A stretch of 64,000 bases of DNA, taken from positions 1-64,000 of the forward strand of contig JAQBQB010000008.1 of assembly GCA_028287235.1 (NCBI GenBank). The letters run 5' to 3'. The notes beneath the pieces were generated by a model, which worked only from the letters and a program-made list of their open reading frames with translations, was not told the DNA's origin and did no database searches. Positions 1-64,000 of the stretch are shown in pieces. Each line of letters opens with the position of its first letter. Position 1 is the first letter of the stretch. The DNA comes from Gemmatimonadota bacterium (GTDB lineage: Bacteria; Gemmatimonadota; Gemmatimonadetes; Gemmatimonadales; Gemmatimonadaceae). A program made the translations under genes and the position numbers.

Positions 1-402
1 GAGGTCGATACCTCGCTGCCGGGAGAACGCGTGGTGCGCGTCCTTGAGCGATTGGCCACGACACGCGGACTGCCGCGGGCGATCGTCTGTGACAACGGGC
101 CAGAGTTTCGTGGCGAAGCGCTCGATCGGTGGGCGGATCGCCGTGGCGTCGCCTTGCAATTCATCCAGCCCGGAAAGCCAATCCAGAACGCATTCGCCGA
201 AAGCTTCAACGGCCGGTTTCGTGACGAATGCCTCAACGAGAGCTGGTTCGTGAGCGTGCTCGATGCGCAGCAAACGATCGAGGCGTGGCGGATCGACTAC
301 AATGTCACTCGGCCGCACACCGGCCTCGCCGATCGAACTCCGGAGGAGTTTGCGAAGGAGCTCCTCATGCCCACAATTGCCCTGCACCAGTCACTGGACT
401 AA
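1..402 (+). CDS. IS3-family transposase OrfB, C-terminal part (cut by window edge)
   Basis: This is the catalytic C-terminal part of an IS3-family DDE transposase; the reading frame is open from base 1, so the start lies outside the window. The retroviral-integrase core is visible: CDNGPEF gives the second Asp, and FAESFNGRFRDECLN gives the Glu, with exactly 35 residues between them, the D35E spacing of the IS3 family. The tail (YNVTRPHTGLADRTPEEF) is also typical of OrfB. The enzyme would act on its own IS ends with OrfA. Whether the element is complete cannot be told from here. It lies immediately left of the first recognisable attC of the cassette array. Confidence 0.9.
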   Translation, partial: EVDTSLPGERVVRVLERLATTRGLPRAIVCDNGPEFRGEALDRWADRRGVALQFIQPGKPIQNAFAESFNGRFRDECLNESWFVSVLDAQQTIEAWRIDYNVTRPHTGLADRTPEEFAKELLMPTIALHQSLD

Positions 403-576
403 CAGCGTCTCTGGATCAGTGTTGGGTTTCACGTCATTGAAGTAACCCTTCGCCTCGATCCAAGCAGTGATGTCGGTCCACCGCGAACGGAGGAAGCGTG
501 GCGTCTGCGGCGCGACGCGCGGCACGGCCCACTACCGGAGGCAGTAGCGTGCGGCCTAAGGTAAATCGCTCTTGAT
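403..576. mobile_element. IS3 right end and residual DNA before the first attC
   Basis: After the transposase stop the sequence runs through GGTTTCACGTCA (about 425-436), whose reverse complement starts TGACGTGAAACC and suits an IS3 terminal repeat. A TGACGT end also opens the IS3 fragment near 12799. The remaining bases up to the attC hold no convincing ORF; they are probably the tail of a cassette interrupted by the IS. Confidence 0.5.
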
Positions 577-670
577 GTCTAACGAACGCTGAACTTGTCG
601 AGCGATCTGCAGAAGCTCGCTTCGCTCGCCCTTTATTTGACTCGCTCGCAAGTTAGCTGGGGCGTTAGGT
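577..670 (+). repeat. attC site 1
   Basis: Left end GTCTAAC (inverse core, RYYYAAC) and right end GTTAGGT (core, GTTRRRY) enclose two complementary arms (GAACTTG... and ...CAAGTTAGC) around a hairpin tip CTCGCTTCGCTCG. This is the imperfect palindrome of an integron attC. The cassette it closes is mostly lost to the IS3 element. Confidence 0.88.
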
Positions 671-697
671 AGCTAACGATTCACTCTTGCCGTCAGA

Positions 698-1132
698 TTG
701 ACTAAGCCCTCTGATTCCGCCGCTGACGTGCAGACCCTTCGGGAGCGCGCATATCTGATTCTCGAAGCCTTTGAGCAGCCCGAGCCAATCCCGACATTCG
801 CCCGCCTTCGGGAGGCGACTGCTCGGGCGACCCGCTTGAGCGATCTGCGGACCATCAATCGCGAGTTACGTGGTGCGATGGCCGGGCTAGATCAGTCGGC
901 GCTGGCTCAGCTGAGGAGGCGTTTGATCGAGCGATTCGGTCCCGACGTCAATCATGAGAAGGACAAGGTGGCAGCCGACAAAGCTCGCACTTGCGGGCGG
1001 ATTCGATCCGAACGCGAATATCGGGCGGTTCAGGCTTACGCGGACAGCATCGCCGCTGATGCCGAGTCGCGCGATGACTTCGACGCACTCGGCGCGCTCT
1101 TGGACGAGTACGCGTCGCGACCAGCTACCTAA
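698..1132 (+). CDS. Cassette protein of unknown function
   Basis: A 144-residue, charged, mostly helical soluble protein with no signal peptide or membrane segment; I do not recognise a family. The proposed start is TTG, the best available near the cassette start, and is uncertain. The TAA stop lies inside the left end (ACCTAAC) of the next attC. The gene fills the cassette that opens with GTTAGGT, and the cassette attC begins with its exact reverse complement, so gene and attC form one mobile unit. Coding is inferred from position and length rather than homology. Confidence 0.6.
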   Translation: MTKPSDSAADVQTLRERAYLILEAFEQPEPIPTFARLREATARATRLSDLRTINRELRGAMAGLDQSALAQLRRRLIERFGPDVNHEKDKVAADKARTCGRIRSEREYRAVQAYADSIAADAESRDDFDALGALLDEYASRPAT

Positions 1133-1226
1133 CGAACGCTGAAGCTGCCAAAGCAGCTATTGACTGTTTGCCGCTGCGCGGCAAACTCTTATTTGATTCC
1201 TTTGCAGCTTAGCTAGGGCGTTCGGC
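1127..1226 (+). repeat. attC site 2
   Basis: Left end ACCTAAC, right end GTTCGGC, with GAACGCTGAAGCTG and CAGCTTAGCT arms and a GTTTGCCGCTGCGCGGCAAAC tip hairpin split around GCTG. The right core has C in place of the first purine. The left end is the reverse complement of the GTTAGGT that opens the cassette. Confidence 0.9.
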
Positions 1227-1260
1227 TGCTATCCAAGCTCCTTTCACGTTCGAGGCCAGA

Positions 1261-2097
1261 ATGTCGTATTTCGGGCCATACTCGGACTTGTACGAATCCG
1301 AGCGCAATGAACTTCGCGGATTGCTTCGCCCATCCGCGGTTCGGACCAAGGCCGAGTACATACGATTGGCCCAGCTCAGCGAGCGCTTGGCTGCTCATGA
1401 AAGCGAGAGTAGCGACAAATGGTCAGATCGGCAGGCTGCCGAGCTCCATGCGCTCTTGACGGAATACAAGTCTCTTCGCCAAGAGAGCATGAATACCATC
1501 ACCCACCGTACTCAGGTCATGATGTTGGGTCTAGCCGCTGTCGGCGCGCTTGCCGGCGGAGCGATGACGAGCGTTGGGATATCGCAACGACCTGTGTTCG
1601 TTACCGCGGTGTTCTCTGGCGCCATACCCTTGTTTGCGGCGTTCGTGTTCCTCGCTTGGCTCAGTGAGGCCGTCCGCTCACATCGAGCTGGTTATTTCCT
1701 GGCATCCTGGTTGGAACCCCGCGTAAACGCCTTGCTGGGCAAGCTGACGCTCAGCTTTGAAGCCTCACTCTGGACGCGTCTATTGCCAAGGGATGAGCTG
1801 TGGGGCCCTTCGATGATGGCACTCGGGATCATGGGTCTCATCGCCCTGATGTCCCCGCTTCTCGGTCTCGTGATGAGTAATAGCCCATTTGGGCTTTGGG
1901 GCGGCAACCCGATCGCCGCAGTGTGGGTTCCGTGGCTCGGGCTCGCGTGCGTGGGAGCGTACGCCGTCACCCAGATGAAACGACTCAGGAATGAAGATCA
2001 GTTGATCGCGGCTGTGATCAGTAAAGACCGAGCAGAAGGCTCCAGCCATCGCGTGCCGAAATCGGTGTCGAGGCCCGAGCAGCCGAACGAACGCTGA
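1261..2097 (+). CDS. Cassette membrane protein, four predicted TM segments
   Basis: A 278-residue integral membrane protein. An N-terminal charged, probably coiled-coil region of about 75 residues precedes paired hydrophobic segments (about 85-105 and 115-135, then 180-205 and 215-235). I do not recognise the family; the layout resembles bacterial proteins with a cytosolic helical head and four TM helices. ATG start 35 nt after the attC core. The C-terminus (EQPNER) is encoded by the attC itself, whose GAACGAACGCTGA supplies the stop. The cassette opens with GTTCGGC and its attC begins GCCGAAC, an exact reverse complement. Confidence 0.75.
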   Translation: MSYFGPYSDLYESERNELRGLLRPSAVRTKAEYIRLAQLSERLAAHESESSDKWSDRQAAELHALLTEYKSLRQESMNTITHRTQVMMLGLAAVGALAGGAMTSVGISQRPVFVTAVFSGAIPLFAAFVFLAWLSEAVRSHRAGYFLASWLEPRVNALLGKLTLSFEASLWTRLLPRDELWGPSMMALGIMGLIALMSPLLGLVMSNSPFGLWGGNPIAAVWVPWLGLACVGAYAVTQMKRLRNEDQLIAAVISKDRAEGSSHRVPKSVSRPEQPNER

Positions 2098-2181
2098 AGC
2101 TGACAAGGAATCTGTGGATTGCGCGGGGCTGCGCCCCGCGCGCTTATTAGACTTCCTTGCAGCTTAGCTAGGGCGTTAGGC
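2082..2181 (+). repeat. attC site 3
   Basis: Left end GCCGAAC, right end GTTAGGC; arms GAACGCTGAAGCTGACAAGG and CCTTGCAGCTTAGCT are complementary, and the tip GCGCGGGGCTGCGCCCCGCGC is a strong hairpin. The site overlaps the last codons of the preceding gene. Confidence 0.92.
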
Positions 2182-2206
2182 GCACCAACACTCATCTCGA
2201 CGGTTC

Positions 2207-2743
2207 GTGGTAACTCCGGACTCCATTCGCTATCGACTTGTCTACGATGCCGCGGTTGCTGGCTATACAGACTGGTGGTTCCCCGCCGCCGGCCTAGTTT
2301 TGCTGGCCGTCTTCGGGATTGGGCTCTACGTGGCCCGCCGCGAGCGCAAGCCAATTGGCCGCGCCTGGGTATTCTACTTCGGCGTGCCGTTCGTGGCGCT
2401 TTGGGTGATCGCCGCGTTGGCAGGCACGTATACCAGTTATGCGTCGCTTCGTGACCGCCTACGCTCGGGACAGTTCGTGCCGGTTGAGGGCGTTGTCCAA
2501 GACTTTCAAGCCGGAGATAGCGGTGATCACCACCCTGAGAGCTGGGCGGTCGAGAGCAATGGGCAGCTCTATCGGTACAGCTACGTGCGATCTCAGCTTA
2601 CGCCTGGTTTTCGGTACGAGGCGGTGCACGGAGGTCCGGTTCGCCCTGGCCTTCATGTTCGCATTGCCGATGTAGCTGGCCTCATCGCGCGGCTTGAGAT
2701 CGCGGATTCAACGCTGTCTAATCGGGCGCCAAACAAACGCTGA
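2207..2743 (+). CDS. Cassette membrane protein with C-terminal soluble domain
   Basis: A 178-residue protein: two TM helices (about 20-42 and 55-77) followed by a beta-rich soluble domain with VEGVVQDFQ, YRYSYV, GGPVRPGLHVRI and IARLEI. This architecture recurs among hypothetical small membrane proteins, but no function is assigned. GTG start 25 nt after the attC core; no strong ribosome-binding site. The C-terminus APNKR comes from attC sequence, where the usual TAAC has become AAAC and the stop is the TGA in CGCTGA. Confidence 0.72.
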   Translation: MVTPDSIRYRLVYDAAVAGYTDWWFPAAGLVLLAVFGIGLYVARRERKPIGRAWVFYFGVPFVALWVIAALAGTYTSYASLRDRLRSGQFVPVEGVVQDFQAGDSGDHHPESWAVESNGQLYRYSYVRSQLTPGFRYEAVHGGPVRPGLHVRIADVAGLIARLEIADSTLSNRAPNKR

Positions 2744-2828
2744 AGCTGACAAGGAATCTGCGGATTGCGCAGGGCTGCGCCCCGCGCTCTTATTTTGACT
2801 TCCTTGCAGCTTAGCTAGGGCGTTAGAC
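2728..2828 (+). repeat. attC site 4
   Basis: Left end GCCAAAC (one change from GCCTAAC), right end GTTAGAC, with the common arms and a GCGCAGGGCTGCGCCCCGCGC tip. It closely resembles sites 3, 11 and 15. Confidence 0.9.
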
Positions 2829-2843
2829 GGCTATCAGGCACCT

Positions 2844-3361
2844 ATGAAAAGCAAGACCGCCGCAGAGTTTCTCGCCGAGTTGCGCGCCAATCCCGAATGG
2901 GTGAAACAACGGGCCGACGCCGATCGGGATCTCGCTGAGAGGGTCGCGACCTACGACGCCGACCAGCTCGAGTTAATCAAAGTGATTCGAGCTGTCGGCT
3001 ACGACATTGATTCCGTCTACGATCTAATCAATAACACGCCTCATCCGGTGCTTGGCCGCCGCTTTCTCGGTCCGTACCCGGCGGCGTATCCGATCCTCGT
3101 CCGTCATCTGTCGCTTCCGTAAGTACCGAGAATTCGTGAAGGAATCGTGCGGGCTTTGACAGTGAAAGACAGTGGCCGTACAGTCGAAGACGCTCTCTTG
3201 GCCGCCTTCGATAGGGAAGTCATTCACACATGCGTTGGGTGATAGCGAATGCGTTGCGAACAGCTATGCCATATCATCGGCGCAAGAAGTATCCTGAAAT
3301 TGCCGTCGCGCTCCGCTGGTCCGGATCAGAGCTCGTCCCCAAGCCGTCTAACGAACGCTGA
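2844..3361 (+). pseudogene. Cassette gene, HEAT-repeat-like helical protein, broken
   Basis: The first 92 residues (ATG, MKSKTAAEFL...) end at a TAA, but the same frame continues beyond it with VPRIREGIVRALTVKD and VEDALLAAFD. After a frame change near 3225 it resumes as MRWVIANALRTAMP, KKYPEIAVALRW and a PSNER tail from the attC. Together these read as one helical protein of about 170 residues with HEAT-like or immunity-protein-like character. One nonsense codon and one frameshift therefore inactivate it. Family assignment is from pattern only. The cassette boundary GTTAGAC and the attC start GTCTAAC match. Confidence 0.6.
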
Positions 3362-3409
3362 AGCTGACGGGCGATCGATTGAATTGTGCGCGCTGAGCGC
3401 GCACTGCGA
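3346..3409 (+). repeat. Left half of an attC (site 5a)
   Basis: GTCTAAC, the GAACGCTGAAGCTGACGGGCG arm and the tip GTGCGCGCTGAGCGCGCAC are present, but the right arm and core are missing. What follows is an unrelated reading-frame tail (ending CCHLGAVI) and then a second complete attC, so a deletion has joined this half site to the next cassette. Confidence 0.8.
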
Positions 3410-3455
3410 CGACGTTTCGCTGGATCGATCCCCATGCTGCCATCTCGGTGCGGTC

Positions 3456-3555
3456 ATCTAGCGAACGCTGAAACTGACAAGGAATTTGCGGATTGCGCCG
3501 GGCTACGCCCGGCGCTCTTATTAGACTTCCTTGCAGCTGAGCTAGGGCGTTAGCC
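3456..3555 (+). repeat. attC site 5b
   Basis: Left end ATCTAGC is degenerate; the GAACGCTGAAACTGACAAGG and CCTTGCAGCTGAGCT arms and the right end GTTAGCC are intact. It closes a cassette whose 5' part was deleted. Confidence 0.86.
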
Positions 3556-3580
3556 AGCGACACGCGTTGTGTGAGGTCGA

Positions 3581-4096
3581 GTGACTTTGCTTCGAGTTGC
3601 GAGGATCGGCGCCGCAGGACTGTTCCTATTGGTAGCATGCCGACCATCTCGGCCCTCACCTAATGCCCAAAACTGGGACGCCTGGCCCATGATGGGTGCC
3701 GAGATACCGCCACAGGTAGAGCTATCTGGTCGAATTGAGCAGTCAGATTCTGCCGACAAGCGACTTCAGGGCATCCTAACCTTTCGCAACGGTGGATCGG
3801 ACAGCACTCGGATAGAGTTCGGCGCCTGTTCATTCGGGCTCCGACTCTATTCCAGCGCCTTGCTCGATCGCGTACCGGTTTGGGATGATCGCCTCAAGCC
3901 ACACGTGGTTTGTACTTTGATTGGCCATCAGATTGTTCTTGGGCCACGGGAGCAGCAGAATTACGTCGTGACGAGGGTTTCAAGCCTACTTGCGCGAACT
4001 CCTACGCCTGGTACGTATCGCGCCGCCATTACTTGGCGCCCGGCTTACGACGCGCCGGTGCGCGTCATTCTCGCGGGGAACCTCGTCCTCCGCTGA
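3581..4096 (+). CDS. Cassette lipoprotein of unknown function
   Basis: A 171-residue predicted lipoprotein: hydrophobic leader followed by a lipobox (LFLLVAC, Cys near residue 20), then a beta-rich domain. The pattern of a charged strand pair around LTFRNGG, FGLRLY, LGPREQQNY and TPGTYRAAITW resembles the BsuPI-like immunoglobulin fold seen in small exported proteins, which is a tentative match. GTG start 26 nt after the attC core. The stop precedes the attC by 26 nt. Confidence 0.72.
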   Translation: MTLLRVARIGAAGLFLLVACRPSRPSPNAQNWDAWPMMGAEIPPQVELSGRIEQSDSADKRLQGILTFRNGGSDSTRIEFGACSFGLRLYSSALLDRVPVWDDRLKPHVVCTLIGHQIVLGPREQQNYVVTRVSSLLARTPTPGTYRAAITWRPAYDAPVRVILAGNLVLR

Positions 4097-4122
4097 GCGC
4101 CAATGAGTGTCTACAAGCCGCT

Positions 4123-4223
4123 GGCTAATGAACGTTGAAGCTGACGAACGATTTTCGGAATTGCGCGGGCTTCGCCCGCGCTTCTTATTTGGCTCGTTCG
4201 CACCTTTAGCTAGGGCGTTAGCC
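4123..4223 (+). repeat. attC site 6
   Basis: Left end GGCTAAT (last C changed to T), right end GTTAGCC, arms GAACGTTGAAGCTGACGAACG and CGTTCGCACCTTTAGCT, tip GCGCGGGCTTCGCCCGCGC. Confidence 0.87.
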
Positions 4224-4267
4224 AGACATCCGCGCGCCGCTGAATGGCCATTCGACACGGAGGGCAC

Positions 4268-4462
4268 ATGGAAGATTCCACGTTCCGTCCACCAGCCGTC
4301 ACAATCGACTGTCCGCGATGCGGTGCTGTCGCTGATTGGCATCCGCCCGCGATCAAGGCAGGAGCAACTGGCTGGCAACTCGACTACGAGTGCGGTAACA
4401 CTCATCGCCTTACCGTCTTCGTTAAGCCGAAAGCCAGTCGAGATCTCGACCATGCTGGCTAA
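4268..4462 (+). CDS. Small cassette protein with a CPRCG zinc-binding motif
   Basis: A 64-residue protein with CPRCG near the N-terminus and a later Cys in YECGNTH, a possible zinc-ribbon-like site although only three Cys and a nearby His are seen. No export signal. The ATG chosen is preceded by GGAGG five bases upstream, the clearest ribosome-binding site in the array; an in-frame ATG 24 nt earlier is less likely. The TAA stop is inside the attC left end. Function unknown. Confidence 0.68.
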   Translation: MEDSTFRPPAVTIDCPRCGAVADWHPPAIKAGATGWQLDYECGNTHRLTVFVKPKASRDLDHAG

Positions 4463-4576
4463 CGAACGCTGGAGCTGAGGAGTTCTGCATCCCGATAGGA
4501 TGGCGCCCGCCACTATCTCGATTTAGTCTCTTGGTATCGCCCCTTGGGGGCTCGCAGCTTAGCTAGGGTGTCAGAT
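4457..4576 (+). repeat. attC site 7 (longer, divergent)
   Basis: Left end GGCTAAC matches the GTTAGCC that opens its cassette. The right end is GTCAGAT, a mutated core, and the 120-bp body lacks the usual tip hairpin, though CTCGCAGCTTAGCTAGGG at the right is typical. Probably poorly recombinogenic. Confidence 0.75.
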
Positions 4577-4603
4577 GGCAAACTCCATTCGAGGGCGCTT
4601 TGC

Positions 4604-5116
4604 ATGCATAAGACACTCATATGGTTGTGCGCGCTGCTTCTATCGGCTCACCGCTTGCCAGCGCAAGCGCTCCCCGCCGACTCCCTCTTTGACCGTCTGA
4701 TCGGCCACTGGGTGCTTCGCGGCACCATCGCCCGGCAGCAGACGACGCATGATGTCACCTTCGACTGGATGCTCGGGCGCGCGTACGTACAGATGCATGA
4801 GGTGTCGCGCGAGCGCGGGGCCAACGGTTCGCCAGCCTATGAGGCAATCGTCCTGTTCGGCCGCGATCCGCGGACGGGCGAGTATGGCTGCCTGTGGCTC
4901 GACAACACGGGCGCGACGGCGTTCGATCCAGCTGGCACTGGCCGTGGCAGCGTGACCGGCGACTCCGTACCCTTTCTTTTCCACTATACCGCCACCGATC
5001 GCTTCCACACGACCTTCGTGTACAACCGGGCGAGCGACTCCTGGCAGTGGCACATGGACAACGACAGCTCAGGCGTGCGTCGGCCTTTTGCGCGAGTGAC
5101 GCTGACCCGGCGCTAG
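4604..5116 (+). CDS. Cassette secreted protein, DUF1579/lipocalin-like
   Basis: A 170-residue exported protein: signal peptide MHKTLIWLCALLLSAHRLPAQ, then a domain beginning FDRLIGHWVLRG and continuing through strands GRAYVQMHEV, AIVLFGRD and VPFLFHYT. The GxW start and beta-strand run resemble DUF1579-type, lipocalin-like domains; no catalytic residues can be named. The start was placed at the ATG after the attC, because the longer frame would begin inside the recombination site. Its attC (site 8) does not match the opening core of the cassette, so the two may have been joined by deletion. Confidence 0.7.
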   Translation: MHKTLIWLCALLLSAHRLPAQALPADSLFDRLIGHWVLRGTIARQQTTHDVTFDWMLGRAYVQMHEVSRERGANGSPAYEAIVLFGRDPRTGEYGCLWLDNTGATAFDPAGTGRGSVTGDSVPFLFHYTATDRFHTTFVYNRASDSWQWHMDNDSSGVRRPFARVTLTRR

Positions 5117-5146
5117 CGCGCTTCGGCGGCGTCGTGACCGTTTGCC

Positions 5147-5237
5147 ACCTAACGAACGTTGCAGCTGACAAGCACTTTTCGGATGCGGCATCGCCGCATG
5201 GTGATAGCGTGCTTGCAGCTGAACTAGGGCGTTAGGC
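5147..5237 (+). repeat. attC site 8
   Basis: Left end ACCTAAC, right end GTTAGGC, arms GAACGTTGCAGCTGACAAGC and GCTTGCAGCTGAACT, tip ATGCGGCATCGCCGCAT. Confidence 0.88.
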
Positions 5238-5239
5238 CG

Positions 5240-5647
5240 ATGCACACCCCTTCGATGACACAGCCTGCGTCGATTACGTCTCGTTCGCGACCACTCCCGG
5301 CAACGGGGCGCCTTGGCATTCTCTCGGCCTATTTCACGCTTTACGCCATCGGTGGAGGCGTCGTGACGGTTGGGGCGCTCGTCGCGGCGTTGTGGCCCAG
5401 CCTCGGCTGGCAGACGATCCCCGCCAACCCGCTCCTCGCTGCCGCGGGCGGCGCACTGCTTACTGCGGGCTTCATCCGCACCGACCGACTCCTCCGGCGG
5501 CGCCAGCGCGCTGGCCTACACTTGGCTGCCTTCTGTCTCGCCGGCGCGCTCGCGTCGTCGGTCGCGGGCGGGTGGAACTGGATCGCCACGGGAATACCGC
5601 TCCTCGGGCTCGTTCTCTGCGCCAGCGTTTGGCGACACCTCGACTGA
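5240..5647 (+). CDS. Cassette membrane protein, four TM helices
   Basis: A 135-residue hydrophobic protein with four predicted TM segments (about 27-52, 65-82, 92-110 and 113-130) and a basic loop DRLLRRRQR after the second. Two ATG starts are possible, the first only 3 nt after the attC core and the second 15 nt later. No family recognised. The IS481-family element was inserted between this gene and its attC, about 30 nt after the stop codon. Confidence 0.68.
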   Translation: MHTPSMTQPASITSRSRPLPATGRLGILSAYFTLYAIGGGVVTVGALVAALWPSLGWQTIPANPLLAAAGGALLTAGFIRTDRLLRRRQRAGLHLAAFCLAGALASSVAGGWNWIATGIPLLGLVLCASVWRHLD

Positions 5648-5679
5648 GCCCGACGTCATGCCGCGGTGACCAGCCGGGA

Positions 5680-6833
5680 TGATGGGTAACACTGTAGTCC
5701 GGCAACATGGGTAACACTGTTGGTTACCCCGTGATGATGTAATCGCGTTCGTCGAACGTCGCCAGCAACACGCTGTTGAAGTGGATGGCCCAGATTCCGT
5801 CGTCAGTCTCTTCCAGGCCGATGTGTTGATCGACCATCGCATTGGCTAAGTACAGCAGCCTGTGCTGAAAGCGAAATGTCCCGCCGGTGGTGATCTTCTT
5901 GACGAGACAGTGGCGCGGATACTCGAGCGGCGGGAGCCGCTCGGGGTAGGGGCGCGGTGAATCGACGTAGTGTGATGCCGGCGTGTCTTGGCCGAGCCGC
6001 TCGTGCGGGCGCTCGGTGTTGTACTCCCGCTGAAAGGCATCGAAGTTCCGCTGCTGCGCGGCGCAGCTCGCCCGGACCGGTTTGATCGCTTGGCGCTTGA
6101 GCGTCCGGTGCATGCGTTCGTGGGCGCCGTTGTCCTGTGGACAGCCCGGCCGACTGCGCTGATGCACGATCCCTCAGCGCATCCACCACACGTTGAGATA
6201 CGAGAGGCCGTGAATCGCCTGCGTGGCGAACGGTAAGCCATGCTCGTGAAACGCGCGCTCGAAGACCGGGCGCGCCGTGACGGTGTGCGTCGAGAGCAGG
6301 CCGCGGCACGCGAGGAGAAATCGGGTGTGTTGATCGGCGATCGTCAGCGGATAGCAATAGGTGCGATCGCCCGTGCGAAACTGGCCTTTGAAGTCGGCGG
6401 TCCACAGATCATTCGGCGCGACCGTGCTCGGCGCCGGCCAGTCGTGAATGCGGGGGTGTCGAGCCGCCAGCACCGTAAGCAACTTGCGCGCTCCCCAAAA
6501 CGGGTGGGCCTCGCGGGCGGTGACGAGGAGCTCGGCCATCGCCTCGGCGATCTTGTGGGGACAATGGTGTGGCGCGCGGCTGCGATCGGTGAGGCCGCGG
6601 CGACCATCGGTGTCGTACCGCGCGAGCCACTTGTAGCCGATCCGGCGGCTGACGCCGTAGCGGGCACACCGCTCGCTCATCGTGAATCGATCGCTCAGCG
6701 CGTCGCGCACGAACTGCAGGCGTTCTTCCGTGGGTGCTGTCTCCTTCCACGGCATCCCAGACCTCGCTCATTCGAGTCCTGTGATGCAGGTTAGAGTGTT
6801 ACCCATGTTCCCGGACTACTCTGTTACCTATGT
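5680..6833 (-). mobile_element. IS481-family insertion sequence, defective
   Basis: The ends are imperfect inverted repeats of about 40 bp: each contains GTAGTCCGG and ACATGGGTAACACT in the same order (5680-5720 and the complement of 6793-6833). It carries a single minus-strand transposase gene. It sits inside a gene cassette and separates the membrane-protein gene from its attC. Direct target duplications are not clear; CCGGG occurs on both flanks. Confidence 0.85.
5724..6755 (-). pseudogene. IS481-family transposase, inactive
   Basis: The N-terminal helix-turn-helix (MSERCARYGVSRRIGYKW) and the integrase core (NDLWTADFKGQF, first Asp; PQDNGAHERMHRTLK, last Glu) identify an IS481-type transposase. 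Two lesions are visible. A TGA interrupts the frame right after NVWWMR, where the family has a tryptophan (RWGI). And the stretch between HGLP and PFATQ lacks about eight residues that normally hold the second catalytic Asp in an SDNG-type motif. Either would abolish activity. Both parts are in one frame, so it is a nonsense mutation plus an in-frame deletion, not a frameshift. Confidence 0.88.
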
Positions 6834-6853
6834 ACCCGGGCTGTACCCGGTCG

Positions 6854-6946
6854 GTCTAACGATCGTTGCACTTGACGAGCAATTTAAGATTGCTCGCTTC
6901 GCTCGCTTTTGTTTGATTTGCTCGCAAGTGAACTTGGGCGTTAGCC
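6854..6946 (+). repeat. attC site 9
   Basis: Left end GTCTAAC, right end GTTAGCC, arms GTTGCACTTGACGAGC and GCTCGCAAGTGAACT, tip CTCGCTTCGCTCG. It begins about 20 nt right of the IS481 element. Confidence 0.88.
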
Positions 6947-6972
6947 TGCGAACGTCTCTCTAGATTAGGCCA

Positions 6973-7506
6973 GTGCCGTCGTCTATCGCACATGCTGCGG
7001 TCGCGGTCATCGCGAATCCGGTCCTTGACCGCGCCGATCGGACGCGCGCTGCAGTGTGCTTGGCCGCCACCGCGGCTGTCGCGCCAGACCTCGACACCGT
7101 CGAATGGGTTTTCCACGGTGGTCGCGGTCCGCTGTCACCCGGGCATCGCGGCGTCTCCCATTCGCTAGCCGTGGCGGTCGGTGCGGCAGCGGTGATGACG
7201 ATCCTCTGGCATTGGCGTCGGCCACTTCGATCCCCAGCTCGAGCGTTCAGCTACTTCGCCCTCGTTATCGCCTCGCATGGCCTGCTCGATTCTCTCGCCA
7301 GCTATGGAAGCGGGATCGCACTGCTCGCACCGTTCTCCGCGCGACGCTTCAGCACTCCCTGGTCTCTCTTCGATGGGCCACTGTCCGAAATGCTCTGTCT
7401 CTGGCTCCCGGCGCTCGTGTTCATTCGCCTAAACATCGGCGGCTTTCGAACAGGACAAGTCGCGGTCGCCGCGATTGACTCGCCCACATCTCGACCAGCA
7501 GGCTAA
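6973..7506 (+). CDS. Cassette membrane protein, YdjM/DUF457-like metal-dependent hydrolase family
   Basis: A 177-residue membrane protein of the YdjM (LexA-binding, membrane-bound metal-dependent hydrolase) family. Conserved motifs are in order: IAHAA at the N-terminus, APDLDTVEW, GHRGVSHSL, ASHGLLDSLASYG and LLAPFSARRF. The His and Asp residues in these blocks form the presumed metal site near the membrane. GTG start; no clear ribosome-binding site. The TAA is inside the attC left end. The opening core GTTAGCC and attC left end GGCTAAC are exact reverse complements. YdjM of E. coli is SOS-controlled, but no LexA box is evident here. Confidence 0.85.
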   Translation: MPSSIAHAAVAVIANPVLDRADRTRAAVCLAATAAVAPDLDTVEWVFHGGRGPLSPGHRGVSHSLAVAVGAAAVMTILWHWRRPLRSPARAFSYFALVIASHGLLDSLASYGSGIALLAPFSARRFSTPWSLFDGPLSEMLCLWLPALVFIRLNIGGFRTGQVAVAAIDSPTSRPAG

Positions 7507-7599
7507 CGAATGCTGAAGCTGACGAGCGAGCTATTGAATGGTGCTCGCTTCGCGAGCACTCTTATATGATTCCCTCGCAGCTGAGCTCAGGCGTTAGAC
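7501..7599 (+). repeat. attC site 10
   Basis: Left end GGCTAAC, right end GTTAGAC, arms GAATGCTGAAGCTGACGAGC and CTCGCAGCTGAGCT, tip GTGCTCGCTTCGCGAGCAC. Confidence 0.9.
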
Positions 7600-7782
7600 G
7601 CCAAACGACCCACTCATCAGGGACGGCGACACCGGCGACCGGCTGGTCGCAACGCCCGTCGTCACCGCGCGGTCGCCATCCTCTCCCCCGACAACGGCCT
7701 GACTTTCCGAGCCACGGTCAGTGGACCCTGCTTCGCGACCCGGCAATCGGACAGGTATCTTCCGTGATCACCTGGAGCCGCC

Positions 7783-8004
7783 ATGCCGACCTTCCCTGAT
7801 CCTCCGATCACAGCATCGCTCGACCGCCTTGGCGGCGCCCCCGTCTTCACCGGGACACGCGTCCCCGTCCAGTCGCTCATCGACTACCTCGAGGCGGGCC
7901 ACCCGCTCGATCAGTTCCTGGACGAGTTTCCAAGCGTCACACGCGAACATGCCATCGCCGTCTTGGAGATCGCCAAGCAGGCCCTGATCACTCCGGCGGC
8001 CTAG
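7783..8004 (+). CDS. DUF433 antitoxin-like protein
   Basis: A 73-residue DUF433 protein: GGAPVFTGTRVPVQSLIDYL is the family signature, followed by the helical DQFLDEFPSVTREHAIAVLE. DUF433 proteins are small DNA-binding antitoxins usually paired with a DUF5615 PIN-like toxin, as here. A CCTGGAG ribosome-binding site precedes the ATG. The 180-nt leader within the cassette includes TATCTT about 30 nt before the gene, a possible own promoter, which would suit a module that must be expressed wherever it lands. The partner gene starts 7 nt after the stop. Confidence 0.88.
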   Translation: MPTFPDPPITASLDRLGGAPVFTGTRVPVQSLIDYLEAGHPLDQFLDEFPSVTREHAIAVLEIAKQALITPAA

Positions 8005-8011
8005 CCGCCCC

Positions 8012-8332
8012 GTGCGCATCCTTCTCGACGGCAACCTGCCGCGGGCCTTCGGTGCGCTCCTTCCCGGATATCGCGTTCAAACCGTCCATGGACGTCGGTA
8101 GTCGGACCGAGACGACGGCCCGCTGCTCGATGCGGCAGAACCGGAGTTTGACGCCCTGCTTACGATGGATCAGAATCTCCGCTTCCAACAGAACCTTCGC
8201 GGCCGTCGCCTGCGCATCGTCCTCATCCGTGCACCGCGCAACACCGTCCCCGTGCTCGCTCCGATTGCGCCCGCAATTCTCGACGCCCTGCTTGCCATGG
8301 CCCCGGGCGACTTCTGTGTGGTTGGCGTCTAA
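8012..8332 (+). pseudogene. DUF5615 PIN-like toxin, interrupted by an amber codon
   Basis: GTG start, then RILLDGNLPRAFGALLPGY, a recognisable DUF5615 N-terminus with the metal-binding Asp, and later LLTMDQNLRFQQNLRG and IVLIRA, the conserved C-terminal core. Between them, at 8099-8101, TAG replaces what is TGG (Trp, in GWSD) in relatives. The frame is otherwise intact to a TAA inside the attC. The product would be a 29-residue fragment without the nuclease-like core. It forms one operon with the DUF433 gene, which remains intact. Confidence 0.85.
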
Positions 8333-8426
8333 CGAACGCTGAAGCTGACAAGGAATCTGCGGATTGCGCGCTGCTGCGCAGCGCGCTCTTATTTGACTTC
8401 CTTGCAGCTTAGCTCACGCGTTAGAC
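8327..8426 (+). repeat. attC site 11
   Basis: Left end GTCTAAC, right end GTTAGAC, common arms, tip GCGCGCTGCTGCGCAGCGCGC. It contains the toxin stop codon. Confidence 0.92.
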
Positions 8427-8449
8427 GACAACACAGTTCGTATTTCCTT

Positions 8450-9100
8450 ATGCTTGCATTCAGACTCCGCGTGCAGTGGCTTGGCGCCGCGGCGCTCATC
8501 GCGGTTGCGCCTCGTGCGAACGCTCAAGTCGCGGGAGCCCTGGGCGCGTTCATCGGCTACTATCGCCCATTTGGGAGCTTTGATCCGGCGTCTGTTTATT
8601 CCACCGACCTTCCGAATCAACCTTCAGATCTTCAGGGGCTAGCCGCCGGCGTTTCTGCCGCCATCTCTCTTACCGCACGCTTTGGGAGCGCGGCAACATT
8701 GGCGATGATACGGAGTGAGGTTCCTCAAATCACGACTCCGGGAGGGCCGCGTGGCCCGACCGGCGTTCAAATCTTGGTGGGAACCGTTGAGGGGCGCATC
8801 AATGTATTGCCGCGATCATACGCATCGCGCCTTTGGCTGGGCTTAGGCCCAGCCTTTGTCCGACATGGCGGCACCGCGTATTCGCGATATGGCTCACCCA
8901 CATCGCTCGGCGCAGCCGCAAGCCTCGAAGCTGTCGTTCCGCTTAGAACCCACCTGGAGTGGGCCACTGGGGCAACAGGCATGGCGTACACGATCGACGT
9001 CCCCATGCCGCCGGAATTGCGACTCAATCCAGGTAAGCTTGAGCATGGCAATCAGCGTGACGTGGTTTTTCGCACCGGCCTCGCCTGGAGATATCGCTGA
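8450..9100 (+). CDS. Cassette secreted protein, probable small beta-barrel
   Basis: A 216-residue exported protein with signal peptide LGAALIAVAPRANAQ-like leader (cleavage after NAQ, about residue 26). The mature part alternates polar and hydrophobic residues, has GLGPAFVRHGG and ends RTGLAWRYR, features of small outer-membrane beta-barrels. No named family. The start follows the attC core by 24 nt; the longer frame would begin inside the attC. Opening core and attC left end match exactly. Confidence 0.68.
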   Translation: MLAFRLRVQWLGAAALIAVAPRANAQVAGALGAFIGYYRPFGSFDPASVYSTDLPNQPSDLQGLAAGVSAAISLTARFGSAATLAMIRSEVPQITTPGGPRGPTGVQILVGTVEGRINVLPRSYASRLWLGLGPAFVRHGGTAYSRYGSPTSLGAAASLEAVVPLRTHLEWATGATGMAYTIDVPMPPELRLNPGKLEHGNQRDVVFRTGLAWRYR

Positions 9101-9106
9101 GCTGTC

Positions 9107-9200
9107 GTCTAACGATCGTTGAACCTGACGAGCGATTTCCGGATTGCTCGCTTCGCTCGCTTTTATTTGACTCGCTCGCAGGTTGACTCGGGCGTTAGCG
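9107..9200 (+). repeat. attC site 12
   Basis: Left end GTCTAAC, right end GTTAGCG (last base off consensus), arms GTTGAACCTGACGAGC and GCTCGCAGGTTGACT, tip CTCGCTTCGCTCG. The odd GTTAGCG is matched by CGCTAAC at the next attC. Confidence 0.9.
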
Positions 9201-9248
9201 TGCAACACACGTTGTTGCCCGCCGGAGTTCCTCGGTGCAGATTGCAGT

Positions 9249-9494
9249 ATGGCCAAACGCGCCGTCGACCTCGACCAGCTCAAGCAGCTTCCGGTCACCG
9301 AGCGGCTTCAGCTTGTTGAGGACCTCTGGGATTCGATCGCCGATGAGGCGCCAGATGCCGCGTTCCCGGTCTCGCCTGAGCTCGCAGCTGAACTGACTCA
9401 GCGCCTCGCCGAGCACCGCGCTAATCCCGACGCCGCGCGACCGTGGACCGACGTGCGTGCCGAGATCCTTGCCCGCGGTCAATCCAAGCCGTAG
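9249..9494 (+). CDS. TIGR02574-type addiction-module antitoxin
   Basis: An 81-residue acidic protein of the 'putative addiction module component' family: LKQLPVTERLQLVEDLWDSI, then VSPELAAELTQRLAEHRANPD and a WTDV segment, the usual layout of antitoxins that precede ParE/RelE-type toxins. ATG start within the cassette leader. The toxin gene begins 6 nt after the stop, so the pair is one transcript. Confidence 0.87.
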   Translation: MAKRAVDLDQLKQLPVTERLQLVEDLWDSIADEAPDAAFPVSPELAAELTQRLAEHRANPDAARPWTDVRAEILARGQSKP

Positions 9495-9500
9495 GTCAGC

Positions 9501-9813
9501 ATGGCCCCTGACCGCGCCGCGGTCGTCCTCTCCCAACGCGCCGCCGGTGAGGTGCAGGCGGCAGTCGCGTGGTATGATGCGCAGGGCCTAGGCTTGGGGA
9601 ACGAGTTCCTTCACGCGGTCGATGGCGCCGTTACTCAGATCAGTCAGCGGCCGCACAGTTTCCCAACGATCACGGCCGACGTGCATCGAGCGCTGGTGCG
9701 CCGATTCCCCCTACGGCATCTTCTTCGCCATCGAGCCAACCTCGGTCGTCATCCTCGCCATTCTTCACACGCATCGGCACCCGCGCCGTTGGCCATCACG
9801 ACCTGCACGCTAA
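9501..9813 (+). pseudogene. ParE/RelE-family toxin, frameshifted
   Basis: Reads VVLSQRAAGEVQAAVAWYDAQ, GLGNEFLHAVD and RALVRRFP in the first frame, a typical ParE/RelE-superfamily toxin. The conserved continuation YGIFFAIE, VVILAILHTHRHPRRW lies in the next frame. The switch is at a run of five C (9707-9711); removing one C restores RRFPYGIFF. The restored frame ends at a TAA inside the attC. As given, the toxin loses its last third, and the first frame runs on into attC sequence. A sequencing slip in the homopolymer is an alternative. Confidence 0.86.
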
Positions 9814-9907
9814 CGAACGCTGAAGCTGACAAGGGAGCTGCTGATTGCGCTCGGCTGCGCCGAGCGCTCTTATTTGATTCCCTTGCAGCTTAGCTCGGGC
9901 GTTAGGT
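9808..9907 (+). repeat. attC site 13
   Basis: Left end CGCTAAC, right end GTTAGGT, common arms, tip GCGCTCGGCTGCGCCGAGCGC. Confidence 0.92.
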
Positions 9908-9920
9908 GTCATCCAATCTC

Positions 9921-10640
9921 ATGAGACTCATCACCTGGAATTGTAAAGGCGCCTTCGCTCGGAAACATGCTTCGATCGCATCCCTCAAGCCGGACGTCCT
10001 AGTTCTGCCTGAGGCAGCACGGATGGTCGGGCTGGAGCACGTCCTCGGCGAATCGCCTGTCAATTCCGTCGAGTGGATTGGCGACAATCCTCAGAAGGGG
10101 CTCGCCGTCGTTTCGTATGGCGAGTACTCCTTGCGGGTTCACGAGGCGTATGATCCGCGGCTGCGCTGGATCCTCCCTCTCGATATTGAGGGGCCGATCT
10201 CATTCACGTTGATCGCGGTGTGGGCGATGCCCGATCAGGAGACGGGTCGCCTTTACGCACGATGCCTGTTCGATGCGTGTGACACATACAGGACGCTGCT
10301 GGAATCGCCCCGGGTTGTCGTTGGCGGCGACTTTAACAACAATGTGCACTTCGATACGCCTCGCCACCCTCTGAAATTCGCAACCCTGCTTTCAACTCTA
10401 GAGTCGCTTGGCCTCCGGAGCCTATACCACCTTGACCGTGGCTGCGTTCACGGCGCGGAGCCGGAGCCGACGTTCTTCCTGTATCACCGAGCGGAGGAAG
10501 ATCATCACATTGATTTTGTCTTTGCTAAGCCCGCGCTCACCGATCTCGGATTCTCCGTGACGATCGGCGACCACGCCACGTGGGCCAAAGCCAGCGACCA
10601 CATGCCGCTGGCCTGTACTTTTGGCCCCGTCTCGCAATGA
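9921..10640 (+). CDS. Endonuclease/exonuclease/phosphatase-family protein
   Basis: A 239-residue cytosolic protein of the metal-dependent EEP superfamily (exonuclease III/DNase I fold). Landmarks in order: ITWNCKGAF (metal-site Asn), LPEA (catalytic Glu), GGDFNNN (Asp/Asn), HHIDFVFA (Asp) and SDHMPL (terminal Asp-His). All catalytic positions appear present. The substrate could be DNA or a phosphoester; it cannot be told from sequence. The ATG at the sixth codon of the longer frame is preferred because the upstream GTG lies in the attC core. Opening core and attC left end match exactly. Confidence 0.88.
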   Translation: MRLITWNCKGAFARKHASIASLKPDVLVLPEAARMVGLEHVLGESPVNSVEWIGDNPQKGLAVVSYGEYSLRVHEAYDPRLRWILPLDIEGPISFTLIAVWAMPDQETGRLYARCLFDACDTYRTLLESPRVVVGGDFNNNVHFDTPRHPLKFATLLSTLESLGLRSLYHLDRGCVHGAEPEPTFFLYHRAEEDHHIDFVFAKPALTDLGFSVTIGDHATWAKASDHMPLACTFGPVSQ

Positions 10641-10641
10641 C

Positions 10642-10739
10642 ACCTAACGAACGCTGCACTTGACGGGCGATTTAAGGATTGCGCATGCTCGGCATGCGCT
10701 TTTATTTGACTCGCCCGCAAGTGAGCTCGGGCGTTAGTC
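10642..10739 (+). repeat. attC site 14
   Basis: Left end ACCTAAC, right end GTTAGTC, arms GAACGCTGCACTTGACGGGC and GCCCGCAAGTGAGCT, tip GCGCATGCTCGGCATGCGC. It starts one base after the gene's stop codon. Confidence 0.9.
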
Positions 10740-10755
10740 ACACGAACACGCTTCA

Positions 10756-11676
10756 ATGAATCTTAGATTTCGAGTGCTAGCGGCGTCCGTCGCGTTGGTC
10801 GGTGCGAGCGGAGCCTCCGCACAGGGGCCAGCACGCCGAGATACTATCTCGAGGGCCGCGTCGATCGCGATCCGCTACGACTCTGTCGGCCAGAATCAGC
10901 TTCGGCTCGTGAGCAACAGGTACCTCTTCGCGCGTGCATATCGACCAGACACCACACGGGCTGTGGTGCTCCACGAACTTTCGCAGCAAAGTTGCTGCAT
11001 CAGAGGAGAGCGCGATACCTGGGGCACCTTTACGATTGAAGCGTGGCCAGACAGCGCCAACGGACGTACGCCTTTATGGCACGCGACCGTCGACGCAGAC
11101 GAGGGTGAAATCCGCGGCGATTTCTATCGCACAATTACCCGCGGATGCTGCGATTCGCCGGATCAGCTGGTTTTCTTTGACCTCCTTTCCGGAGGCCCAG
11201 CGTTCTTTGCCACCACGGGACGACAGGACGAGCAATGGAGCCGAGACCTTCCGTCGGTTCGAGATGCCGAGAGCCGACAACTTCGATTTGTTGCGTTCCA
11301 AGAGGCGAATGCCGTCCAGCCGTCACAGCGGCTCACTCTGGCGCGCGAAGCCGTTGGCGTCCTTCAGTACGGCCCGTCACGTGGGGCAAGCAGCCGAATC
11401 GCGGTCCAGCGAGCGTCAGGCGACGGGAAAGAATATTTCCTGACCGACGTTCGTTTCATTGTTGGTGGTAAGCTTCAACCAGCCGGCGAGGCAACGCTAT
11501 TTCCGCTGAAGCGGGGCAAGCACTCCGGGTTTTCTGGATTCGCGATTCGTTTGCGCGTTACGTCATATGATGCGCCGATCGCGGTCGTCACGATTCCCGT
11601 CAACGGGGATTCGCCGGTACTGAGTCGAGCTACCGTGCCTCGTGGCTTTGCGCTGCACGCAATTCCTTCGCGTTGA
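10756..11676 (+). CDS. Cassette secreted protein of unknown function
   Basis: A 306-residue exported protein: signal peptide ending GASGASAQ at about residue 23. The mature part has two Cys pairs (SCCIRGERD and GCCDSPDQ) about 55 residues apart that could form disulphides, and is otherwise beta-rich (GTFTIEAW, LVFFDLLSGG). ATG start 17 nt after the attC core. No family recognised. It is the longest gene of the array and has no recognisable partner. Confidence 0.72.
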   Translation: MNLRFRVLAASVALVGASGASAQGPARRDTISRAASIAIRYDSVGQNQLRLVSNRYLFARAYRPDTTRAVVLHELSQQSCCIRGERDTWGTFTIEAWPDSANGRTPLWHATVDADEGEIRGDFYRTITRGCCDSPDQLVFFDLLSGGPAFFATTGRQDEQWSRDLPSVRDAESRQLRFVAFQEANAVQPSQRLTLAREAVGVLQYGPSRGASSRIAVQRASGDGKEYFLTDVRFIVGGKLQPAGEATLFPLKRGKHSGFSGFAIRLRVTSYDAPIAVVTIPVNGDSPVLSRATVPRGFALHAIPSR

Positions 11677-11691
11677 GTTCCTCTAGCCGGT

Positions 11692-11791
11692 GGCTAACGA
11701 ACGCTGAAGCTGACAAGGAATCTGCGGATTGCGCGCGACTGCGCCCCGCGCTCTTATTGGACTTCCTTGCAGCTTAGCTCGGGCGTTAGAC
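11692..11791 (+). repeat. attC site 15
   Basis: Left end GGCTAAC, right end GTTAGAC, common arms, tip GCGCGCGACTGCGCCCCGCGC (imperfect). Confidence 0.9.
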
Positions 11792-11809
11792 CGCCACGGG
11801 ATACCAACT

Positions 11810-12544
11810 ATGGACGACTTGTACGACGCAATCGCCTCGGGTGCTGAGCTTTCGTCGGTCGCAGCCCGCGAGCTGCACGAGCGCGGCTTCGTGGTGCTAC
11901 CCGGCCCGGTGGCGTCCGCCGAAATGGAGCGGGCGACCAACGTGTACGACGCCATGCTGGCGTCGGCGAGCGTTCACGACGTTCACGCTGGCAGCACAAC
12001 AACCCGGGTCAACGATTTTGTCAACCGTGGCAATGAGTTCGATGCTCTCTACGTCTTTCCGCCTCTGCTCCAAGCGTGTTGTCGCACCATCGGTGGAGGT
12101 TTCAAGCTCAGCTCACTGCATGCGCGCACCCTGCGTCCGCACACTGCCGCGCAGGAGCTACATGTCGATGTAGATCGTGCTTCGGCCGATTGGCCGCTGG
12201 TCGGCTTCATTCTGATGATCGACGAATTCCGCCCCGATAACGGAGCCACGCGTTTCGTGCCGGGCACGCACCACTGGTCACACAAGCCGGAGGCGGTCAT
12301 GACAGATCGCCGCGCCGACTACGACGGTCAGCTTCTCGCGACCGGCCCAGCAGGTTCGCTCATCGTATTCAACGGGTCGACGTGGCACGGGCACGCGGCT
12401 AATACGTCGGACGGACCGCGCCGCTCCCTTCAGGGTGCGTTCATCCCGCGAACGGGGCGCGCGGCGACTGACTTCTCTGGACGCATGCGATCAGAGACGC
12501 GCGAACGACTCGGCGCGGTTGCACGCTATGTGCTCTCACTTTAG
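11810..12544 (+). CDS. Phytanoyl-CoA dioxygenase (PhyH)-like Fe(II)/2-oxoglutarate oxygenase
   Basis: A 244-residue cytosolic protein of the PhyH family. The iron ligands are visible as HVDVDR (HxD) and the distal His in TWHGHAANTS; the 2-oxoglutarate-binding Arg is in GPRRSLQGAF. FVPGTHHWSH is the conserved strand-turn between them, and GFVVLPGPV is the usual N-terminal block. Members hydroxylate small or lipid-like substrates; the substrate here is unknown. ATG start just after the attC core. Opening GTTAGAC and attC GTCTAAC match, so it is a genuine cassette and one of the few with a clear metabolic enzyme. Confidence 0.9.
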   Translation: MDDLYDAIASGAELSSVAARELHERGFVVLPGPVASAEMERATNVYDAMLASASVHDVHAGSTTTRVNDFVNRGNEFDALYVFPPLLQACCRTIGGGFKLSSLHARTLRPHTAAQELHVDVDRASADWPLVGFILMIDEFRPDNGATRFVPGTHHWSHKPEAVMTDRRADYDGQLLATGPAGSLIVFNGSTWHGHAANTSDGPRRSLQGAFIPRTGRAATDFSGRMRSETRERLGAVARYVLSL

Positions 12545-12594
12545 CCGAGGACACGGCCTCACGACTGCGGCAGCAGCGGCGCCTCGCGCAGGCG

Positions 12595-12694
12595 GTCTAA
12601 CGTTACGTTGCAGCAGACGGGCGAACTGAGGATGGCGCCTGCTGCCGCAGGCGCTTGTGTTTGACTCGCCCGCAGCTGAACTCTGGCGTTAGCC
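12595..12694 (+). repeat. attC site 16
   Basis: Left end GTCTAAC, right end GTTAGCC, arms GTTACGTTGCAGCAGACGGGC and GCCCGCAGCTGAACT, tip GCGCCTGCTGCCGCAGGCGC. It is the last site before the disrupted block. Confidence 0.9.
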
Positions 12695-12704
12695 GGCTAC
12701 ACAC

Positions 12705-12836
12705 ATGTCTGAGGAGCAACGAGGCAGTCCCGTCGAGTGGATTCCATGGCATCGGGCCGTGGTAATGCAGTTGCGTCGAGACATCCGGCCGGAGAGTATG
12801 ACGTTGGTCCAGAAAAGGCGGACAGGTCAGAACTAG
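12705..12836 (+). pseudogene. 5' end of a cassette gene, cut by an IS3 fragment
   Basis: ATG 10 nt after the attC core opens a frame MSEEQRGSPVEWIPWHRAVV that fits the position of a cassette gene. From about codon 32 the sequence is IS3 end (TGACGTTGGTCCAGA) and the frame closes at TAG after 43 residues. The original gene cannot be identified. Confidence 0.5.
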
Positions 12837-13075
12837 AGTAAGTTCGCTTCGCGGTCCGCTCCACTTCCCAAGGAGAGCGAACGAGGAAGCGGTCGAAATT
12901 CGGCGAGGAGCAGATGGCGTATGCGCTCCGGCAGGTCGAACGTGGAACGGCCGTCGCCGACGTGTGTCGTCAGCTCGGCGTGAGCGAAGCCACGGTCTAC
13001 GTCCGGAAGAAACAGTACGCCCACTTGGGTATGAGCGAGCTGCGGCGGCTCCGCTCTCGGGGAATGGCGCCGTAG
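12799..13075 (+). mobile_element. IS3-family left end with truncated orfA
   Basis: Begins with TGACGT, then carries an in-frame OrfA segment: KRSKFGEEQMAYALRQVE, GTAVADVCRQLGVSEATVY and MSELRRLRSRGMAP, a helix-turn-helix typical of IS3 OrfA. No start codon is found for it, and it stops after LRR where OrfA normally continues into a leucine-zipper region. So it is a 5' fragment. The other half of such an element (OrfB end) lies at the left edge of the window. Confidence 0.75.
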
Positions 13076-13323
13076 AGATTGTCAAACCGCGTTATGATAT
13101 CAAAGATGGTCGAGGCTTTGCCGATCGATTCAAAGACGAATCCGGTCGCGCTGCAGGCATTCATGGAGTCGCGCAGCACTCATGAGTGTTTTGAGATAGC
13201 CATCGAGGACTTCGGTGAGAGACCGAGCCCGTCTTGGTCCGGGACGTGGCGCCCGAACATCGGCTTCCTGGCAAGCTGCTCGACGAACAGCTCATGAATA
13301 TCGTCGCAGGCGCTGCCGCTCTC
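13076..13323. other. Region without a supported gene
   Basis: Short overlapping frames on both strands, none with recognisable motifs or a ribosome-binding site. It separates the IS3 fragment from a reverse-strand membrane-protein gene and may be mobile-element debris. Confidence 0.4.
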
Positions 13324-13767
13324 TCAGGCGCGTGCAGATCGCGTTTGCAAGTAGCGGACGGGAAGGGCGAGAACCCCGCCGAGAATCGCCTCAAGGACGG
13401 TAATCCCGGAAAGCGACGCGAGAGCTGCGAGGGTTGCAGCTGTGACCAGCCCATTTGATACGCCGAGCTGGGCGGGGGTCGGATGCATGACATGAAGCGC
13501 GATCGTCACGACGATGCTGATTCCTACGAATGCGATGACGCCGGCTATCAGAGCCGCGGCGAGGGTTGCCGCAAGCCCTGTCCGTAGCCGATGCGTTGCT
13601 GGTTGACGCGTCGCGAGCCAGAACGCGGTTGCACCGGTGATCGGCGGCCAAATCATCGGCCACGAGTACACGTTGGGGAATGACGCGTGGATAGTGAACA
13701 CGATCCCGCCGACGATTCCGACCCACCACACGATACTGCGAAACGAGCGCATCGAGGGGCTCCGCAA
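13324..13767 (-). CDS. Small integral membrane protein
   Basis: A 147-residue hydrophobic protein with four predicted TM helices (about 9-27, 34-50, 65-92 and 102-130). It is on the strand opposite to all array genes. A later in-frame ATG (at 13752) gives an alternative start. No family recognised. It lies between the IS3 fragment and a decayed attC, so it may be the remains of a reverse-oriented cassette. Confidence 0.55.
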   Translation of the reverse strand: MRSPSMRSFRSIVWWVGIVGGIVFTIHASFPNVYSWPMIWPPITGATAFWLATRQPATHRLRTGLAATLAAALIAGVIAFVGISIVVTIALHVMHPTPAQLGVSNGLVTAATLAALASLSGITVLEAILGGVLALPVRYLQTRSARA

Positions 13768-13942
13768 GTTGCCGTCGTCGCGTGTTGCAGATCACGGGCC
13801 AGTGAACTCGACTGCGTCAGGGCCGCCTAGAAAACGAGACCCGACATGTCCAGGGTAGCCCCGGCAGGTGCCCGAAAGTCGCGCTGCATTCTTCACAGGC
13901 GCGGATCACTTTCTCCGCATCATCACCAAGATCGAAGCTACG

Positions 13943-14036
13943 CCTCGCGAAGCGCTGGTTGAGTGCCAATATTGAGTACGCTGGCTCCGCGAGCGTTCTT
14001 GTATGACCCCTTTGCATCTTGGCTATGGGGTCATAT
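13943..14036 (+). repeat. Decayed attC
   Basis: The order of elements is recognisable but eroded: a left arm GAAGCGCTGGTTGAGTG, a tip ACGCTGGCTCCGCGAGCGT, then CTTGTATGACCCC and TTTGCATCTTGGCTATGGGG, corresponding to CTTATTTGATTCC and TTTGCAGCTTAGCTAGGG of intact sites. Both terminal cores are lost. It marks an old cassette boundary. Confidence 0.6.
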
Positions 14037-14097
14037 GGCCACAAGGTTCCTCGGTCCGTACCGCGCTCCTTGCTGCGAATCCGCCCGCGTCTCACCC

Positions 14098-14250
14098 TTC
14101 GGACACCGGCACGCGGATGCCGAGGAAGCGATCGCCTTCGCCGTACTGGCCTGGGCCCGTCTTGAAGAAACGTTGAAGAAGGGCGGCGGCGTCAGGATCG
14201 CCCGCTTTGCGCAGGCGACGCCGGGCGGTGGCGAGTGTGGGTGGCTTTGA
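14098..14250 (-). pseudogene. DNA alkylation repair (AlkD-like) gene, N-terminal fragment
   Basis: The minus strand encodes [40 protein letters not shown] and VPV, the conserved opening of AlkD-type HEAT-like DNA glycosylases ([16 protein letters not shown] is the family signature). The frame then ends within three codons, and nothing further of the roughly 230-residue enzyme remains. It starts about 30 nt after the end of the IPT lipoprotein gene on the same strand, so a chromosomal gene pair was cut here, next to the decayed attC. Confidence 0.7.
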
Positions 14251-14281
14251 CGATGGCGTAGGTGTCTCCGAGCTCGTGGCG

Positions 14282-16387
14282 TCAGCGAATGAAGTAAACC
14301 GCGCCGTTGTCGCTGGTGGCCAGCAGAACGGTTCCACCCGCGCCGTACGCGAGGCTTTTGGCCGTTCCAGGAATTGTCACGCTGCGAATGACGCGCGCGT
14401 TGGCGACGTCGACGAATTGAATCGTTCCGCTGGAGCTCGACGCGACCGCGAGCTGCGTTTGGTCGGCGCTGAGTACCACTGTCGTGGCGTTGGCCGGCAC
14501 GCCGGGAACCATGGTGACGGTGCCGCTCACGAGATCGACGATCGCGAGGCCATCGGCCTCGGCGACGAAAGCGCGGCGGCCGTCGCTCGTTGCGGCGACG
14601 TCGTTCGGCGCAGCAGAGAGCGCGTAGCGGCGAGTGATGGCGTTCGTCGCCATGTCGGTCGCAATGAGCTCTTTTCGCGACGCCGACGCAACGTAGAGCA
14701 CCGCCGGTGACGTGCTCCCGGCGAGCGCATTCGCCGAGCCTCCGATGTCGACAGTCGCGACGATTTTTCCGGCGGTCACGTCGACGGCGTCAACGATGCC
14801 CTGGTCGAGAGCGACGTAGACGTTGCTCGACGGAGATCGCGCGATGGCGTGCAGCGACGACGGCAGCTTGACGGTCGCGGTGGTCTTGCCGGTCACATAC
14901 GTCCCAAGACCGGGGTCCACGATGTCGCACTCATGCGTTCGGCAAATGCTTGCCGACGCGAAGATCGTGTCGGCCAACGCGGTGACTGCGGACGCGGCGG
15001 AGAATCGCATGGGGCCGGCGAGACCGGTCAGCGCCTGGCTCGATGGCGTGACCGCTCCCTGCAACGCTCCGGAGCTACCGACGACATAGAAGATTCCGTT
15101 TTGCGCGACCACCGCCCGATCGACGATGCCGCTTGGCGCAACGCGCAACGAATCCACTCGGCTTCCCGTCACGTGACTTACCGCGATCGCCGGCGCCACC
15201 GGTATGGAGCTACCTGGCGAGGAACCGCCGCCGACAAAGGTGCGCGGGCTCTCCGCGGTAAACGCTCCTGGATTCGCGACGGTGAGCACGATGGGCGCGG
15301 TGCCGTCGCCGGGCGCGAGGGTCACGAGCAGGGACGTCGCGGTGCGCGGCGTCGTGGTGCGGTCGTTGCCGTTCACTCGCGCTACGGCGCCTTTGACGAA
15401 GCGTTGGCCGGTGATGAGCAAATACGAATAGCCGGCGCGCACCGTGTCGGGGAATACGCTCGTGATCGCGGGAACCGGACTCAGAAGCGTGAAGTGGTTG
15501 AAGCCCAGGTCCAGCGCGCCGCTTCCCGGCGGAGGATTCGACACGTTGACGCCGAGCAGACCCGGAGTGACCTGGAGCGTGTCGGGCAGCGTGAAAGTGA
15601 TCTTGTCGCCGCGCGGATCGATCACCGGCGCCGCGGCCGCGACACCGTTCACCGACACGATCGCGCCCTGATCGAAGTTGTGCCCCGTCAGCGTGATGGT
15701 GATCGGCCCGGTACCGATGGTACCGCTCGACGGAGTGATCTGATTGATGACCGGCTGAAATCCGCCGGCGATGATCGTGACCGCGCCCGACTCACCGCCG
15801 CCGGGCGCGGGATTGTGAACGTCGAAAGTGAGCGTGCGTCTCGGATCGCACTCGTGGGTCAGCACCTCGAACACGAAGCCGCGCGGACCGGGCCGCTCGA
15901 GCTGAATGAGGCTGTCGTCCACAGTCACGGTGGTCGCGAGACTGAAGCCCGACCCAAACACCGACAGCCAGGTGAAATCGCACGAGCTGGAACGCCTGGC
16001 GATATGTACTGAGTCCACGTGCGGCCGCGGATACACCGTTGCGATGTGCGCTGGCGCGGATCGAACGGGCGGAGCGCTCTGCTTCTCCACCACGATGGTA
16101 TGCGCGCTGGCAACCGCGAGATCAGCCGGCTGAAGATCGACGCGCAGGCTTCCCGCGTCGACGAATGTCGTCACGCGTGGCAGGCTGTCGATGAGCACGC
16201 GGTCGCTCGCGTCGAATCCGCTGCCGGCAACAACGATCGTCGCGCCGGTGTCGATTGCCGTCAGCAGCGTCTCGGGAGAGACGGACAGAATGCTGAGATC
16301 GTGCTGATCGTTTGGCGCTGCCGTTCGGCTCTCGCAGCCGGCCACCCAGGCGAGCCCAACCAGTAGCGTGACCAAATACCGGCGCAT
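14282..16387 (-). CDS. Surface lipoprotein with IPT/TIG domains and a beta-propeller
   Basis: A 701-residue lipoprotein: leader [18 protein letters not shown] with the lipobox Cys at residue 18. Several IPT/TIG immunoglobulin-like domains follow (each with a pattern like [20 protein letters not shown] and VSVNG), then a C-terminal region of YVTN-type repeats ([37 protein letters not shown]) that would form a propeller. Probably anchored at the outer membrane; ligand unknown. The chosen ATG has TACATT six bases upstream, and the longer frame would begin in attC 17. It runs against the cassette array and is of chromosomal type. Confidence 0.85.
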
Positions 16388-16393
16388 TCTCCG

Positions 16394-16399
16394 AATGTA
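16394..16399 (-). promoter_or_regulatory. Putative -10 box for a leaderless transcript
   Basis: TACATT ends six bases before the ATG of the IPT lipoprotein, too close for a normal leader. The same box at 6-8 nt is found before three kinase genes in this window. Confidence 0.45.
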
Positions 16400-16492
16400 A
16401 TGCGCGGACCCTGAGCGTGTCAGCCCGCGCATTCGCCCTTGATCTAGTAGCCAGCGACGAACGGAATTCCTACCGCAATGCTGCCTAACGAA

Positions 16493-16579
16493 CGCTGAAG
16501 CTGACAGCCGATTTAAGGATTGCGCATGCATCACATGCGCTCTTATGTATTCGGCTGCAGCTTAGGTCGGGCGTTAGAC
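16493..16579 (+). repeat. attC site 17
   Basis: Left end GCCTAAC, right end GTTAGAC, arms GAACGCTGAAGCTGACAGCCG and CGGCTGCAGCTTAGGT, tip GCGCATGCATCACATGCGC. Its left end does not match the core opening at site 16, in line with loss of the original cassette. Confidence 0.9.
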
Positions 16580-16611
16580 GACACACCGAACTTTTTGCAG
16601 AGGGACAGCTA

Positions 16612-17430
16612 GTGGTCCTCTTCGCACTGACCGCTCTCCAGTTCGCCTCCGTCGGCATCGCCGATACCGTCACGACAGACAGCCTGCGACGAGAGCTTTC
16701 CGGCGTCATCCAGGTCGTCGCGTTTCCTAGCGGCAAAGACACGATTCTCTCTCCAATCGTGCCGCGACAATCCTCGCCCGTCTCCCTACTCGGTGCCTTC
16801 GATCGCGCGAACCCCTACGTGCTGACCTATCTGCTTGGCAATGCCGTCGGGTTTGACCGAGCTGCGATCCTCTATTCTGCTGCGCCCATCGCGAATCGCC
16901 AGAGCGCTTTTCTAACGGCCCTCCGCACCGATCGTCGGTTTGGCACCGCACTGTTTCCGATGGTCGCGTCGTTTGCGCTAACCCGAGGAACTATCGTCAG
17001 CGGCAGCGTAGGTAGCCCGCGCGATCGACGGCCACTTGTCTTCGATTCGCTCGTCGCCTTCGCGACACGATTTATCGTCCCGGAATGGAACGCCGCTCGT
17101 CATCGCTGGATCTGGAGCCTGTGTGCAAAGTCGACGGGGCTCGTCGAGCTCCCCATCGCCCGAGACGATGCGACGGAAGCGTTCATCTATGGCGTCGTTC
17201 GGCATGCCGTTGAGACAGGGGCGCTGGCTCCGGTCACAAGCGAAGTCGATGCCCGCATTGCCGAGGCCAATCGTTCGGCCCCGCTGAAGAGCGACAAAAA
17301 GGAACAGCGCCGGATTCAACGAGAGTTGTGGCAGCGCCTCACGCAAAACAGCGCCCTTCGCCGGCTCCTCACCGAGGAAATCCGCTCGCGTGCGGCGTAT
17401 GCGCCGTTTGCGGTTCCGCTCGGATCGTAA
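16612..17430 (+). CDS. Cassette protein of unknown function
   Basis: A 272-residue protein. The first 18 residues (MVLFALTALQFASVGIAD) could be a signal peptide; the rest is mixed, with a basic helical tail (SDKKEQRRIQRELWQRL). GTG start with AGAGGGA about 9 nt upstream. No family recognised. It is the last intact cassette gene before the array ends, and its attC begins 28 nt after the stop. Confidence 0.68.
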   Translation: MVLFALTALQFASVGIADTVTTDSLRRELSGVIQVVAFPSGKDTILSPIVPRQSSPVSLLGAFDRANPYVLTYLLGNAVGFDRAAILYSAAPIANRQSAFLTALRTDRRFGTALFPMVASFALTRGTIVSGSVGSPRDRRPLVFDSLVAFATRFIVPEWNAARHRWIWSLCAKSTGLVELPIARDDATEAFIYGVVRHAVETGALAPVTSEVDARIAEANRSAPLKSDKKEQRRIQRELWQRLTQNSALRRLLTEEIRSRAAYAPFAVPLGS

Positions 17431-17458
17431 CAGATCGGTCCATGTCCTCGTGCGTGTC

Positions 17459-17558
17459 GCCTAACGAACGCTGAAGCCGACAAGGGGTTTATTGATTTGT
17501 GAAGCCTGGCGGCTTCACGTTTGTTTGTTCCCCTTGCGGCTTAGCTGGGGCCTTAGAC
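17459..17558 (+). repeat. attC site 18, terminal, mutated core
   Basis: Left end GCCTAAC, arms GAACGCTGAAGCCGACAAGGGG and CCCCTTGCGGCTTAGCT with compensating changes (GCCG/CGGC), tip GTGAAGCCTGGCGGCTTCAC. The right end is CTTAGAC: the invariant G next to the recombination point is C, so this end should not recombine. It is the last attC in the window. Confidence 0.88.
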
Positions 17559-17573
17559 ATCAAACACGCATCA

Positions 17574-17892
17574 GTGTCTCGCACGGTTCTGTTTCGTCTA
17601 CTCCTCGGCGCAATGGCCTGCCGCACGCTGGCATTCTAGTGATTCGTCCTGGGGTCCGAGTCGATCAAAGGACGCTCGCAAAGGCGCTATCGTTGGTGGC
17701 GTTGTCGGCGCGGCTCCTGGAGTGATCGGCGGCTCGTTGTATCAGGTCGGCTGCGACGAAGATACGTCGAGCGCCTCGGTGACCGATAAGCGCATCGCAT
17801 TGATGCTGACGAACGGCGCCGCCGCGGGCGTGATCGGCGTCGGTATCGGAGCTCTCGTTGGTCTCGCGTGGTCGACCGTTACAGGCCGATAG
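17574..17892 (+). pseudogene. Glycine-zipper membrane protein, frameshifted
   Basis: A GTG opens a hydrophobic leader (VLFRLLLGAMACRTLAF) that ends at TAG, while another frame encodes DARKGAIVGGVVGAAPGVIG and NGAAAGVIGVGIGALVGLAW, glycine-zipper segments of the kind in small outer-membrane or cell-envelope proteins. Leader and body are in different frames, so the gene appears broken. The next gene is a related glycine-rich protein. Confidence 0.5.
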
Positions 17893-17963
17893 CGCCCGGG
17901 GTCGGCAGTGTTGAACGTCTTCGGTGTGTAGCGGAAACGCTACCCTTTCCAATTAGGTGTTCC

Positions 17964-18365
17964 ATGCGAGCACGACCTTGGCAGCTCCTGGTGATGAGCG
18001 TGTACCTGAGTGTCGGCCGCACTCAGGCGCTTTCCGCGCAACCGTCAGCCGCAATCGCCCGACGGCCGATAGCCGCGACGGAAAGCCGGATCTCCATCGG
18101 CGGTCTCGATTCGCGTTACTCCTCGGTTCGATTGACTCGGGTGATCAGCGACTCATCGGTTGGAGGCGGAATTCCCACTGGAGTGCTCGGCGTTACGATC
18201 GGCGCTGCGGTCGGGGGCGTAGCGAGCGCCATCATCTCCAGGGGCGCGTGTGAGCAAGCCCACTGTAACAATGTCGGGCGCGACACTCTCGGCGGAATAG
18301 TGATCGGCGCTGGGCTCGGCCTTCTGATCGAGCTTGCGATTCGGTATTCGCCGTTTCGACGATGA
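17964..18365 (+). CDS. Small exported glycine-zipper protein
   Basis: A 133-residue protein with an N-terminal hydrophobic leader (MRARPWQLLVMSVYLSVG...ALSAQ, cleavage around residue 25) and two glycine-rich hydrophobic segments (GVLGVTIGAAVGGVASAII and GGIVIGAGLGLLIELAI) separated by a loop with two Cys. The ATG is preferred over an upstream start that gives no leader. It resembles the broken gene just upstream, suggesting a duplication. Function unknown. Confidence 0.65.
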   Translation: MRARPWQLLVMSVYLSVGRTQALSAQPSAAIARRPIAATESRISIGGLDSRYSSVRLTRVISDSSVGGGIPTGVLGVTIGAAVGGVASAIISRGACEQAHCNNVGRDTLGGIVIGAGLGLLIELAIRYSPFRR

Positions 18366-18528
18366 AGCGCGATGCTCAGAATTCCGCGAGACTCATCGCA
18401 CCGCAACGTGAACGGATCCGCACCGATCGCCAATCGTGCATCGCGCATGCGGTCGGCACCCCCAGGTCGATCTGTGCACGGCGATACAAATCGCCGTCCA
18501 CAGATCCGCCCGGCCCGAGAAGCTTCTT

Positions 18529-19251
18529 CTACGCTGCCGGAGTGGTTGCCGACCCACTCGCACCGGAAACTGCCGGCGACGCTGCCGCCGCCGGACCAGC
18601 CACAAACGTCCCCACCGGCCCCGTCTTCCTCGGCACCCGCTTCGCGCTCCTCCACTCCGCGAGCAGCGCATCATTCGACCCGAGCCTCGGCACCACGATC
18701 GCATCGATCAACCTGATCATGCTCCGCCCGCGCTTTTCTTCCGCGGCCAGCCCCGCGGTTGCGCCACTCCGCTTGCCGGCATGCTGCTTCCGCCCATCGA
18801 TCGACTGCGAGACCGCGCTAGCTGCCGCCCGCAACGACGCGACGAAAGCATCCGGCATCCCGACATCCGTGAACACCGCCTCGTGCGCCAACGCGGCGTC
18901 CGCCATCGCCGCGGCCGCGGCGACGAGCTGCGTCGACGTGGCGTTGGCTGCCGGCATCGTGAGCGCTCTGAACTCCGGCACATCGCGCAACTTCTGCTTC
19001 GCGACCTCGGCGATCGGCCGCATGTGGTTGGTCCGCAGCGCCGCGCGCAAGACGCGCTGCCGAGCGGTCTCGCCGCGGCTTCCTCTCGTGCTCGTCTCCT
19101 GATCCGCCGCGAAGGCGGTGAGTCGGGTGACGACGTCGTCCAGACTGCGACGCGACGACGCGATCGTCGGACCGACGATCCCGGCATTCGTGTCCAGGAA
19201 CACCTGCACCTGGCGCAAGGTGTCTACAACGTGCGACTGGCGATTGCGCAT
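18529..19251 (-). CDS. Unknown helical protein
   Basis: A 240-residue protein starting MRNRQSHVVDTLRQVQVFLD, with GGAGAG seven bases before the ATG. The central part is strongly helical and Ala-rich (QLVAAAAAMADAALAHEAVF), and the tail is low-complexity Pro/Ala/Ser. No signal peptide. The reading frame continues upstream without a better start. No family recognised; proteins of this layout seem to be lineage-specific. Confidence 0.62.
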   Translation of the reverse strand: MRNRQSHVVDTLRQVQVFLDTNAGIVGPTIASSRRSLDDVVTRLTAFAADQETSTRGSRGETARQRVLRAALRTNHMRPIAEVAKQKLRDVPEFRALTMPAANATSTQLVAAAAAMADAALAHEAVFTDVGMPDAFVASLRAAASAVSQSIDGRKQHAGKRSGATAGLAAEEKRGRSMIRLIDAIVVPRLGSNDALLAEWRSAKRVPRKTGPVGTFVAGPAAAASPAVSGASGSATTPAA

Positions 19252-20160
19252 AAACTCTCCGTTCACAACGTGTGAGTGGGCGCCAATGACAGCGACGCCG
19301 GCTCGGGCGTCCTGCGAGCCGGCGAAAAAAGTGTCGGTGTGGTCGTCATGAATCGCGGACGCGCCGGCGTCCGAATCGGGGTGGGGCAGGGGACTGCTGA
19401 TCGACCCGCTTCGTGTCGCGCGCTTCGAGCTACGATCGGCGACGTGCTCGGGCTGCGTATCGGCGAGCGCGATCGGCCCGGACGAATCAACGGCGGCGTG
19501 CGCGCAATCGACCACGCGCGAGACGATGCCTCGGCGTCGCGAATCGATCGGAGTGACACCCGCCGCAACGTGCGTGCACTCGCCGCGGCGGGATCAGCCG
19601 AGGCGCGCCTTCCACGGACCTACCGGCGACGTCCGAGGAACACGTGTCGATGCGAGTGAAACGGCCGACAATCCCGTCGGCGCGATTGCATCGGTTCCGA
19701 ACGGTCGCTCCGCATCAGCGTCAGCCCGCTGATGTCGCAGAACGCCTCGTCGCTGACGCGTGCGCACCGAGAGGTCTGTTGAGCGATTGAGATGTCTGTC
19801 GCGTCGGGCGCTCGACCCGGCCGGCAGATCTACCGCTAGCCCGGATCTGGTCTGCCACAGGACGGCGCGATCCTCGCAGGCGCCGGCACCGCTCCCAATT
19901 GGCTAGACGGTCGCCACAGCCTCCACCGCGCGCCCGTCGGGCTTTCCGGCTGGCGCACGGGTTTCGTGGGATCAAATCGCAGTTTCCGCGGCGGCGCGCC
20001 CGATTTAGGCGACGACAGAACCGATATGAGAGAACACACTCCTCAGATCGGTGACGCCGCCCAATTGGGCCCGCGTAGACATGACGCGTCGTCGGGACCG
20101 AACCGCGATGCAACAGGCCCCTATTAGGTAAGACAAATCGAACAGGTCGAAAATCAAGAG
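19252..20160. other. Long stretch without a supported gene
   Basis: About 900 bases upstream of the unknown helical protein. Open frames exist on both strands, as expected at this GC content, but none shows a family motif, a plausible ribosome-binding site or a signal peptide. Degenerate coding sequence or regulatory DNA are both possible. Confidence 0.4.
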
Positions 20161-20169
20161 GAAATATTT

Positions 20170-20723
20170 TCCCGTTTGTTCCGCTGACACCGCGAGGCGG
20201 GAAATCGCGGCTCGCCGTCGCTGCAGTCTCGTCATGCAACGCCTTTCGTCCGCTAGGCTGTTGCGACGGCGTCGGCTACTACCCACTCGACATCACCATC
20301 CGCAATCCAGCCGGCGATTCCATCGCCCTCGGCGCAACGGTGACGCTGGACGACGGCTCGTATCACGAGGTCGATGGGACCATCTACAATCCGCTCGAGA
20401 TCCCGGTCGCGAGCGATCGCGGCGGCCGCATCTCCACCATCCACGTCACCAAGCCGTTCTACACTGACGCAGTGACTCACGCGCGCGCGTCTGACGGTGG
20501 CTGTGTGGCGAATTCGGTCACCGACACGGTGAAGATCGTACTGACTCCCGCTCCGGGTACGCCCGCCGTGCGATCGATCCATTTGCTGCCGCCGCACGTC
20601 CTGCTCGATCGCGAATCCGTCCTTGTCGGCGTCGGCCACTGTCGATGTTCAGGGACATCCTACGACGACGGGCGACCCGCTGTGCGCGCAGCGAGCGCCG
20701 GGGAGTCGGGCACATACTGCTAG
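20170..20723 (+). pseudogene. Lipoprotein-like gene, copy 1, with internal deletion
   Basis: A frame reads KSRLAVAAVSSCNAFRPLGC, then GYYPLDITIRNPAGDSIALG, TVTLDDGSYHEVDGTIYN and AVTHARASDGG, followed by NSVTDTVKIVLTPAPGTP. The start codon is not clear. The 3' part is shared with a second copy at 23699-24056. Relative to that copy, 183 nt are missing at 20610/20611, and the shared tail (ATVDVQGHP...) is in another frame, so the gene is broken. The product would be an exported protein of unknown function. Confidence 0.55.
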
Positions 20724-20944
20724 TCGACGAACGATGCTCCCGCGACGACTTGTGTCCAAGCGCAGGGTGATTGAAACCGCGTTTGCAGAGTTCTGTTCGC
20801 CGAAATGTGTCTGACACCGGCGCTGCTCGGCGCACGGACGAATACCGCCACCGTCACGGTTCTAGCCGCACGAACGCGAGTTGCCGAGAAGCCCAGCATA
20901 CGCGTAACAGACCAATTGCGTCGACGATAGTAACCGGCTACCAA

Positions 20945-20964
20945 TTATGAGAACAGTCTCATAA
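20945..20964. promoter_or_regulatory. Perfect 8-bp inverted repeat
   Basis: TTATGAGA-acag-TCTCATAA lies about 70-90 nt before the LecA-like gene and is AT-rich in an otherwise GC-rich region. Candidate operator or transcript hairpin. Confidence 0.5.
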
Positions 20965-20973
20965 TAGAAAACT

Positions 20974-21018
20974 GGACACGACGACCGCAGGTCGATAGCA
21001 TTTCCCACCGTCGTGTCC
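20974..21018. promoter_or_regulatory. 10-bp inverted repeat around a 25-nt spacer
   Basis: GGACACGACG (20974-20983) pairs with CGTCGTGTCC (21009-21018), just before the most likely start of the LecA-like lipoprotein gene. It may form a leader hairpin or bind a dimeric regulator. Confidence 0.5.
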
Positions 21019-21033
21019 ATCCGAACTGAGGGA

Positions 21034-21699
21034 ATGGAAGTGAGAACGCTCAATCGTTCCGGACGAACCAGAAAGCGGCAAGAACAGAGCGTTCGTGCCC
21101 CTGGGCCAATCGTCTCGGACTGCCTGGCGTGTCCCGCGGCGTCTTGGCCGAACGAAATTACTGCTCGTTGTCGCCTGAGCGCCCGTGCAGGAATCACGAT
21201 AATTACGGCCGTGCTGGCCTTCACAACCGCCTGCTACCGCGCGCCTATATCGACCTGCGCGAGCCCACGCACGGCTCCGATGCGTCTAGACGCCGGTACA
21301 TCTGTAACTCGCAACGTTGACTCACAAAACGAGCGAAATCGAACTGGAGTCCTCCTCGACAGCGGCGGCGTCTACAGACTCGTTGGCGCGGGAGTGTGGA
21401 AAGATGGAAACAGGATTGATTGGAATTCACCGAAGGGGTATCCGCTCAGCGCGGTGCCATTGGCCGGGCGCTGGGTTATGTGGATGGTTCAGCCACTCCG
21501 ACGAGCAAGGCATGCGCCTTGGTTTGCCTTGGTCGGTGAGCTCAGCAGTCGTCCACGAGACTTCTTCGTGATCGGAGATCTTCTACCAGAGTTCCGACCG
21601 ACGGCGAATGGAGAGCTAGTTGCCTTCGCCAACGACGTAAAGCACTTCAATTTCAACAATCAGGGCTGTGTTACGCTCACGATTGATCGACTTCGCTAG
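21034..21699 (+). CDS. Lipoprotein with a LecA (PA-IL)-like domain
   Basis: About 221 residues from the ATG at 21034 (a GTG 21 nt earlier is possible). A hydrophobic stretch ending AVLAFTTAC gives a lipobox unusually far from the N-terminus, so the true start may be further in. The C-terminal domain has the order seen in the galactose-binding lectin LecA: GVLLDSGGVYRLVGAGVW, WFALVGEL, FFVIGD, then ANDVKHFNFNNQGCVTLTI, where the ND...NN residues match LecA's calcium/sugar loop. Assignment is by pattern. It leads a run of three exported-protein genes. Confidence 0.6.
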   Translation: MEVRTLNRSGRTRKRQEQSVRAPGPIVSDCLACPAASWPNEITARCRLSARAGITIITAVLAFTTACYRAPISTCASPRTAPMRLDAGTSVTRNVDSQNERNRTGVLLDSGGVYRLVGAGVWKDGNRIDWNSPKGYPLSAVPLAGRWVMWMVQPLRRARHAPWFALVGELSSRPRDFFVIGDLLPEFRPTANGELVAFANDVKHFNFNNQGCVTLTIDRLR

Positions 21700-21819
21700 T
21701 CATGCGCGCCTCTCCCGCGCGATATGCCCAAGTCGGCCGGGAGCCGTCGGCCAGGATCGCGATAGCGGTGAGCGGAGAAAGTGTGCCGCTAACATCAGCA
21801 ACACCCCGGGAGGCAACAC

Positions 21820-22131
21820 ATGTCAGTTCGCCGTCTGCTGTCGTGGAGCGTGCTCGCATTAGCTCTGGTATTGGCCGAATCGTGCTTGGCCAAACTGTCG
21901 CAGAGTAGCTATGTGCGAGTGTCGGTTCGTGGTTCTGGGCCACTCATGGTCGACGGCGCGGTGACGGCGTTGATTCCGCCCGATTCGATGACCGATCTAA
22001 ACCCCGGTTCGCATCGATTCACCATCGCCGCAACGGACCAATTCCTGCGCCTCGACACGATGATTGCTTTGAGGCCGAACAACCCATCGCGACCGGACAC
22101 GATTGTTCTATTGCAGGCAAAGCGGCCGTGA
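21820..22131 (+). CDS. Small lipoprotein
   Basis: A 103-residue predicted lipoprotein: leader SWSVLALALVLAESC with Cys near residue 22, then a beta-rich part with VRVSVRGSGPLMVDG and GSHRFTIAATDQF, reminiscent of PEGA-like surface modules. The stop overlaps the start of the patatin gene (GTGA), so the two are translationally coupled. Confidence 0.72.
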   Translation: MSVRRLLSWSVLALALVLAESCLAKLSQSSYVRVSVRGSGPLMVDGAVTALIPPDSMTDLNPGSHRFTIAATDQFLRLDTMIALRPNNPSRPDTIVLLQAKRP

Positions 22132-23663
22132 ATCCGTCTCTCACTCGGCAGAACGGCCGTCGCATCGCTCAGGGTGCCGGGCTGATTGGTTCCCTCTTCT
22201 TGTCGGGCTGCAGCCCAGTGCGCCGTGCCGTGGCCTCGGGATTCGCCTATCCGTTCACGCATTGCGAAATGGGCGCGTCGGTCGATTGCGCTCACTATCC
22301 CGATACCCCGGGCATGAAACGAATCGACACGACATTGGGGTATCGCTTTCGGAACACGCCGGCGTCCAGCACAAATAGCGACAGCTTGTTCGTAATACTC
22401 GTGCTCTCGGGCGGGGGCACGCGGTCGGCCGCGTTCTCGTACGGAGTTTTGGAGGAGTTGAAGAGGACCGTCATTCCTGGAACGACTCGCACACTGCTCG
22501 ACGAAGTAGATGTCATCTCGTCCGTTTCTGGAGGGAGCTTTCCCGCCGCATTCTTGGCGTTGAACGGACCGAATAAACTGGAAGACTTCAGGTCTCAATT
22601 TCTCAATTGGGACGCTCAATCGGAGCTTTGGCATTCAGTGCTCTGGCAAAGCACTCGCAATCGGTTAGCATCGCAATATTTCAGTCGAATCGACGTGGCG
22701 ATCGAAAAGTGGAATGAGCATTTATTTCACGGAGCCACGTTCGATGTGTTGCTCGGGCGCCGACCCTTCTTGATGCTGAACGCGACGGATATCGCCAAGG
22801 GATCCGTCTTTCCTTTCGTTCAAGACCATGTGGATCCGCTATGCATCGACCTGTCGCGGTTCGAGGTTGCTCGCGCCGTCGGTGCATCAGGAGCATTTCC
22901 GCCGCTGCTGAATCCGATGACTCTTCAGAACCATGCGACTAGTTGCCCGTACATTCCGCCAGAGTGGGTCGTACGAACGCTGCGAGAAGATGAACAGACG
23001 ACTGGCTCTGACTATCGCGCTGCGGAAGACTTGGTCTCGTATACCAACAGCGCCACACGGCCTTACGTCCATCTGACCGACGGCGGAATCGGGGACAATA
23101 TCGGTGCCCGCAACATTTCACGAATGCTTCGGTCAAAATACTCTGAAGTGCCCTTGACCGAAATGATTCGTCGAGGCGCCGTAAAACGGGTCGTCGTGAT
23201 CGTCGTAAACGCCGCAACGGAGAGCGAGGACGTGATTGACAAGCGGCCATATGCTCCCGGCATGTTGTCAACGATATTCGGCGCGATCGGCGCTCCGATG
23301 GACAACTACTCGCGCGCATCAATCCTTGATCTTTGGGACGCTGTCGCCGAGAGAGAGAACAAGGAAGAAGCGATTGCTCACTGCCCGTTCCTCGAGTGCC
23401 ACTCATACTACACGATCGGTTTGTCGTTTGCCGCCATTCGCGACGCGGATGAACGAACGTACTTCCAGCGTCTTCCGACCTCGTATGCATTGAGCTCGGA
23501 CCGAGTTGATGCCCTGGTAAACAAGGGTGAGACTCTGTTGCGCACTAACGTCGAGTTCAATCGCCTACTGTGCGATATGGGCACAACGACTTGGGCGAGT
23601 CGCCAGTCAGATGCGAACTGCGCAAGAAATGCCAAGGCGGGGACCCTGTACGTTCGTCCTTAG
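22128..23663 (+). CDS. Patatin-like phospholipase lipoprotein
   Basis: A 511-residue exported lipid acyl hydrolase. GTG start overlapping the previous stop; leader with lipobox LIGSLFLSGC (Cys about residue 28). The patatin core is present: oxyanion-hole glycines in VLSGGGTRSAAFSYGVL, the nucleophile Ser in SSVSGGSFPAAFLAL, and the catalytic Asp in LTDGGIGDN. The nucleophile elbow reads SVSGG rather than the common GxSxG, a change seen in other exported patatins. It probably hydrolyses phospholipids at the cell surface. The last codons abut the second copy of the broken unknown gene. Confidence 0.9.
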   Translation: MNPSLTRQNGRRIAQGAGLIGSLFLSGCSPVRRAVASGFAYPFTHCEMGASVDCAHYPDTPGMKRIDTTLGYRFRNTPASSTNSDSLFVILVLSGGGTRSAAFSYGVLEELKRTVIPGTTRTLLDEVDVISSVSGGSFPAAFLALNGPNKLEDFRSQFLNWDAQSELWHSVLWQSTRNRLASQYFSRIDVAIEKWNEHLFHGATFDVLLGRRPFLMLNATDIAKGSVFPFVQDHVDPLCIDLSRFEVARAVGASGAFPPLLNPMTLQNHATSCPYIPPEWVVRTLREDEQTTGSDYRAAEDLVSYTNSATRPYVHLTDGGIGDNIGARNISRMLRSKYSEVPLTEMIRRGAVKRVVVIVVNAATESEDVIDKRPYAPGMLSTIFGAIGAPMDNYSRASILDLWDAVAERENKEEAIAHCPFLECHSYYTIGLSFAAIRDADERTYFQRLPTSYALSSDRVDALVNKGETLLRTNVEFNRLLCDMGTTTWASRQSDANCARNAKAGTLYVRP

Positions 23664-23698
23664 GCGGTGAGCCAGGCTGTGGAGGCGTATGCAAAGCC

Positions 23699-24056
23699 GT
23701 CACCGACACGGTGAAGATCGTTCTGACGCCCGCTCCGGGCGCGCCCGAGGTGCGGTCGCTTCATCTGCTACGGCCCCACGTCCTGCTCGATTGCGCCCTA
23801 CACCTCGGTCGTCTCGTTCGAACCGTATGTGGGCGCCGCGCCCGGCATCTCGCGCGCCGTGTCATGGCGGATCGCCGGCGATACCGCCTCCGTCGATTTC
23901 GATCCGGCAATTGGAAAGGTTTCATACAGATGCCGAGCGGCCAGCGGCTTCGTCACTATGGCTGCCGTGTCGGTGGCGGATCCGTCCGTATCGGCGTTGG
24001 CCACTGTCGATGTTCAGGGACATTCTGCGACGACGTCCGATCCGCTGTGCGCGTAG
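23699..24056 (+). pseudogene. Lipoprotein-like gene, copy 2, 5'-truncated and frame-split
   Basis: Starts abruptly 35 nt after the patatin stop with TDTVKIVLTPAPGAP, the same sequence as copy 1, and then in a shifted frame encodes APYTSVVSFEPYVGAAPGIS, VSWRIAGDTASVDFDPAIG and SVSALATVDVQGHSATTSDP, ending LCA and a stop. It keeps the middle that copy 1 lost but lacks copy 1's 5' half. Both copies change frame at the same GAT(C/T)GCG site, so the lesion predates the duplication or the frame assignment differs there. Confidence 0.6.
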
Positions 24057-24157
24057 GGAGAATGGCCGCCGCACCGAAATGATGCCAGCGCCCCCGCGCT
24101 CCTCCACCATACTCGGCGCATGTTCGGTTGCGATCCGATTCGCCGAGGGAGTACCAT

Positions 24158-24724
24158 ATGGCCATGCCCGCGAGTGGAGCTCACTGGACGGTCGAGATGC
24201 TCGACGCGTTGCCCGACGACGGCAACCGGTACGAGATCCTGGACGGCGAGCTGTTCGTGACGCCGTCACCGTCCGATGTACACCAGTTCGTCGTCGGCGC
24301 GCTGTTGGCACGGTTGCGCGCGTACATGCGGGCCGGCAACGTCGGTCGCGCACTCAACTCTCCATCGGACGTCCGCGGCGAGGACAGGAAACGGAATCGC
24401 GTTCAGCCGGACGTCTTCGTCATTCGACTGATCGACGGAAAGCGGCCAACGTATCCCTTCGACCTCGCGGACGTGCTCCTCGCGGTCGAGGTCAAGTCTC
24501 CGTCGACGGCGATTTACGATTCTCAAACGAAGCGTCGGCTTTACCTAGGCGCCGGCATCCCGGAATACTGGATCGTTGACCCCGAGGCGCAAACGATCGC
24601 GCGGTGGCGCAGTGCGACCGATCCGGGCGAACTGCTCACTGACGCCATCGAGTGGCACCCGGTGGGAATGCCCTCGGCGTTCACCATGGAGCTTTCGGAG
24701 TTCTTCGACGACGCGCTCGGCTGA
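24158..24724 (+). CDS. Uma2-family (DUF820) putative endonuclease
   Basis: A 188-residue protein of the Uma2 family, which has a PD-(D/E)xK nuclease fold. YEILDGELFVTPSPSDVHQF is the signature opening; QPDVFVI supplies the Asp and LLAVEVKSPST the Glu-x-Lys; GIPEYWIVDP and the FTMELSEFFDDAL tail complete it. ATG preceded by GAGGGAG. Such genes are often multicopy and of unknown role. A short remnant of a close relative is found at 43150-43230. Confidence 0.87.
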   Translation: MAMPASGAHWTVEMLDALPDDGNRYEILDGELFVTPSPSDVHQFVVGALLARLRAYMRAGNVGRALNSPSDVRGEDRKRNRVQPDVFVIRLIDGKRPTYPFDLADVLLAVEVKSPSTAIYDSQTKRRLYLGAGIPEYWIVDPEAQTIARWRSATDPGELLTDAIEWHPVGMPSAFTMELSEFFDDALG

Positions 24725-24754
24725 GGAACGGGTGAACCGAAGTGGCCGACCGCG

Positions 24755-26497
24755 TCAGCGGAGTGGCGTCAGCACGATCGGGGCTCGAACGCCCGTTACA
24801 CTGTTGTAGCCAAGCGCCACAATCTGGCCTGCATCGTTCATCGCGACCGCACGCACCAGGTGCCATGACTTGTCGCTGATCTGCAGGTCAATCGAATACG
24901 CGCCGCTGGTCGTCACCACCGTCGTAGGGGTCAGATACGACCGTGACGCGGTCAACGAAAGCGTGGAGGTCGTTACCTGCGGTCCCGCCAGCGGCAGAAG
25001 GGACGTGCCGGCCGTGTCGGCATACGGCGGGACGACATAATCGGCCGGCACCATCTCCGGCCACACGGCGTTCGCCTGCGTCACGGTGCAGCACGTTTCA
25101 CGCGTCTCGAACTGCGTAACGATGTGCGTGCTGAATGGGCGGCCGAAGTCCCAGTCGGCGATCCACAAATCGCCGGCGTCATTCAGCGAGATGACCGCGG
25201 AGCCCGCGGCGGTTGAATACTGCCCGTCGGGATACGTGACGCCGCAATTGGTGTGGGCAAACGACGCGTAGTGGCAATCGGTGGCGAGGCCTTGGTAACT
25301 CAAACGAAACGCTTCCGCGGTTTGCGTCTTGATCACCTTGGCCGCCCGCCAAAAGACGATGGTGCCGAGCAGGTTGCTGCTCGTGTCCGTGACAACGGTG
25401 CCGTCGTTGCTGATGCCAACCGGAATGGGATGGCCGCCCGGCACTTCGGCGATCGGTCCGCCGGCATACCACACGAGCCCTTGATCGGCCGATGGGGAGC
25501 CGCTGGCCTTCGCATATCCTGCGACATCGCCGGAATTGTTGATGCCGATACCGACTGTGGAAGCGCCGCCGTATGTGCCGAGATCCTTGAAGGTCCCGGC
25601 GCTCCAGGCGAACGCGTGCGTCTCGCCGTTGGAGAAGGTCATCGTACCCGCCACGCGTCCGTCGCTGCTTACCCCCGCAGGCGACAGCGACGCACCCGCA
25701 GCGTTCGCGGGGCTAATCGCGACCACGCTATAACTCGGTGCCGGCGTTCGCGCGAACACGTTGAAGAGAATCCGCGTGGTGTCGCGAAACAGCGTGCCCT
25801 TGTAGGTCGCTTCGACGACGGGCCGCACGGTGTCGATGCCCACGAACGACGATGGCGCGACGTAGCGGACCAGCGTGTCCGATGCCGCGGTGGTTGTTCC
25901 GCGCGACGCGCCGACGTATCCGACAATCCGCGCCGACGCCCAGCGCCGGGGTGCGGCGGCGGACGCGCTCAGCAGTGTGCGCACGACGCGAGTCTCGCCC
26001 GCGGCCGCGGCAACGCTGTCGCGCACCGTCACCGTGGGGTGGACGACGGAAAAGACCATGATCACGGTGTCATGACCGCCGTCGGGCTTGCGAACGAGCG
26101 CCCAAACTTCGTCCGCTCCCGTACACCCTGATGGCGCGACGTATCGCAGCACGTTTGCGTCGATCACCGATGCGCTGCCGAGGTAGGGTTGCAGCACGCC
26201 CTCGAACGTATCGTGGTTGTAGCTGAACGGAACGGGGACGCCCGTATCGACGGTGTCGCCGAACGCTACCGGGACGTTCGCGACCGCCTGGCGGCCGAAG
26301 TTCCACGGATAGACCCGCCGCACGCTATCGACGCGCGGAACGCACGTGCGACTCGGCGCCGCTTTCGAGACGGACGAATCCGCATGGCCGACTGCTGTGG
26401 GCTCATTGGAACAGGCCGCGGGTGCGGCAGCGAGCGCGACAATCAGCGGCATGGCAAGCGCGACCGCGTGGCGACCTAACGTACGTGTCCTACGCAT
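24755..26497 (-). CDS. HAF-repeat lipoprotein
   Basis: A 580-residue exported protein: leader MPLIVALAAAPAAC with lipobox. The N-terminal half has repeated beta domains with the recurring DTVIMVFSVVHPTVTVRDS- and FVGIDTVRPVVEA-like strands. The C-terminal half holds HAF-type extracellular repeats (FKDLGTYGGASTVGIGINN, SGDVAGYA). It lies at the cell surface. Start chosen at MRRTRTLG, the first Met giving a normal leader. The function of HAF proteins is unknown. Confidence 0.8.
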   Translation of the reverse strand: MRRTRTLGRHAVALAMPLIVALAAAPAACSNEPTAVGHADSSVSKAAPSRTCVPRVDSVRRVYPWNFGRQAVANVPVAFGDTVDTGVPVPFSYNHDTFEGVLQPYLGSASVIDANVLRYVAPSGCTGADEVWALVRKPDGGHDTVIMVFSVVHPTVTVRDSVAAAAGETRVVRTLLSASAAAPRRWASARIVGYVGASRGTTTAASDTLVRYVAPSSFVGIDTVRPVVEATYKGTLFRDTTRILFNVFARTPAPSYSVVAISPANAAGASLSPAGVSSDGRVAGTMTFSNGETHAFAWSAGTFKDLGTYGGASTVGIGINNSGDVAGYAKASGSPSADQGLVWYAGGPIAEVPGGHPIPVGISNDGTVVTDTSSNLLGTIVFWRAAKVIKTQTAEAFRLSYQGLATDCHYASFAHTNCGVTYPDGQYSTAAGSAVISLNDAGDLWIADWDFGRPFSTHIVTQFETRETCCTVTQANAVWPEMVPADYVVPPYADTAGTSLLPLAGPQVTTSTLSLTASRSYLTPTTVVTTSGAYSIDLQISDKSWHLVRAVAMNDAGQIVALGYNSVTGVRAPIVLTPLR

Positions 26498-26804
26498 CTC
26501 TACGACTTCTCTCGACTCTGACAATGTTACAGCGGATGTGTATATACGAAAGCTAATCAACCGCATTCCCGGCCGCGATGTCGGCGACCGTCACTCGCGA
26601 AAGTGGGGCGCGCGCCGTCGCGTCACGGTCGTCATTCGAGAAGGGCACGACAAGGAGGCCAGAGCGGAGCACTTCGTCGATGAGCGCGCAACGGAGATCG
26701 CGAGCGTCATTCACAGCGGAATCGGCGTCGAAGTGCGTTCGGCGCCGCGGCCGGTGCGCCGTCGCCCACGAGCGTGCGGCGCCAAACTCGCCACTAACCA
26801 CCTG

Positions 26805-26833
26805 TTCCGGACACCCCGCAAAAGCCGTACATT
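26805..26833 (+). promoter_or_regulatory. Putative promoter of kinase 1
   Basis: TTCCGG and TACATT are 17 bases apart, and TACATT ends seven bases before the GTG start, so the transcript would begin at the start codon. Kinase 2 has the same pair (TTCCGC, 17 bases, TACATT). Confidence 0.5.
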
Positions 26834-26840
26834 CCCCGCC

Positions 26841-29800
26841 GTGTCCGACCTCCAGTCCTCCCTCCAGGCCACCCTCTCCGGGGCCTACACTCTCGAGCGC
26901 GAACTTGGCGGCGGCGGCATGTCGCGCGTCTTCGTCGCCGACGAGACCCGCCTCGGTCGGAAAGTCGTCGTCAAGGTCCTCTCCCCCGAGCTAGCCGCCG
27001 GCATCAGCGCCGAGCGCTTCGAGCGCGAGATCCGCATGGCGGCGTCGCTCCAGCAGGCCAACATCGTTCCGGTCCTCACCACCGGCGAGAGCAACGGCCT
27101 GCCGTACTACACCATGCCGTTCGTCGAAGGCGAGAGCCTCCGCGCACGCCTGGGCAAGTCGGGCGCGCTGCCGCTCGCCGAGGCCGTCGCCGTGCTGCGC
27201 GACGTCGCGCGCGCGCTCGCCTACGCGCACGATCGCGGCATCGTCCATCGGGACATCAAGCCCGACAACGTGCTCCTCTCCGGCGGCGCGGCGGTGGTGA
27301 CGGACTTCGGCATCGCCAAGGCGCTGTCCGACGCGCGCACGAGCGTGCCGGGCGGAACGCTCACGCAGCTCGGCACTTCCATCGGCACGCCGGCGTACAT
27401 CTCGCCCGAGCAGGCGGCGGGCGATCCGAACGTCGATCACCGCGCCGACATCTACTCGTTCGGCTGCATGGGGTACGAGCTGCTCACGGGCCGTCCGCCC
27501 TTCGCCGACCGCACGCCGCAGCGCCTCATGGCCGCGCACATGTCGGAGACGCCGCGCCCCATCGTCGAGCTGCGCCCCGATTTGCCCGAGTCGATCTCCA
27601 GCATGGTGATGCGCTGCCTCGAGAAGGAGCCGTCCGCGAGACCGCAGTCGGCGGCGGAAATCGTGGCGGCGCTCGACGCCACGCCGGTGAGCGGGGCGTC
27701 GCACCCGGCCATGGCCGGGGTGCTGCTCGGCGGACGCGGCATGCTGCGCCGCGCGCTCGGCGTGTATGCCGCGTCGTTCGTCGCGGTGGCGGTGCTCGCG
27801 AAGGCGGCGATCGTCGGCGTGGGACTGCCGGATTGGGTCTTCCCGGGCGCGCTGATCGTCATGGCGCTCGGGCTGCCGGTCATTCTGTTCACGGCGTACA
27901 CCCAGTACGTCGCGCGGCGAGCCGCGACGGCCACGCCGACGTATACGCCGGGCGGTGGAACTGCGCAGACGACACACGGCACCATGGCGGCGATCGCGAT
28001 CAAGGCGAGCCCGCACATGTCGTGGCGTCGCGCGATGTTCGGCGGCCTGTACGCCGTGGGCGGCTTCGCGCTCGTGATCGGTGCGTTCATGCTCCTGCGG
28101 GCGTTCGGCGTCGGGCCGGCGGGGTCGCTCCTCGCGTCGGGACGATTCTCGACGAAGGCCCCCGTGCTCATCGCCGACTTCGTGACGACCAACACCGACT
28201 CCTCGCTCGGCACCGTGGTGAGCGACGCGGTGCGCGCGGGTCTGGGGCAGTCGTCCGTCATCTCGCTCGTGAGGACGGCCGACGTGGCGGCGACGCTGCG
28301 GCTCATGCGACGCCCCCCCACGAGCCGGCTCGATCTGCCGCTGGCGCGCGAGGTGGCGCAGCGCAACGGCGTGCAGGCGATCGTGGACGGCAAGGTCACG
28401 GGCGTGCCGGGCGGGTACATCATTGCGCTGCGACTGGTGAACGCCGATTCCGGCACCGAGCTGGCGTCCTTTCGCGAGACCGGCGACGGACCGCGCGGAT
28501 TGATCGACGCGTCGGACAAGCTCGCGCGTGCGCTGCGCGGCAAGATCGGCGAGTCGCTGCGCGAGGTGCAGTCCACGCCGCCGCTGGCGCAGGTCACGAC
28601 GTCGTCGCTCGAGGCATTGCGTGCGTACAGTCTCGGGAGTCGCGCCAACAACGCGGAGAACGATCCCTTGAAGGCGGTGCGCTACTGGCGCGAGGCCACG
28701 CGGCTCGACACCTCGTTCGCCACGGCGTGGGTCGGCCTCGCGGTCGGGATGGGCAACGCCGAGATGCCGCAGGCGGGGATCGATTCGGCGCTGGAGCACG
28801 GCTACCGGGATCGCGACCGGCTCGCCGAGGCGGAACGTCAGCGCGTGGTCGCCGTGTACGCGGCGAGCGGGCCGCATCGCGATCGCACCAGGTCGGCGGC
28901 GCTCTTCGCCGACATGGCCCGCACCGGGGCGCGGCGCGGGAGCGCGCTCGTGAACGCCGGCGAGGCGATGCGGAGCTGGCGCGACTTCGCCGCCGCGGAA
29001 TCGCTCAACCTCGCCGCGGTCCAGCTCGACTCCTTGAACGCCGTGGCGCTCCTGAACGTGGTGCAGCTCGAGCTCGATCGCGGCCGTCCCGACTCGGCCG
29101 CGAAAACGCTCGCGGTGATCCGGCGGCGGATGCCTGACGATCGTGCCATCGGTGTGATGGAGAGCTGGATTGCGTACGGGAAAGGCGACATGCGGCGGGT
29201 GCAGCAATTGACCGACAGTCTGACCGATCCCGCGTACCGCCAGCGGCAGAAGAGTGTCGCCGCCAGTCTCGCCGCGGTCCACGGCCAGCTCGCGCAGGCG
29301 GGCCGCTTCATTCAGGAAGCAAGTCGCGCCGACAGCGCCCATCCGCAGCGATACCTGCGCGACTCGCTGGCGCTGGCCGCGGCGGATGCCTGGTTCCACG
29401 GGCCCAACGAGCGCGACGCCGCTCGCCTCGACGCCGCGCTCGCCCGCTATCCCATGCGCAACATCGCGATGGTCGACCGGCCGTACTTCGACGCCATCAC
29501 CGGCTACGCCCGCGCCGGCAAGGTGGATCGCGCGCGCTCCGTGCTGGCCGCCTACCGCGCCGATGTGACGGATACGGCCACGTTGCGCCTGCAGGCGGCC
29601 GAGCTGCACAACGCGCTCGGCGAGATCGCGCTCGCGGCCAACGATCCGCGTACGGCGCTCGCCGAGTTCCGGCGCGGCGATGTGGGCTACGACGGCAAGC
29701 CGGCCGCTGAATGCGCGGCCTGCACCGACTTCAAACTCGCGCGCGCCTTCGATGCCGCGGCGATGCCCGATTCGGCGATCGCCGCCTATGAGCGTTTCAT

Positions 29801-30026
29801 CAACACGCCGTACTGGAACCGGCTGGCGGAAGCCGATGCGCTCGGCCTGGCGGGCTCGCACAAGCGGCTGGGCGAGCTGTACGAGGCCAAGGGTGACGCG
29901 ACGCGTGCCATCCCGCACTACGAGAAGTTCGTGGAGCTATGGAAGAACGCGGACCCCGAGCTCCAGACGCACGTGGCCGACGTGAAGCGGCGGCTGACGC
30001 GCCTCATGGCAAGCGAAAAACGCTGA
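26841..30026 (+). CDS. PknB-type Ser/Thr protein kinase 1 with TM and TPR regions
   Basis: A 1061-residue membrane kinase. The kinase domain covers residues 16-275: glycine loop GGGGMSRVF, Lys45 in VVVKVL, HRDIKPDN with catalytic Asp138, DFG at 155-157, GTPAYISPE. Three TM helices follow (about 300-322, 329-350 and 398-420). Then comes a large outer region with a TolB-like domain (VLIADFVTTNTDSSLGTVVS) and TPR-type helical repeats to the C-terminus. All catalytic residues are present. The GTG start is fixed by homology with kinase 2, whose first 16 codons are almost identical. It is 46 nt from kinase 2, a tandem duplicate. Confidence 0.93.
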   Translation: MSDLQSSLQATLSGAYTLERELGGGGMSRVFVADETRLGRKVVVKVLSPELAAGISAERFEREIRMAASLQQANIVPVLTTGESNGLPYYTMPFVEGESLRARLGKSGALPLAEAVAVLRDVARALAYAHDRGIVHRDIKPDNVLLSGGAAVVTDFGIAKALSDARTSVPGGTLTQLGTSIGTPAYISPEQAAGDPNVDHRADIYSFGCMGYELLTGRPPFADRTPQRLMAAHMSETPRPIVELRPDLPESISSMVMRCLEKEPSARPQSAAEIVAALDATPVSGASHPAMAGVLLGGRGMLRRALGVYAASFVAVAVLAKAAIVGVGLPDWVFPGALIVMALGLPVILFTAYTQYVARRAATATPTYTPGGGTAQTTHGTMAAIAIKASPHMSWRRAMFGGLYAVGGFALVIGAFMLLRAFGVGPAGSLLASGRFSTKAPVLIADFVTTNTDSSLGTVVSDAVRAGLGQSSVISLVRTADVAATLRLMRRPPTSRLDLPLAREVAQRNGVQAIVDGKVTGVPGGYIIALRLVNADSGTELASFRETGDGPRGLIDASDKLARALRGKIGESLREVQSTPPLAQVTTSSLEALRAYSLGSRANNAENDPLKAVRYWREATRLDTSFATAWVGLAVGMGNAEMPQAGIDSALEHGYRDRDRLAEAERQRVVAVYAASGPHRDRTRSAALFADMARTGARRGSALVNAGEAMRSWRDFAAAESLNLAAVQLDSLNAVALLNVVQLELDRGRPDSAAKTLAVIRRRMPDDRAIGVMESWIAYGKGDMRRVQQLTDSLTDPAYRQRQKSVAASLAAVHGQLAQAGRFIQEASRADSAHPQRYLRDSLALAAADAWFHGPNERDAARLDAALARYPMRNIAMVDRPYFDAITGYARAGKVDRARSVLAAYRADVTDTATLRLQAAELHNALGEIALAANDPRTALAEFRRGDVGYDGKPAAECAACTDFKLARAFDAAAMPDSAIAAYERFINTPYWNRLAEADALGLAGSHKRLGELYEAKGDATRAIPHYEKFVELWKNADPELQTHVADVKRRLTRLMASEKR

Positions 30027-30037
30027 CGGCGGCGCTG

Positions 30038-30066
30038 TTCCGCCTGTCCGCCCCACGCCGTACATT
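30038..30066 (+). promoter_or_regulatory. Putative promoter of kinase 2
   Basis: TTCCGC, 17-base spacer, TACATT, six bases, GTG start. Shared with kinase 1 and located within the 46-nt gap and the end of the first gene, so each copy may have its own promoter. Confidence 0.5.
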
Positions 30067-30072
30067 CCTGCC

Positions 30073-33248
<3,176 letters not shown>

Positions 33249-33255
<7 letters not shown>

Positions 33256-33274
33256 CGGAAAAACCCGTTACCGC
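33249..33274 (+). terminator. Hairpin at the end of kinase 2
   Basis: GCGGTAACGG (33249-33258) and CCGTTACCGC (33265-33274) form a perfect 10-bp stem with loop AAAAAC, overlapping the stop codon. No T-run follows, so it is a likely but not classic terminator, possibly shared by the convergent gene. Confidence 0.6.
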
Positions 33275-33430
33275 TCCAGCTTGAACCCCGCGGAAATACC
33301 AGCCCTCGAAGTGCGACGGTCGGTCCCAGATCGAGTCGAGCTTGAACTTTCCCGTCAGCGCGTTCACCCGGAGCGCCATGGTCGGTCGAGCTGCTCGACG
33401 GCGCGCTCGGCTAGCGAAGCGCGGACGCTG

Positions 33431-34087
33431 CTAGAAGCGCAGACCGAGCCCCGCCTGCAGTCTCACGAGATCGATGGCCTGGTCGCCCGGAATCGCCGAC
33501 GTCTTGGCGAGTATCCGCCCGTACCGCGCACTGAGATCTCCGAACAACCGCGACGACAATGGTATCGTGGCGCCGGCGCCCGCGGTCACCATCGGCTTCG
33601 TGACGGAACCATCGAGATCGTTGCCGAGCTGCACGGTCGCTCCTCCGGGCGGTGCCGTTCGCGCCGCTGAGAAGGTTGTTTCGGTGCGCACGCGTGCCGC
33701 GCCGAATCCCCCGAGCACGTATGGCTCGACTCGCGAGTCGAGCGGCACGCGCAGACGGATGCCGGCGTCAGCGTAGGCGATGTGGTTCTCAGCCGCACCG
33801 GTCATGCCGATGACGTTCGCGATCTGCTTGACGTGCGCGTCGAGCCCCGCCGTCGACGCGTTCCACACTTTTCCGCCTTCAATGAAGATCGCGACGCGGC
33901 TCGTGATGCGAAGATCGCCCTCTCCTCCGAGAAAGCCCGACGTTTCATGGCCGGTCGACGCGCCGCCGACGATCGCGGCGGAGGCGCGCGGCCCTGTGAG
34001 CGCGAGCTGCGCGTGAGCGGTGATCGGCAGTGCCGCGACGCTCAATGCCGCGACGAGCCTGACGCATCGATTCATTGGGTACGGCAT
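33431..34087 (-). CDS. Small outer-membrane beta-barrel protein
   Basis: A 218-residue exported protein with signal peptide (RLVAALSVAALPITAHAQ) and alternating strands with GGFGAARVRTETTF, AYADAGIRLRVPL and a C-terminal LQAGLGLRF ending in Phe, the outer-membrane barrel signature. Its ATG overlaps the stop of the preceding large lipoprotein gene in TAATG, so translation is coupled; an ATG four codons later is an alternative start. Function unknown, but linked to the lipoprotein by the overlap. Confidence 0.82.
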   Translation of the reverse strand: MPYPMNRCVRLVAALSVAALPITAHAQLALTGPRASAAIVGGASTGHETSGFLGGEGDLRITSRVAIFIEGGKVWNASTAGLDAHVKQIANVIGMTGAAENHIAYADAGIRLRVPLDSRVEPYVLGGFGAARVRTETTFSAARTAPPGGATVQLGNDLDGSVTKPMVTAGAGATIPLSSRLFGDLSARYGRILAKTSAIPGDQAIDLVRLQAGLGLRF

Positions 34088-37000
34088 TAGCGGGTCACCA
34101 CGATGCCCTTGGGTGAAGTTCCGGCACTCACTGTGTTCACGAGCGTGGGCGCGCCGGTCGATTGGTCGATGCTGAAGATCGAGATGGTGCCGCCCCCGTT
34201 GACGACGTACACGAACTTGCCCTGCGGATCGACCGCCACCTCCGACGGAGCGACGCTGACCGCGGTACTGCTGATCGCGGTCAGGGCGCCGGTCGTCTGA
34301 TTGATGCTGTACGCCCACAAGAAGCCGCTGTTGCTACCGTCGAGCGCATAGACGAATCGTCCGGTGGGATCGGCCGTGACCGCGGTCATGCTCCCACTGC
34401 CGGCGACCGAGGCGCCCGAGAGGAGAGTCCCGTTCGAGTTGATCGTATATGTCCTCACGGTGTGGCCAGCGAACGTAGTCGCGTAGACGAACCGCCCGGT
34501 CGGATCGGCCGCCACGCCGAACGCTCCTCCGTTCGCCTGGGTGGTGAGCAGCAGCAGCGTTCCATCCGAGTTGATCTGGTACTCGGACACAGTGCCGCCT
34601 CCCGAGTTCGCGACGTACACGAATCGACCGAGTCCATCGATCGCGAGCTTGGTCGGCTGCGACCCGGCGTTGATCGCTGCCCCGAGCTGGGAGAGCTGTC
34701 CGGAGGCGTTGATGCTGTACTTCGAGACGCTGCCCGTGCCGCCGGTGTTCTGGTTGACGGCGTACAGGTAGCGGCCCGTGGGATCGACGGCGATGCCTCT
34801 CGTCTCGTTACCGGCGGCGATCGGCGCTCCGTTCGACGTGAGCGCTCCCGTGGTCCGGTCGATGGTGTACATCGACACGTTGTCGCTGCCGAAGTTCGCG
34901 GAGTACAGATACTTCCCCGACGGATCGACGGCGACGTCGTTCGGCGTGTTGCCCGCCGCGATCGTGCCGCCCCCGATCGGCGTGAGATCTCCGCTCGAGG
35001 AGTTGAGCGTGAACATCCGCAACTGATTGTCCGCGCTCGCCGACGAGAAGACGAAGCGTCCCGGCTCGTTCACGAACACGCTGGACGATGCACTCACCGA
35101 CGCGCCCGCGCTCGCGGCGGTGAAGGTGTACGTGGTGTTCGCGCCGGGCGTGAGGATCAAGCTCGTGTTGCATCCGATCGAACCGGTGCCGCTGAGCGAG
35201 CAGGCGGCCGCATTGCTCGTGATCCAGGTCAAACTGGTGGGCTGCACGATCGTCACATGCGTCGACAGCGCAGCGAATGATATGATCGCCGGCGCGCGAA
35301 TGACGGTAAAGGGTTGTGCACCGCTGGTTCCACCGGCCGTGGTCACCGTCACGTCGCGCGAGCCCGTCGCCGCGGACAGCCCAACCGCGAACGTTGCCGT
35401 GAGCTGCGTGCCGCTCGAGACGTTGACGCCGCTCACGGTGACGTTGCTGCCGCTCACACTCACGGTCGTGGCGCCGACTTGGAAGTTCGTACCGGTGAGC
35501 GTGACGGATTGTGTCCCGCTCTGTGCTCCCTGGCTGGGGGCCACGGTCGCCAGCGTCGGCGCCGGCGGGTTGACGGTGAAGGTCTGTGCTCCGCTGGTTC
35601 CACCAGCCGTGGTCACCGTCACGTCGCGCGCGCCCGTCGCCGCGGACTGTGCGACCGCGAACGTGGCCGTGAGCTGCGTGGCGCTCGCGACGGTCACGCC
35701 GCTCACGGTGACGTTGCTGCCGCTGACGCTCACGGTCGTAGCGCCGACTTGGAAGTTGGTTCCGGTGAGCGTAACGGATTGCGTCGCACCCTGGGCGCCC
35801 TGACTCGGGAGCACGCTGGTCAGCGTCGGCGTCGGCGGGTTGACGGTAAAGGTTTGTGCACCGCTCGTTCCACCAGCCGTGGTGACGGTGACGCTCCGCG
35901 CACTCAGCGTCGCGCTGGCTGCGATCGTGAAGTCCACGGTCAGCGACGTGGCGCTCACCACGTTGACGTTGCTCGTCGTCACACCTGTTCCACTGACGGC
36001 GACCGACGTTCCTCCGCTTACGAAATTCGTTCCGGTGAGCGTGACGGATTGCGTCGCACCCTGGGCGCCCTGACTCGGAAGCACGCTAGTGAGCGTCGGC
36101 GTCGGCGGGTTGACGGTAAAGGTTTGTGCACCGCTCGTTCCACCACCCGTGGTCACGCTCACGCTCCGCGCACTCAGCGTCGCGCTGGCTGCGATCGTGA
36201 GGTCCACGGTCAGCGACGTCGCGCTCGTCACGTTGACGTTGCTCGTCGTCACACCTGTTCCACTGACGGCGACCGACGTTCCTCCGGTCACGAAATTCGT
36301 TCCGGTGAGGGTAACGGTCGTCGTCGCACCCTGAACTCCCAACGCCGGCGCCACGCTGGCCAATGTGGGAACCGGCAAGTTCACCGTCACGCTCACGTCC
36401 TTGGTCGCGCTGCCGCCCGGTCCGGTGGCCGTCAGTGTGTAGAGCGTGGTCACCGTTGGACTGACGGTCGCGCTGGCCTCGCCACACGAAACGTTTCCGA
36501 CGCTCGGCGAGATCGAGCAGGTCGTGGCGTTCTCGACGTCGGTCCATTGCAGCAGAGTCGAGCTGCCGGCGATGATGGTGGCGGGATTGGCCGTGAATGT
36601 TCCGATCGACGGGAGCGCCAGCTCCACCACCGCCTTCGCGGTGACCGTGCCGCCTGATCCCGTCGCGGTGAGCGTGTATATCGTGCCGGTGGTCGGACTG
36701 ACGGCGACGCTGCCGTTCGCGCACGACACCGGACCCACGCCGTGATCGATGGTACAGGTCGTGGCGTTCGCGATGCCGCTCCACGCGAGCGTCGACGGTT
36801 GTCCGCGGTTGACCGTCGTCGGATTCGCGGTGAACGCGCCGATCACAGGCGGCGGCGCGATGACCGTGAACGGGAGCGCGTTGCTCGTGCCGCCCGCCGT
36901 CGTGACGGTGACGTCGTGCGCGCCGAGTGAGGCGTTGGCGGCGATCGCGAGGTTCGCCGTAACGACGGTGCCGGCGCCGGCCACGCTCGCCGCGACGACC

Positions 37001-37878
37001 TCGCCACTGACGAGGGCGCGCACTGATGCGATCACGTGATCGACGGCGCGATCGACGCGATCGGCAAGGGTGCCGACAGTCACGCTACTCACCGTCACGC
37101 CCGATCCGCTCACCTTCACCGTCGTGGCGCCGGGCACGAAGCTCGTGCCGGTGAGGGTGATGGTGACCGTCGTGCCCGTGAGTGCCGACGTCGGACTGAG
37201 GTTCGTCAGCGCGGGCGGCGGCGGGTTGACCGTGAGCGTTTGCGCAGCGGTGGTGCCGCCCGGCGTGGTCACGGTGACTTGCCGCGCACCGATGTCGGCG
37301 GCACGATCCGCGGCGAAGGTCGCCGTCAATGTGGTCGCGCTCGTGACGCTGACGTTGCTCACGGCCACGCCGGTCCCGCTCACGGCAACCGTGGTGACGC
37401 CGGCGACGAAGTTCGTGCCCGTGAGCGTGTCGGTGACCGTGGCGCCCTCGACGACCGTGGCGGGGCTCAACCCGCCGAGCGTCGGCGGCGGCGGCATGAT
37501 CGTGAACGTGGGCGCGCCGCTCGCCTGGCCGCCAGTCGTGGCGAGCGTGACGGCGCGAGGGCCCAGCGGCGCGTCGGCGGCGATGGCCACCTTGACCGTG
37601 GCCGACGTGCTGCTCGCGACGCTCAAGTCGCTCACGGTGAGGCCGGTGCCGGCCAGCGCGAAGGCCGTGGTGCCGCCGACGACGAAGTTCGTGCCGGTGA
37701 GCGTGACGATGGCGGTCGTCCCGCGCACGCCGGAGACGGGCGAGAGGGCCGTCACCGTTGGAGGCGCGACGACGCCGGTGGACGTATCCGCCGAACACCC
37801 GGCCGCGACTGCGAGCGCGAGAGCGGCAATCCCTTGGAACCAGGGAGTCGCGTGCTTACAAGTCGGCGTTCGGCGCAT
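34087..37878 (-). CDS. Large surface lipoprotein: IPT/TIG repeats and C-terminal beta-propeller
   Basis: A 1263-residue lipoprotein: leader with lipobox LALAVAAGC. At least seven IPT/TIG-like domains follow (pattern LSP...GTTVTITLTGTNF), interrupted by two Cys-containing domains with TTCTIDHGVGPVSC- and TTCSISPSVGNVSC-like cores. The last 330 residues are a beta-propeller of the lactonase/YVTN type (VDPSGKYLYSANFGSDNVSM, VDPTGRYLYAVN and so on). Probably displayed at the cell surface. Four of the IPT domains are encoded by 270-bp tandem DNA repeats. Coupled to the barrel gene downstream. Confidence 0.88.
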   Translation of the reverse strand: MRRTPTCKHATPWFQGIAALALAVAAGCSADTSTGVVAPPTVTALSPVSGVRGTTAIVTLTGTNFVVGGTTAFALAGTGLTVSDLSVASSTSATVKVAIAADAPLGPRAVTLATTGGQASGAPTFTIMPPPPTLGGLSPATVVEGATVTDTLTGTNFVAGVTTVAVSGTGVAVSNVSVTSATTLTATFAADRAADIGARQVTVTTPGGTTAAQTLTVNPPPPALTNLSPTSALTGTTVTITLTGTSFVPGATTVKVSGSGVTVSSVTVGTLADRVDRAVDHVIASVRALVSGEVVAASVAGAGTVVTANLAIAANASLGAHDVTVTTAGGTSNALPFTVIAPPPVIGAFTANPTTVNRGQPSTLAWSGIANATTCTIDHGVGPVSCANGSVAVSPTTGTIYTLTATGSGGTVTAKAVVELALPSIGTFTANPATIIAGSSTLLQWTDVENATTCSISPSVGNVSCGEASATVSPTVTTLYTLTATGPGGSATKDVSVTVNLPVPTLASVAPALGVQGATTTVTLTGTNFVTGGTSVAVSGTGVTTSNVNVTSATSLTVDLTIAASATLSARSVSVTTGGGTSGAQTFTVNPPTPTLTSVLPSQGAQGATQSVTLTGTNFVSGGTSVAVSGTGVTTSNVNVVSATSLTVDFTIAASATLSARSVTVTTAGGTSGAQTFTVNPPTPTLTSVLPSQGAQGATQSVTLTGTNFQVGATTVSVSGSNVTVSGVTVASATQLTATFAVAQSAATGARDVTVTTAGGTSGAQTFTVNPPAPTLATVAPSQGAQSGTQSVTLTGTNFQVGATTVSVSGSNVTVSGVNVSSGTQLTATFAVGLSAATGSRDVTVTTAGGTSGAQPFTVIRAPAIISFAALSTHVTIVQPTSLTWITSNAAACSLSGTGSIGCNTSLILTPGANTTYTFTAASAGASVSASSSVFVNEPGRFVFSSASADNQLRMFTLNSSSGDLTPIGGGTIAAGNTPNDVAVDPSGKYLYSANFGSDNVSMYTIDRTTGALTSNGAPIAAGNETRGIAVDPTGRYLYAVNQNTGGTGSVSKYSINASGQLSQLGAAINAGSQPTKLAIDGLGRFVYVANSGGGTVSEYQINSDGTLLLLTTQANGGAFGVAADPTGRFVYATTFAGHTVRTYTINSNGTLLSGASVAGSGSMTAVTADPTGRFVYALDGSNSGFLWAYSINQTTGALTAISSTAVSVAPSEVAVDPQGKFVYVVNGGGTISIFSIDQSTGAPTLVNTVSAGTSPKGIVVTR
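35311..36390. repeat. Four tandem 270-bp repeats encoding IPT domains
   Basis: The TTTGTGC(A/T)CCGCT(G/C)GTTCCACC block recurs at about 35311, 35581, 35851 and 36121, exactly 270 bp apart. This is 90 codons, one IPT domain each. The nucleotide similarity is high, so copy number could change by recombination without breaking the frame. Confidence 0.85.
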
Positions 37879-38009
37879 GGGTGGGACAGGCGTCAGGGGG
37901 GTCGACCGAGATTTCCGGTATTCTAACAGACAATCTCTAAGATTGCGAATCAGATGTTTGCGGGCGGGGTTGGGGGGCGGGAGCGAGTCGCTCGCGGCGC
38001 GCTCCTACG

Positions 38010-40676
38010 CTACGCCTCCCGCAAGGCCACACTCGGATCGACCCGCGACGCCCGCCGCGCCGGGAAGTGGCCGGCCGCCGCCGCAACGATCACGAGCAAC
38101 GCCAACGCCACGGCGAAGCTCGCGGGATCGGACCACTGCACGCCGAACAACATGCCGCTCAACGAGGGAACGACCAGGGCTGCCGCGACGACACCGATCG
38201 CCATACCCGCGCCCGCCAGCACGAGGGTCCCGCGCATGATGCCCGCGCGGACATTGCCGGCCGATGCGCCGAGGGCAAGTCGAATCCCGATCTCCTGCGT
38301 ACGCTGGCTCACGCCGTACGAGATGAGCGCGTAGATGCCGAGCGCCGCGAGCACGAGCGCGAATCCGGCGAAGCCCATGAGGAGCATCACGACGAACCGC
38401 CGCGGCGACGCGACCTTGTCGACGAGCTCCTGCAGCATGCGCCACTGATTCTTCGTCGCTTCGGGAGCGATCGGCATCAGCGCGGCGCGGACCGACGTCG
38501 CGAGTGAGGCCGACGGAAGATTGGTTCGAACGACGAGGTTGACCGCGGAGTGGTCGGCGAACTGTGTCATCGGATAGTACAGCTCATTCGTGAACGCGTG
38601 CTCGAGGGCATCGTGTCGCACGTCGGCCACCACGCCCACGACGCGCAGCGGTGTCGGTTGTCGGCTGATGGCCTGTCCGATCGGATCGCGGCCAGGCCAG
38701 AGCGTTCGCGCGAGCGTTTCGTTGACCACGACGACAGGATCCTGCCCCGGCACGTCTCCATCGCCGAAGGCGCGGCCCGCGCGCAGCGAAATACCCATCG
38801 CCTGGAAGTAGCCCGGGCTCACGACCCGAATGAATGCCTCGGGGTATTGATCTCGCGCGTACACCTGACCCACGCCGGCCACTCCCCAGCTGCGATCGCC
38901 CGCGAACGGAAGCAGATCGGCGAGTCCCGCGTGCGTGACGCCGGGAACCGCTCGCACGCGCCGCAGCACGTCGGCGTAGAACGCGTTCGCCGTCGCCATG
39001 TCGTCGAACCGTTTCGCCGGATCGACGCGAAGCGTAGCGGTGTGTTCGGGATGGAAGCCGAGGTCCACGTCGAGCACGCGCATGAAGCTGCGAACGAGCA
39101 GTCCGGACGCGACGAGCAGCACACACGCCGCGGCGACTTCGACGACGACGAGCACGGAGCGAACTCGCGCATGCCGGCCGCCGCGCGTCGAGCCGCGCGC
39201 GTTGTCCTTCAGCGCTTCGTGCACGTCGGCCGGCGCGTGCAGGGCCGGCAGCACGCCCACGAGCACACCGGTGAGCACCGCGACCAGCACCACGATCGAC
39301 AGCACCCTCGCGTCTACTGTCATGCGGGCCAACAGCGGAATGTCGAACGCGCCCAAGTGTGACACAAAGCGCGTGCCGGCGACGGCGAGCATCAGTCCGA
39401 TGACCGCTCCGCCGCAGGTGAGCACGAGACTCTCGGTGAGTGCCTGGCGAATCAGCCGCCCGCGTCCCGCGCCGAGTGCGAGTCGTACGGCGAGCTCGCG
39501 CTGGCGTGACGACATGCGCGCGTACTGCAGGCTCGACAGATTCGCAGTCACGATCAACATCACGACCACGACGGCGCCGGCGAGCATGAGCAGCGCCGGC
39601 CGCACGTGTCCGTTGATCCGCTGGTCGAGCGGCAGCACCCGCGGACGAATCGTGTTGCGCCGCGGAAATTCAGCGGTGAGGCCTTTGCCGAGCGCCACGA
39701 GCTCGCTGCGCGCGGTCTCGATGGAGACGTTCGGCTTCAACCGGCCGATAGCGGCCAGACTATTTCCCTGGCGGTTGGTCTCCTCGGTGAGCGGGAACGG
39801 TGTCAGGAAATCCACCACCGAGCCGGGCGCGAAGATGGAGTTGAAGTCGAACGAGGCGGGCAGCACACCGATCACCGTGGCCGGTGCGTCGTTCACGGTG
39901 AGCGTGCGTCCGACGATCGCGGGGTCGGACGCGAACCGCTGTCGCCAGTTCGCTTCGGTGAGCAGCACGGTGGGCGATGCGCCGAACAGGCATTCGTCGG
40001 CCGAGAAGGAACGGCCGATGAGCGGCTTCACGCCGAGGAACGGAAGGAAGTTGCAGGTGACGGGGACCTGCGTGAGCCGTTGCGTCTCGCCGGCGCGAGC
40101 AAGCACCGCGTTGCCGGTGCCATAGTATGCGAAGTAGCCGGCCATGCTCTCGAGGGAGTGGCTCCGAGCGCCGAGATCGAGGAAGTGGTCGACCTGCAGA
40201 CGCCATTCGGCGATTCCGTCGTCGGCGATGTTGGCGATCCAGATGAGGCGCGCGGGTTCGCGAAAGGGCATCGGCCGCAGCAGCACGCCGTCTACGAGAC
40301 TGAACACCGTGGCACTCGCGCCGATGCCAAGTCCAATGATGGCGAGAGCGAACACGGTGAACGTGGCGTCGCGCCGAAGCGTGCGGACCGCGTAGCGAAC
40401 GTCCTGGGATACGCTGTCGATCCATTCGCGAACCCGCATGCGCTCTTCGCGCCGTTGCGCGGAGCTCCGAAACCGTGCGCGCTCCGCATCGACCGATCCG
40501 AACCGTCGCTCTGCTTCGGCACGCGCGGCCTCCGGAGAGAGTCCGTCGCGGATCAGCCGGTCGGTGCGGAGCTGGAGGTGCAGCCGGATTTCGTCGTCGG
40601 CTTCGGCCTGAGGGTCGTGCTTGGCGGCGAGTCGAAAGAAGCGACGGATGCCGGGGCGGATCTCGGGTGTGCGCAT
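38010..40676 (-). CDS. ADOP-family MacB/FtsX-like permease
   Basis: An 888-residue permease of the ADOP ('acidobacterial duplicated orphan permease') type: a DUF-like N-terminal segment (DDEIRLHLQLRTDRLIRDGL), then TM1 (FTVFALAIIGLGIGASATVF), a periplasmic MacB core domain, three TM helices, a second periplasmic domain and a final FtsX-like TM bundle (LASPRRFVVMLLMGFAGFAL; ALGIYALISYGVSQRTQEIG). No ATPase gene is adjacent, as usual for this family. It follows the PadR gene by 12 nt. Confidence 0.93.
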   Translation of the reverse strand: MRTPEIRPGIRRFFRLAAKHDPQAEADDEIRLHLQLRTDRLIRDGLSPEAARAEAERRFGSVDAERARFRSSAQRREERMRVREWIDSVSQDVRYAVRTLRRDATFTVFALAIIGLGIGASATVFSLVDGVLLRPMPFREPARLIWIANIADDGIAEWRLQVDHFLDLGARSHSLESMAGYFAYYGTGNAVLARAGETQRLTQVPVTCNFLPFLGVKPLIGRSFSADECLFGASPTVLLTEANWRQRFASDPAIVGRTLTVNDAPATVIGVLPASFDFNSIFAPGSVVDFLTPFPLTEETNRQGNSLAAIGRLKPNVSIETARSELVALGKGLTAEFPRRNTIRPRVLPLDQRINGHVRPALLMLAGAVVVVMLIVTANLSSLQYARMSSRQRELAVRLALGAGRGRLIRQALTESLVLTCGGAVIGLMLAVAGTRFVSHLGAFDIPLLARMTVDARVLSIVVLVAVLTGVLVGVLPALHAPADVHEALKDNARGSTRGGRHARVRSVLVVVEVAAACVLLVASGLLVRSFMRVLDVDLGFHPEHTATLRVDPAKRFDDMATANAFYADVLRRVRAVPGVTHAGLADLLPFAGDRSWGVAGVGQVYARDQYPEAFIRVVSPGYFQAMGISLRAGRAFGDGDVPGQDPVVVVNETLARTLWPGRDPIGQAISRQPTPLRVVGVVADVRHDALEHAFTNELYYPMTQFADHSAVNLVVRTNLPSASLATSVRAALMPIAPEATKNQWRMLQELVDKVASPRRFVVMLLMGFAGFALVLAALGIYALISYGVSQRTQEIGIRLALGASAGNVRAGIMRGTLVLAGAGMAIGVVAAALVVPSLSGMLFGVQWSDPASFAVALALLVIVAAAAGHFPARRASRVDPSVALREA

Positions 40677-40688
40677 GGCTCGTCGATC

Positions 40689-41030
40689 CTAGGGGATGCC
40701 GGGCGCCGATGTGAGAATGCTCGTGAGCGTCGTCGCGTACTTCACCCACTGGGCCGTTTCTGCCGTCAGGCGCGCGCGGCCGGCTTTCGTGAGCTTGTAG
40801 AATCGGGCGCGCTGGTTGTTCTCGGTGACGCCCCATTCCGCGACGACCAGCCCGCGCTCCTCCATACGGTGCAGCGCTTGGTACAGGGCGCTGTCGCGGA
40901 CGTCGAGCGTGCCGCACGAGCGCGCTTCGACCCATTCTGTGATCTCGAAGCCGTGCATCGGTATCCAGGACAGGGCCTTGAGCACGAGGAGGTCGAGGGT
41001 GCCTTTGACGAGGGGGAGAGGAGCGCTCAC
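40689..41030 (-). CDS. PadR-family transcriptional regulator
   Basis: A 113-residue PadR regulator: VKGTLDLLVLKALSWIPMHG, FEITEWV, DSALYQALHRMEERGLVVAEW and the YKLTKAGRARL helix of the winged domain. GTG start. It is in one operon with the ADOP permease, the standard arrangement, and probably represses the pair. Upstream, towards the divergent hydrolase gene, GTAC occurs twice 9 bases apart (41050-41066), a possible binding site. Confidence 0.92.
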   Translation of the reverse strand: MSAPLPLVKGTLDLLVLKALSWIPMHGFEITEWVEARSCGTLDVRDSALYQALHRMEERGLVVAEWGVTENNQRARFYKLTKAGRARLTAETAQWVKYATTLTSILTSAPGIP

Positions 41031-41197
41031 GGTAGGGTTCAGAGGAAGGGTACAGACTCTGAGTACTATTGTGTCTCCGGTCTATGCGGCTGTCAAGCGC
41101 CCTGTATCGCAGCGCGCAGGTGGGCGACTGGCGCATCTTGACGCGGCGCACGATTGGAGCAACGCTTGCGTCCATCCTGCCGGCTCGGAGATCCTCT

Positions 41198-42664
41198 ATG
41201 AATCGCTTCGTCCAAGTCCTCGCGGCCTGTATGCTGGCCGCGCCGCACTTTCCGACCACCGCCCTCGCGCAGAGCCCCCCTCCGCGCGCGAGCTCGTCTC
41301 CCGTCGCGCGCGACCCCGACGTCCTCGGCGCCGAGCGATTGTTCTCCGCGTGGATCGACGGCCAGATCGCCTATCGAGGACTGCCGGGCATCGCCGTGGG
41401 CGTGGTGAGCGACCAAGACCTCGTCTGGGCCACGGGCTTCGGCTTCGCCGACGTCGCCGCGAAAGTGCCAATGACGCCCACCACCAAATTCCGCATGGCG
41501 TCGCACAGCAAGCTGTTCACCGCCATCGCGATGATGCAGCTGCGCGAGGACGGCAAGCTCCGGCTCGACGATCCGGTATCGAAGTACCTGCCGTGGTTCA
41601 AGGCGCAGCCCGCCGGCGACGACGACGGCGCGATCACCATCGAGCAGCTCCTCTCGCACAGCTCCGGCATGCAGCGCGAGGCCGGCGACCACTGGACGTC
41701 GTACGACTTCCCGACCGCCGACGAGCTGCGCAATCTCTACGGCAAGCGCCAGGCGGCGTTCGCGCCGTCGGTGCGCTGGAAGTACTCGAACCTCGCGTAT
41801 TCGATCGCCGGAATGGTCATCGAGAAGGTGAGCGGCGAGACGTGGGCCGACTATGTCGGCCGAAACATCTTCACGCCGCTTGGCATGACCGCGTCGAGCG
41901 TGGACAAGAACGTTCCGGGGCTCGCCGTTCCCTACGGCCGCCGCATGCCCGACGGCTCTCGCGAGGTGTTGCCGTTCGTCGACGCCCGCGGCATGGCCGC
42001 CGCCACCGGCGTCACGTCGAACGTCGACGACATGGCGAAGTTCGTCTCGGCGCAATTCCGCCGCGGCCCGCGCGGCGGCGCGCAGATCGTGAGCACCGGC
42101 TCCTTTCGCGAGATGCACCGCGTGCGCTCGGTGGAAGAGAACTGGACGTCGGGCACGGGACTTGGCTTCGACATCAGCCGCATCAACAACCGCACGTACG
42201 TGGGCCACGGCGGCGGCTATCCCGGCAACACGACGCAGACGCTCATCCAGCTCGACGACAAGGTGGGCGTCATCGTGCTCACGAACACGAACGACTCCAA
42301 TCCCTTCGATATCGCGCGCGAGTTGATGGCCACGGTGGGGCAGGCGGTCGCGAAAGCGGCGGTGCCGAAAGTAGTCGCCGTGACGTGGGATCCGACGTGG
42401 GCGCGCTTCGCCGGATTGTACCGCGGGCGCGGCGGCGACTCGCAGATCATTCTGCTCAACAAGCGCCTCGTGCTGATCAGCCCCAATGCGGCGAACGTCG
42501 ACAACCCCACCACGCTGGAACCGCTCGGCGACGGACGCTTCCGCTTCGTTGCGCCCACCGGCGGCGGTGTGGTGGGCGAGGTGGTGCGCTTCGTTGAGGA
42601 AAGTGGAAAGCCGATGCGGATGTACACCGGCGACAGTTGGATCGATCGCGTCGGCGAGCGCTAG
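41198..42664 (+). CDS. Serine beta-lactamase/DD-peptidase-like hydrolase
   Basis: A 488-residue exported hydrolase of the class C beta-lactamase superfamily. Signal peptide MNRFVQVLAACMLAAPHF...ALAQ. Catalytic residues: Ser102 and Lys105 in SHSK, Tyr196 in YSN, and the HGGG motif at His337. The C-terminal 100 residues form a separate small domain (RFAGLYRGRGGDSQIILLNK). Substrate unknown: peptide, ester or beta-lactam are all possible. Divergent from the PadR-ADOP pair; the next gene starts 4 bases after the stop. Confidence 0.9.
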   Translation: MNRFVQVLAACMLAAPHFPTTALAQSPPPRASSSPVARDPDVLGAERLFSAWIDGQIAYRGLPGIAVGVVSDQDLVWATGFGFADVAAKVPMTPTTKFRMASHSKLFTAIAMMQLREDGKLRLDDPVSKYLPWFKAQPAGDDDGAITIEQLLSHSSGMQREAGDHWTSYDFPTADELRNLYGKRQAAFAPSVRWKYSNLAYSIAGMVIEKVSGETWADYVGRNIFTPLGMTASSVDKNVPGLAVPYGRRMPDGSREVLPFVDARGMAAATGVTSNVDDMAKFVSAQFRRGPRGGAQIVSTGSFREMHRVRSVEENWTSGTGLGFDISRINNRTYVGHGGGYPGNTTQTLIQLDDKVGVIVLTNTNDSNPFDIARELMATVGQAVAKAAVPKVVAVTWDPTWARFAGLYRGRGGDSQIILLNKRLVLISPNAANVDNPTTLEPLGDGRFRFVAPTGGGVVGEVVRFVEESGKPMRMYTGDSWIDRVGER

Positions 42665-42667
42665 GCC

Positions 42668-43129
42668 ATGAATCGAGGGATGCTGCTGCTGCTCTCATTG
42701 CTCGGTATTGCCAATGGGAGCGTCGTCGGCGGACAGGTCCCGCTGGGCGCGAGCCCGTTCGACAAGAAACCACTGAGTATGCTCGAGTATCCGTTCGTTA
42801 CTCAGCACGCAGTCGACACGACGGGAATTGCTCTGGGCAAGCTGGCGTTGGAAAATGCCGAGAGCATGGCGTTCGCCGAGCGAAAGGTGTTCGACCGCGA
42901 CGGACAGTTCACCGTCGATTCGGCCGCACTTCAACGGGTGGGATATCGTCCGATGCCCGGGCTCAATGTCCGCATCGTCACTGGGACTCGATGGTTCGTC
43001 ATTTACGCCGACATCCCACGCGTCGTGTCTATTTCACTCACGGCGCTCACGGCAACCGGTGCTGGACCCGTGTCCAGCGCCACACTTTGGACGTGGCCGG
43101 ATTCGAGGATGTACGATCGCAATCCGTAG
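42668..43129 (+). CDS. Small secreted protein, hydrolase partner
   Basis: A 153-residue protein with a signal peptide (MNRGMLLLLSLLGIANGSVVG). It starts 4 bases after the hydrolase stop, so the two are one operon. The mature part has no recognised family; segments YRPMPGLNVRIVTGTRWFVI and VVSISLTALTA are beta-rich. Confidence 0.68.
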   Translation: MNRGMLLLLSLLGIANGSVVGGQVPLGASPFDKKPLSMLEYPFVTQHAVDTTGIALGKLALENAESMAFAERKVFDRDGQFTVDSAALQRVGYRPMPGLNVRIVTGTRWFVIYADIPRVVSISLTALTATGAGPVSSATLWTWPDSRMYDRNP

Positions 43130-43149
43130 GCGTTGGTCGCACGGCTCTG

Positions 43150-43230
43150 ACGCTTTGGATGACCAGGGCCGGAATGCCATTGGCATTCACCCTGGAGCTG
43201 GACGAGTTCTTCGACCACACGCTCGGCTGA
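43150..43230 (+). pseudogene. Uma2-family C-terminal fragment
   Basis: The codons for RAGMPLAFTLELDEFFDHTLG and a stop match the C-terminus of the intact Uma2 protein at 24158-24724 (VGMPSAFTMELSEFFDDALG). Nothing of the nuclease core is left; the fragment begins right after the small secreted gene. Confidence 0.7.
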
Positions 43231-43417
43231 TTCGAGAATCGTCGCGGGATGAGGGCTCCGCCGCCGCTGCGAAGAAGCCGGCCAATAACTTAGCGCTCAC
43301 TTAGCGCCCAACCGCCTGTCGCAGCCCGATTCTCGCCAACGGCGCGACTAGCTTCTGAGCCGGGCGAGTCGGAGTCCGGCTCGCCGTGAGCCTCACACAC
43401 GGCGTTTCCGAGAGCAG

Positions 43418-44575
43418 ATGCGTGATACGAGTCTAGTCGCGGCGATCTCGCTCCTGGCGTCGCTCGCCGCGTGTCGCACGACACCGGCGGTGGCGCCGGA
43501 ACCGCAGTCCGCACTCGCGCCCGCACCCGCTGCGCAATCGGATTCGGTTCGAGTCGCGGCGAAGCCGGCGGCGCTGTTCTACCACGACCTGCCTTACGGC
43601 AGCGAAGCGGAGTTCAACCCGCTCAACCTCATCGTGGAGGGCGGCTACGACCAACTGCGTACCGGCGAGAACCGCGAGATATTCAAGCTCCGGTATGGGC
43701 CGGGGCTGCACACGGTGTTCTACACCATTACGCATCCGGAGCCGGTGATTCGTCACTACGGCTTCAAGAACTGGCTCGTGCACGAGGTCTTCCCGTTGTC
43801 GCTCAAGAAGTCCGGCGGCGGACAGTGGTACCCGAACTACCAGCTCCATCTCTTCGACGGGGGCCGCACGTACTGGCGCATGGCCGAGTGGTACGAGCAG
43901 CATGGCATCGTCAATCGCTCGCATCTCGCCGCCGGGCTGACCGTCTACGCGTGGCACTTTCTCGTCGAGGTCGTCGAGAGCAACGGCATCTGCTGCGAAG
44001 ACGAAGACGGCCTCACCGACCTGATGATCTTCGATCCCGCGGCCATCATCCTCTGGAATCAACCGTGGATGCGCCGGGCCTTCAGCGGACGCGTGGAATT
44101 CACCGACTGGATGGGCCAGGCGTCGATCTCCCTTCCGTCGCAACGCATCGAGAACGCCTACAACATGGCGATGCTCAGAGTGCCGCTCCCGCGCACCGAC
44201 GACTGGAAGCTGATGACGACGATGGGCAACGCGTTCTTGGTCGGAGTCTCCGGCCGGATGCGGACCGACTACTGGCTGTCCGCGTCGGTGGGATTCGACC
44301 CGGTGGACAACCCGGTCGTCGATCCGCGCACGGGCGCGAAGGGTGCCACGCTGCTGCCGAACGCCGGCGTGTTCTTCGACCGGAAGGGATCTCTGCTCGT
44401 GTCGTTCATCACGAAAGGCGGCAGCAGCAATGGTCCCACGCTGAACATTTACCCGGGCGTCATCGGTTCCGGGCCGTGGTCGCCGGGGCTGTGGGTGCAG
44501 GGTGTCCGGGGCGGCGGTCTTCGCTATGGAGTCGTGTCGAGATACGGCGTGGGGTTGGGCGGTGTGCGCCGCTAG
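43418..44575 (+). CDS. Lipoprotein of unknown function
   Basis: A 385-residue predicted lipoprotein: MRDTSLVAAISLLASLAAC (Cys19), a Pro/Ala-rich linker, then a compact domain with HEVFPLSLKKSGGGQWYPNY, NGICCEDEDGLTD and a WMRRAFSG segment. The acidic CCEDEDG loop could bind a metal. The C-terminal GVVSRYGVGLGGVRR is barrel-like. Similar to hypothetical proteins, no assigned role. It converges with kinase 3. Confidence 0.75.
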   Translation: MRDTSLVAAISLLASLAACRTTPAVAPEPQSALAPAPAAQSDSVRVAAKPAALFYHDLPYGSEAEFNPLNLIVEGGYDQLRTGENREIFKLRYGPGLHTVFYTITHPEPVIRHYGFKNWLVHEVFPLSLKKSGGGQWYPNYQLHLFDGGRTYWRMAEWYEQHGIVNRSHLAAGLTVYAWHFLVEVVESNGICCEDEDGLTDLMIFDPAAIILWNQPWMRRAFSGRVEFTDWMGQASISLPSQRIENAYNMAMLRVPLPRTDDWKLMTTMGNAFLVGVSGRMRTDYWLSASVGFDPVDNPVVDPRTGAKGATLLPNAGVFFDRKGSLLVSFITKGGSSNGPTLNIYPGVIGSGPWSPGLWVQGVRGGGLRYGVVSRYGVGLGGVRR

Positions 44576-44578
44576 CGA

Positions 44579-44593
44579 GCGCCGCATCGGCGC
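44579..44593. terminator. Short hairpin between convergent genes
   Basis: GCGCCG-cat-CGGCGC sits in the 24-nt gap between the lipoprotein stop and the kinase 3 stop. It is GC-rich, without a T-run; possible bidirectional terminator. Confidence 0.4.
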
Positions 44594-44599
44594 GCGGAC

Positions 44600-47500
44600 C
44601 TACCGTGCCTCGAGCTTCGTGAGCCTCGCCAGCCGCTGCCGCGCCTCGCTCACCTTGGGCTGGAGCTCCGGATCGGCGTTCTTCCAGAGGTCGACGAACT
44701 TCTGCGTCGCGGCGATCGCTTTCGCAATGTCGCCCTTCTGCTCGTACAGCTCGCCGAGTCGTTTGTAGCTCGCGGCGAGATACATCGCGTCGAATGGCAG
44801 ATTCTCCTGACGCTCGCTATTCGCGTACAACGCCAGCTCCGCGATCGCCGAGTCGGGTTGCCCCGCGCGGTCGAAGGCCAGGCCGATCTGGGCGGCCCGG
44901 CAGTTGATGCATCCTTCCACAGGACCATCGACGCGCCGCCCCGACGCCCGCAACGCGGCGATCGCGGCGGCGTACTTGTTCTCCGCCAACGCAATCTCTC
45001 CCAGCACTTCCTGCCGAAACGGTTCCATGTAGCGCCGTTCCGTCGTATCCCTCGTGGCCCAGAATTGATTCAACACGGCGCCGGCGCGGTCGGGCCGCGC
45101 GGCGCGCGCGTAGGCGATCGCGAGCTCGAACGCCAGCGGCGGATTGAAGCGAGCGGTGTTCGCCGATCGCGCACGGACCGCTTGCGACGCGACGGCGTCG
45201 AGCTCGCTCACGGCGCGCGCCGGATTACCCAGAAACCACGCGTCGTCGTGCGCGCTGCGCACCGCCTCCTCGAGGACGTGCGGCGGCCCGCCGCGCGCCG
45301 AATCGAATGCTGCCATTCGCGCCGCCACTTCCTTGCCGGCGCGCAGTCGTCCGCGGGCCGGCTCGAACTCGCGCGCGATCGACAGGCCGCGAAACACGAC
45401 GGCCCGATTCGTCGACCGGGCGGCCTTGTCGAGCGCCAGCGCCGTCGAGTCAAATGCGCCGCGCGACCAGTGATAGAGAGGGGACTGGGCGTCCGGCCAT
45501 GTTTGTCCCTTTCGCAGGCCGTTGTCGATGAGCGCACGCGCCTCCACCCAATTGCCGGCCGAGACGTCGTTATAGACACGGTTCGTCAGCAGGAGCACGC
45601 TGGTCGTGTCCAGCGCCGCGGCGCGGCGGGCCAAGCTGTCCGTCCGTGCGAACTCGCCAGAATAGTAGAACGACCGCCCGAGGGAAATCAGAGAACTGAA
45701 ATCATCGGGATACTTGGCGAGGAGGGCCGCGTACGCGGCCCGCTCACGCACACGATCGCGTCCCGGGCCCGTGGCGCCGAAATACGACCCCTCCACCTGG
45801 AGCCGCTCGCGCTCGCTGAGATGATCGCGCTTTACGAACGCCTGGGTGATCGCGCTGTCGGCGACGCCGCTCAGGCCGATGTTGGTCGCCGACGCGCCCA
45901 GTTTTCGCCACGCCATCGCGAAGTTGCTGTCGAGCGCGATCGCCTGCCGCTCGAGCGCCACGGCGCCACCGTAGTCGCCCATGTCGTGCGCGTGAACCGC
46001 CTCGGCGTACTTCTTCAGTGCGTCGAGCGACGTCGTCGTCACCTGCTCGAGCGGAGGATTTCCCTGCACGGATTTGAGCGACTCGCCCGCTTTCTCGCGC
46101 AATTGCCGCGTGAGCTTGTCCAGCGTGGGCAGCAAGTCCTTCGGCGATTCGGCGGTCTCGCGAAACGACGCGAGCTCGGCGCCCGAGTCCGCGCTCACGA
46201 GGCGCATCGTCATGATGTAGCCGTTGCCGAGCGGCGTGAGGTCGCCGGAGACGACGGCCTTCGCGCCCTCGCGAATCGCCACTTCGCGCGCGAGCTGCGG
46301 ATCGAGCTTGGCGGTCGCGCCGCGCTGCATGCGCTGGAGCGCGGCCGCAACACTCGCGGGTGAGAGGACGCTCAACACCGGCGACTGATTGAGACTCGCG
46401 CGAATCGCTTCGCTCACCACGGGGGCGAGCGACGAATCGTGCGGCGGCACCGTGAAGTCGGCGACGAGCAGCTTGTCGCGCGCGTTGAGCTTGCCGGCGG
46501 CAAACAACGACGCTGCCGGTCCGATGCCGAGCACGCGCATGCCCATGATGGCGCCGACGAGCAGCACGAACGCGCCGCTTGCGAGCACGCCGCCGCGAAC
46601 CGTGCGCCGCCAGCTCACGTGCGGACTCGCCCGCATCGCGATCATTGCCAGCGTGCCGTGCGGCGCTCGTGTCCCGCCGGGCGTGAGCGTGGGTGTCGCC
46701 GTGAGCGCGCGGTGCGCCGTGCGCTGCACGAACGCGGTGAAGAGAATCATCGGCAACCCGAGCAGCATCACCGCGAGCGCGCCGGACAGCACCCAGCTCG
46801 GCAAGCCGATGACGACGATCGCCGCCTTCGCCAACAGCCACGTACCGAAAAATGCGACGAACCAAGCCGCGAGCGCCACGCGCAGTCGCACGCGGCCCCC
46901 GAGCAGCGCTGTCGGCGCGGCCGCGCCGCTGCCACTCGTCGTCATCGCGAGGTCGAGCGCGTAAACGAGATCCGATGCGCCCTGCGGCCGGTGGTTCGCG
47001 TCCTTCTCCAGACACGCCATCACCGTCTGCGCGAGCAGCGGCGGCGTATCGGGACGCAGCTCGATGACCGGTTGGGGCGTCTCGCTCATGTGGGCGGCGA
47101 GGAGCTTCTGTGGCGTGCGATTCACGAATGGCGCGCGGCCGGTGAGCAGCTCGTACGCCAGGCAGCCAAATGAATAGATGTCGGCGCGCGCGTCGGTCGC
47201 CGGATCGGCGGCCGCCTGCTCGGGCGCCATGTAGGCCGGCGTGCCGATCGACATTCCGATTTGCGTGAGCGAGCCGCCGTGCGTCGCGCCGGCGCCTTCC
47301 ACGGTGCGCGACGCCGACAGCGCCTTGGCGATGCCGAAGTCCGTCACGACCGCCGAGCCGCCGGAGATCAGCACGTTGTCGGGCTTGATGTCGCGATGCA
47401 CCACGCCGCGCGAGTGCGCGTAGGCCAGCGCGCGCGCCACGTCGCGGAGAATGCTCGACACTTCGGCGATCGGAAGCGGGCCGCGCGCCAGGCGTTGCCG

Positions 47501-47800
47501 CAGCGATTCGCCGTCGACGAACGGCATCGTGAACCAAGGCAGGCCGTCCGTCTCACCCGCCGAGAGCACCGGCACGATGTGCGCATGCTGCAATCCCGCC
47601 GCGAGCAGAATTTCCCGGCGGAAGCGCTCGACGTTGACACCGGCCACGAGCTCCGGCGGCAGCACCTTCACGACGATGGCGCGCTTGAGCGCCGTATCGG
47701 TCGCGACGAACACGCGCGACATGCCGCCGCCGCCGAGCTCGCGTTCCACGGTGAAGCCGGAGCCGAGCGTTTCCTGCAATTGGTCGCGAATCGTGGACAC
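44600..47800 (-). CDS. PknB-type Ser/Thr protein kinase 3 with TM and TPR regions
   Basis: A 1066-residue kinase of the same architecture as kinases 1 and 2: GGGGMSRVF, Lys45 in IVVKVL, HRDIKPDN, DFG, GTPAYMAPE; TM helices at about 315-335, 343-362 and 405-428; TolB-like segment (LLVADFTVPPHDSSLAPVVS) and TPR repeats (KRLGELYEQKGDIAKAIAA). GTG start. Unlike kinases 1, 2 and 4 there is no TACATT box close to the start codon; TAAATT is about 55 nt further upstream. It lies 115 nt downstream of kinase 4. Confidence 0.92.
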   Translation of the reverse strand: MSTIRDQLQETLGSGFTVERELGGGGMSRVFVATDTALKRAIVVKVLPPELVAGVNVERFRREILLAAGLQHAHIVPVLSAGETDGLPWFTMPFVDGESLRQRLARGPLPIAEVSSILRDVARALAYAHSRGVVHRDIKPDNVLISGGSAVVTDFGIAKALSASRTVEGAGATHGGSLTQIGMSIGTPAYMAPEQAAADPATDARADIYSFGCLAYELLTGRAPFVNRTPQKLLAAHMSETPQPVIELRPDTPPLLAQTVMACLEKDANHRPQGASDLVYALDLAMTTSGSGAAAPTALLGGRVRLRVALAAWFVAFFGTWLLAKAAIVVIGLPSWVLSGALAVMLLGLPMILFTAFVQRTAHRALTATPTLTPGGTRAPHGTLAMIAMRASPHVSWRRTVRGGVLASGAFVLLVGAIMGMRVLGIGPAASLFAAGKLNARDKLLVADFTVPPHDSSLAPVVSEAIRASLNQSPVLSVLSPASVAAALQRMQRGATAKLDPQLAREVAIREGAKAVVSGDLTPLGNGYIMTMRLVSADSGAELASFRETAESPKDLLPTLDKLTRQLREKAGESLKSVQGNPPLEQVTTTSLDALKKYAEAVHAHDMGDYGGAVALERQAIALDSNFAMAWRKLGASATNIGLSGVADSAITQAFVKRDHLSERERLQVEGSYFGATGPGRDRVRERAAYAALLAKYPDDFSSLISLGRSFYYSGEFARTDSLARRAAALDTTSVLLLTNRVYNDVSAGNWVEARALIDNGLRKGQTWPDAQSPLYHWSRGAFDSTALALDKAARSTNRAVVFRGLSIAREFEPARGRLRAGKEVAARMAAFDSARGGPPHVLEEAVRSAHDDAWFLGNPARAVSELDAVASQAVRARSANTARFNPPLAFELAIAYARAARPDRAGAVLNQFWATRDTTERRYMEPFRQEVLGEIALAENKYAAAIAALRASGRRVDGPVEGCINCRAAQIGLAFDRAGQPDSAIAELALYANSERQENLPFDAMYLAASYKRLGELYEQKGDIAKAIAATQKFVDLWKNADPELQPKVSEARQRLARLTKLEAR

Positions 47801-47915
47801 GGAGCGGGGTGGGCCGAGGGTGGCGCTTCGCTCGATCGCCGCGGGGTGGGCGGCGGAGCGAATTTACCTGTCGGAGCGGCGAGCGTCCAATCGGAGCGCT
47901 CGCCGCTCCTCTCGA

Positions 47916-50279
47916 CTATCGGCCGCGCATCCCGAGCCGCCGAAGAATCTCCTGAAACCTGGGCTCGCCGCGGAACGGCGCGAGCTGCGGCATGAGCCCG
48001 ATGAACGACGCCATGAACGACGGCGCTCTCACGCCGCGCTCCAGCCACTCGTACATCCGCTCGCGGTCGCCGAGTGCGGCATACGCCTGCGCCACCAGCT
48101 CCGGCACCACGTACCTCGTGGCCCAATTGCGGTCGATGTCGTCGAGCACCGCGAGTGCCTTGTCGCGTCGACCCGTTCGCGCATAGAGCAGCGCCAGGCC
48201 CGGCGACCGATGCCCAAGGACGCGCTCCGATTCGATGAGCTCGCGCTCGGCGTCGCCGATCAGCCCTTTCTCGAGGTACGCGTAGCCGAGGAAGGAGTCG
48301 AGGTAATACGACCCCGGCGCGAGCTCCTTTGCCCGTCGCGCCAGCGCCATCGCGGTATCGGTTTGGCCGGCGATGAGAAATTCCCAGGCGGCGAAATCTC
48401 TCCAGATCGCCGACAGCGGATCGCGCTCCAGGACGCGGCGCATGGAGGCGAGCATGTTGTCCGGCCGGTGCATCGCCGCCCAATAGAACGACTCGGGCAC
48501 GTACACCCACGAGTCGCTGGGATTGATGGCCTCGGCGCGACGAATCTGCTGGAATCCCTTCTGCCAGTCGCGCCCGAGGCTGATCGTCACGTTCCCGGCC
48601 AGTGCCCATGCTTCGCCGAGCGTGCTGTCGATCGCGAGCGCGCGGTCGCTCGCGTCCCGCGCTTTGACGTAGGCCACACCCGGCGCCAGATAGTCGTCGG
48701 ACAGATCCATGTAGGTCTCGCCGATGCCGACGTACGCCAGCGCATAGGTGGGGTCGGCGGCGATCGCCTCGTTGAATGCATCGAGCGACTCGAGCATGTT
48801 CTCGCGCGTGTTCTGATTGGCGAGAAAGCGTCCGCGCAGATAGGCCTCGTGTGCCTTCACGCTCCGTGTCTGATGATGCGCCGTCTGCGTCACCGCATCC
48901 TGGAGCTTCACCGCGAGCGCGCCGACGATGGCCGACGTGATCTCACTCTGAAGCTGGAACAGATCCTTGACGTCGCGCTCGTTGGTGTACGACCACAGCG
49001 CGAGTCCGTCGCGGGTGCTCGACAGCTCCGCCGTCACCCGCACCTTGTCGCCGGCCCGGCGAAGGGTGCCTTGCAGCGCGGCGTCGGCATGCAGCTCCTT
49101 CGCGAGCTCCTGTGGGGTAGGATGCTTCCCCCGATAGGCGTACGACGAATTTCGGGCGACCACTCGCAGGCTCGGCACTGCCGCCAGCTCGCTCGACAGC
49201 TCGTCGGTCATGCCGTCGGCGTAATATTGCGTCGTCGTGTCGCCTCCGACGTTCTCGAAGGGCAGCACGACGACCACCTTCGGCGCGCTCGACGTCGCGG
49301 GTCCGAGTGAATCGCGATAATGAAACCCTAATGCCGCGGCAGCGGCAACGATGATGACGGCGGCGGCGGCCGCCCATGGCCGCCACCGCGACGCCGCGGG
49401 CAAGGCGGCATCGAGCGTGGCGAGGAGCTCGGCGGCCGACTGCGGACGCTGCGCCGGATCCTTCTCCAGGCAGCGCATGATGAGCCGTGCCAGGCGTGGC
49501 GGCACGTCCGCGCGAACGGATTGCACCGGCGGTGGTGGCTGCGTGAGATGCGCGGCGATCACCGCCTGCGGTGACGAATGTGCGAACGGCGGGCGGCCGC
49601 CGAGCAGCTCGAACGCCAGACAGCCGAATGCGTAAATGTCGGCACGATGATCGACGTCAGGGCTACCGGTGGCCTGCTCGGGCGCCATGTACGCCGGCGT
49701 GCCAACGGCGGTCCCGATCTGAGTCAGTGTGTCGGTCGACAGGTCCGAGCCGCTGTCGCGCTCGGACGATCCCGGACCCCGCTTGGCGGCGGCGACGGCC
49801 TTGGCGATCCCGAAGTCGGTGACCGCCGCCGAGCCGCCCGATACCAGCACGTTGCCGGGCTTGATGTCGCGATGCAACACGCCGTGCTCGTGCGCGTAGG
49901 CCAGCGCTCGCGCTACGTCGCGCAGCACGACCACCGTCTCGGCGATCGAGAGCGGACCGCCGCGGATGCGCTCCCGCAACGAGTCGCCCTCCATGAGTGG
50001 CATGGTGTAGTACGGCAGGCCGTCCGTCTCGCCGGCCGAGAGCACGGGTACGATGTGCGGGTGTTGCAGCTTGGCGGCGAGCGCGATCTCGCGCTTGAAT
50101 CGATCCAGGTCGACACCCGCCGCGAGCTCCGGGGGGAGCACCTTGACCACCACCAAGCGACCGAGCGCAACGTCGTGCGCCACGAACACGCGCGACATGC
50201 CGGCACCGGCGAGCTCGCGCTCGATGGTGTAGGCGCCGCCGAGTGTGGACTGCAGGTGTTGGCGGAGGCGGTCGGGCAT
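47916..50279 (-). CDS. PknB-type Ser/Thr protein kinase 4 with TolB-like and TPR domains
   Basis: A 787-residue kinase: AGAGMSRVF, Lys46 in VVVKVL, HRDIKPGN, DFG and GTPAYMAPE, then a single TM helix (about 295-315), a TolB/adenylate-cyclase-associated domain (VVVVLPFENVGGDTTTQYYA, DELSSELA) and a TPR tail. It is shorter than the other three and has one TM instead of three, so it is a different subtype. Asn replaces nothing; HRDIKPGN has Gly for the usual Asp-Asn pair's Asp, a common variant. Confidence 0.92.
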   Translation of the reverse strand: MPDRLRQHLQSTLGGAYTIERELAGAGMSRVFVAHDVALGRLVVVKVLPPELAAGVDLDRFKREIALAAKLQHPHIVPVLSAGETDGLPYYTMPLMEGDSLRERIRGGPLSIAETVVVLRDVARALAYAHEHGVLHRDIKPGNVLVSGGSAAVTDFGIAKAVAAAKRGPGSSERDSGSDLSTDTLTQIGTAVGTPAYMAPEQATGSPDVDHRADIYAFGCLAFELLGGRPPFAHSSPQAVIAAHLTQPPPPVQSVRADVPPRLARLIMRCLEKDPAQRPQSAAELLATLDAALPAASRWRPWAAAAAVIIVAAAAALGFHYRDSLGPATSSAPKVVVVLPFENVGGDTTTQYYADGMTDELSSELAAVPSLRVVARNSSYAYRGKHPTPQELAKELHADAALQGTLRRAGDKVRVTAELSSTRDGLALWSYTNERDVKDLFQLQSEITSAIVGALAVKLQDAVTQTAHHQTRSVKAHEAYLRGRFLANQNTRENMLESLDAFNEAIAADPTYALAYVGIGETYMDLSDDYLAPGVAYVKARDASDRALAIDSTLGEAWALAGNVTISLGRDWQKGFQQIRRAEAINPSDSWVYVPESFYWAAMHRPDNMLASMRRVLERDPLSAIWRDFAAWEFLIAGQTDTAMALARRAKELAPGSYYLDSFLGYAYLEKGLIGDAERELIESERVLGHRSPGLALLYARTGRRDKALAVLDDIDRNWATRYVVPELVAQAYAALGDRERMYEWLERGVRAPSFMASFIGLMPQLAPFRGEPRFQEILRRLGMRGR

Positions 50280-50287
50280 CGAGCACG

Positions 50288-50293
50288 AATGTA
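50288..50293 (-). promoter_or_regulatory. Putative -10 box of kinase 4
   Basis: TACATT ends eight bases before the ATG, as in kinases 1 and 2, which points to a leaderless transcript. The -35 region is not obvious (CTGGCG at 17 bases). Confidence 0.42.
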
Positions 50294-50410
50294 CGGGCTC
50301 GGAGCACCGTCGCCAGCGGGGATCGAGACTCGGCGCCGAGCTAGCTCGGCGCCGAGTGGGGCCTGGCGGAGATCAAGGGGCCGTGCGAGAGCGCCGGCGT
50401 CGTGCAGGCG

Positions 50411-50941
50411 TTACTTGTTGGCGTGGCTGAGTGCGCGCCAGAGCGCCGCGATCGAGCTTGCCTGCACGCGCAAAATGCCCCGGTCGAACCCGGCCGGCTG
50501 TTCCGTGACCGGTCCGTCGCCCGTCGAGTGGCCGCGACTGATCGACGCGACCACGGCAACGGCGCCGATCACGCCGGCGGCCACCGCGAGACGCGTGCGG
50601 CCTTTGTCGAGTTGCCTCGACTCCAGCTCGAGCACGTTGGCCCGCGTAATGAGTATTTGTTGAAAGAGCCCCTCCCGGGCGCCCACGGTACCAGCAGGTA
50701 CCGTGGGCACTCGCAGGGTCAACGCGTCGGGTTGCGCGTCGACGACCGACCCCGCGAGCACACGCGCGTCGCTCATACCGAGCGACGCCCCAAACTGGGC
50801 GGCGGTTGCCGCCGACACGCGGGCGCGGACTTCCATTCCCGGCGTGACGGCGGCAACCTCGATTGGCGAATACGTGTAACAACCCGCGACCAGCACGGGG
50901 ACCAGCAATAGCCCGACGATTTTCAATGCGGCAATTCTCAT
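50411..50941 (-). CDS. Small lipoprotein in the SusCD operon
   Basis: A 176-residue predicted lipoprotein: leader LKIVGLLLVPVLVAGC with Cys21, then a beta-rich stretch (VTPGMEVRARVSAATAAQFG; PDALTLRVPT) and a hydrophobic helix (LAVAAGVIGAVAVVASI). It starts 17 nt after the SusD-like stop, on the same strand, and is probably co-transcribed. Function unknown. Confidence 0.75.
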   Translation of the reverse strand: MRIAALKIVGLLLVPVLVAGCYTYSPIEVAAVTPGMEVRARVSAATAAQFGASLGMSDARVLAGSVVDAQPDALTLRVPTVPAGTVGAREGLFQQILITRANVLELESRQLDKGRTRLAVAAGVIGAVAVVASISRGHSTGDGPVTEQPAGFDRGILRVQASSIAALWRALSHANK

Positions 50942-50957
50942 TGTGTGCTGACAGCGC

Positions 50958-52355
50958 TCACGGCTTGGTGTCCAGACAACCCGTATAGTTCGGATTGTTT
51001 CGCTCGGCGAACGGAATCACCATGCTCGTGGCCGTGCCATAGGTGCCGGACAGCTGCCCGGTTACCGACGGCGTGCCGGAGTTGGCGATCAACCCGGTTG
51101 GGAAAACCGTTTCCGTGTTGCGTCCATACTGGCGGACGAGCCGCCGCATGTCGCCGAGCCGGTGCCCCGTGAGCCACGTCCAATAGGCGCGCTCCTGGAA
51201 GTACAGGTCGACGGCCGCCGCCTGCGTGCTCGGCGACGAACCGGCGATCGCGGCAATCGCCGGCGTGTTCGTGGTGCGCAGCGTGTTGAGTCCCGCGAAG
51301 ACCGCATCGCGGTCCGCCTGCGTGCCACCCTGGAGTCGGGCCTCGAGAATGTCGAGCTGCGCCTCGGTGCCGTCGCCCACGATGCCGTTCGTGGTCTGCC
51401 CGAATTTCGTTTCGGTGGGCAGGTTCGTGGAGATGCTGTTGAAGCCGATACGCGTCGACGGCGCCCACGGAATGCGCGGATCCGGCGTCGCGAGGTACGG
51501 AAGGCCGTTCCCGCCTTCCTTCGTCACGACACTGTAGCGCGACGAGCCGTTGGCCGCCGCGTTCCACATGCCGTTCTGTTCGCGCGTGCTCGCCGTCGAG
51601 TGGAAGGTGAACAGTTGAAACGTGCGCGGCACGCCGGTCGCCGCCGCGGCGGATTCCGTGAACTTGCCCAGGTTGAGCAGCGCACGGGCCTTGCCGATCT
51701 GCGACCCGAACAACACGCGCTTGCTCGTGTCGGCCAGCGCCATCGCCGAGTCGAAGCTCGCGGTGGCCATGGTGTAGAGCGCAGTGGAAGAGTTGACGGG
51801 GCCGTACGTCACGACGCCGTTGTCGTCGGCCGTCGAGAACGACGTACCCGAACAGAAGCCCTCTGCCAGGAAGATCTCGACGAACCCGCGCAGCATGTAC
51901 ATCTCGCCGCGCTGCCACTTCTGCGTGGGCTGCGTCGCGCCGATGACCGCGGCGGCCTTGATCGCCCCCGAGTGCGCCTGCTGCAGCGCGCGAAACACGG
52001 CTTCAGTCGACGAGTTGACCTCGGCCGGCGTGCGCGAATTCACCGACAACCGCTCGGCGAACGTGTCGCTGGCTACCATCTCGTCGGCCATGTCGCCGGA
52101 CATGGTCGTGAACGAGTCCGTGTTCCCGTCGAAGCCGACGGTGAAATCGGAGATGACGCCGAACCGCAGGGGATCGGTGCCCGTTGGGGTGTTGAAGGGA
52201 CCGGGCGCGAGAATGTCCGGTGTGGTGACGTTGAGCACTTCGCTCGCCTTACAGCCGCCGAGGACCGTGAGGAGCGCGGCGCCCGCGAGTGTGAGACCCA
52301 TGCGTGTCGGCGTGAGCATGTCCATCAAGCGTCGATGTGATTGGATGCGTGTCAT
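50958..52355 (-). CDS. SusD/RagB-family lipoprotein
   Basis: A 465-residue SusD-type surface lipoprotein: leader with lipobox LLTVLGGC, the TPR-like helical core with FTTMSGDMADEMVAS, EMYMLRGFVEIFLAEGFCSG and the characteristic C-terminal block RAYWTWLTGHRLGDMRRLVR. It would bind substrate and hand it to the SusC channel. The start is the ATG 12 nt after the SusC stop; a second ATG ten codons later is possible. The substrate is unknown, as no glycoside hydrolase is linked. Confidence 0.9.
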   Translation of the reverse strand: MTRIQSHRRLMDMLTPTRMGLTLAGAALLTVLGGCKASEVLNVTTPDILAPGPFNTPTGTDPLRFGVISDFTVGFDGNTDSFTTMSGDMADEMVASDTFAERLSVNSRTPAEVNSSTEAVFRALQQAHSGAIKAAAVIGATQPTQKWQRGEMYMLRGFVEIFLAEGFCSGTSFSTADDNGVVTYGPVNSSTALYTMATASFDSAMALADTSKRVLFGSQIGKARALLNLGKFTESAAAATGVPRTFQLFTFHSTASTREQNGMWNAAANGSSRYSVVTKEGGNGLPYLATPDPRIPWAPSTRIGFNSISTNLPTETKFGQTTNGIVGDGTEAQLDILEARLQGGTQADRDAVFAGLNTLRTTNTPAIAAIAGSSPSTQAAAVDLYFQERAYWTWLTGHRLGDMRRLVRQYGRNTETVFPTGLIANSGTPSVTGQLSGTYGTATSMVIPFAERNNPNYTGCLDTKP

Positions 52356-52366
52356 GAGTGATCGCC

Positions 52367-55300
52367 TCAGAAGCTCAGGTTCAGACGGAGCGTCAGGAAG
52401 CGAAGCGGCGGGGTGGAGAAGTACTCCTCGCTGCCGCGCGCGTCGCCGTTGCCGACGGTGGCCTCGGGATCGATCCCCGGATACGCCGTCCAAACGTGCA
52501 GGTTGCGGCCGGTGCCGATGATCGATGCGCGGCTCGCGTGAATCCGGGCGGCGAATGCGTCGGGCAGTTGGTAGCTCACCGAGAGCTCGCGGAAGCGCGT
52601 GAACTCGCCGTTGCGGAAGTAGCCGGTGTAGATGTTGAGGTTGTCGGCGATGGACGCGGCCTGGTCGGCGAGCGGCGCGTTCGGATCCCACAGCCCTTGG
52701 CACGATGCGCCGCCCTGGCAGCGATGCCGGAGCGTGTTGTAGAACTTCGTCATGCCGTCCTTGTGATCGAACTGCGCCGAAATCGCGAGCTTGCGGCCGA
52801 ACAGCTCGAGCCGCGGGTTCAACGCGAGTTCGTGCGTCGGTGCCGTGGGTCCGATGAACACCGCCGTGTCGGTGAAGGTCATCTCCGAGGCGACGATGAT
52901 GCCGTCGTGGTTCGCATCGTTGAACGTGTAGCCTCTGCCCCACAGACCGAAGAGCGGATAGCCCGGCGCGTTGTACTGCGTGCTGCGGTTGCCGGTGAAG
53001 ATGGGCGTGACGCCCTGTCCGAGCGTGAGGATGCGGTTTCTGTTCGACGAGCCGGTGATCTGGATGTCGAAACCAACCTGCCGCGTATCGATGACTTTCT
53101 GGTTCACCGTCAGCTCGAGCCCTTCATTGCGCGTGGAGCCGATGTTCTCGAGCAACGTCGTGATCGTGCCGCCGAGCGACGGCGCGAGCGGCGCGTTGAT
53201 CAGCGCGTCTTTCGTCTTCTTGTTGTAGTACGTGAGCTCGATCGACGTGCGGTTCGAGAAGGCGGTCGCGTCGAACCCGGTTTCGAATTCGCCCGAGTAC
53301 TCCGGCTTCAGGTTCGCGTTGCCGAGCGCCGTGAGCGTGACGCCGGACTGCTCGACGCCGGAGATGTTGGCGTTGGCGGTCTGGTAGTACCGAAGGGCGT
53401 TGAGCGCGCCCGGCTGCACGCCCGACGCACCGTACGTGGCGCGGAGGCGGAACGAGTTGAGCGCCTCGATGTGCGGGAAAAAGGCCTCGTCGGACAGGAG
53501 CCACGACGCGCCGATCTTCGGGTAGTAGACCCCGGAGAAGCCCGTGCCGAAGGCGCTGTTTCCGTCGTAGCGCAAGCCGCCCGTGAGGAAGAACCGGTCG
53601 GCGTACGACATCACTTCTTCGCCGTACACGCCGAGGTTGATCGATTCGGTCGTGGATTGGGTCGCCGTGCGGGTCGCGCCCGAGCTGGTCGTCGTTGCGC
53701 CCGGCGGCATGCCCAAGCCCGTTCCGGTCGACGACGAGAACCAGCTGCGGAAGTACTGCGTTCCGCCCGAGGTCTTGAAGCTGACGCCGTGATGTGCCGC
53801 CGTCGTTGCCGTGGCGCCGGCGTCGACGGTGTAGATCGCCGTCTCCGCGCGGTTGTTCTGCACGCTGCCGGTGCGCGCCTGCTCGCCGAACGGTCCCTGG
53901 CCGAACTGCTGGATGAAGGACGAGTTCCGCGCGCTGTAGTCGTACCCGACGTTCATGCGCGTCGTCAACCACGGCAGCGGCAGGTACTGGCCGTTCACGC
54001 TGTTGATGAAGCGGTTGGTGTTCTGCGTCGTGACCTGCGCGAAGATGTCGCCGATCGGAAAGCTGCGATATCCGAGCAGCGGAAGACCGCGCGCGTCCTT
54101 GAGATCGGTGCGTGCGGAGCCGCCGATCGCGGCGACCATGAGACCGTCGCTGTTGTCCTCGTTCTGCGGCTGGCGGTTGTCGTTGTCGACGTACCCGATC
54201 GACACCGACAGATTCAGCTTCGACGACAGCTGCGCGTTGAGGTTCGTACGCAGGTCCACCTTCTTTTCGGCGTTCGGATAGATCTGGTCGGCTCCGATCG
54301 ACGAGCCACGCTCGGCCATCAGCCGGTTGATCTCCGCGGCCGGCATCTTGTACGGGCCTTGGGTGTGCTCCTGATCGCCCGACACGAAGAACTGGAGCTT
54401 GTCGGCGCCGCCCGAGATTTGCAGGCCGTACTGCGAGCGATTGCCGGTGGCGAGCGGCGTGAGGCCCGGCTCGTTCAGCACGTTGTTGTGATAGGTGCTG
54501 TCGATGAGGCAGCTGCCCGACGCCTGCTGCACGAGCGTGCAGGTCTTCAGTCCGGTGCGCCGATCGAACGACACGTAGAGATCCGGATAGCTCCCCTTAT
54601 GAGGGTCGTTCAGGATGCCGTTGTCGCTCCACGCCATGTAGCGCGCGGCGCCGGAGCGGCCGCGCTTCGTGGTGACGACGATGACGCCGTTGGCCGCCTG
54701 CGTGCCGTAGAGCGTCGCGGCCGCCGGTCCCTTGATGACATCGATGGTCTCGATCTCTTCAGGGTTGATGTTGTCGAACGCCGACGCCGTCGTTCCACCG
54801 GTGCCGATGCCGCTGTCGCCGGTCTTGGCGTCGACACGAACGCCGTCGACGTAGACGAGCGGATCGTTGCTGAGCGACAGCGACGATGCGCCGCGGATCC
54901 GAATGCGAGATCCGCCGCCCACGGCGCCCGACGAGATGACCTGCACGCCCGCCGCCCGTCCGGAGAGCAGCTCTCCGGTGCTGTGCACCGGCAATTCGGC
55001 GATCTTGCTGGCCACGTCGATCGTCGCGACGGTATTCGATAGCTCGGCCTTGCTCTGCGCGCCGGTCACCGTGGTCACCACGGTGGCCAGGGAGAACGCC
55101 GCCTGGGAGAGGGCGACGTCGGCAGTCGCGGTCGCGCCGGCGGCGAGCGTCACACTCGCGTGCTTGGGCTCGTAACCGATGTGGCTCACCACGAGCTCGA
55201 CGGGTCCTGACGGGACGCCGCGGATCGTATAGTGCCCATCTGGCGCGGTCTGCGCGCCGATCTGCGTGCCGGTGACGCGCACGTTCGCGCTGCCGAGCGG

Positions 55301-55474
55301 CGACGACGTGACGGCCTCGGACACGCGACCCGTGATTGTCCCCGTGGCTCCGCCTGCCTGAGCGGAAGCGCGGTGGCCGGCGCCGAACAGTCCTAGCGCG
55401 GCGAGTGAAAGTGTGATCCACCGTCGAACGGTGGTGCGGACACGTACGACGGCGGTGAACGGACCCCTGTGCAT
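52367..55474 (-). CDS. SusC/RagA-family TonB-dependent outer-membrane transporter
   Basis: A 1035-residue transporter: signal peptide to about residue 40 (GHRASA), a CarboxypepD_reg-like domain (GTITGRVSEAVTSSPLGSAN...SHIGYEP), the plug with IRIRGASSLSLSNDPLVYVD and INPEEIETIDVIKGPAAATL, then the barrel ending in LTLRLNLSF. GGAGAAG precedes the ATG. It heads an operon with the SusD-like gene and a small lipoprotein, and imports a complex substrate with energy from TonB. Confidence 0.94.
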   Translation of the reverse strand: MHRGPFTAVVRVRTTVRRWITLSLAALGLFGAGHRASAQAGGATGTITGRVSEAVTSSPLGSANVRVTGTQIGAQTAPDGHYTIRGVPSGPVELVVSHIGYEPKHASVTLAAGATATADVALSQAAFSLATVVTTVTGAQSKAELSNTVATIDVASKIAELPVHSTGELLSGRAAGVQVISSGAVGGGSRIRIRGASSLSLSNDPLVYVDGVRVDAKTGDSGIGTGGTTASAFDNINPEEIETIDVIKGPAAATLYGTQAANGVIVVTTKRGRSGAARYMAWSDNGILNDPHKGSYPDLYVSFDRRTGLKTCTLVQQASGSCLIDSTYHNNVLNEPGLTPLATGNRSQYGLQISGGADKLQFFVSGDQEHTQGPYKMPAAEINRLMAERGSSIGADQIYPNAEKKVDLRTNLNAQLSSKLNLSVSIGYVDNDNRQPQNEDNSDGLMVAAIGGSARTDLKDARGLPLLGYRSFPIGDIFAQVTTQNTNRFINSVNGQYLPLPWLTTRMNVGYDYSARNSSFIQQFGQGPFGEQARTGSVQNNRAETAIYTVDAGATATTAAHHGVSFKTSGGTQYFRSWFSSSTGTGLGMPPGATTTSSGATRTATQSTTESINLGVYGEEVMSYADRFFLTGGLRYDGNSAFGTGFSGVYYPKIGASWLLSDEAFFPHIEALNSFRLRATYGASGVQPGALNALRYYQTANANISGVEQSGVTLTALGNANLKPEYSGEFETGFDATAFSNRTSIELTYYNKKTKDALINAPLAPSLGGTITTLLENIGSTRNEGLELTVNQKVIDTRQVGFDIQITGSSNRNRILTLGQGVTPIFTGNRSTQYNAPGYPLFGLWGRGYTFNDANHDGIIVASEMTFTDTAVFIGPTAPTHELALNPRLELFGRKLAISAQFDHKDGMTKFYNTLRHRCQGGASCQGLWDPNAPLADQAASIADNLNIYTGYFRNGEFTRFRELSVSYQLPDAFAARIHASRASIIGTGRNLHVWTAYPGIDPEATVGNGDARGSEEYFSTPPLRFLTLRLNLSF

Positions 55475-55814
55475 TGTGGCTTCTCCGGGCGGGATGACCT
55501 GCGGTCGCCAAGGCGCGACCGAGCAACAGCACTAACGTAGAACTGCGCGATGGAACGCGATGGAGCACGAACGAGCGGCGGTTGGTTGATCCGCGAGATG
55601 TGCTGTATTACCAACCAACGAACAGGCGGGGCCGTCACGTTTTTCGGTGCTCTTCTGCGCGGCGAACGTACGGGCGTGGAGGATGCGTGTCAACGTTGCC
55701 GGGCCGTCCGCCGGGGCGAGCGAACTCCCGGCCATGTTCGCGGACCTCTGGAAGCCGCCCATTTGCCTGCGCGCGGCCGTCTGACGATCTTGAAATCACA
55801 CCGACCGGCGAGCT
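55475..55814. promoter_or_regulatory. Divergent promoter region
   Basis: About 340 bases between the SusC operon (leftward) and the small membrane-protein gene (rightward). No supported gene; short frames lack motifs. It should hold both promoters, but no convincing -35/-10 pair or operator was found by eye. Confidence 0.45.
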
Positions 55815-56495
55815 GTGATGACGGATCGACGCTACAACGACGAGGAAGTGTCGGCCATCTTCGCGAAGTCCGCAGAGGGACCGCAGGTGCCCCAAGCCCC
55901 CTCGCTCCAGGCTCCGCGATCGGACGGCCTCACTCTGGCCGAGCTCCAGGACATCGGCCGCGAAGTCGGGATCGCTCCTGAAGCGGTCGCCCACGCCGCG
56001 CGCGCGCTCGACGTGCAACCCCGAGCGATTGCGCGAACCGTCCTCGGTCTACCGATCGGCGTCGAGCGAATCATCGAGCTCGATCGCCGGATGACCGACG
56101 CCGAGTGGGAGCTGCTGGTCGTGCAGTTGCGCGAGGTCTTCCACGCCCGCGGTGCGCTGAGCGCCTCCGGGTCGTTTCGGCAGTGGACGAACGGAAACCT
56201 GCAGGCGCTTCTCGAGCCGACGCCCACGGGTCATCGCCTTCGCCTCTCGACATACAAAGGAAACGCGCGCGCTTCGATGTTCCTCGGCCTCGGCACGCTC
56301 GGCGTCGCCGCCGCGCTGTTCGTTGCGTCCACCCTGAGCGGCCACCTCGGCGGCGCGGTGCTGGAGATCGGTATGTTCTCAGCCTTGGGGGTTGGACTGA
56401 TCGCCAACGGTGCGCTGCGCGTGTCGGGTTGGGCGCGCGTGCGTGGGCGGCAGTTCGACGCCATTGCTGCCGTCGCGGCGAGCGCTCCGAACTAG
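55815..56495 (+). CDS. Membrane protein of unknown function
   Basis: A 226-residue protein. The N-terminal 55 residues have LTLAELQDIGREVGIAPEAV, a motif common to soil-bacterial proteins with a short helical start; a middle soluble domain; then two TM helices (about 155-175 and 180-200). GTG immediately before ATG, either can be the start. Its end overlaps the end of the next gene by 4 nt, tail to tail. Confidence 0.75.
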   Translation: MMTDRRYNDEEVSAIFAKSAEGPQVPQAPSLQAPRSDGLTLAELQDIGREVGIAPEAVAHAARALDVQPRAIARTVLGLPIGVERIIELDRRMTDAEWELLVVQLREVFHARGALSASGSFRQWTNGNLQALLEPTPTGHRLRLSTYKGNARASMFLGLGTLGVAAALFVASTLSGHLGGAVLEIGMFSALGVGLIANGALRVSGWARVRGRQFDAIAAVAASAPN

Positions 56496-57037
56496 CGGAG
56501 CGTGACGTTCATCGTCGACGAGTAGCTCTGCACCACGCTCGTCACGCCGCCGAGCGTACCAGACCCCGCCACGCTGAAGCCGAGCACACCGCTCACGACG
56601 CCACCCGACAGCGTGCCGGCAAACGACGTCTTGCTCGTCACCGCGTAGCCGGCATTCGTCGCAACGCTCTGATCGTCGAAGTGAATGTCGGCCGTCGTTC
56701 CGGTGAGCTTGGGTGCCCAGCTCGTCGCAAGATTGCCCTTCGCGGCGCAGCTCGCGGCGCTCGAGTGCGCCGTTTCGGTCTGCATCCCCGCGATCTGCGC
56801 CGAGCCGACCATCGCGCCGGAAACCTGGTCGATCGTCATGGTCATGGTGCCGGCCATGGTGTACGTGTTGGTGCACGGGAACGTGCCGCCGCCGGTGAGG
56901 CTCGTGCTGACCGTGGATTCCACGACCTGCGCGGAGTACGTCCCCGTGTAGGTTTTCGCCGTCGTGGCGACGTCGGTCGTGGACGCGGCGCACGCGCCGC
57001 AGAGGAGAAGAGCGACGGCCAGAAAACGCGCTCGCAT
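56492..57037 (-). CDS. Small lipoprotein
   Basis: A 181-residue predicted lipoprotein: MRARFLAVALLLCGAC (Cys16), then a Thr/Ser/Gly-rich beta domain with FPCTNTYTMAGTMTMTIDQV and two further Cys that could pair. No family recognised. It lies downstream of the VOC gene on the same strand, separated by a strong hairpin. Confidence 0.72.
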   Translation of the reverse strand: MRARFLAVALLLCGACAASTTDVATTAKTYTGTYSAQVVESTVSTSLTGGGTFPCTNTYTMAGTMTMTIDQVSGAMVGSAQIAGMQTETAHSSAASCAAKGNLATSWAPKLTGTTADIHFDDQSVATNAGYAVTSKTSFAGTLSGGVVSGVLGFSVAGSGTLGGVTSVVQSYSSTMNVTLR

Positions 57038-57059
57038 TGGGTTCTTCGTCAGGGAAGCG

Positions 57060-57096
57060 GCGGAGCCATGATATCCAACGGATACTATGGCTCCGC
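57060..57096. terminator. Long hairpin between VOC gene and lipoprotein
   Basis: GCGGAGCCATGATATCC (57060-57076) and GGATACTATGGCTCCGC (57080-57096) form a 17-bp stem with one mismatch and a 3-base loop. It follows the VOC stop by about 30 nt and precedes the next ATG by about 20 nt. Terminator or attenuator; no T-run. Confidence 0.6.
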
Positions 57097-57127
57097 GCGA
57101 CCCGGCGTAACTACTGGAGCGATTCGT

Positions 57128-58273
57128 TCACGGAGCCGTCACGGTCCGGTTCGACTTCGTCGCATTGCTGATCTGCAGATCGAACCCCTGCGGCGTGGTC
57201 GTGTGATAGCTCTTATAGATCGCCTTCGGATCGTCGATCTTGAGCGCCGTGCCCGTATCCTCGCGCCCGTTCAAGCCACGCGAATCGAGATCGGCTTTCA
57301 CCTTGGCGTAGTCGAACGGCTGGATCCCGAACGAGATGTGCCCGATCGACGCGCGGCGCACCGCGGGCATCGGACGCGCCGTGTTCATCGGATTGCCGCC
57401 GCGAATGATGGCGTTGCCGCAGTCGTCGCAGATCCACGTCTCGTTCTGGCTCCCTTCGTCGCCCTGCGGCTTCCAGCCGAGGAGCGCCTGGTACCACGCC
57501 GCGCTCTCTTTATAGTTGGTGACGCCGAAGGAGATGTGATCGAGCCACACCGTTTTCCAGTCCGTGGACGCGAACGGCGCCGGCGTGGACAGCGACGCGT
57601 TCGCCGCCGACGCCTTGCGAGCCTTCGCGTAGCCGCCGTTGCTGATCTGCACGTCGAAACCGTCGGGATCCTTGACATGGAAGCTCTCGAATCCCTTGCC
57701 GTCGTTGTCCGCCACTGGGTTGAGGCCGCGCTTCTGCAGCTCGGCTTCGACCTTTTTGGCGTTCCACGGCGTGATCTGCCAGGAGAAGGAATCCCACACC
57801 GCCTGCACGGGCGCGCGTGGCGCACCGCCGCCGGCGCCACCGCGACCAGCGCCGCGCCCACCGCGCGCTGCCGCCGCTGCGCTGTCGGCGGCCGTCATCA
57901 CGCGCGGCGGCGGGGGCGGCGGAGCAACGTAGCCGTTGCGAATGATCACCGTGCCGATGTCGCCGATGTCGAGCACCGCCTGCGAGCCGTCGTCGCTCCG
58001 AACCTTCCAGTTCATCAGCGCGGCGTAGTACGCGGCTTCCTTCTTGTAGTCCACCGTCTGCATGGAGAAGTGATCGAGCGCGACAGTCTTCCAGCCCGTG
58101 GGGGCGAAGGGTGCTTTCGCCGACGTGGTATCGCAGGCCGGTGTGCCTTCGGCGGGGCGGCCCTTGCAGCTGCCCTGGGCGGAGGCGACGCCGATCGGCA
58201 GGAGCGCGAGCGATGCGAACGAGGCGAACGCGGCAAACATCGTCGTACGCGTCAGTGAAGCGACTTTGTGCAT
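57128..58273 (-). CDS. Secreted protein with two VOC (glyoxalase/dioxygenase-fold) domains
   Basis: A 381-residue exported protein: signal peptide ending GVASA, then two vicinal-oxygen-chelate domains. The first starts at LDHFSMQTVDYKKEAAYYAA and ends DPDGFDVQISN; the second starts LDHISFGVTNYKESAAWYQA and ends TPQGFDLQISN. The metal-site His of each half is visible in LDH. A low-complexity Pro/Gly loop (PPPPPP, GGRGAGRGG) interrupts the first. GAAGGACTC precedes the ATG. Divergent from the FAD dehydrogenase. Substrate unknown. Confidence 0.88.
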   Translation of the reverse strand: MHKVASLTRTTMFAAFASFASLALLPIGVASAQGSCKGRPAEGTPACDTTSAKAPFAPTGWKTVALDHFSMQTVDYKKEAAYYAALMNWKVRSDDGSQAVLDIGDIGTVIIRNGYVAPPPPPPRVMTAADSAAAAARGGRGAGRGGAGGGAPRAPVQAVWDSFSWQITPWNAKKVEAELQKRGLNPVADNDGKGFESFHVKDPDGFDVQISNGGYAKARKASAANASLSTPAPFASTDWKTVWLDHISFGVTNYKESAAWYQALLGWKPQGDEGSQNETWICDDCGNAIIRGGNPMNTARPMPAVRRASIGHISFGIQPFDYAKVKADLDSRGLNGREDTGTALKIDDPKAIYKSYHTTTPQGFDLQISNATKSNRTVTAP

Positions 58274-58450
58274 TGAGTCCTTCTACAGGTGAAAGGGTGG
58301 CCAGATACTCTACGCGCGGGGCGCACCCGCCGCTGGCCGCGCAGGCAGGGGCTGCGGATGACGAATCTACCGCCCACCGCAGATCCTGCGAGGCCTGGCG
58401 GCCGCCCGTACGAGACGGTCGCCGACGTGGCGTTGAGAGGAGATGACAGA

Positions 58451-60100
58451 ATGGATGCAGACGCAATCATCGTTGGCGCCGGTCTCGCCGGAATCGTGGC
58501 GGCCGCGGAGCTGGTCGACGCCGGCCGCCGTGTGATCATCCTCGACCAGGAACCGGAAGCCTCGCTCGGCGGACAGGCGCACTGGTCGTTCGGCGGCCTC
58601 TTTCTCGTCGACTCCCCCGAGCAACGGCGGCTCGGCATCCGCGACTCGAGAGCGCTCGCCTGGGAAGATTGGACCGGCTCGGCCGGCTTCGACCGCCCCG
58701 AGGATGCGTGGGCGCGCCGGTGGGCCGAGGCGTACGTCGACTTCGCGGCGGGCGAGAAGCGCGCATGGCTGCACGCGCAGGGGCTTCGTTTTTTTCCCGT
58801 CGTCGGCTGGGCGGAACGCGGTGGGTCGCTGGCCACCGGACATGGCAATTCGGTGCCGCGCTTTCACGTCACGTGGGGCACCGGGCCCGGAGTGCTCGAG
58901 CCGTTCGTGCGGCGCGTACGCGACGGCGCGGCGCGCGGCCTCGTGTCATTCAAGTTTCGTCATCGCGTCGACGCACTCGAAGCCACGAACGGTGCGGTGA
59001 ACGGCGTGCGGGGCGACGTGCTCGAGCCGAGCGATGCCGCGCGCGGCGAGGCGAGCTCGCGCGTCGCGATCGGTGAGTTCACGCTGCACGCACCGGTGGT
59101 GATCGTGACGTCGGGCGGCATCGGCGGCAACCACGATCTCGTGCGGGAGAGCTGGCCCGCGCGCATGGGCGTGCCGCCTCGCCAGATGCTGTCCGGAGTG
59201 CCGGCGCACGTCGACGGCCGCATGCTGGCGATCGCGGAACGGGCAGGTGGCCGCGTCGTCAATCGCGATCGCATGTGGCACTATACGGAAGGCATCGAGA
59301 ATTGGGCGCCCGTCTGGAAACAGCACGGCATCCGAATCCTGCCCGGGCCGTCGTCGCTCTGGGTCGACGCGCGCGGACGCCGGCTTCCACCACCGCTGTT
59401 CCCAGGCTTCGACACGCTGGCCACGCTCGAGCACATCGCCCGGAGCGGCTACGACCATACGTGGTTCGTGCTCACGCAGGCGATCATCGAGAAGGAGTTC
59501 GCGCTGTCGGGGTCAGAGCAGAATCCCGATCTCACCGGCAAGAGCGTACGCAAGACGCTGAGCCGCGTGCTGCCCGGCGCGCCCGCGCCTGTCGAGGCAT
59601 TCAAGCAGCGCGGCGTGGACTTCATCGTCGCGACCTCGCTCTCCGAGCTCGTCGACCGGATGAACGCGCTCGTCGGTGAGCCGCTCGTCGACTTCGCGTC
59701 GATCGAGCGCGAGATCCTCGCGCGCGACGCGCAGCTCGCGAACAAGTACTCGAAGGATGCGCAGATCACGGCCATTCGCGGCGCGCGGCGGTACATCGGC
59801 GATCGCTTGATCCGCGTCGCGAAGCCGCATCGTCTCCTCGATCGCAAGGCCGGCCCGCTCATCGCCGTTCGTCTCCGCATCATTACGCGCAAGACGCTCG
59901 GCGGACTGCAGACCGATCTCTCCGGGCGAGTGCTCGGCGAGAATGGCGAACCGGTGCCGGGCCTTTACGCGGCGGGCGAAGTCGCCGGGTTTGGCGGCGG
60001 CGGAATGCACGGCTACCGTTCGCTCGAAGGCACGTTCCTCGGCGGGTGCATCTTCTCTGGCCGGGCAGTGGGGCGGGCGGCGGCGGCGGAGACACGGTAG
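58451..60100 (+). CDS. FAD-dependent dehydrogenase (KstD/fumarate-reductase-like)
   Basis: A 549-residue flavoprotein of the FAD_binding_2 family, the length of the 'putative FAD-binding dehydrogenase' group. N-terminal dinucleotide-binding GAGLAGIVAAAELVDAGRRV with an acidic end (ILDQE), SLGGQAHWSFGG, and a C-terminal FAD block GLYAAGEVAGFGGGGMHGYR, EGTFLGGCIFSGR. The start is the ATG with GAGAGGAG eight bases upstream; the longer frame has no support. It may oxidise or reduce a ketosteroid-like substrate. Divergent from the VOC gene by about 180 nt. Confidence 0.88.
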   Translation: MDADAIIVGAGLAGIVAAAELVDAGRRVIILDQEPEASLGGQAHWSFGGLFLVDSPEQRRLGIRDSRALAWEDWTGSAGFDRPEDAWARRWAEAYVDFAAGEKRAWLHAQGLRFFPVVGWAERGGSLATGHGNSVPRFHVTWGTGPGVLEPFVRRVRDGAARGLVSFKFRHRVDALEATNGAVNGVRGDVLEPSDAARGEASSRVAIGEFTLHAPVVIVTSGGIGGNHDLVRESWPARMGVPPRQMLSGVPAHVDGRMLAIAERAGGRVVNRDRMWHYTEGIENWAPVWKQHGIRILPGPSSLWVDARGRRLPPPLFPGFDTLATLEHIARSGYDHTWFVLTQAIIEKEFALSGSEQNPDLTGKSVRKTLSRVLPGAPAPVEAFKQRGVDFIVATSLSELVDRMNALVGEPLVDFASIEREILARDAQLANKYSKDAQITAIRGARRYIGDRLIRVAKPHRLLDRKAGPLIAVRLRIITRKTLGGLQTDLSGRVLGENGEPVPGLYAAGEVAGFGGGGMHGYRSLEGTFLGGCIFSGRAVGRAAAAETR

Positions 60101-60185
60101 CGCGCGTACGACGAGACGTCGACGTCGTTCTTCGAGATACGACAAGCAAAAAGTTTGGCTATCCTTCGAGCGACACGCCGCCGGA

Positions 60186-60668
60186 CTAGGTCCCTCGACC
60201 TAGATCCCGGACGATTCCCCCCACCCATTCGCGCATGCGCGTGTGAAGTTGGTTCGGGAGCCGCTCGTGTGCGGGCAGCTGGCTCATTCGCAGCATCAAT
60301 TTGCGCGGCGTTACCAGCTGTTCGACGATCAGGGTGCGAACGAAATCGAGGTCCTTGGGCCGAAACGCTACCAGCTTGCTCGCTGCGAGGTCATGCACCT
60401 CGACACACCACCCGATGTTGCCATTGGTATTGTCGTTCTGCACGCGAATGGCCCGGTCTTGCCATCCGATCGGCAGCACCGCGGCCTCGAGGCCAACGCC
60501 ATGCACGTAAAAGCCGTGCGCCTCATGAAAGCGAGACAATTCGCCCAGGTTAGCGTCGATCACCGTCAGCTTGTCGACGGCATTGACCGGGGCGATGTCT
60601 GCTTCGGCGGAGTGCCGCAGGGATGCCGGCGCGCACGAATGCGTGCTCCAGTTGTTCACGCGTCATCT
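60186..60668 (-). pseudogene. DUF6036-like nucleotidyltransferase, broken
   Basis: The gene starts MTREQLEHAFVRAG, overlapping the preceding stop, but in the next frame continues IPAALRHSAEADIAP, TVIDANLGELSRFHEAHGFY and HDLAASKLVAF, the conserved parts of DUF6036 proteins. The segment between, which normally carries the GSQAILG nucleotidyltransferase motif, is missing, and the frames do not match. So a deletion with frameshift removed the active site. It is the partner of the intact gene upstream. Confidence 0.68.
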
Positions 60669-61658
60669 CGCGCGCTCCAGCGCGGCGAGCGCTTCGGCCT
60701 CCGAGTCGGCTTCGACTACCGCGCGGCGCTCCGCCGAAGTCAGCAGCCCCAGCGCCGGCAGTGACTGCCGCAGGCGGACGGCACGCTCGCTCCCACTCAC
60801 CAGGAATTGCTGAAGCTTGGCCGTCGGCATGGTCGACAGGATGCGCAGCCACTCCTTCAACTCGCGCCCCTCTTGTTCCGATGCTTTGTCCATGCGGGCA
60901 CTGATGTGTGTGCGCGCACGTCTCACGATGCTTGGGTCGCGTCGGATCTTCGCCGCAATCGCGACGGCGAGCATGCGGGCGCCGGTATCGTGTTGCCGAT
61001 GCATGCGCAGATTCCGGCTGGAGCGCACCCGGCTGACGTCCTCGACTAACGCCGTGGGCGGGATCCCGGCGAGCAAGAGGGCCTCGTCGAGCGATTCGAT
61101 GGCCACTCGTACGGGCACCTCGCTGCGCGATAACCCGATCACCTCGATGTGTACTTGGAAGGCGCGCTCGATTGCCGTCAGCCGGTCTTCAACGTGATCA
61201 ACGATCTTGGGCAGGGATCGCGTATCTGCCACGATGTAGCACGAAAGTGTGTCGGGGTCGTCAGCCTGACGTCCGCGCGGCGGCTCCGTCAGCCATGCCG
61301 ACGTCACCGCTGGGCCGACGTCTGCGAGGACGGCACGGAGCTCTGAAACCAGCGAGTCGACGCGAGCCTCCTCGGCCCGAAAGAGCGCCGCGATTGGCGC
61401 GGCGAGCGGGTGGGTCTTTCGGAGCCTCACTTGGCGTGAACTGCCCGCTCCCACCAATTCAATGATCCCAGCGCGCTCCAACGCGGCGAGCACCGGGTAA
61501 ACGCCGGTGCGGCCGAGCTCCGCTCGACGTGCGAGCTCTCCGGCGCCCAAAGAAGTTCCCGCGACCGTCAAGGTCCGAAGCAGACGCACGTTCGCTTCGG
61601 TTCCGAGGATTTCATTCAGTGGAGCGCGAAGCGCGCTCTGCGACTGTGGCCGGGGCAT
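60663..61658 (-). CDS. Winged-helix protein of a nucleotidyltransferase pair (antitoxin-like)
   Basis: A 331-residue protein: winged helix-turn-helix at the N-terminus (ELARRAELGRTGVYPVLAAL, ERAGIIELVG), a middle region with CYIVADTRSLPKIVDHV that looks like a degenerate nucleotidyltransferase fold, and a helical C-terminal part. It is followed, with a short overlap, by a DUF6036-like gene. Such two-gene units are toxin-antitoxin-like; the HTH protein would bind the palindrome upstream and control the operon. Function inferred from context. Confidence 0.68.
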   Translation of the reverse strand: MPRPQSQSALRAPLNEILGTEANVRLLRTLTVAGTSLGAGELARRAELGRTGVYPVLAALERAGIIELVGAGSSRQVRLRKTHPLAAPIAALFRAEEARVDSLVSELRAVLADVGPAVTSAWLTEPPRGRQADDPDTLSCYIVADTRSLPKIVDHVEDRLTAIERAFQVHIEVIGLSRSEVPVRVAIESLDEALLLAGIPPTALVEDVSRVRSSRNLRMHRQHDTGARMLAVAIAAKIRRDPSIVRRARTHISARMDKASEQEGRELKEWLRILSTMPTAKLQQFLVSGSERAVRLRQSLPALGLLTSAERRAVVEADSEAEALAALERAR

Positions 61659-61701
61659 GAGGCTCGCGTTCCCGCTGGCTGTGTCTAATCAAACGGACAT
61701 T

Positions 61702-61737
61702 GGTCTTATACATAATACATATGTCCTGTCGATAAGA
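61702..61737. promoter_or_regulatory. Inverted-repeat operator/promoter
   Basis: GTCTTAT (61702-61708) and ATAAGAC (61731-61737) flank a palindromic ACATATGT (61716-61723), 44-79 nt upstream of the winged-helix gene and in its only AT-rich stretch. This fits an autoregulatory site. Confidence 0.6.
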
Positions 61738-61936
61738 CAAGTAATTGTGACCCGCCCCGCTCGCCAACCTGCCCAATCCATAACCACCGGGGAGCCCTTT
61801 GGTCGCCGAGACAGTGGATTGGCCGGAGGATACGGAGCTGAATCTGCCCGCAATCCTCAGGGTGCCTGCAATCTCCCCTTGCGTTTCTACTGAAGACACC
61901 TCATACTCGTCTCTCACATAGAAACCATATGGGAGC

Positions 61937-62281
61937 ATGCCCGCACCCACCATTGACGTCCTCCGCGGCACCCTCGACCTCCTCATCCTCCGCGCCGTCA
62001 GCTGGGGCCCCACCCACGGCTATGCCATCGCCCGCTGGATCGAGCAGGCCACCGACGACGTCCTCCGTATAGAAGAGGGCACGCTCTACCCGGCGCTCCA
62101 CCGCCTCGAGAACCGCGAGTGGATCGCCGCCGAGTGGGGAACGTCGGAGAACAACCGCCGAGCCAAGTACTACACGCTCACGGCGAAGGGACGCGCGCAA
62201 CTGCGCGTCGAGACGCAGAACTGGACGCGCTACTCCAGCGCCGTCTTCGCCGCGCTGAAAGCGCCAGCCCAACCCGCATGA
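61937..62281 (+). CDS. PadR-family transcriptional regulator
   Basis: A 114-residue PadR regulator: [49 protein letters not shown], then [21 protein letters not shown] precedes the ATG. Its stop overlaps the start of the next gene (ATGA), so it is coupled to the ADOP permease. A second PadR-ADOP unit is at 38010-41030; the two are about 45% alike by eye in the HTH. Confidence 0.92.
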
Positions 62282-64000
62282 AGCAAACACCCGCCTGGCG
62301 GCGCTACGTCACCTTCTGGCGCGCCAACATCACGCAGGACGTCGACGACGAGCTGCGCTTCCATATGGAAATGCGCATCCGTGAATACATGGCGCGCGGC
62401 ATGCGCGAGGACCAAGCGCGCCGCGCCGTCTTCGCTCGCCTCGGCGACGTCGACGCCGCGAAGGCCGAGTGCGTCGAGCTCGGTCAGGTGCGCGAGACGC
62501 ATGCGAAGCAGGCCGACTTCCTCGACGGCGTGCGCTCCGACGTCCGCTTCGCGCTGCGTTCGCTCGCCCGCGCGCCCGGATGGACCGCCGTCGCGCTCCT
62601 CACGATCGCACTCGGCGTTGGTGCGACGACCGCCGTCTTTCGCGTCGTCGACACGCTGCTCGTGCGGCCCTTTCCGTATCCGAATGGGTCTCGCGTATTC
62701 ATGGCGCGGCGCGAGTTCACGATCGACGGGCAGACAATCCCCGTGCCGCCCCCGTCCGGCATCGCCGATGAATGGCGTAAGCATGCCCAGGCGCTCGAAG
62801 GCGCGGCCCACGTCACTAGCACGGGCTCCATGACGCTGGGCGCCGGAGTGCAGGGTCTCGCGGTGCACGCCGCGCGGATCGACACGAGTTTTCTCGCCTT
62901 CGCCGGCGCGCACCCGCTCATCGGCCGCAACTTCAACGCAAGCGAGATCGTGCCCGGAGGCCCCGCCGCGATGCTGCTCACCGAACAGCTCTGGCGCCGC
63001 GCGTACGGTGGATCGTCTGACGTCATCGGCACCGTCGTGCCGCTCGACGGCAAGCCACGCACGATCGTCGGTGTTGTGCCGGCGTCGCTTCTCATTCCGG
63101 ACTTCAGAGGTGAGCGCGCCGATTTGCTCCTTCCCATCACCGGGCCGACGGGCGGCGCGGTGCTCGTGCGGCTCCGAGCCGGCGTCTCATCCACGGCCGC
63201 GACCGAGGAGCTCGCCGCGATCATGAAGCACGCGCAGCTCCCCGACATCCGGCCGGTGCCGATGGAGATGCCGTTGCGCCTCACGCGGCCGCAGGACTGG
63301 CTGGCGATTCGCCAACCGCTCGTTATGCTCACCGGCGCGGTGGTGCTGTTGTTGCTCGTGGCGTGCACCAACGTTGCGCACCTGCTGCTCGCGCGCGGCG
63401 CGGCGCGACAGCGCGAGTTCGCCGTTCGCCACGCACTCGGTGCGGCGCGGTCCCGTCTCCTTCGCCAGCTCGTAACTGAGAGCGTCGTGCTCGCGCTCAT
63501 GGGAGGCGCGCTGGCGGTGTTCGTCGGGTGGACGGGGCTCCGGGTGCTCGCGGCGCTGCGACCGGCCGAGATGGTCGCGCTCACGTACGTGTCGTCCGAC
63601 GGCGGCGTGCTTTCGATCGCGTCGGTGCTCGCGATTTCGTGCGGGCTGGCGATCGGACTCCTCGCCGCGCTCCGTACGGCGCACCGCGAACTCGGCGTCA
63701 CGTTGCGTGTCGGCGCGTCGAACACGCCGCTCGCCGGCCGCCGCCTTCGTGCGTCGCTCGTCGTCGGAGAAGTTGCGCTCTCCGCGACGTTGCTCGTGGG
63801 CGCGCTGCTGCTCATCCACGCGATGTTCGACTTGCAGCGTATGCAGCTCGGCTTCGACGCGCGCGGCTTGTATGCCATCTCGTTCCACCGGCCGGAAGAG
63901 GAGACCTCCGCCGCCAAGGTGGCATTCGCGTCGCTCGTCAGCGCACGCGCGGCGGGCATTCCCGGAAACGACGGCGTCATGATCGGGGCGACCGCGCCGG
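62278..64000 (+). CDS. ADOP-family MacB/FtsX-like permease (cut by window edge)
   Basis: The first 574 residues of an ADOP permease, open to the last base. [20 protein letters not shown] is the N-terminal family segment; TM1 is [20 protein letters not shown]; the MacB periplasmic core follows; then FtsX TM helices ([35 protein letters not shown]). The ATG overlaps the PadR stop. As in the other copy, no ATPase gene is adjacent. Confidence 0.93.

What the first reader, a model, noticed from the sequence alone, without database searches (positions are those of the whole stretch)
21034..23663. Lectin-like and patatin-like lipoproteins in one coupled unit
A LecA-fold lipoprotein, a small lipoprotein and a patatin lipoprotein are adjacent, the last two overlapping by 4 nt. 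A sugar-binding protein next to a surface phospholipase suggests a contact-dependent lipid-degrading system aimed at neighbouring cells or organic matter.
Basis: inference. Interest (0 to 1): 0.5.

Follow-up and report, generated by a model that had tools for sequence, protein, structure and literature searches.

The report
Lectin-fold protein beside a phospholipase gene
An exported protein with the fold of the sugar-binding lectin LecA is encoded next to a lipid-cutting enzyme, and its relatives elsewhere are built into another kind of lipid-cutting enzyme, so this fold may help such enzymes find their target, although no sugar binding or activity has been shown.

Summary
The three genes are real. 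The first (21040-21699) is exported and has a confidently predicted LecA/PA-IL jelly-roll (pLDDT 90; Z 16.3, 1.7 Å to LecA) with the calcium-ligand pattern D199-N206-N207. The third (22128-23663) is a patatin with its motifs in place and a lipobox; it overlaps the small second gene by 4 nt. Lipidation is credible for the patatin, doubtful for the lectin, unsupported for the small protein.

The three-gene set was not found again: of 395 phylum genomes, only this one matched both the lectin and the patatin profile. But the lectin domain keeps company with phospholipases. All 53 relatives found in a species-wide scan are C-terminal domains of Tle1-like (DUF2235) phospholipases, and a model of one shows both folds. 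The two other occurrences in those 395 genomes, a free-standing exported homologue and a remnant, lie 3.2 kb from a patatin and 1.1 kb from a Tle1-like gene (rough chance 2e-4). A 2024 paper calls EclA the first LecA domain fused to another domain, so this LecA-fold/phospholipase architecture looks new. I read it as a targeting module for lipases. Sugar specificity, calcium binding, contact dependence and target are untested.

The parts
21040..21699 (+). Exported LecA-fold protein (P0001, 219 aa from GTG 21040; ATG 21034 and GTG 21013 also possible)
   Evidence: ORF and signal-peptide-like segment; 49% identical homologue with signal peptide (by eye) in G296
21283..21696 (+). LecA-fold domain (residues 82-219)
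   Evidence: AF2 pLDDT 90.0, pTM 0.86 on 21223-21696; Foldseek PllA 1.3e-6, LecA 2.9e-6; VIA Z 16.3 to 1l7l; profile match to PllA E 8.6e-5
21634..21660 (+). Calcium-ligand pattern D199-x6-N206-N207
   Evidence: positions; same D-x6-[DN]-N spacing as the EclA side-chain ligands D114, D121, N122 (PMC11875179, passages)
21820..22131 (+). Small exported protein, 103 aa, PEGA-like by eye (recalled resemblance, not confirmed)
   Evidence: no Pfam or NCBIfam family, no plasmid relative, no relative in 13 related regions, no lipobox match
22128..22131 (+). 4-nt overlap GTGA (stop of small gene / start of patatin)
22128..23663 (+). Patatin-like phospholipase, 511 aa, lipobox C28
   Evidence: Pfam PF01734 E 1.1e-15; lipobox pattern
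22398..23108 (+). Patatin catalytic domain: oxyanion GGG 95-97, Ser134, Asp318
   Evidence: extent; motifs and alignment A5
20517..20695 (+). Left flanking decayed gene fragment (copy of the right one with its middle missing)
   Evidence: repeats D6 and D8, 86% each; only these copies in the own genome
23699..24060 (+). Right flanking decayed gene fragment (Ig-like 3' end by eye)

Best explanation
The lectin-like gene encodes an exported, calcium-dependent LecA-fold binding module whose family serves phospholipases. In the 53 relatives found outside the phylum it is the C-terminal domain of a Tle1-like (DUF2235) phospholipase; here it is a separate exported protein beside a lipoprotein patatin. 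Proposed working: the patatin is anchored by its lipid (probably in the outer membrane) and cuts acyl chains from phospholipids with its Ser134/Asp318 dyad; the LecA-fold protein binds, through its Ca2+ site, a glycan or glycolipid head group on the envelope or debris being degraded, and so brings enzyme and substrate surface together in trans, as the fused domain would in cis; the small protein is a co-translated accessory. Shown: genes, predicted fold, motifs, overlap, the fusion elsewhere, the recurrent neighbourhood. Inferred: calcium binding, ligand, enzyme activity, cooperation, location.
For: LecA fold: model, Foldseek, VIA and profile. Calcium-type pattern kept: D and the second N in 53 of 53 relatives, the first N in 28 and A in its place in 25. 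Domain fused to the PF09994 Tle1-like catalytic domain in 53 of 53 loci; model of the Shinella member matches both Tle1-type structures (4o5p 3.5e-11, named Tle1 from recall; 6sjl 1.4e-7, named Tle1 in its entry) and PllA (4.5e-5). All three loci of the domain found in the phylum lie near a phospholipase gene: window 428 nt from the patatin; G296 3.2 kb from a 1040-aa patatin (28.7 bits, just over the 27.7 cut-off, over positions 1-53 of 191) with two putative alpha/beta hydrolases, both under their Pfam cut-offs; G005 remnant 1.1 kb from a Tle1-like gene. Rough chance of such closeness 6e-6 for all three, 1.7e-4 without the window. Family-conserved residues (W59, D61, R94, W100 of the model numbering) stay in the free-standing forms (alignment A4), so they are not kept only for contact with a Tle1 domain. 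Patatin motifs intact.
Against: No repeat of the lectin-patatin pair as orthologues: a profile search found no LecA-like domain in the regions fetched around the patatin's relatives (plasmids of Variovorax, Cupriavidus, Thiothrix, Citrobacter; G133, G222, G319, G010, G043). Lectin and small gene are 120 nt apart; no shared transcript shown, promoter scan not above chance (1 against mean 1.3). The 53 relatives were found with patterns drawn mostly from fused members, and 24 of the 53 are Pseudoalteromonas, so the count overstates independence and free-standing forms may be missed. The closeness estimate is post hoc and rests on three loci, and in G296 three ORFs lie between lectin and patatin. 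25 of 53 relatives lack one calcium-ligand side chain. The closest studied analogue of a divergent LecA domain (EclA N-terminal domain) has no known ligand (PMC11875179, passages).
Confidence: 0.42

Rival explanations
1. The LecA-fold module does serve lipases but not by binding sugar: its calcium site bridges phosphates of lipids or lipopolysaccharide, or the domain is a structural or regulatory part.
For: 25 of 53 relatives lack the first Asn ligand; the EclA LecA domain keeps calcium but not the galactose-binding residues, has three arginines beside the ion and no known ligand (PMC11875179, passages); no match to any Pfam model.
Against: All 11 Foldseek matches under E 0.001 are LecA-type lectins or the EclA domain, and LecA and PllA bind galactosides according to the EclA paper.
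Confidence: 0.28
2. Unrelated neighbours: lectin and patatin are separate accessory genes that landed side by side in a mobile, low-GC stretch.
For: Third-position GC of 0.59 (lectin), 0.66 (small) and 0.65 (patatin) against 0.87-0.90 in the two kinase-type genes downstream; flanking decayed repeats; cassette array and transposase-like ORFs upstream; the pair is not seen elsewhere.
Against: Closeness to a phospholipase gene also at the two other loci found in the phylum, 1.7e-4 without the window, and fusion to phospholipases elsewhere.
Confidence: 0.25
3. Toxin with immunity partner: the patatin is an antibacterial lipase and the small overlapping exported protein its immunity protein, the lectin being the binding part; as with T6SS lipases and their periplasmic immunity lipoproteins (recalled).
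For: GTGA overlap of small gene and patatin; the lectin domain's partner elsewhere is the catalytic domain that Pfam names after a T6SS effector.
Against: PADLOC no hit for the three window proteins; the small protein has no match at E 1 in the 13 regions searched, those around nine patatin relatives among them, and the Variovorax overlapping ORF is an unrelated membrane-type protein; a lipobox and signal peptide suit the producer's own envelope. Delivery genes were not searched for.
Confidence: 0.05

Closest known systems
LecA / PA-IL lectins (LecA of P. aeruginosa, PllA of Photorhabdus, EclA N-terminal domain)
   Same: Jelly-roll fold (Z 13.5-16.3), D-x6-[DN]-N calcium pattern, weak but significant profile similarity (PllA 8.6e-5)
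   Different: 21-23% identity, extra segment with conserved W-x-D and RR..PWF motifs, signal peptide, possible cysteine pair shared with G296, no Pfam hit, sugar-binding residues not shown
Tle1-like / DUF2235 phospholipases (PF09994) with the C-terminal domain described here
   Same: Their C-terminal domain is homologous to the window's lectin domain, 27-39% identity for those aligned
   Different: There the domain is fused to the Tle1-like catalytic domain; the window protein is free-standing and exported, beside a patatin
Patatin-like phospholipases (PF01734) such as Variovorax WP_319361795.1 and the G133 448-aa protein
   Same: Long similarity, 28-36% to the best plasmid-borne relatives and 47% to G133; catalytic motifs
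   Different: No LecA-like gene in the regions fetched around nine such relatives
EclA of Enterobacter cloacae
   Same: LecA-fold domain joined to another function; [quoted passage not shown]
   Different: EclA's partner is a fucose-binding domain, not a lipase

Membership tests
LecA / PA-IL lectin | LecA jelly-roll fold | tested here: met
   predicted model:
LecA / PA-IL lectin | Calcium-ligand pattern D-x6-[DN]-N in the last loop | tested here: met
   sequence only: D199, N206, N207 against EclA D114, D121, N122; binding not measured
LecA / PA-IL lectin | Recognised by the curated family models | tested here: not met
   no Pfam hit even at E 10, no NCBIfam hit; so a LecA-fold relative, not filed as a PA-IL family member
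LecA / PA-IL lectin | Galactose-binding residues and activity | not tested
   no coordinates at hand to place the pocket residues; needs binding assay
Patatin-like phospholipase (PF01734) | Score over the family cut-off | tested here: met
   58.8 bits against 27.7
Patatin-like phospholipase (PF01734) | Oxyanion GGGxR, nucleophile GxSxG, dyad DG[GA] (motifs recalled) | tested here: met
   GGGTR 95-99, SVSGG 132-136 (first Gly is Ser, as in the Thiothrix and G133 relatives), DGG 318-320
Patatin-like phospholipase (PF01734) | Phospholipase A activity | not testable with these tools
   needs enzyme assay
Tle1-like (DUF2235) T6SS phospholipase | PF09994 catalytic domain in the protein | tested here: not met
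   window lectin protein has no PF09994; [quoted passage not shown]
Tle1-like (DUF2235) T6SS phospholipase | Delivery by a type VI secretion system | not tested
   no search for VgrG, PAAR or T6SS structural genes was made
Bacterial lipoprotein | Lipobox after a signal peptide | tested here: inconclusive
   pattern (recalled) matches patatin C28 and lectin C65, not the small protein; the lectin's homologue G296 has no lipobox beside its signal peptide by eye
PEGA-domain protein (small gene) | Recognised by the PEGA model of Pfam (recalled to exist) | tested here: not met
   no Pfam hit at E 10; resemblance is by eye only

The most novel reading that the evidence does not exclude
There is an unrecognised, widespread family of LecA-fold domains whose job is to guide phospholipases: the C-terminal domain of many Tle1-like enzymes, and in this phylum also a free exported protein that steers patatins or Tle1-like enzymes in trans. 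If so, glycan recognition would be a general targeting step of a large class of bacterial Tle1-like phospholipases.
Probability: 0.3. Interest if true: 0.7.

Novelty: new variant of a known kind. Interest (0 to 1): 0.5.

Why it matters
How Tle1-like and patatin phospholipases choose their target membranes is not settled (my recollection). A lectin-fold domain with a calcium-site pattern, built into one class and loose beside the other, makes the question testable with ordinary protein chemistry. It also extends the LecA lectin fold, which I recall from a few host-associated bacteria, to environmental bacteria of several phyla and to a fusion with an enzyme; the 2024 EclA paper described EclA as the first LecA domain fused to another domain (PMC11875179, passage).

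Tried and rejected
Single-sequence searches of the lectin protein: Pfam, NCBIfam, PDB and phages gave nothing useful, nor did E. coli genomes by DNA; viral contigs gave no relative of lectin or patatin. Matches of the full lectin protein in G011, G036 and G019 (query 17-109, 8-84, 23-89) lie mostly in the leader, and these genomes are not among the three that matched the domain profile in the family search; dropped as chance or signal-peptide matches.

Small gene as a shared partner of patatins: the Variovorax patatin also overlaps a small upstream ORF by 4 nt, but that ORF is an unrelated membrane-type protein; no relative of the small protein was found.

Defence system: PADLOC gave no hit at E 0.01 for the window's three proteins, though the Variovorax patatin matches a PADLOC phospholipase effector model at 3.5e-5; the NCBIfam matches of the window patatin to CBASS and anti-phage phospholipases are far below their cut-offs (15.6 of 200 and 13.6 of 400 bits). 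Rejected for the window.

Integron cassette: the unit lies 3.5 kb past the last attC-like site. The only match to either site pattern inside it, at 22969, has 3 mismatches and no partner. Rejected.

G296 482-aa ORF beside its lectin gene as a patatin: only a weak match to the tail of TIGR03607 (E 0.006, 15.6 of 262 bits) and no Pfam hit; not counted as a lipase.

Direction of change (fusion to free or free to fusion): the tree groups the two free forms (100/99) but its root is only the midpoint, so not decided.

Papers: in the listed rows nothing on a LecA-type domain in DUF2235 or Tle1 proteins, or on patatins in Gemmatimonadota. Listings were cut (15 of 24, 10 of 1,103, 8 of 153). Passages, not whole texts, were seen of PMC11875179, PMC3482391, PMC11796346, PMC6653060 and PMC8618304. 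Subscription papers are mostly not held, so this is no proof of absence.

Full report
What is there. Three ORFs run on the + strand at 21040-21699, 21820-22131 and 22128-23663. The last two overlap by the four bases GTGA; the first is separated from the second by 120 nt. The third is a patatin (PF01734, E 1.1e-15) with GGGTR, SVSGG and DGG motifs and a lipobox at C28. The first has a signal-type hydrophobic stretch after an unusually long leader. The second is a short exported protein without recognisable family; I find it PEGA-like by eye, which is recalled and unconfirmed. 'Lipoprotein' holds well only for the patatin.

The lectin fold. Alone, the first protein matches no Pfam or NCBIfam family and no LecA entry of the PDB. 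tblastn against plasmids brought the clue: 11 records match; 10 of them, at E 5e-3 or better, match the query's C-terminal part (from residue 82-100 to 218-219), of which 9 are annotated DUF2235 proteins and one has no annotated feature; the eleventh (Jeotgalibacillus, E 0.05, residues 71-152) is a hypothetical protein. An alignment of six such domains (A1) used on one genome per species gave 53 relatives. A profile of 22 domains (A2) reached the LecA homologue PllA at E 8.6e-5, with EclA (0.031), a PA-IL entry (0.035) and LecA (1.1) below, and one unrelated entry among them. AlphaFold2 with 32 rows (A6) gave pLDDT 90.0 and pTM 0.86. All 11 Foldseek matches under E 0.001 are PllA, LecA/PA-IL or EclA. 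VIA-align gives Z 16.3 over 117 residues at 1.7 Å to LecA; the next row outside this group has Z 6.9. The calcium-ligand spacing reported for EclA (D114, D121, N122; passages of PMC11875179) is present as D199, N206, N207. Sugar-contacting residues were not tested.

Where the domain lives. In all 53 loci the domain is C-terminal in an ORF of about 420-610 residues, and all 53 ORFs match the Tle1-like catalytic domain PF09994 at E 1e-5 or better (18 of 18). The patterns used for that scan came mostly from fused members, so free-standing forms may be missed, and 24 of the 53 are Pseudoalteromonas; the others include Bacteroidota, Actinomycetota and Myxococcota rows. The calcium pattern is D-x6-N-N in 28 and D-x6-A-N in 25. 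A model of the Shinella protein (pLDDT 80.4) matches Tle1-type structures (4o5p 3.5e-11, titled uncharacterized and named Tle1 from recall; 6sjl 1.4e-7, titled Tle1) and, separately, PllA (4.5e-5). [quoted passage not shown] the rows listed by seven searches of the paper library show nothing on a LecA-Tle1 fusion or on patatins in this phylum (three listings were cut).

The own phylum. It is unnamed in the tools; from gene content I think Gemmatimonadota (recalled, not from a call). The A2 profile matches 3 of 395 genomes drawn from the phylum, and the A6 profile the same 3 of 179 genomes of the family: the own genome, G296 and G005. G296 has a free-standing homologue with a signal peptide (by eye), 49% identical, with a cysteine pair (C23, C161) that the window protein may match (C73, C210). 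Downstream in G296 come a 357-aa ORF, a putative alpha/beta hydrolase (26.1 bits, cut-off 26.3), a 208-aa ORF, a 1040-aa ORF whose start is a patatin just over the Pfam cut-off (28.7 of 27.7 bits, positions 1-53 of 191), 3.2 kb from the lectin gene, and another putative alpha/beta hydrolase on the other strand (16.2 bits, cut-off 27). G005 keeps only about 28 residues of the domain, ending in a stop, 1.1 kb from a 363-aa Tle1-like gene that lacks the lectin domain. With 5, 4 and 2 patatin or Tle1-like loci in the three genomes, the chance of such closeness is about 0.003, 0.010 and 0.001; combined 6e-6, or 1.7e-4 without the window, which was chosen for its adjacency. This estimate is rough and post hoc.

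What does not recur. The A5 patatin profile matches 4 of 395 genomes at E 1e-20 or better: the own, G133 (47% over 430 residues; between a sensor kinase-like gene and an oxidoreductase-like gene by my reading), and G222 and G319, where only an N-terminal part matches (ORFs of G222). None of the five other genomes of the own genus matches the patatin by single sequence at E 0.001 (6 of 118 relatives do, the own included, the others with best E between 3.2e-4 and 1.6e-6). Plasmid-borne relatives (133 records, all under 60% identity) were followed in four regions. A search with the A6 profile of the regions of Variovorax, Cupriavidus, Thiothrix, Citrobacter, G133, G222, G319, G010 and G043 found no LecA-like domain, while the two positive regions (G296, G005) rang; the small protein had no match at E 1 in any of the 13 regions. 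So the three-gene unit is peculiar to this genome as far as searched.

Setting. The unit lies in an accessory-looking stretch: third-position GC 0.59, 0.66 and 0.65 in the three genes against 0.87-0.90 in the two kinase-type genes downstream, flanked by two decayed 86% copies of one gene fragment, the only copies in the genome, and 3.5 kb beyond a cassette array with 15 paired attC-like sites.

Reading. The fold, the fusion and the neighbourhoods together make a lipase-serving binding module the best explanation (0.42), with a non-sugar role of the module (0.28) and unrelated neighbours (0.25) as serious rivals. Nothing here shows sugar binding, catalysis, contact dependence or a target.

Noticed in passing
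578-17558: Integron cassette array: 15 paired attC-like sites, all + strand, cut off by the contig start; pattern matches in the window far above shuffles (19 against mean 1.4; 20 against mean 3.1). No integrase over the TIGR02249 cut-off in the genome (best candidate C29:29123-29917).
   Followed up: partly
20517-20695 and 23699-24060: Two decayed copies of one gene fragment flank the unit; the left one lacks the middle of the right one. Possible trace of how the unit was inserted.
   Followed up: partly
26346-30026 and 30073-33255: Two tandem protein-kinase/TPR-type genes (by eye) with stretches 71-91% alike.
   Followed up: no
L078 10108-17978 (G296): Lipase-rich cluster round the free-standing LecA-like gene: putative alpha/beta hydrolase, 1040-aa ORF with a patatin start, second putative alpha/beta hydrolase; a Tle1-like gene matched in two pieces lies about 12 kb upstream.
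   Followed up: partly
L080 9678-9761 (G005): A remnant of the LecA-like domain beside an operon-like pair of a membrane-type ORF and a Tle1-like gene.
   Followed up: yes
L015 5887-7197: A relative of the patatin lies on plasmids of Citrobacter, Klebsiella, Enterobacter and others; in the Citrobacter record read, a conjugative plasmid, it sits near RND efflux genes.
   Followed up: no
L021 2779-3246: A 155-aa hypothetical protein of Jeotgalibacillus (Bacillota) matches part of the lectin protein weakly (E 0.05); possibly another free-standing form.
   Followed up: no
31-402, 5724-6755: Transposase-like ORFs (by eye) inside or before the cassette array.
   Followed up: no
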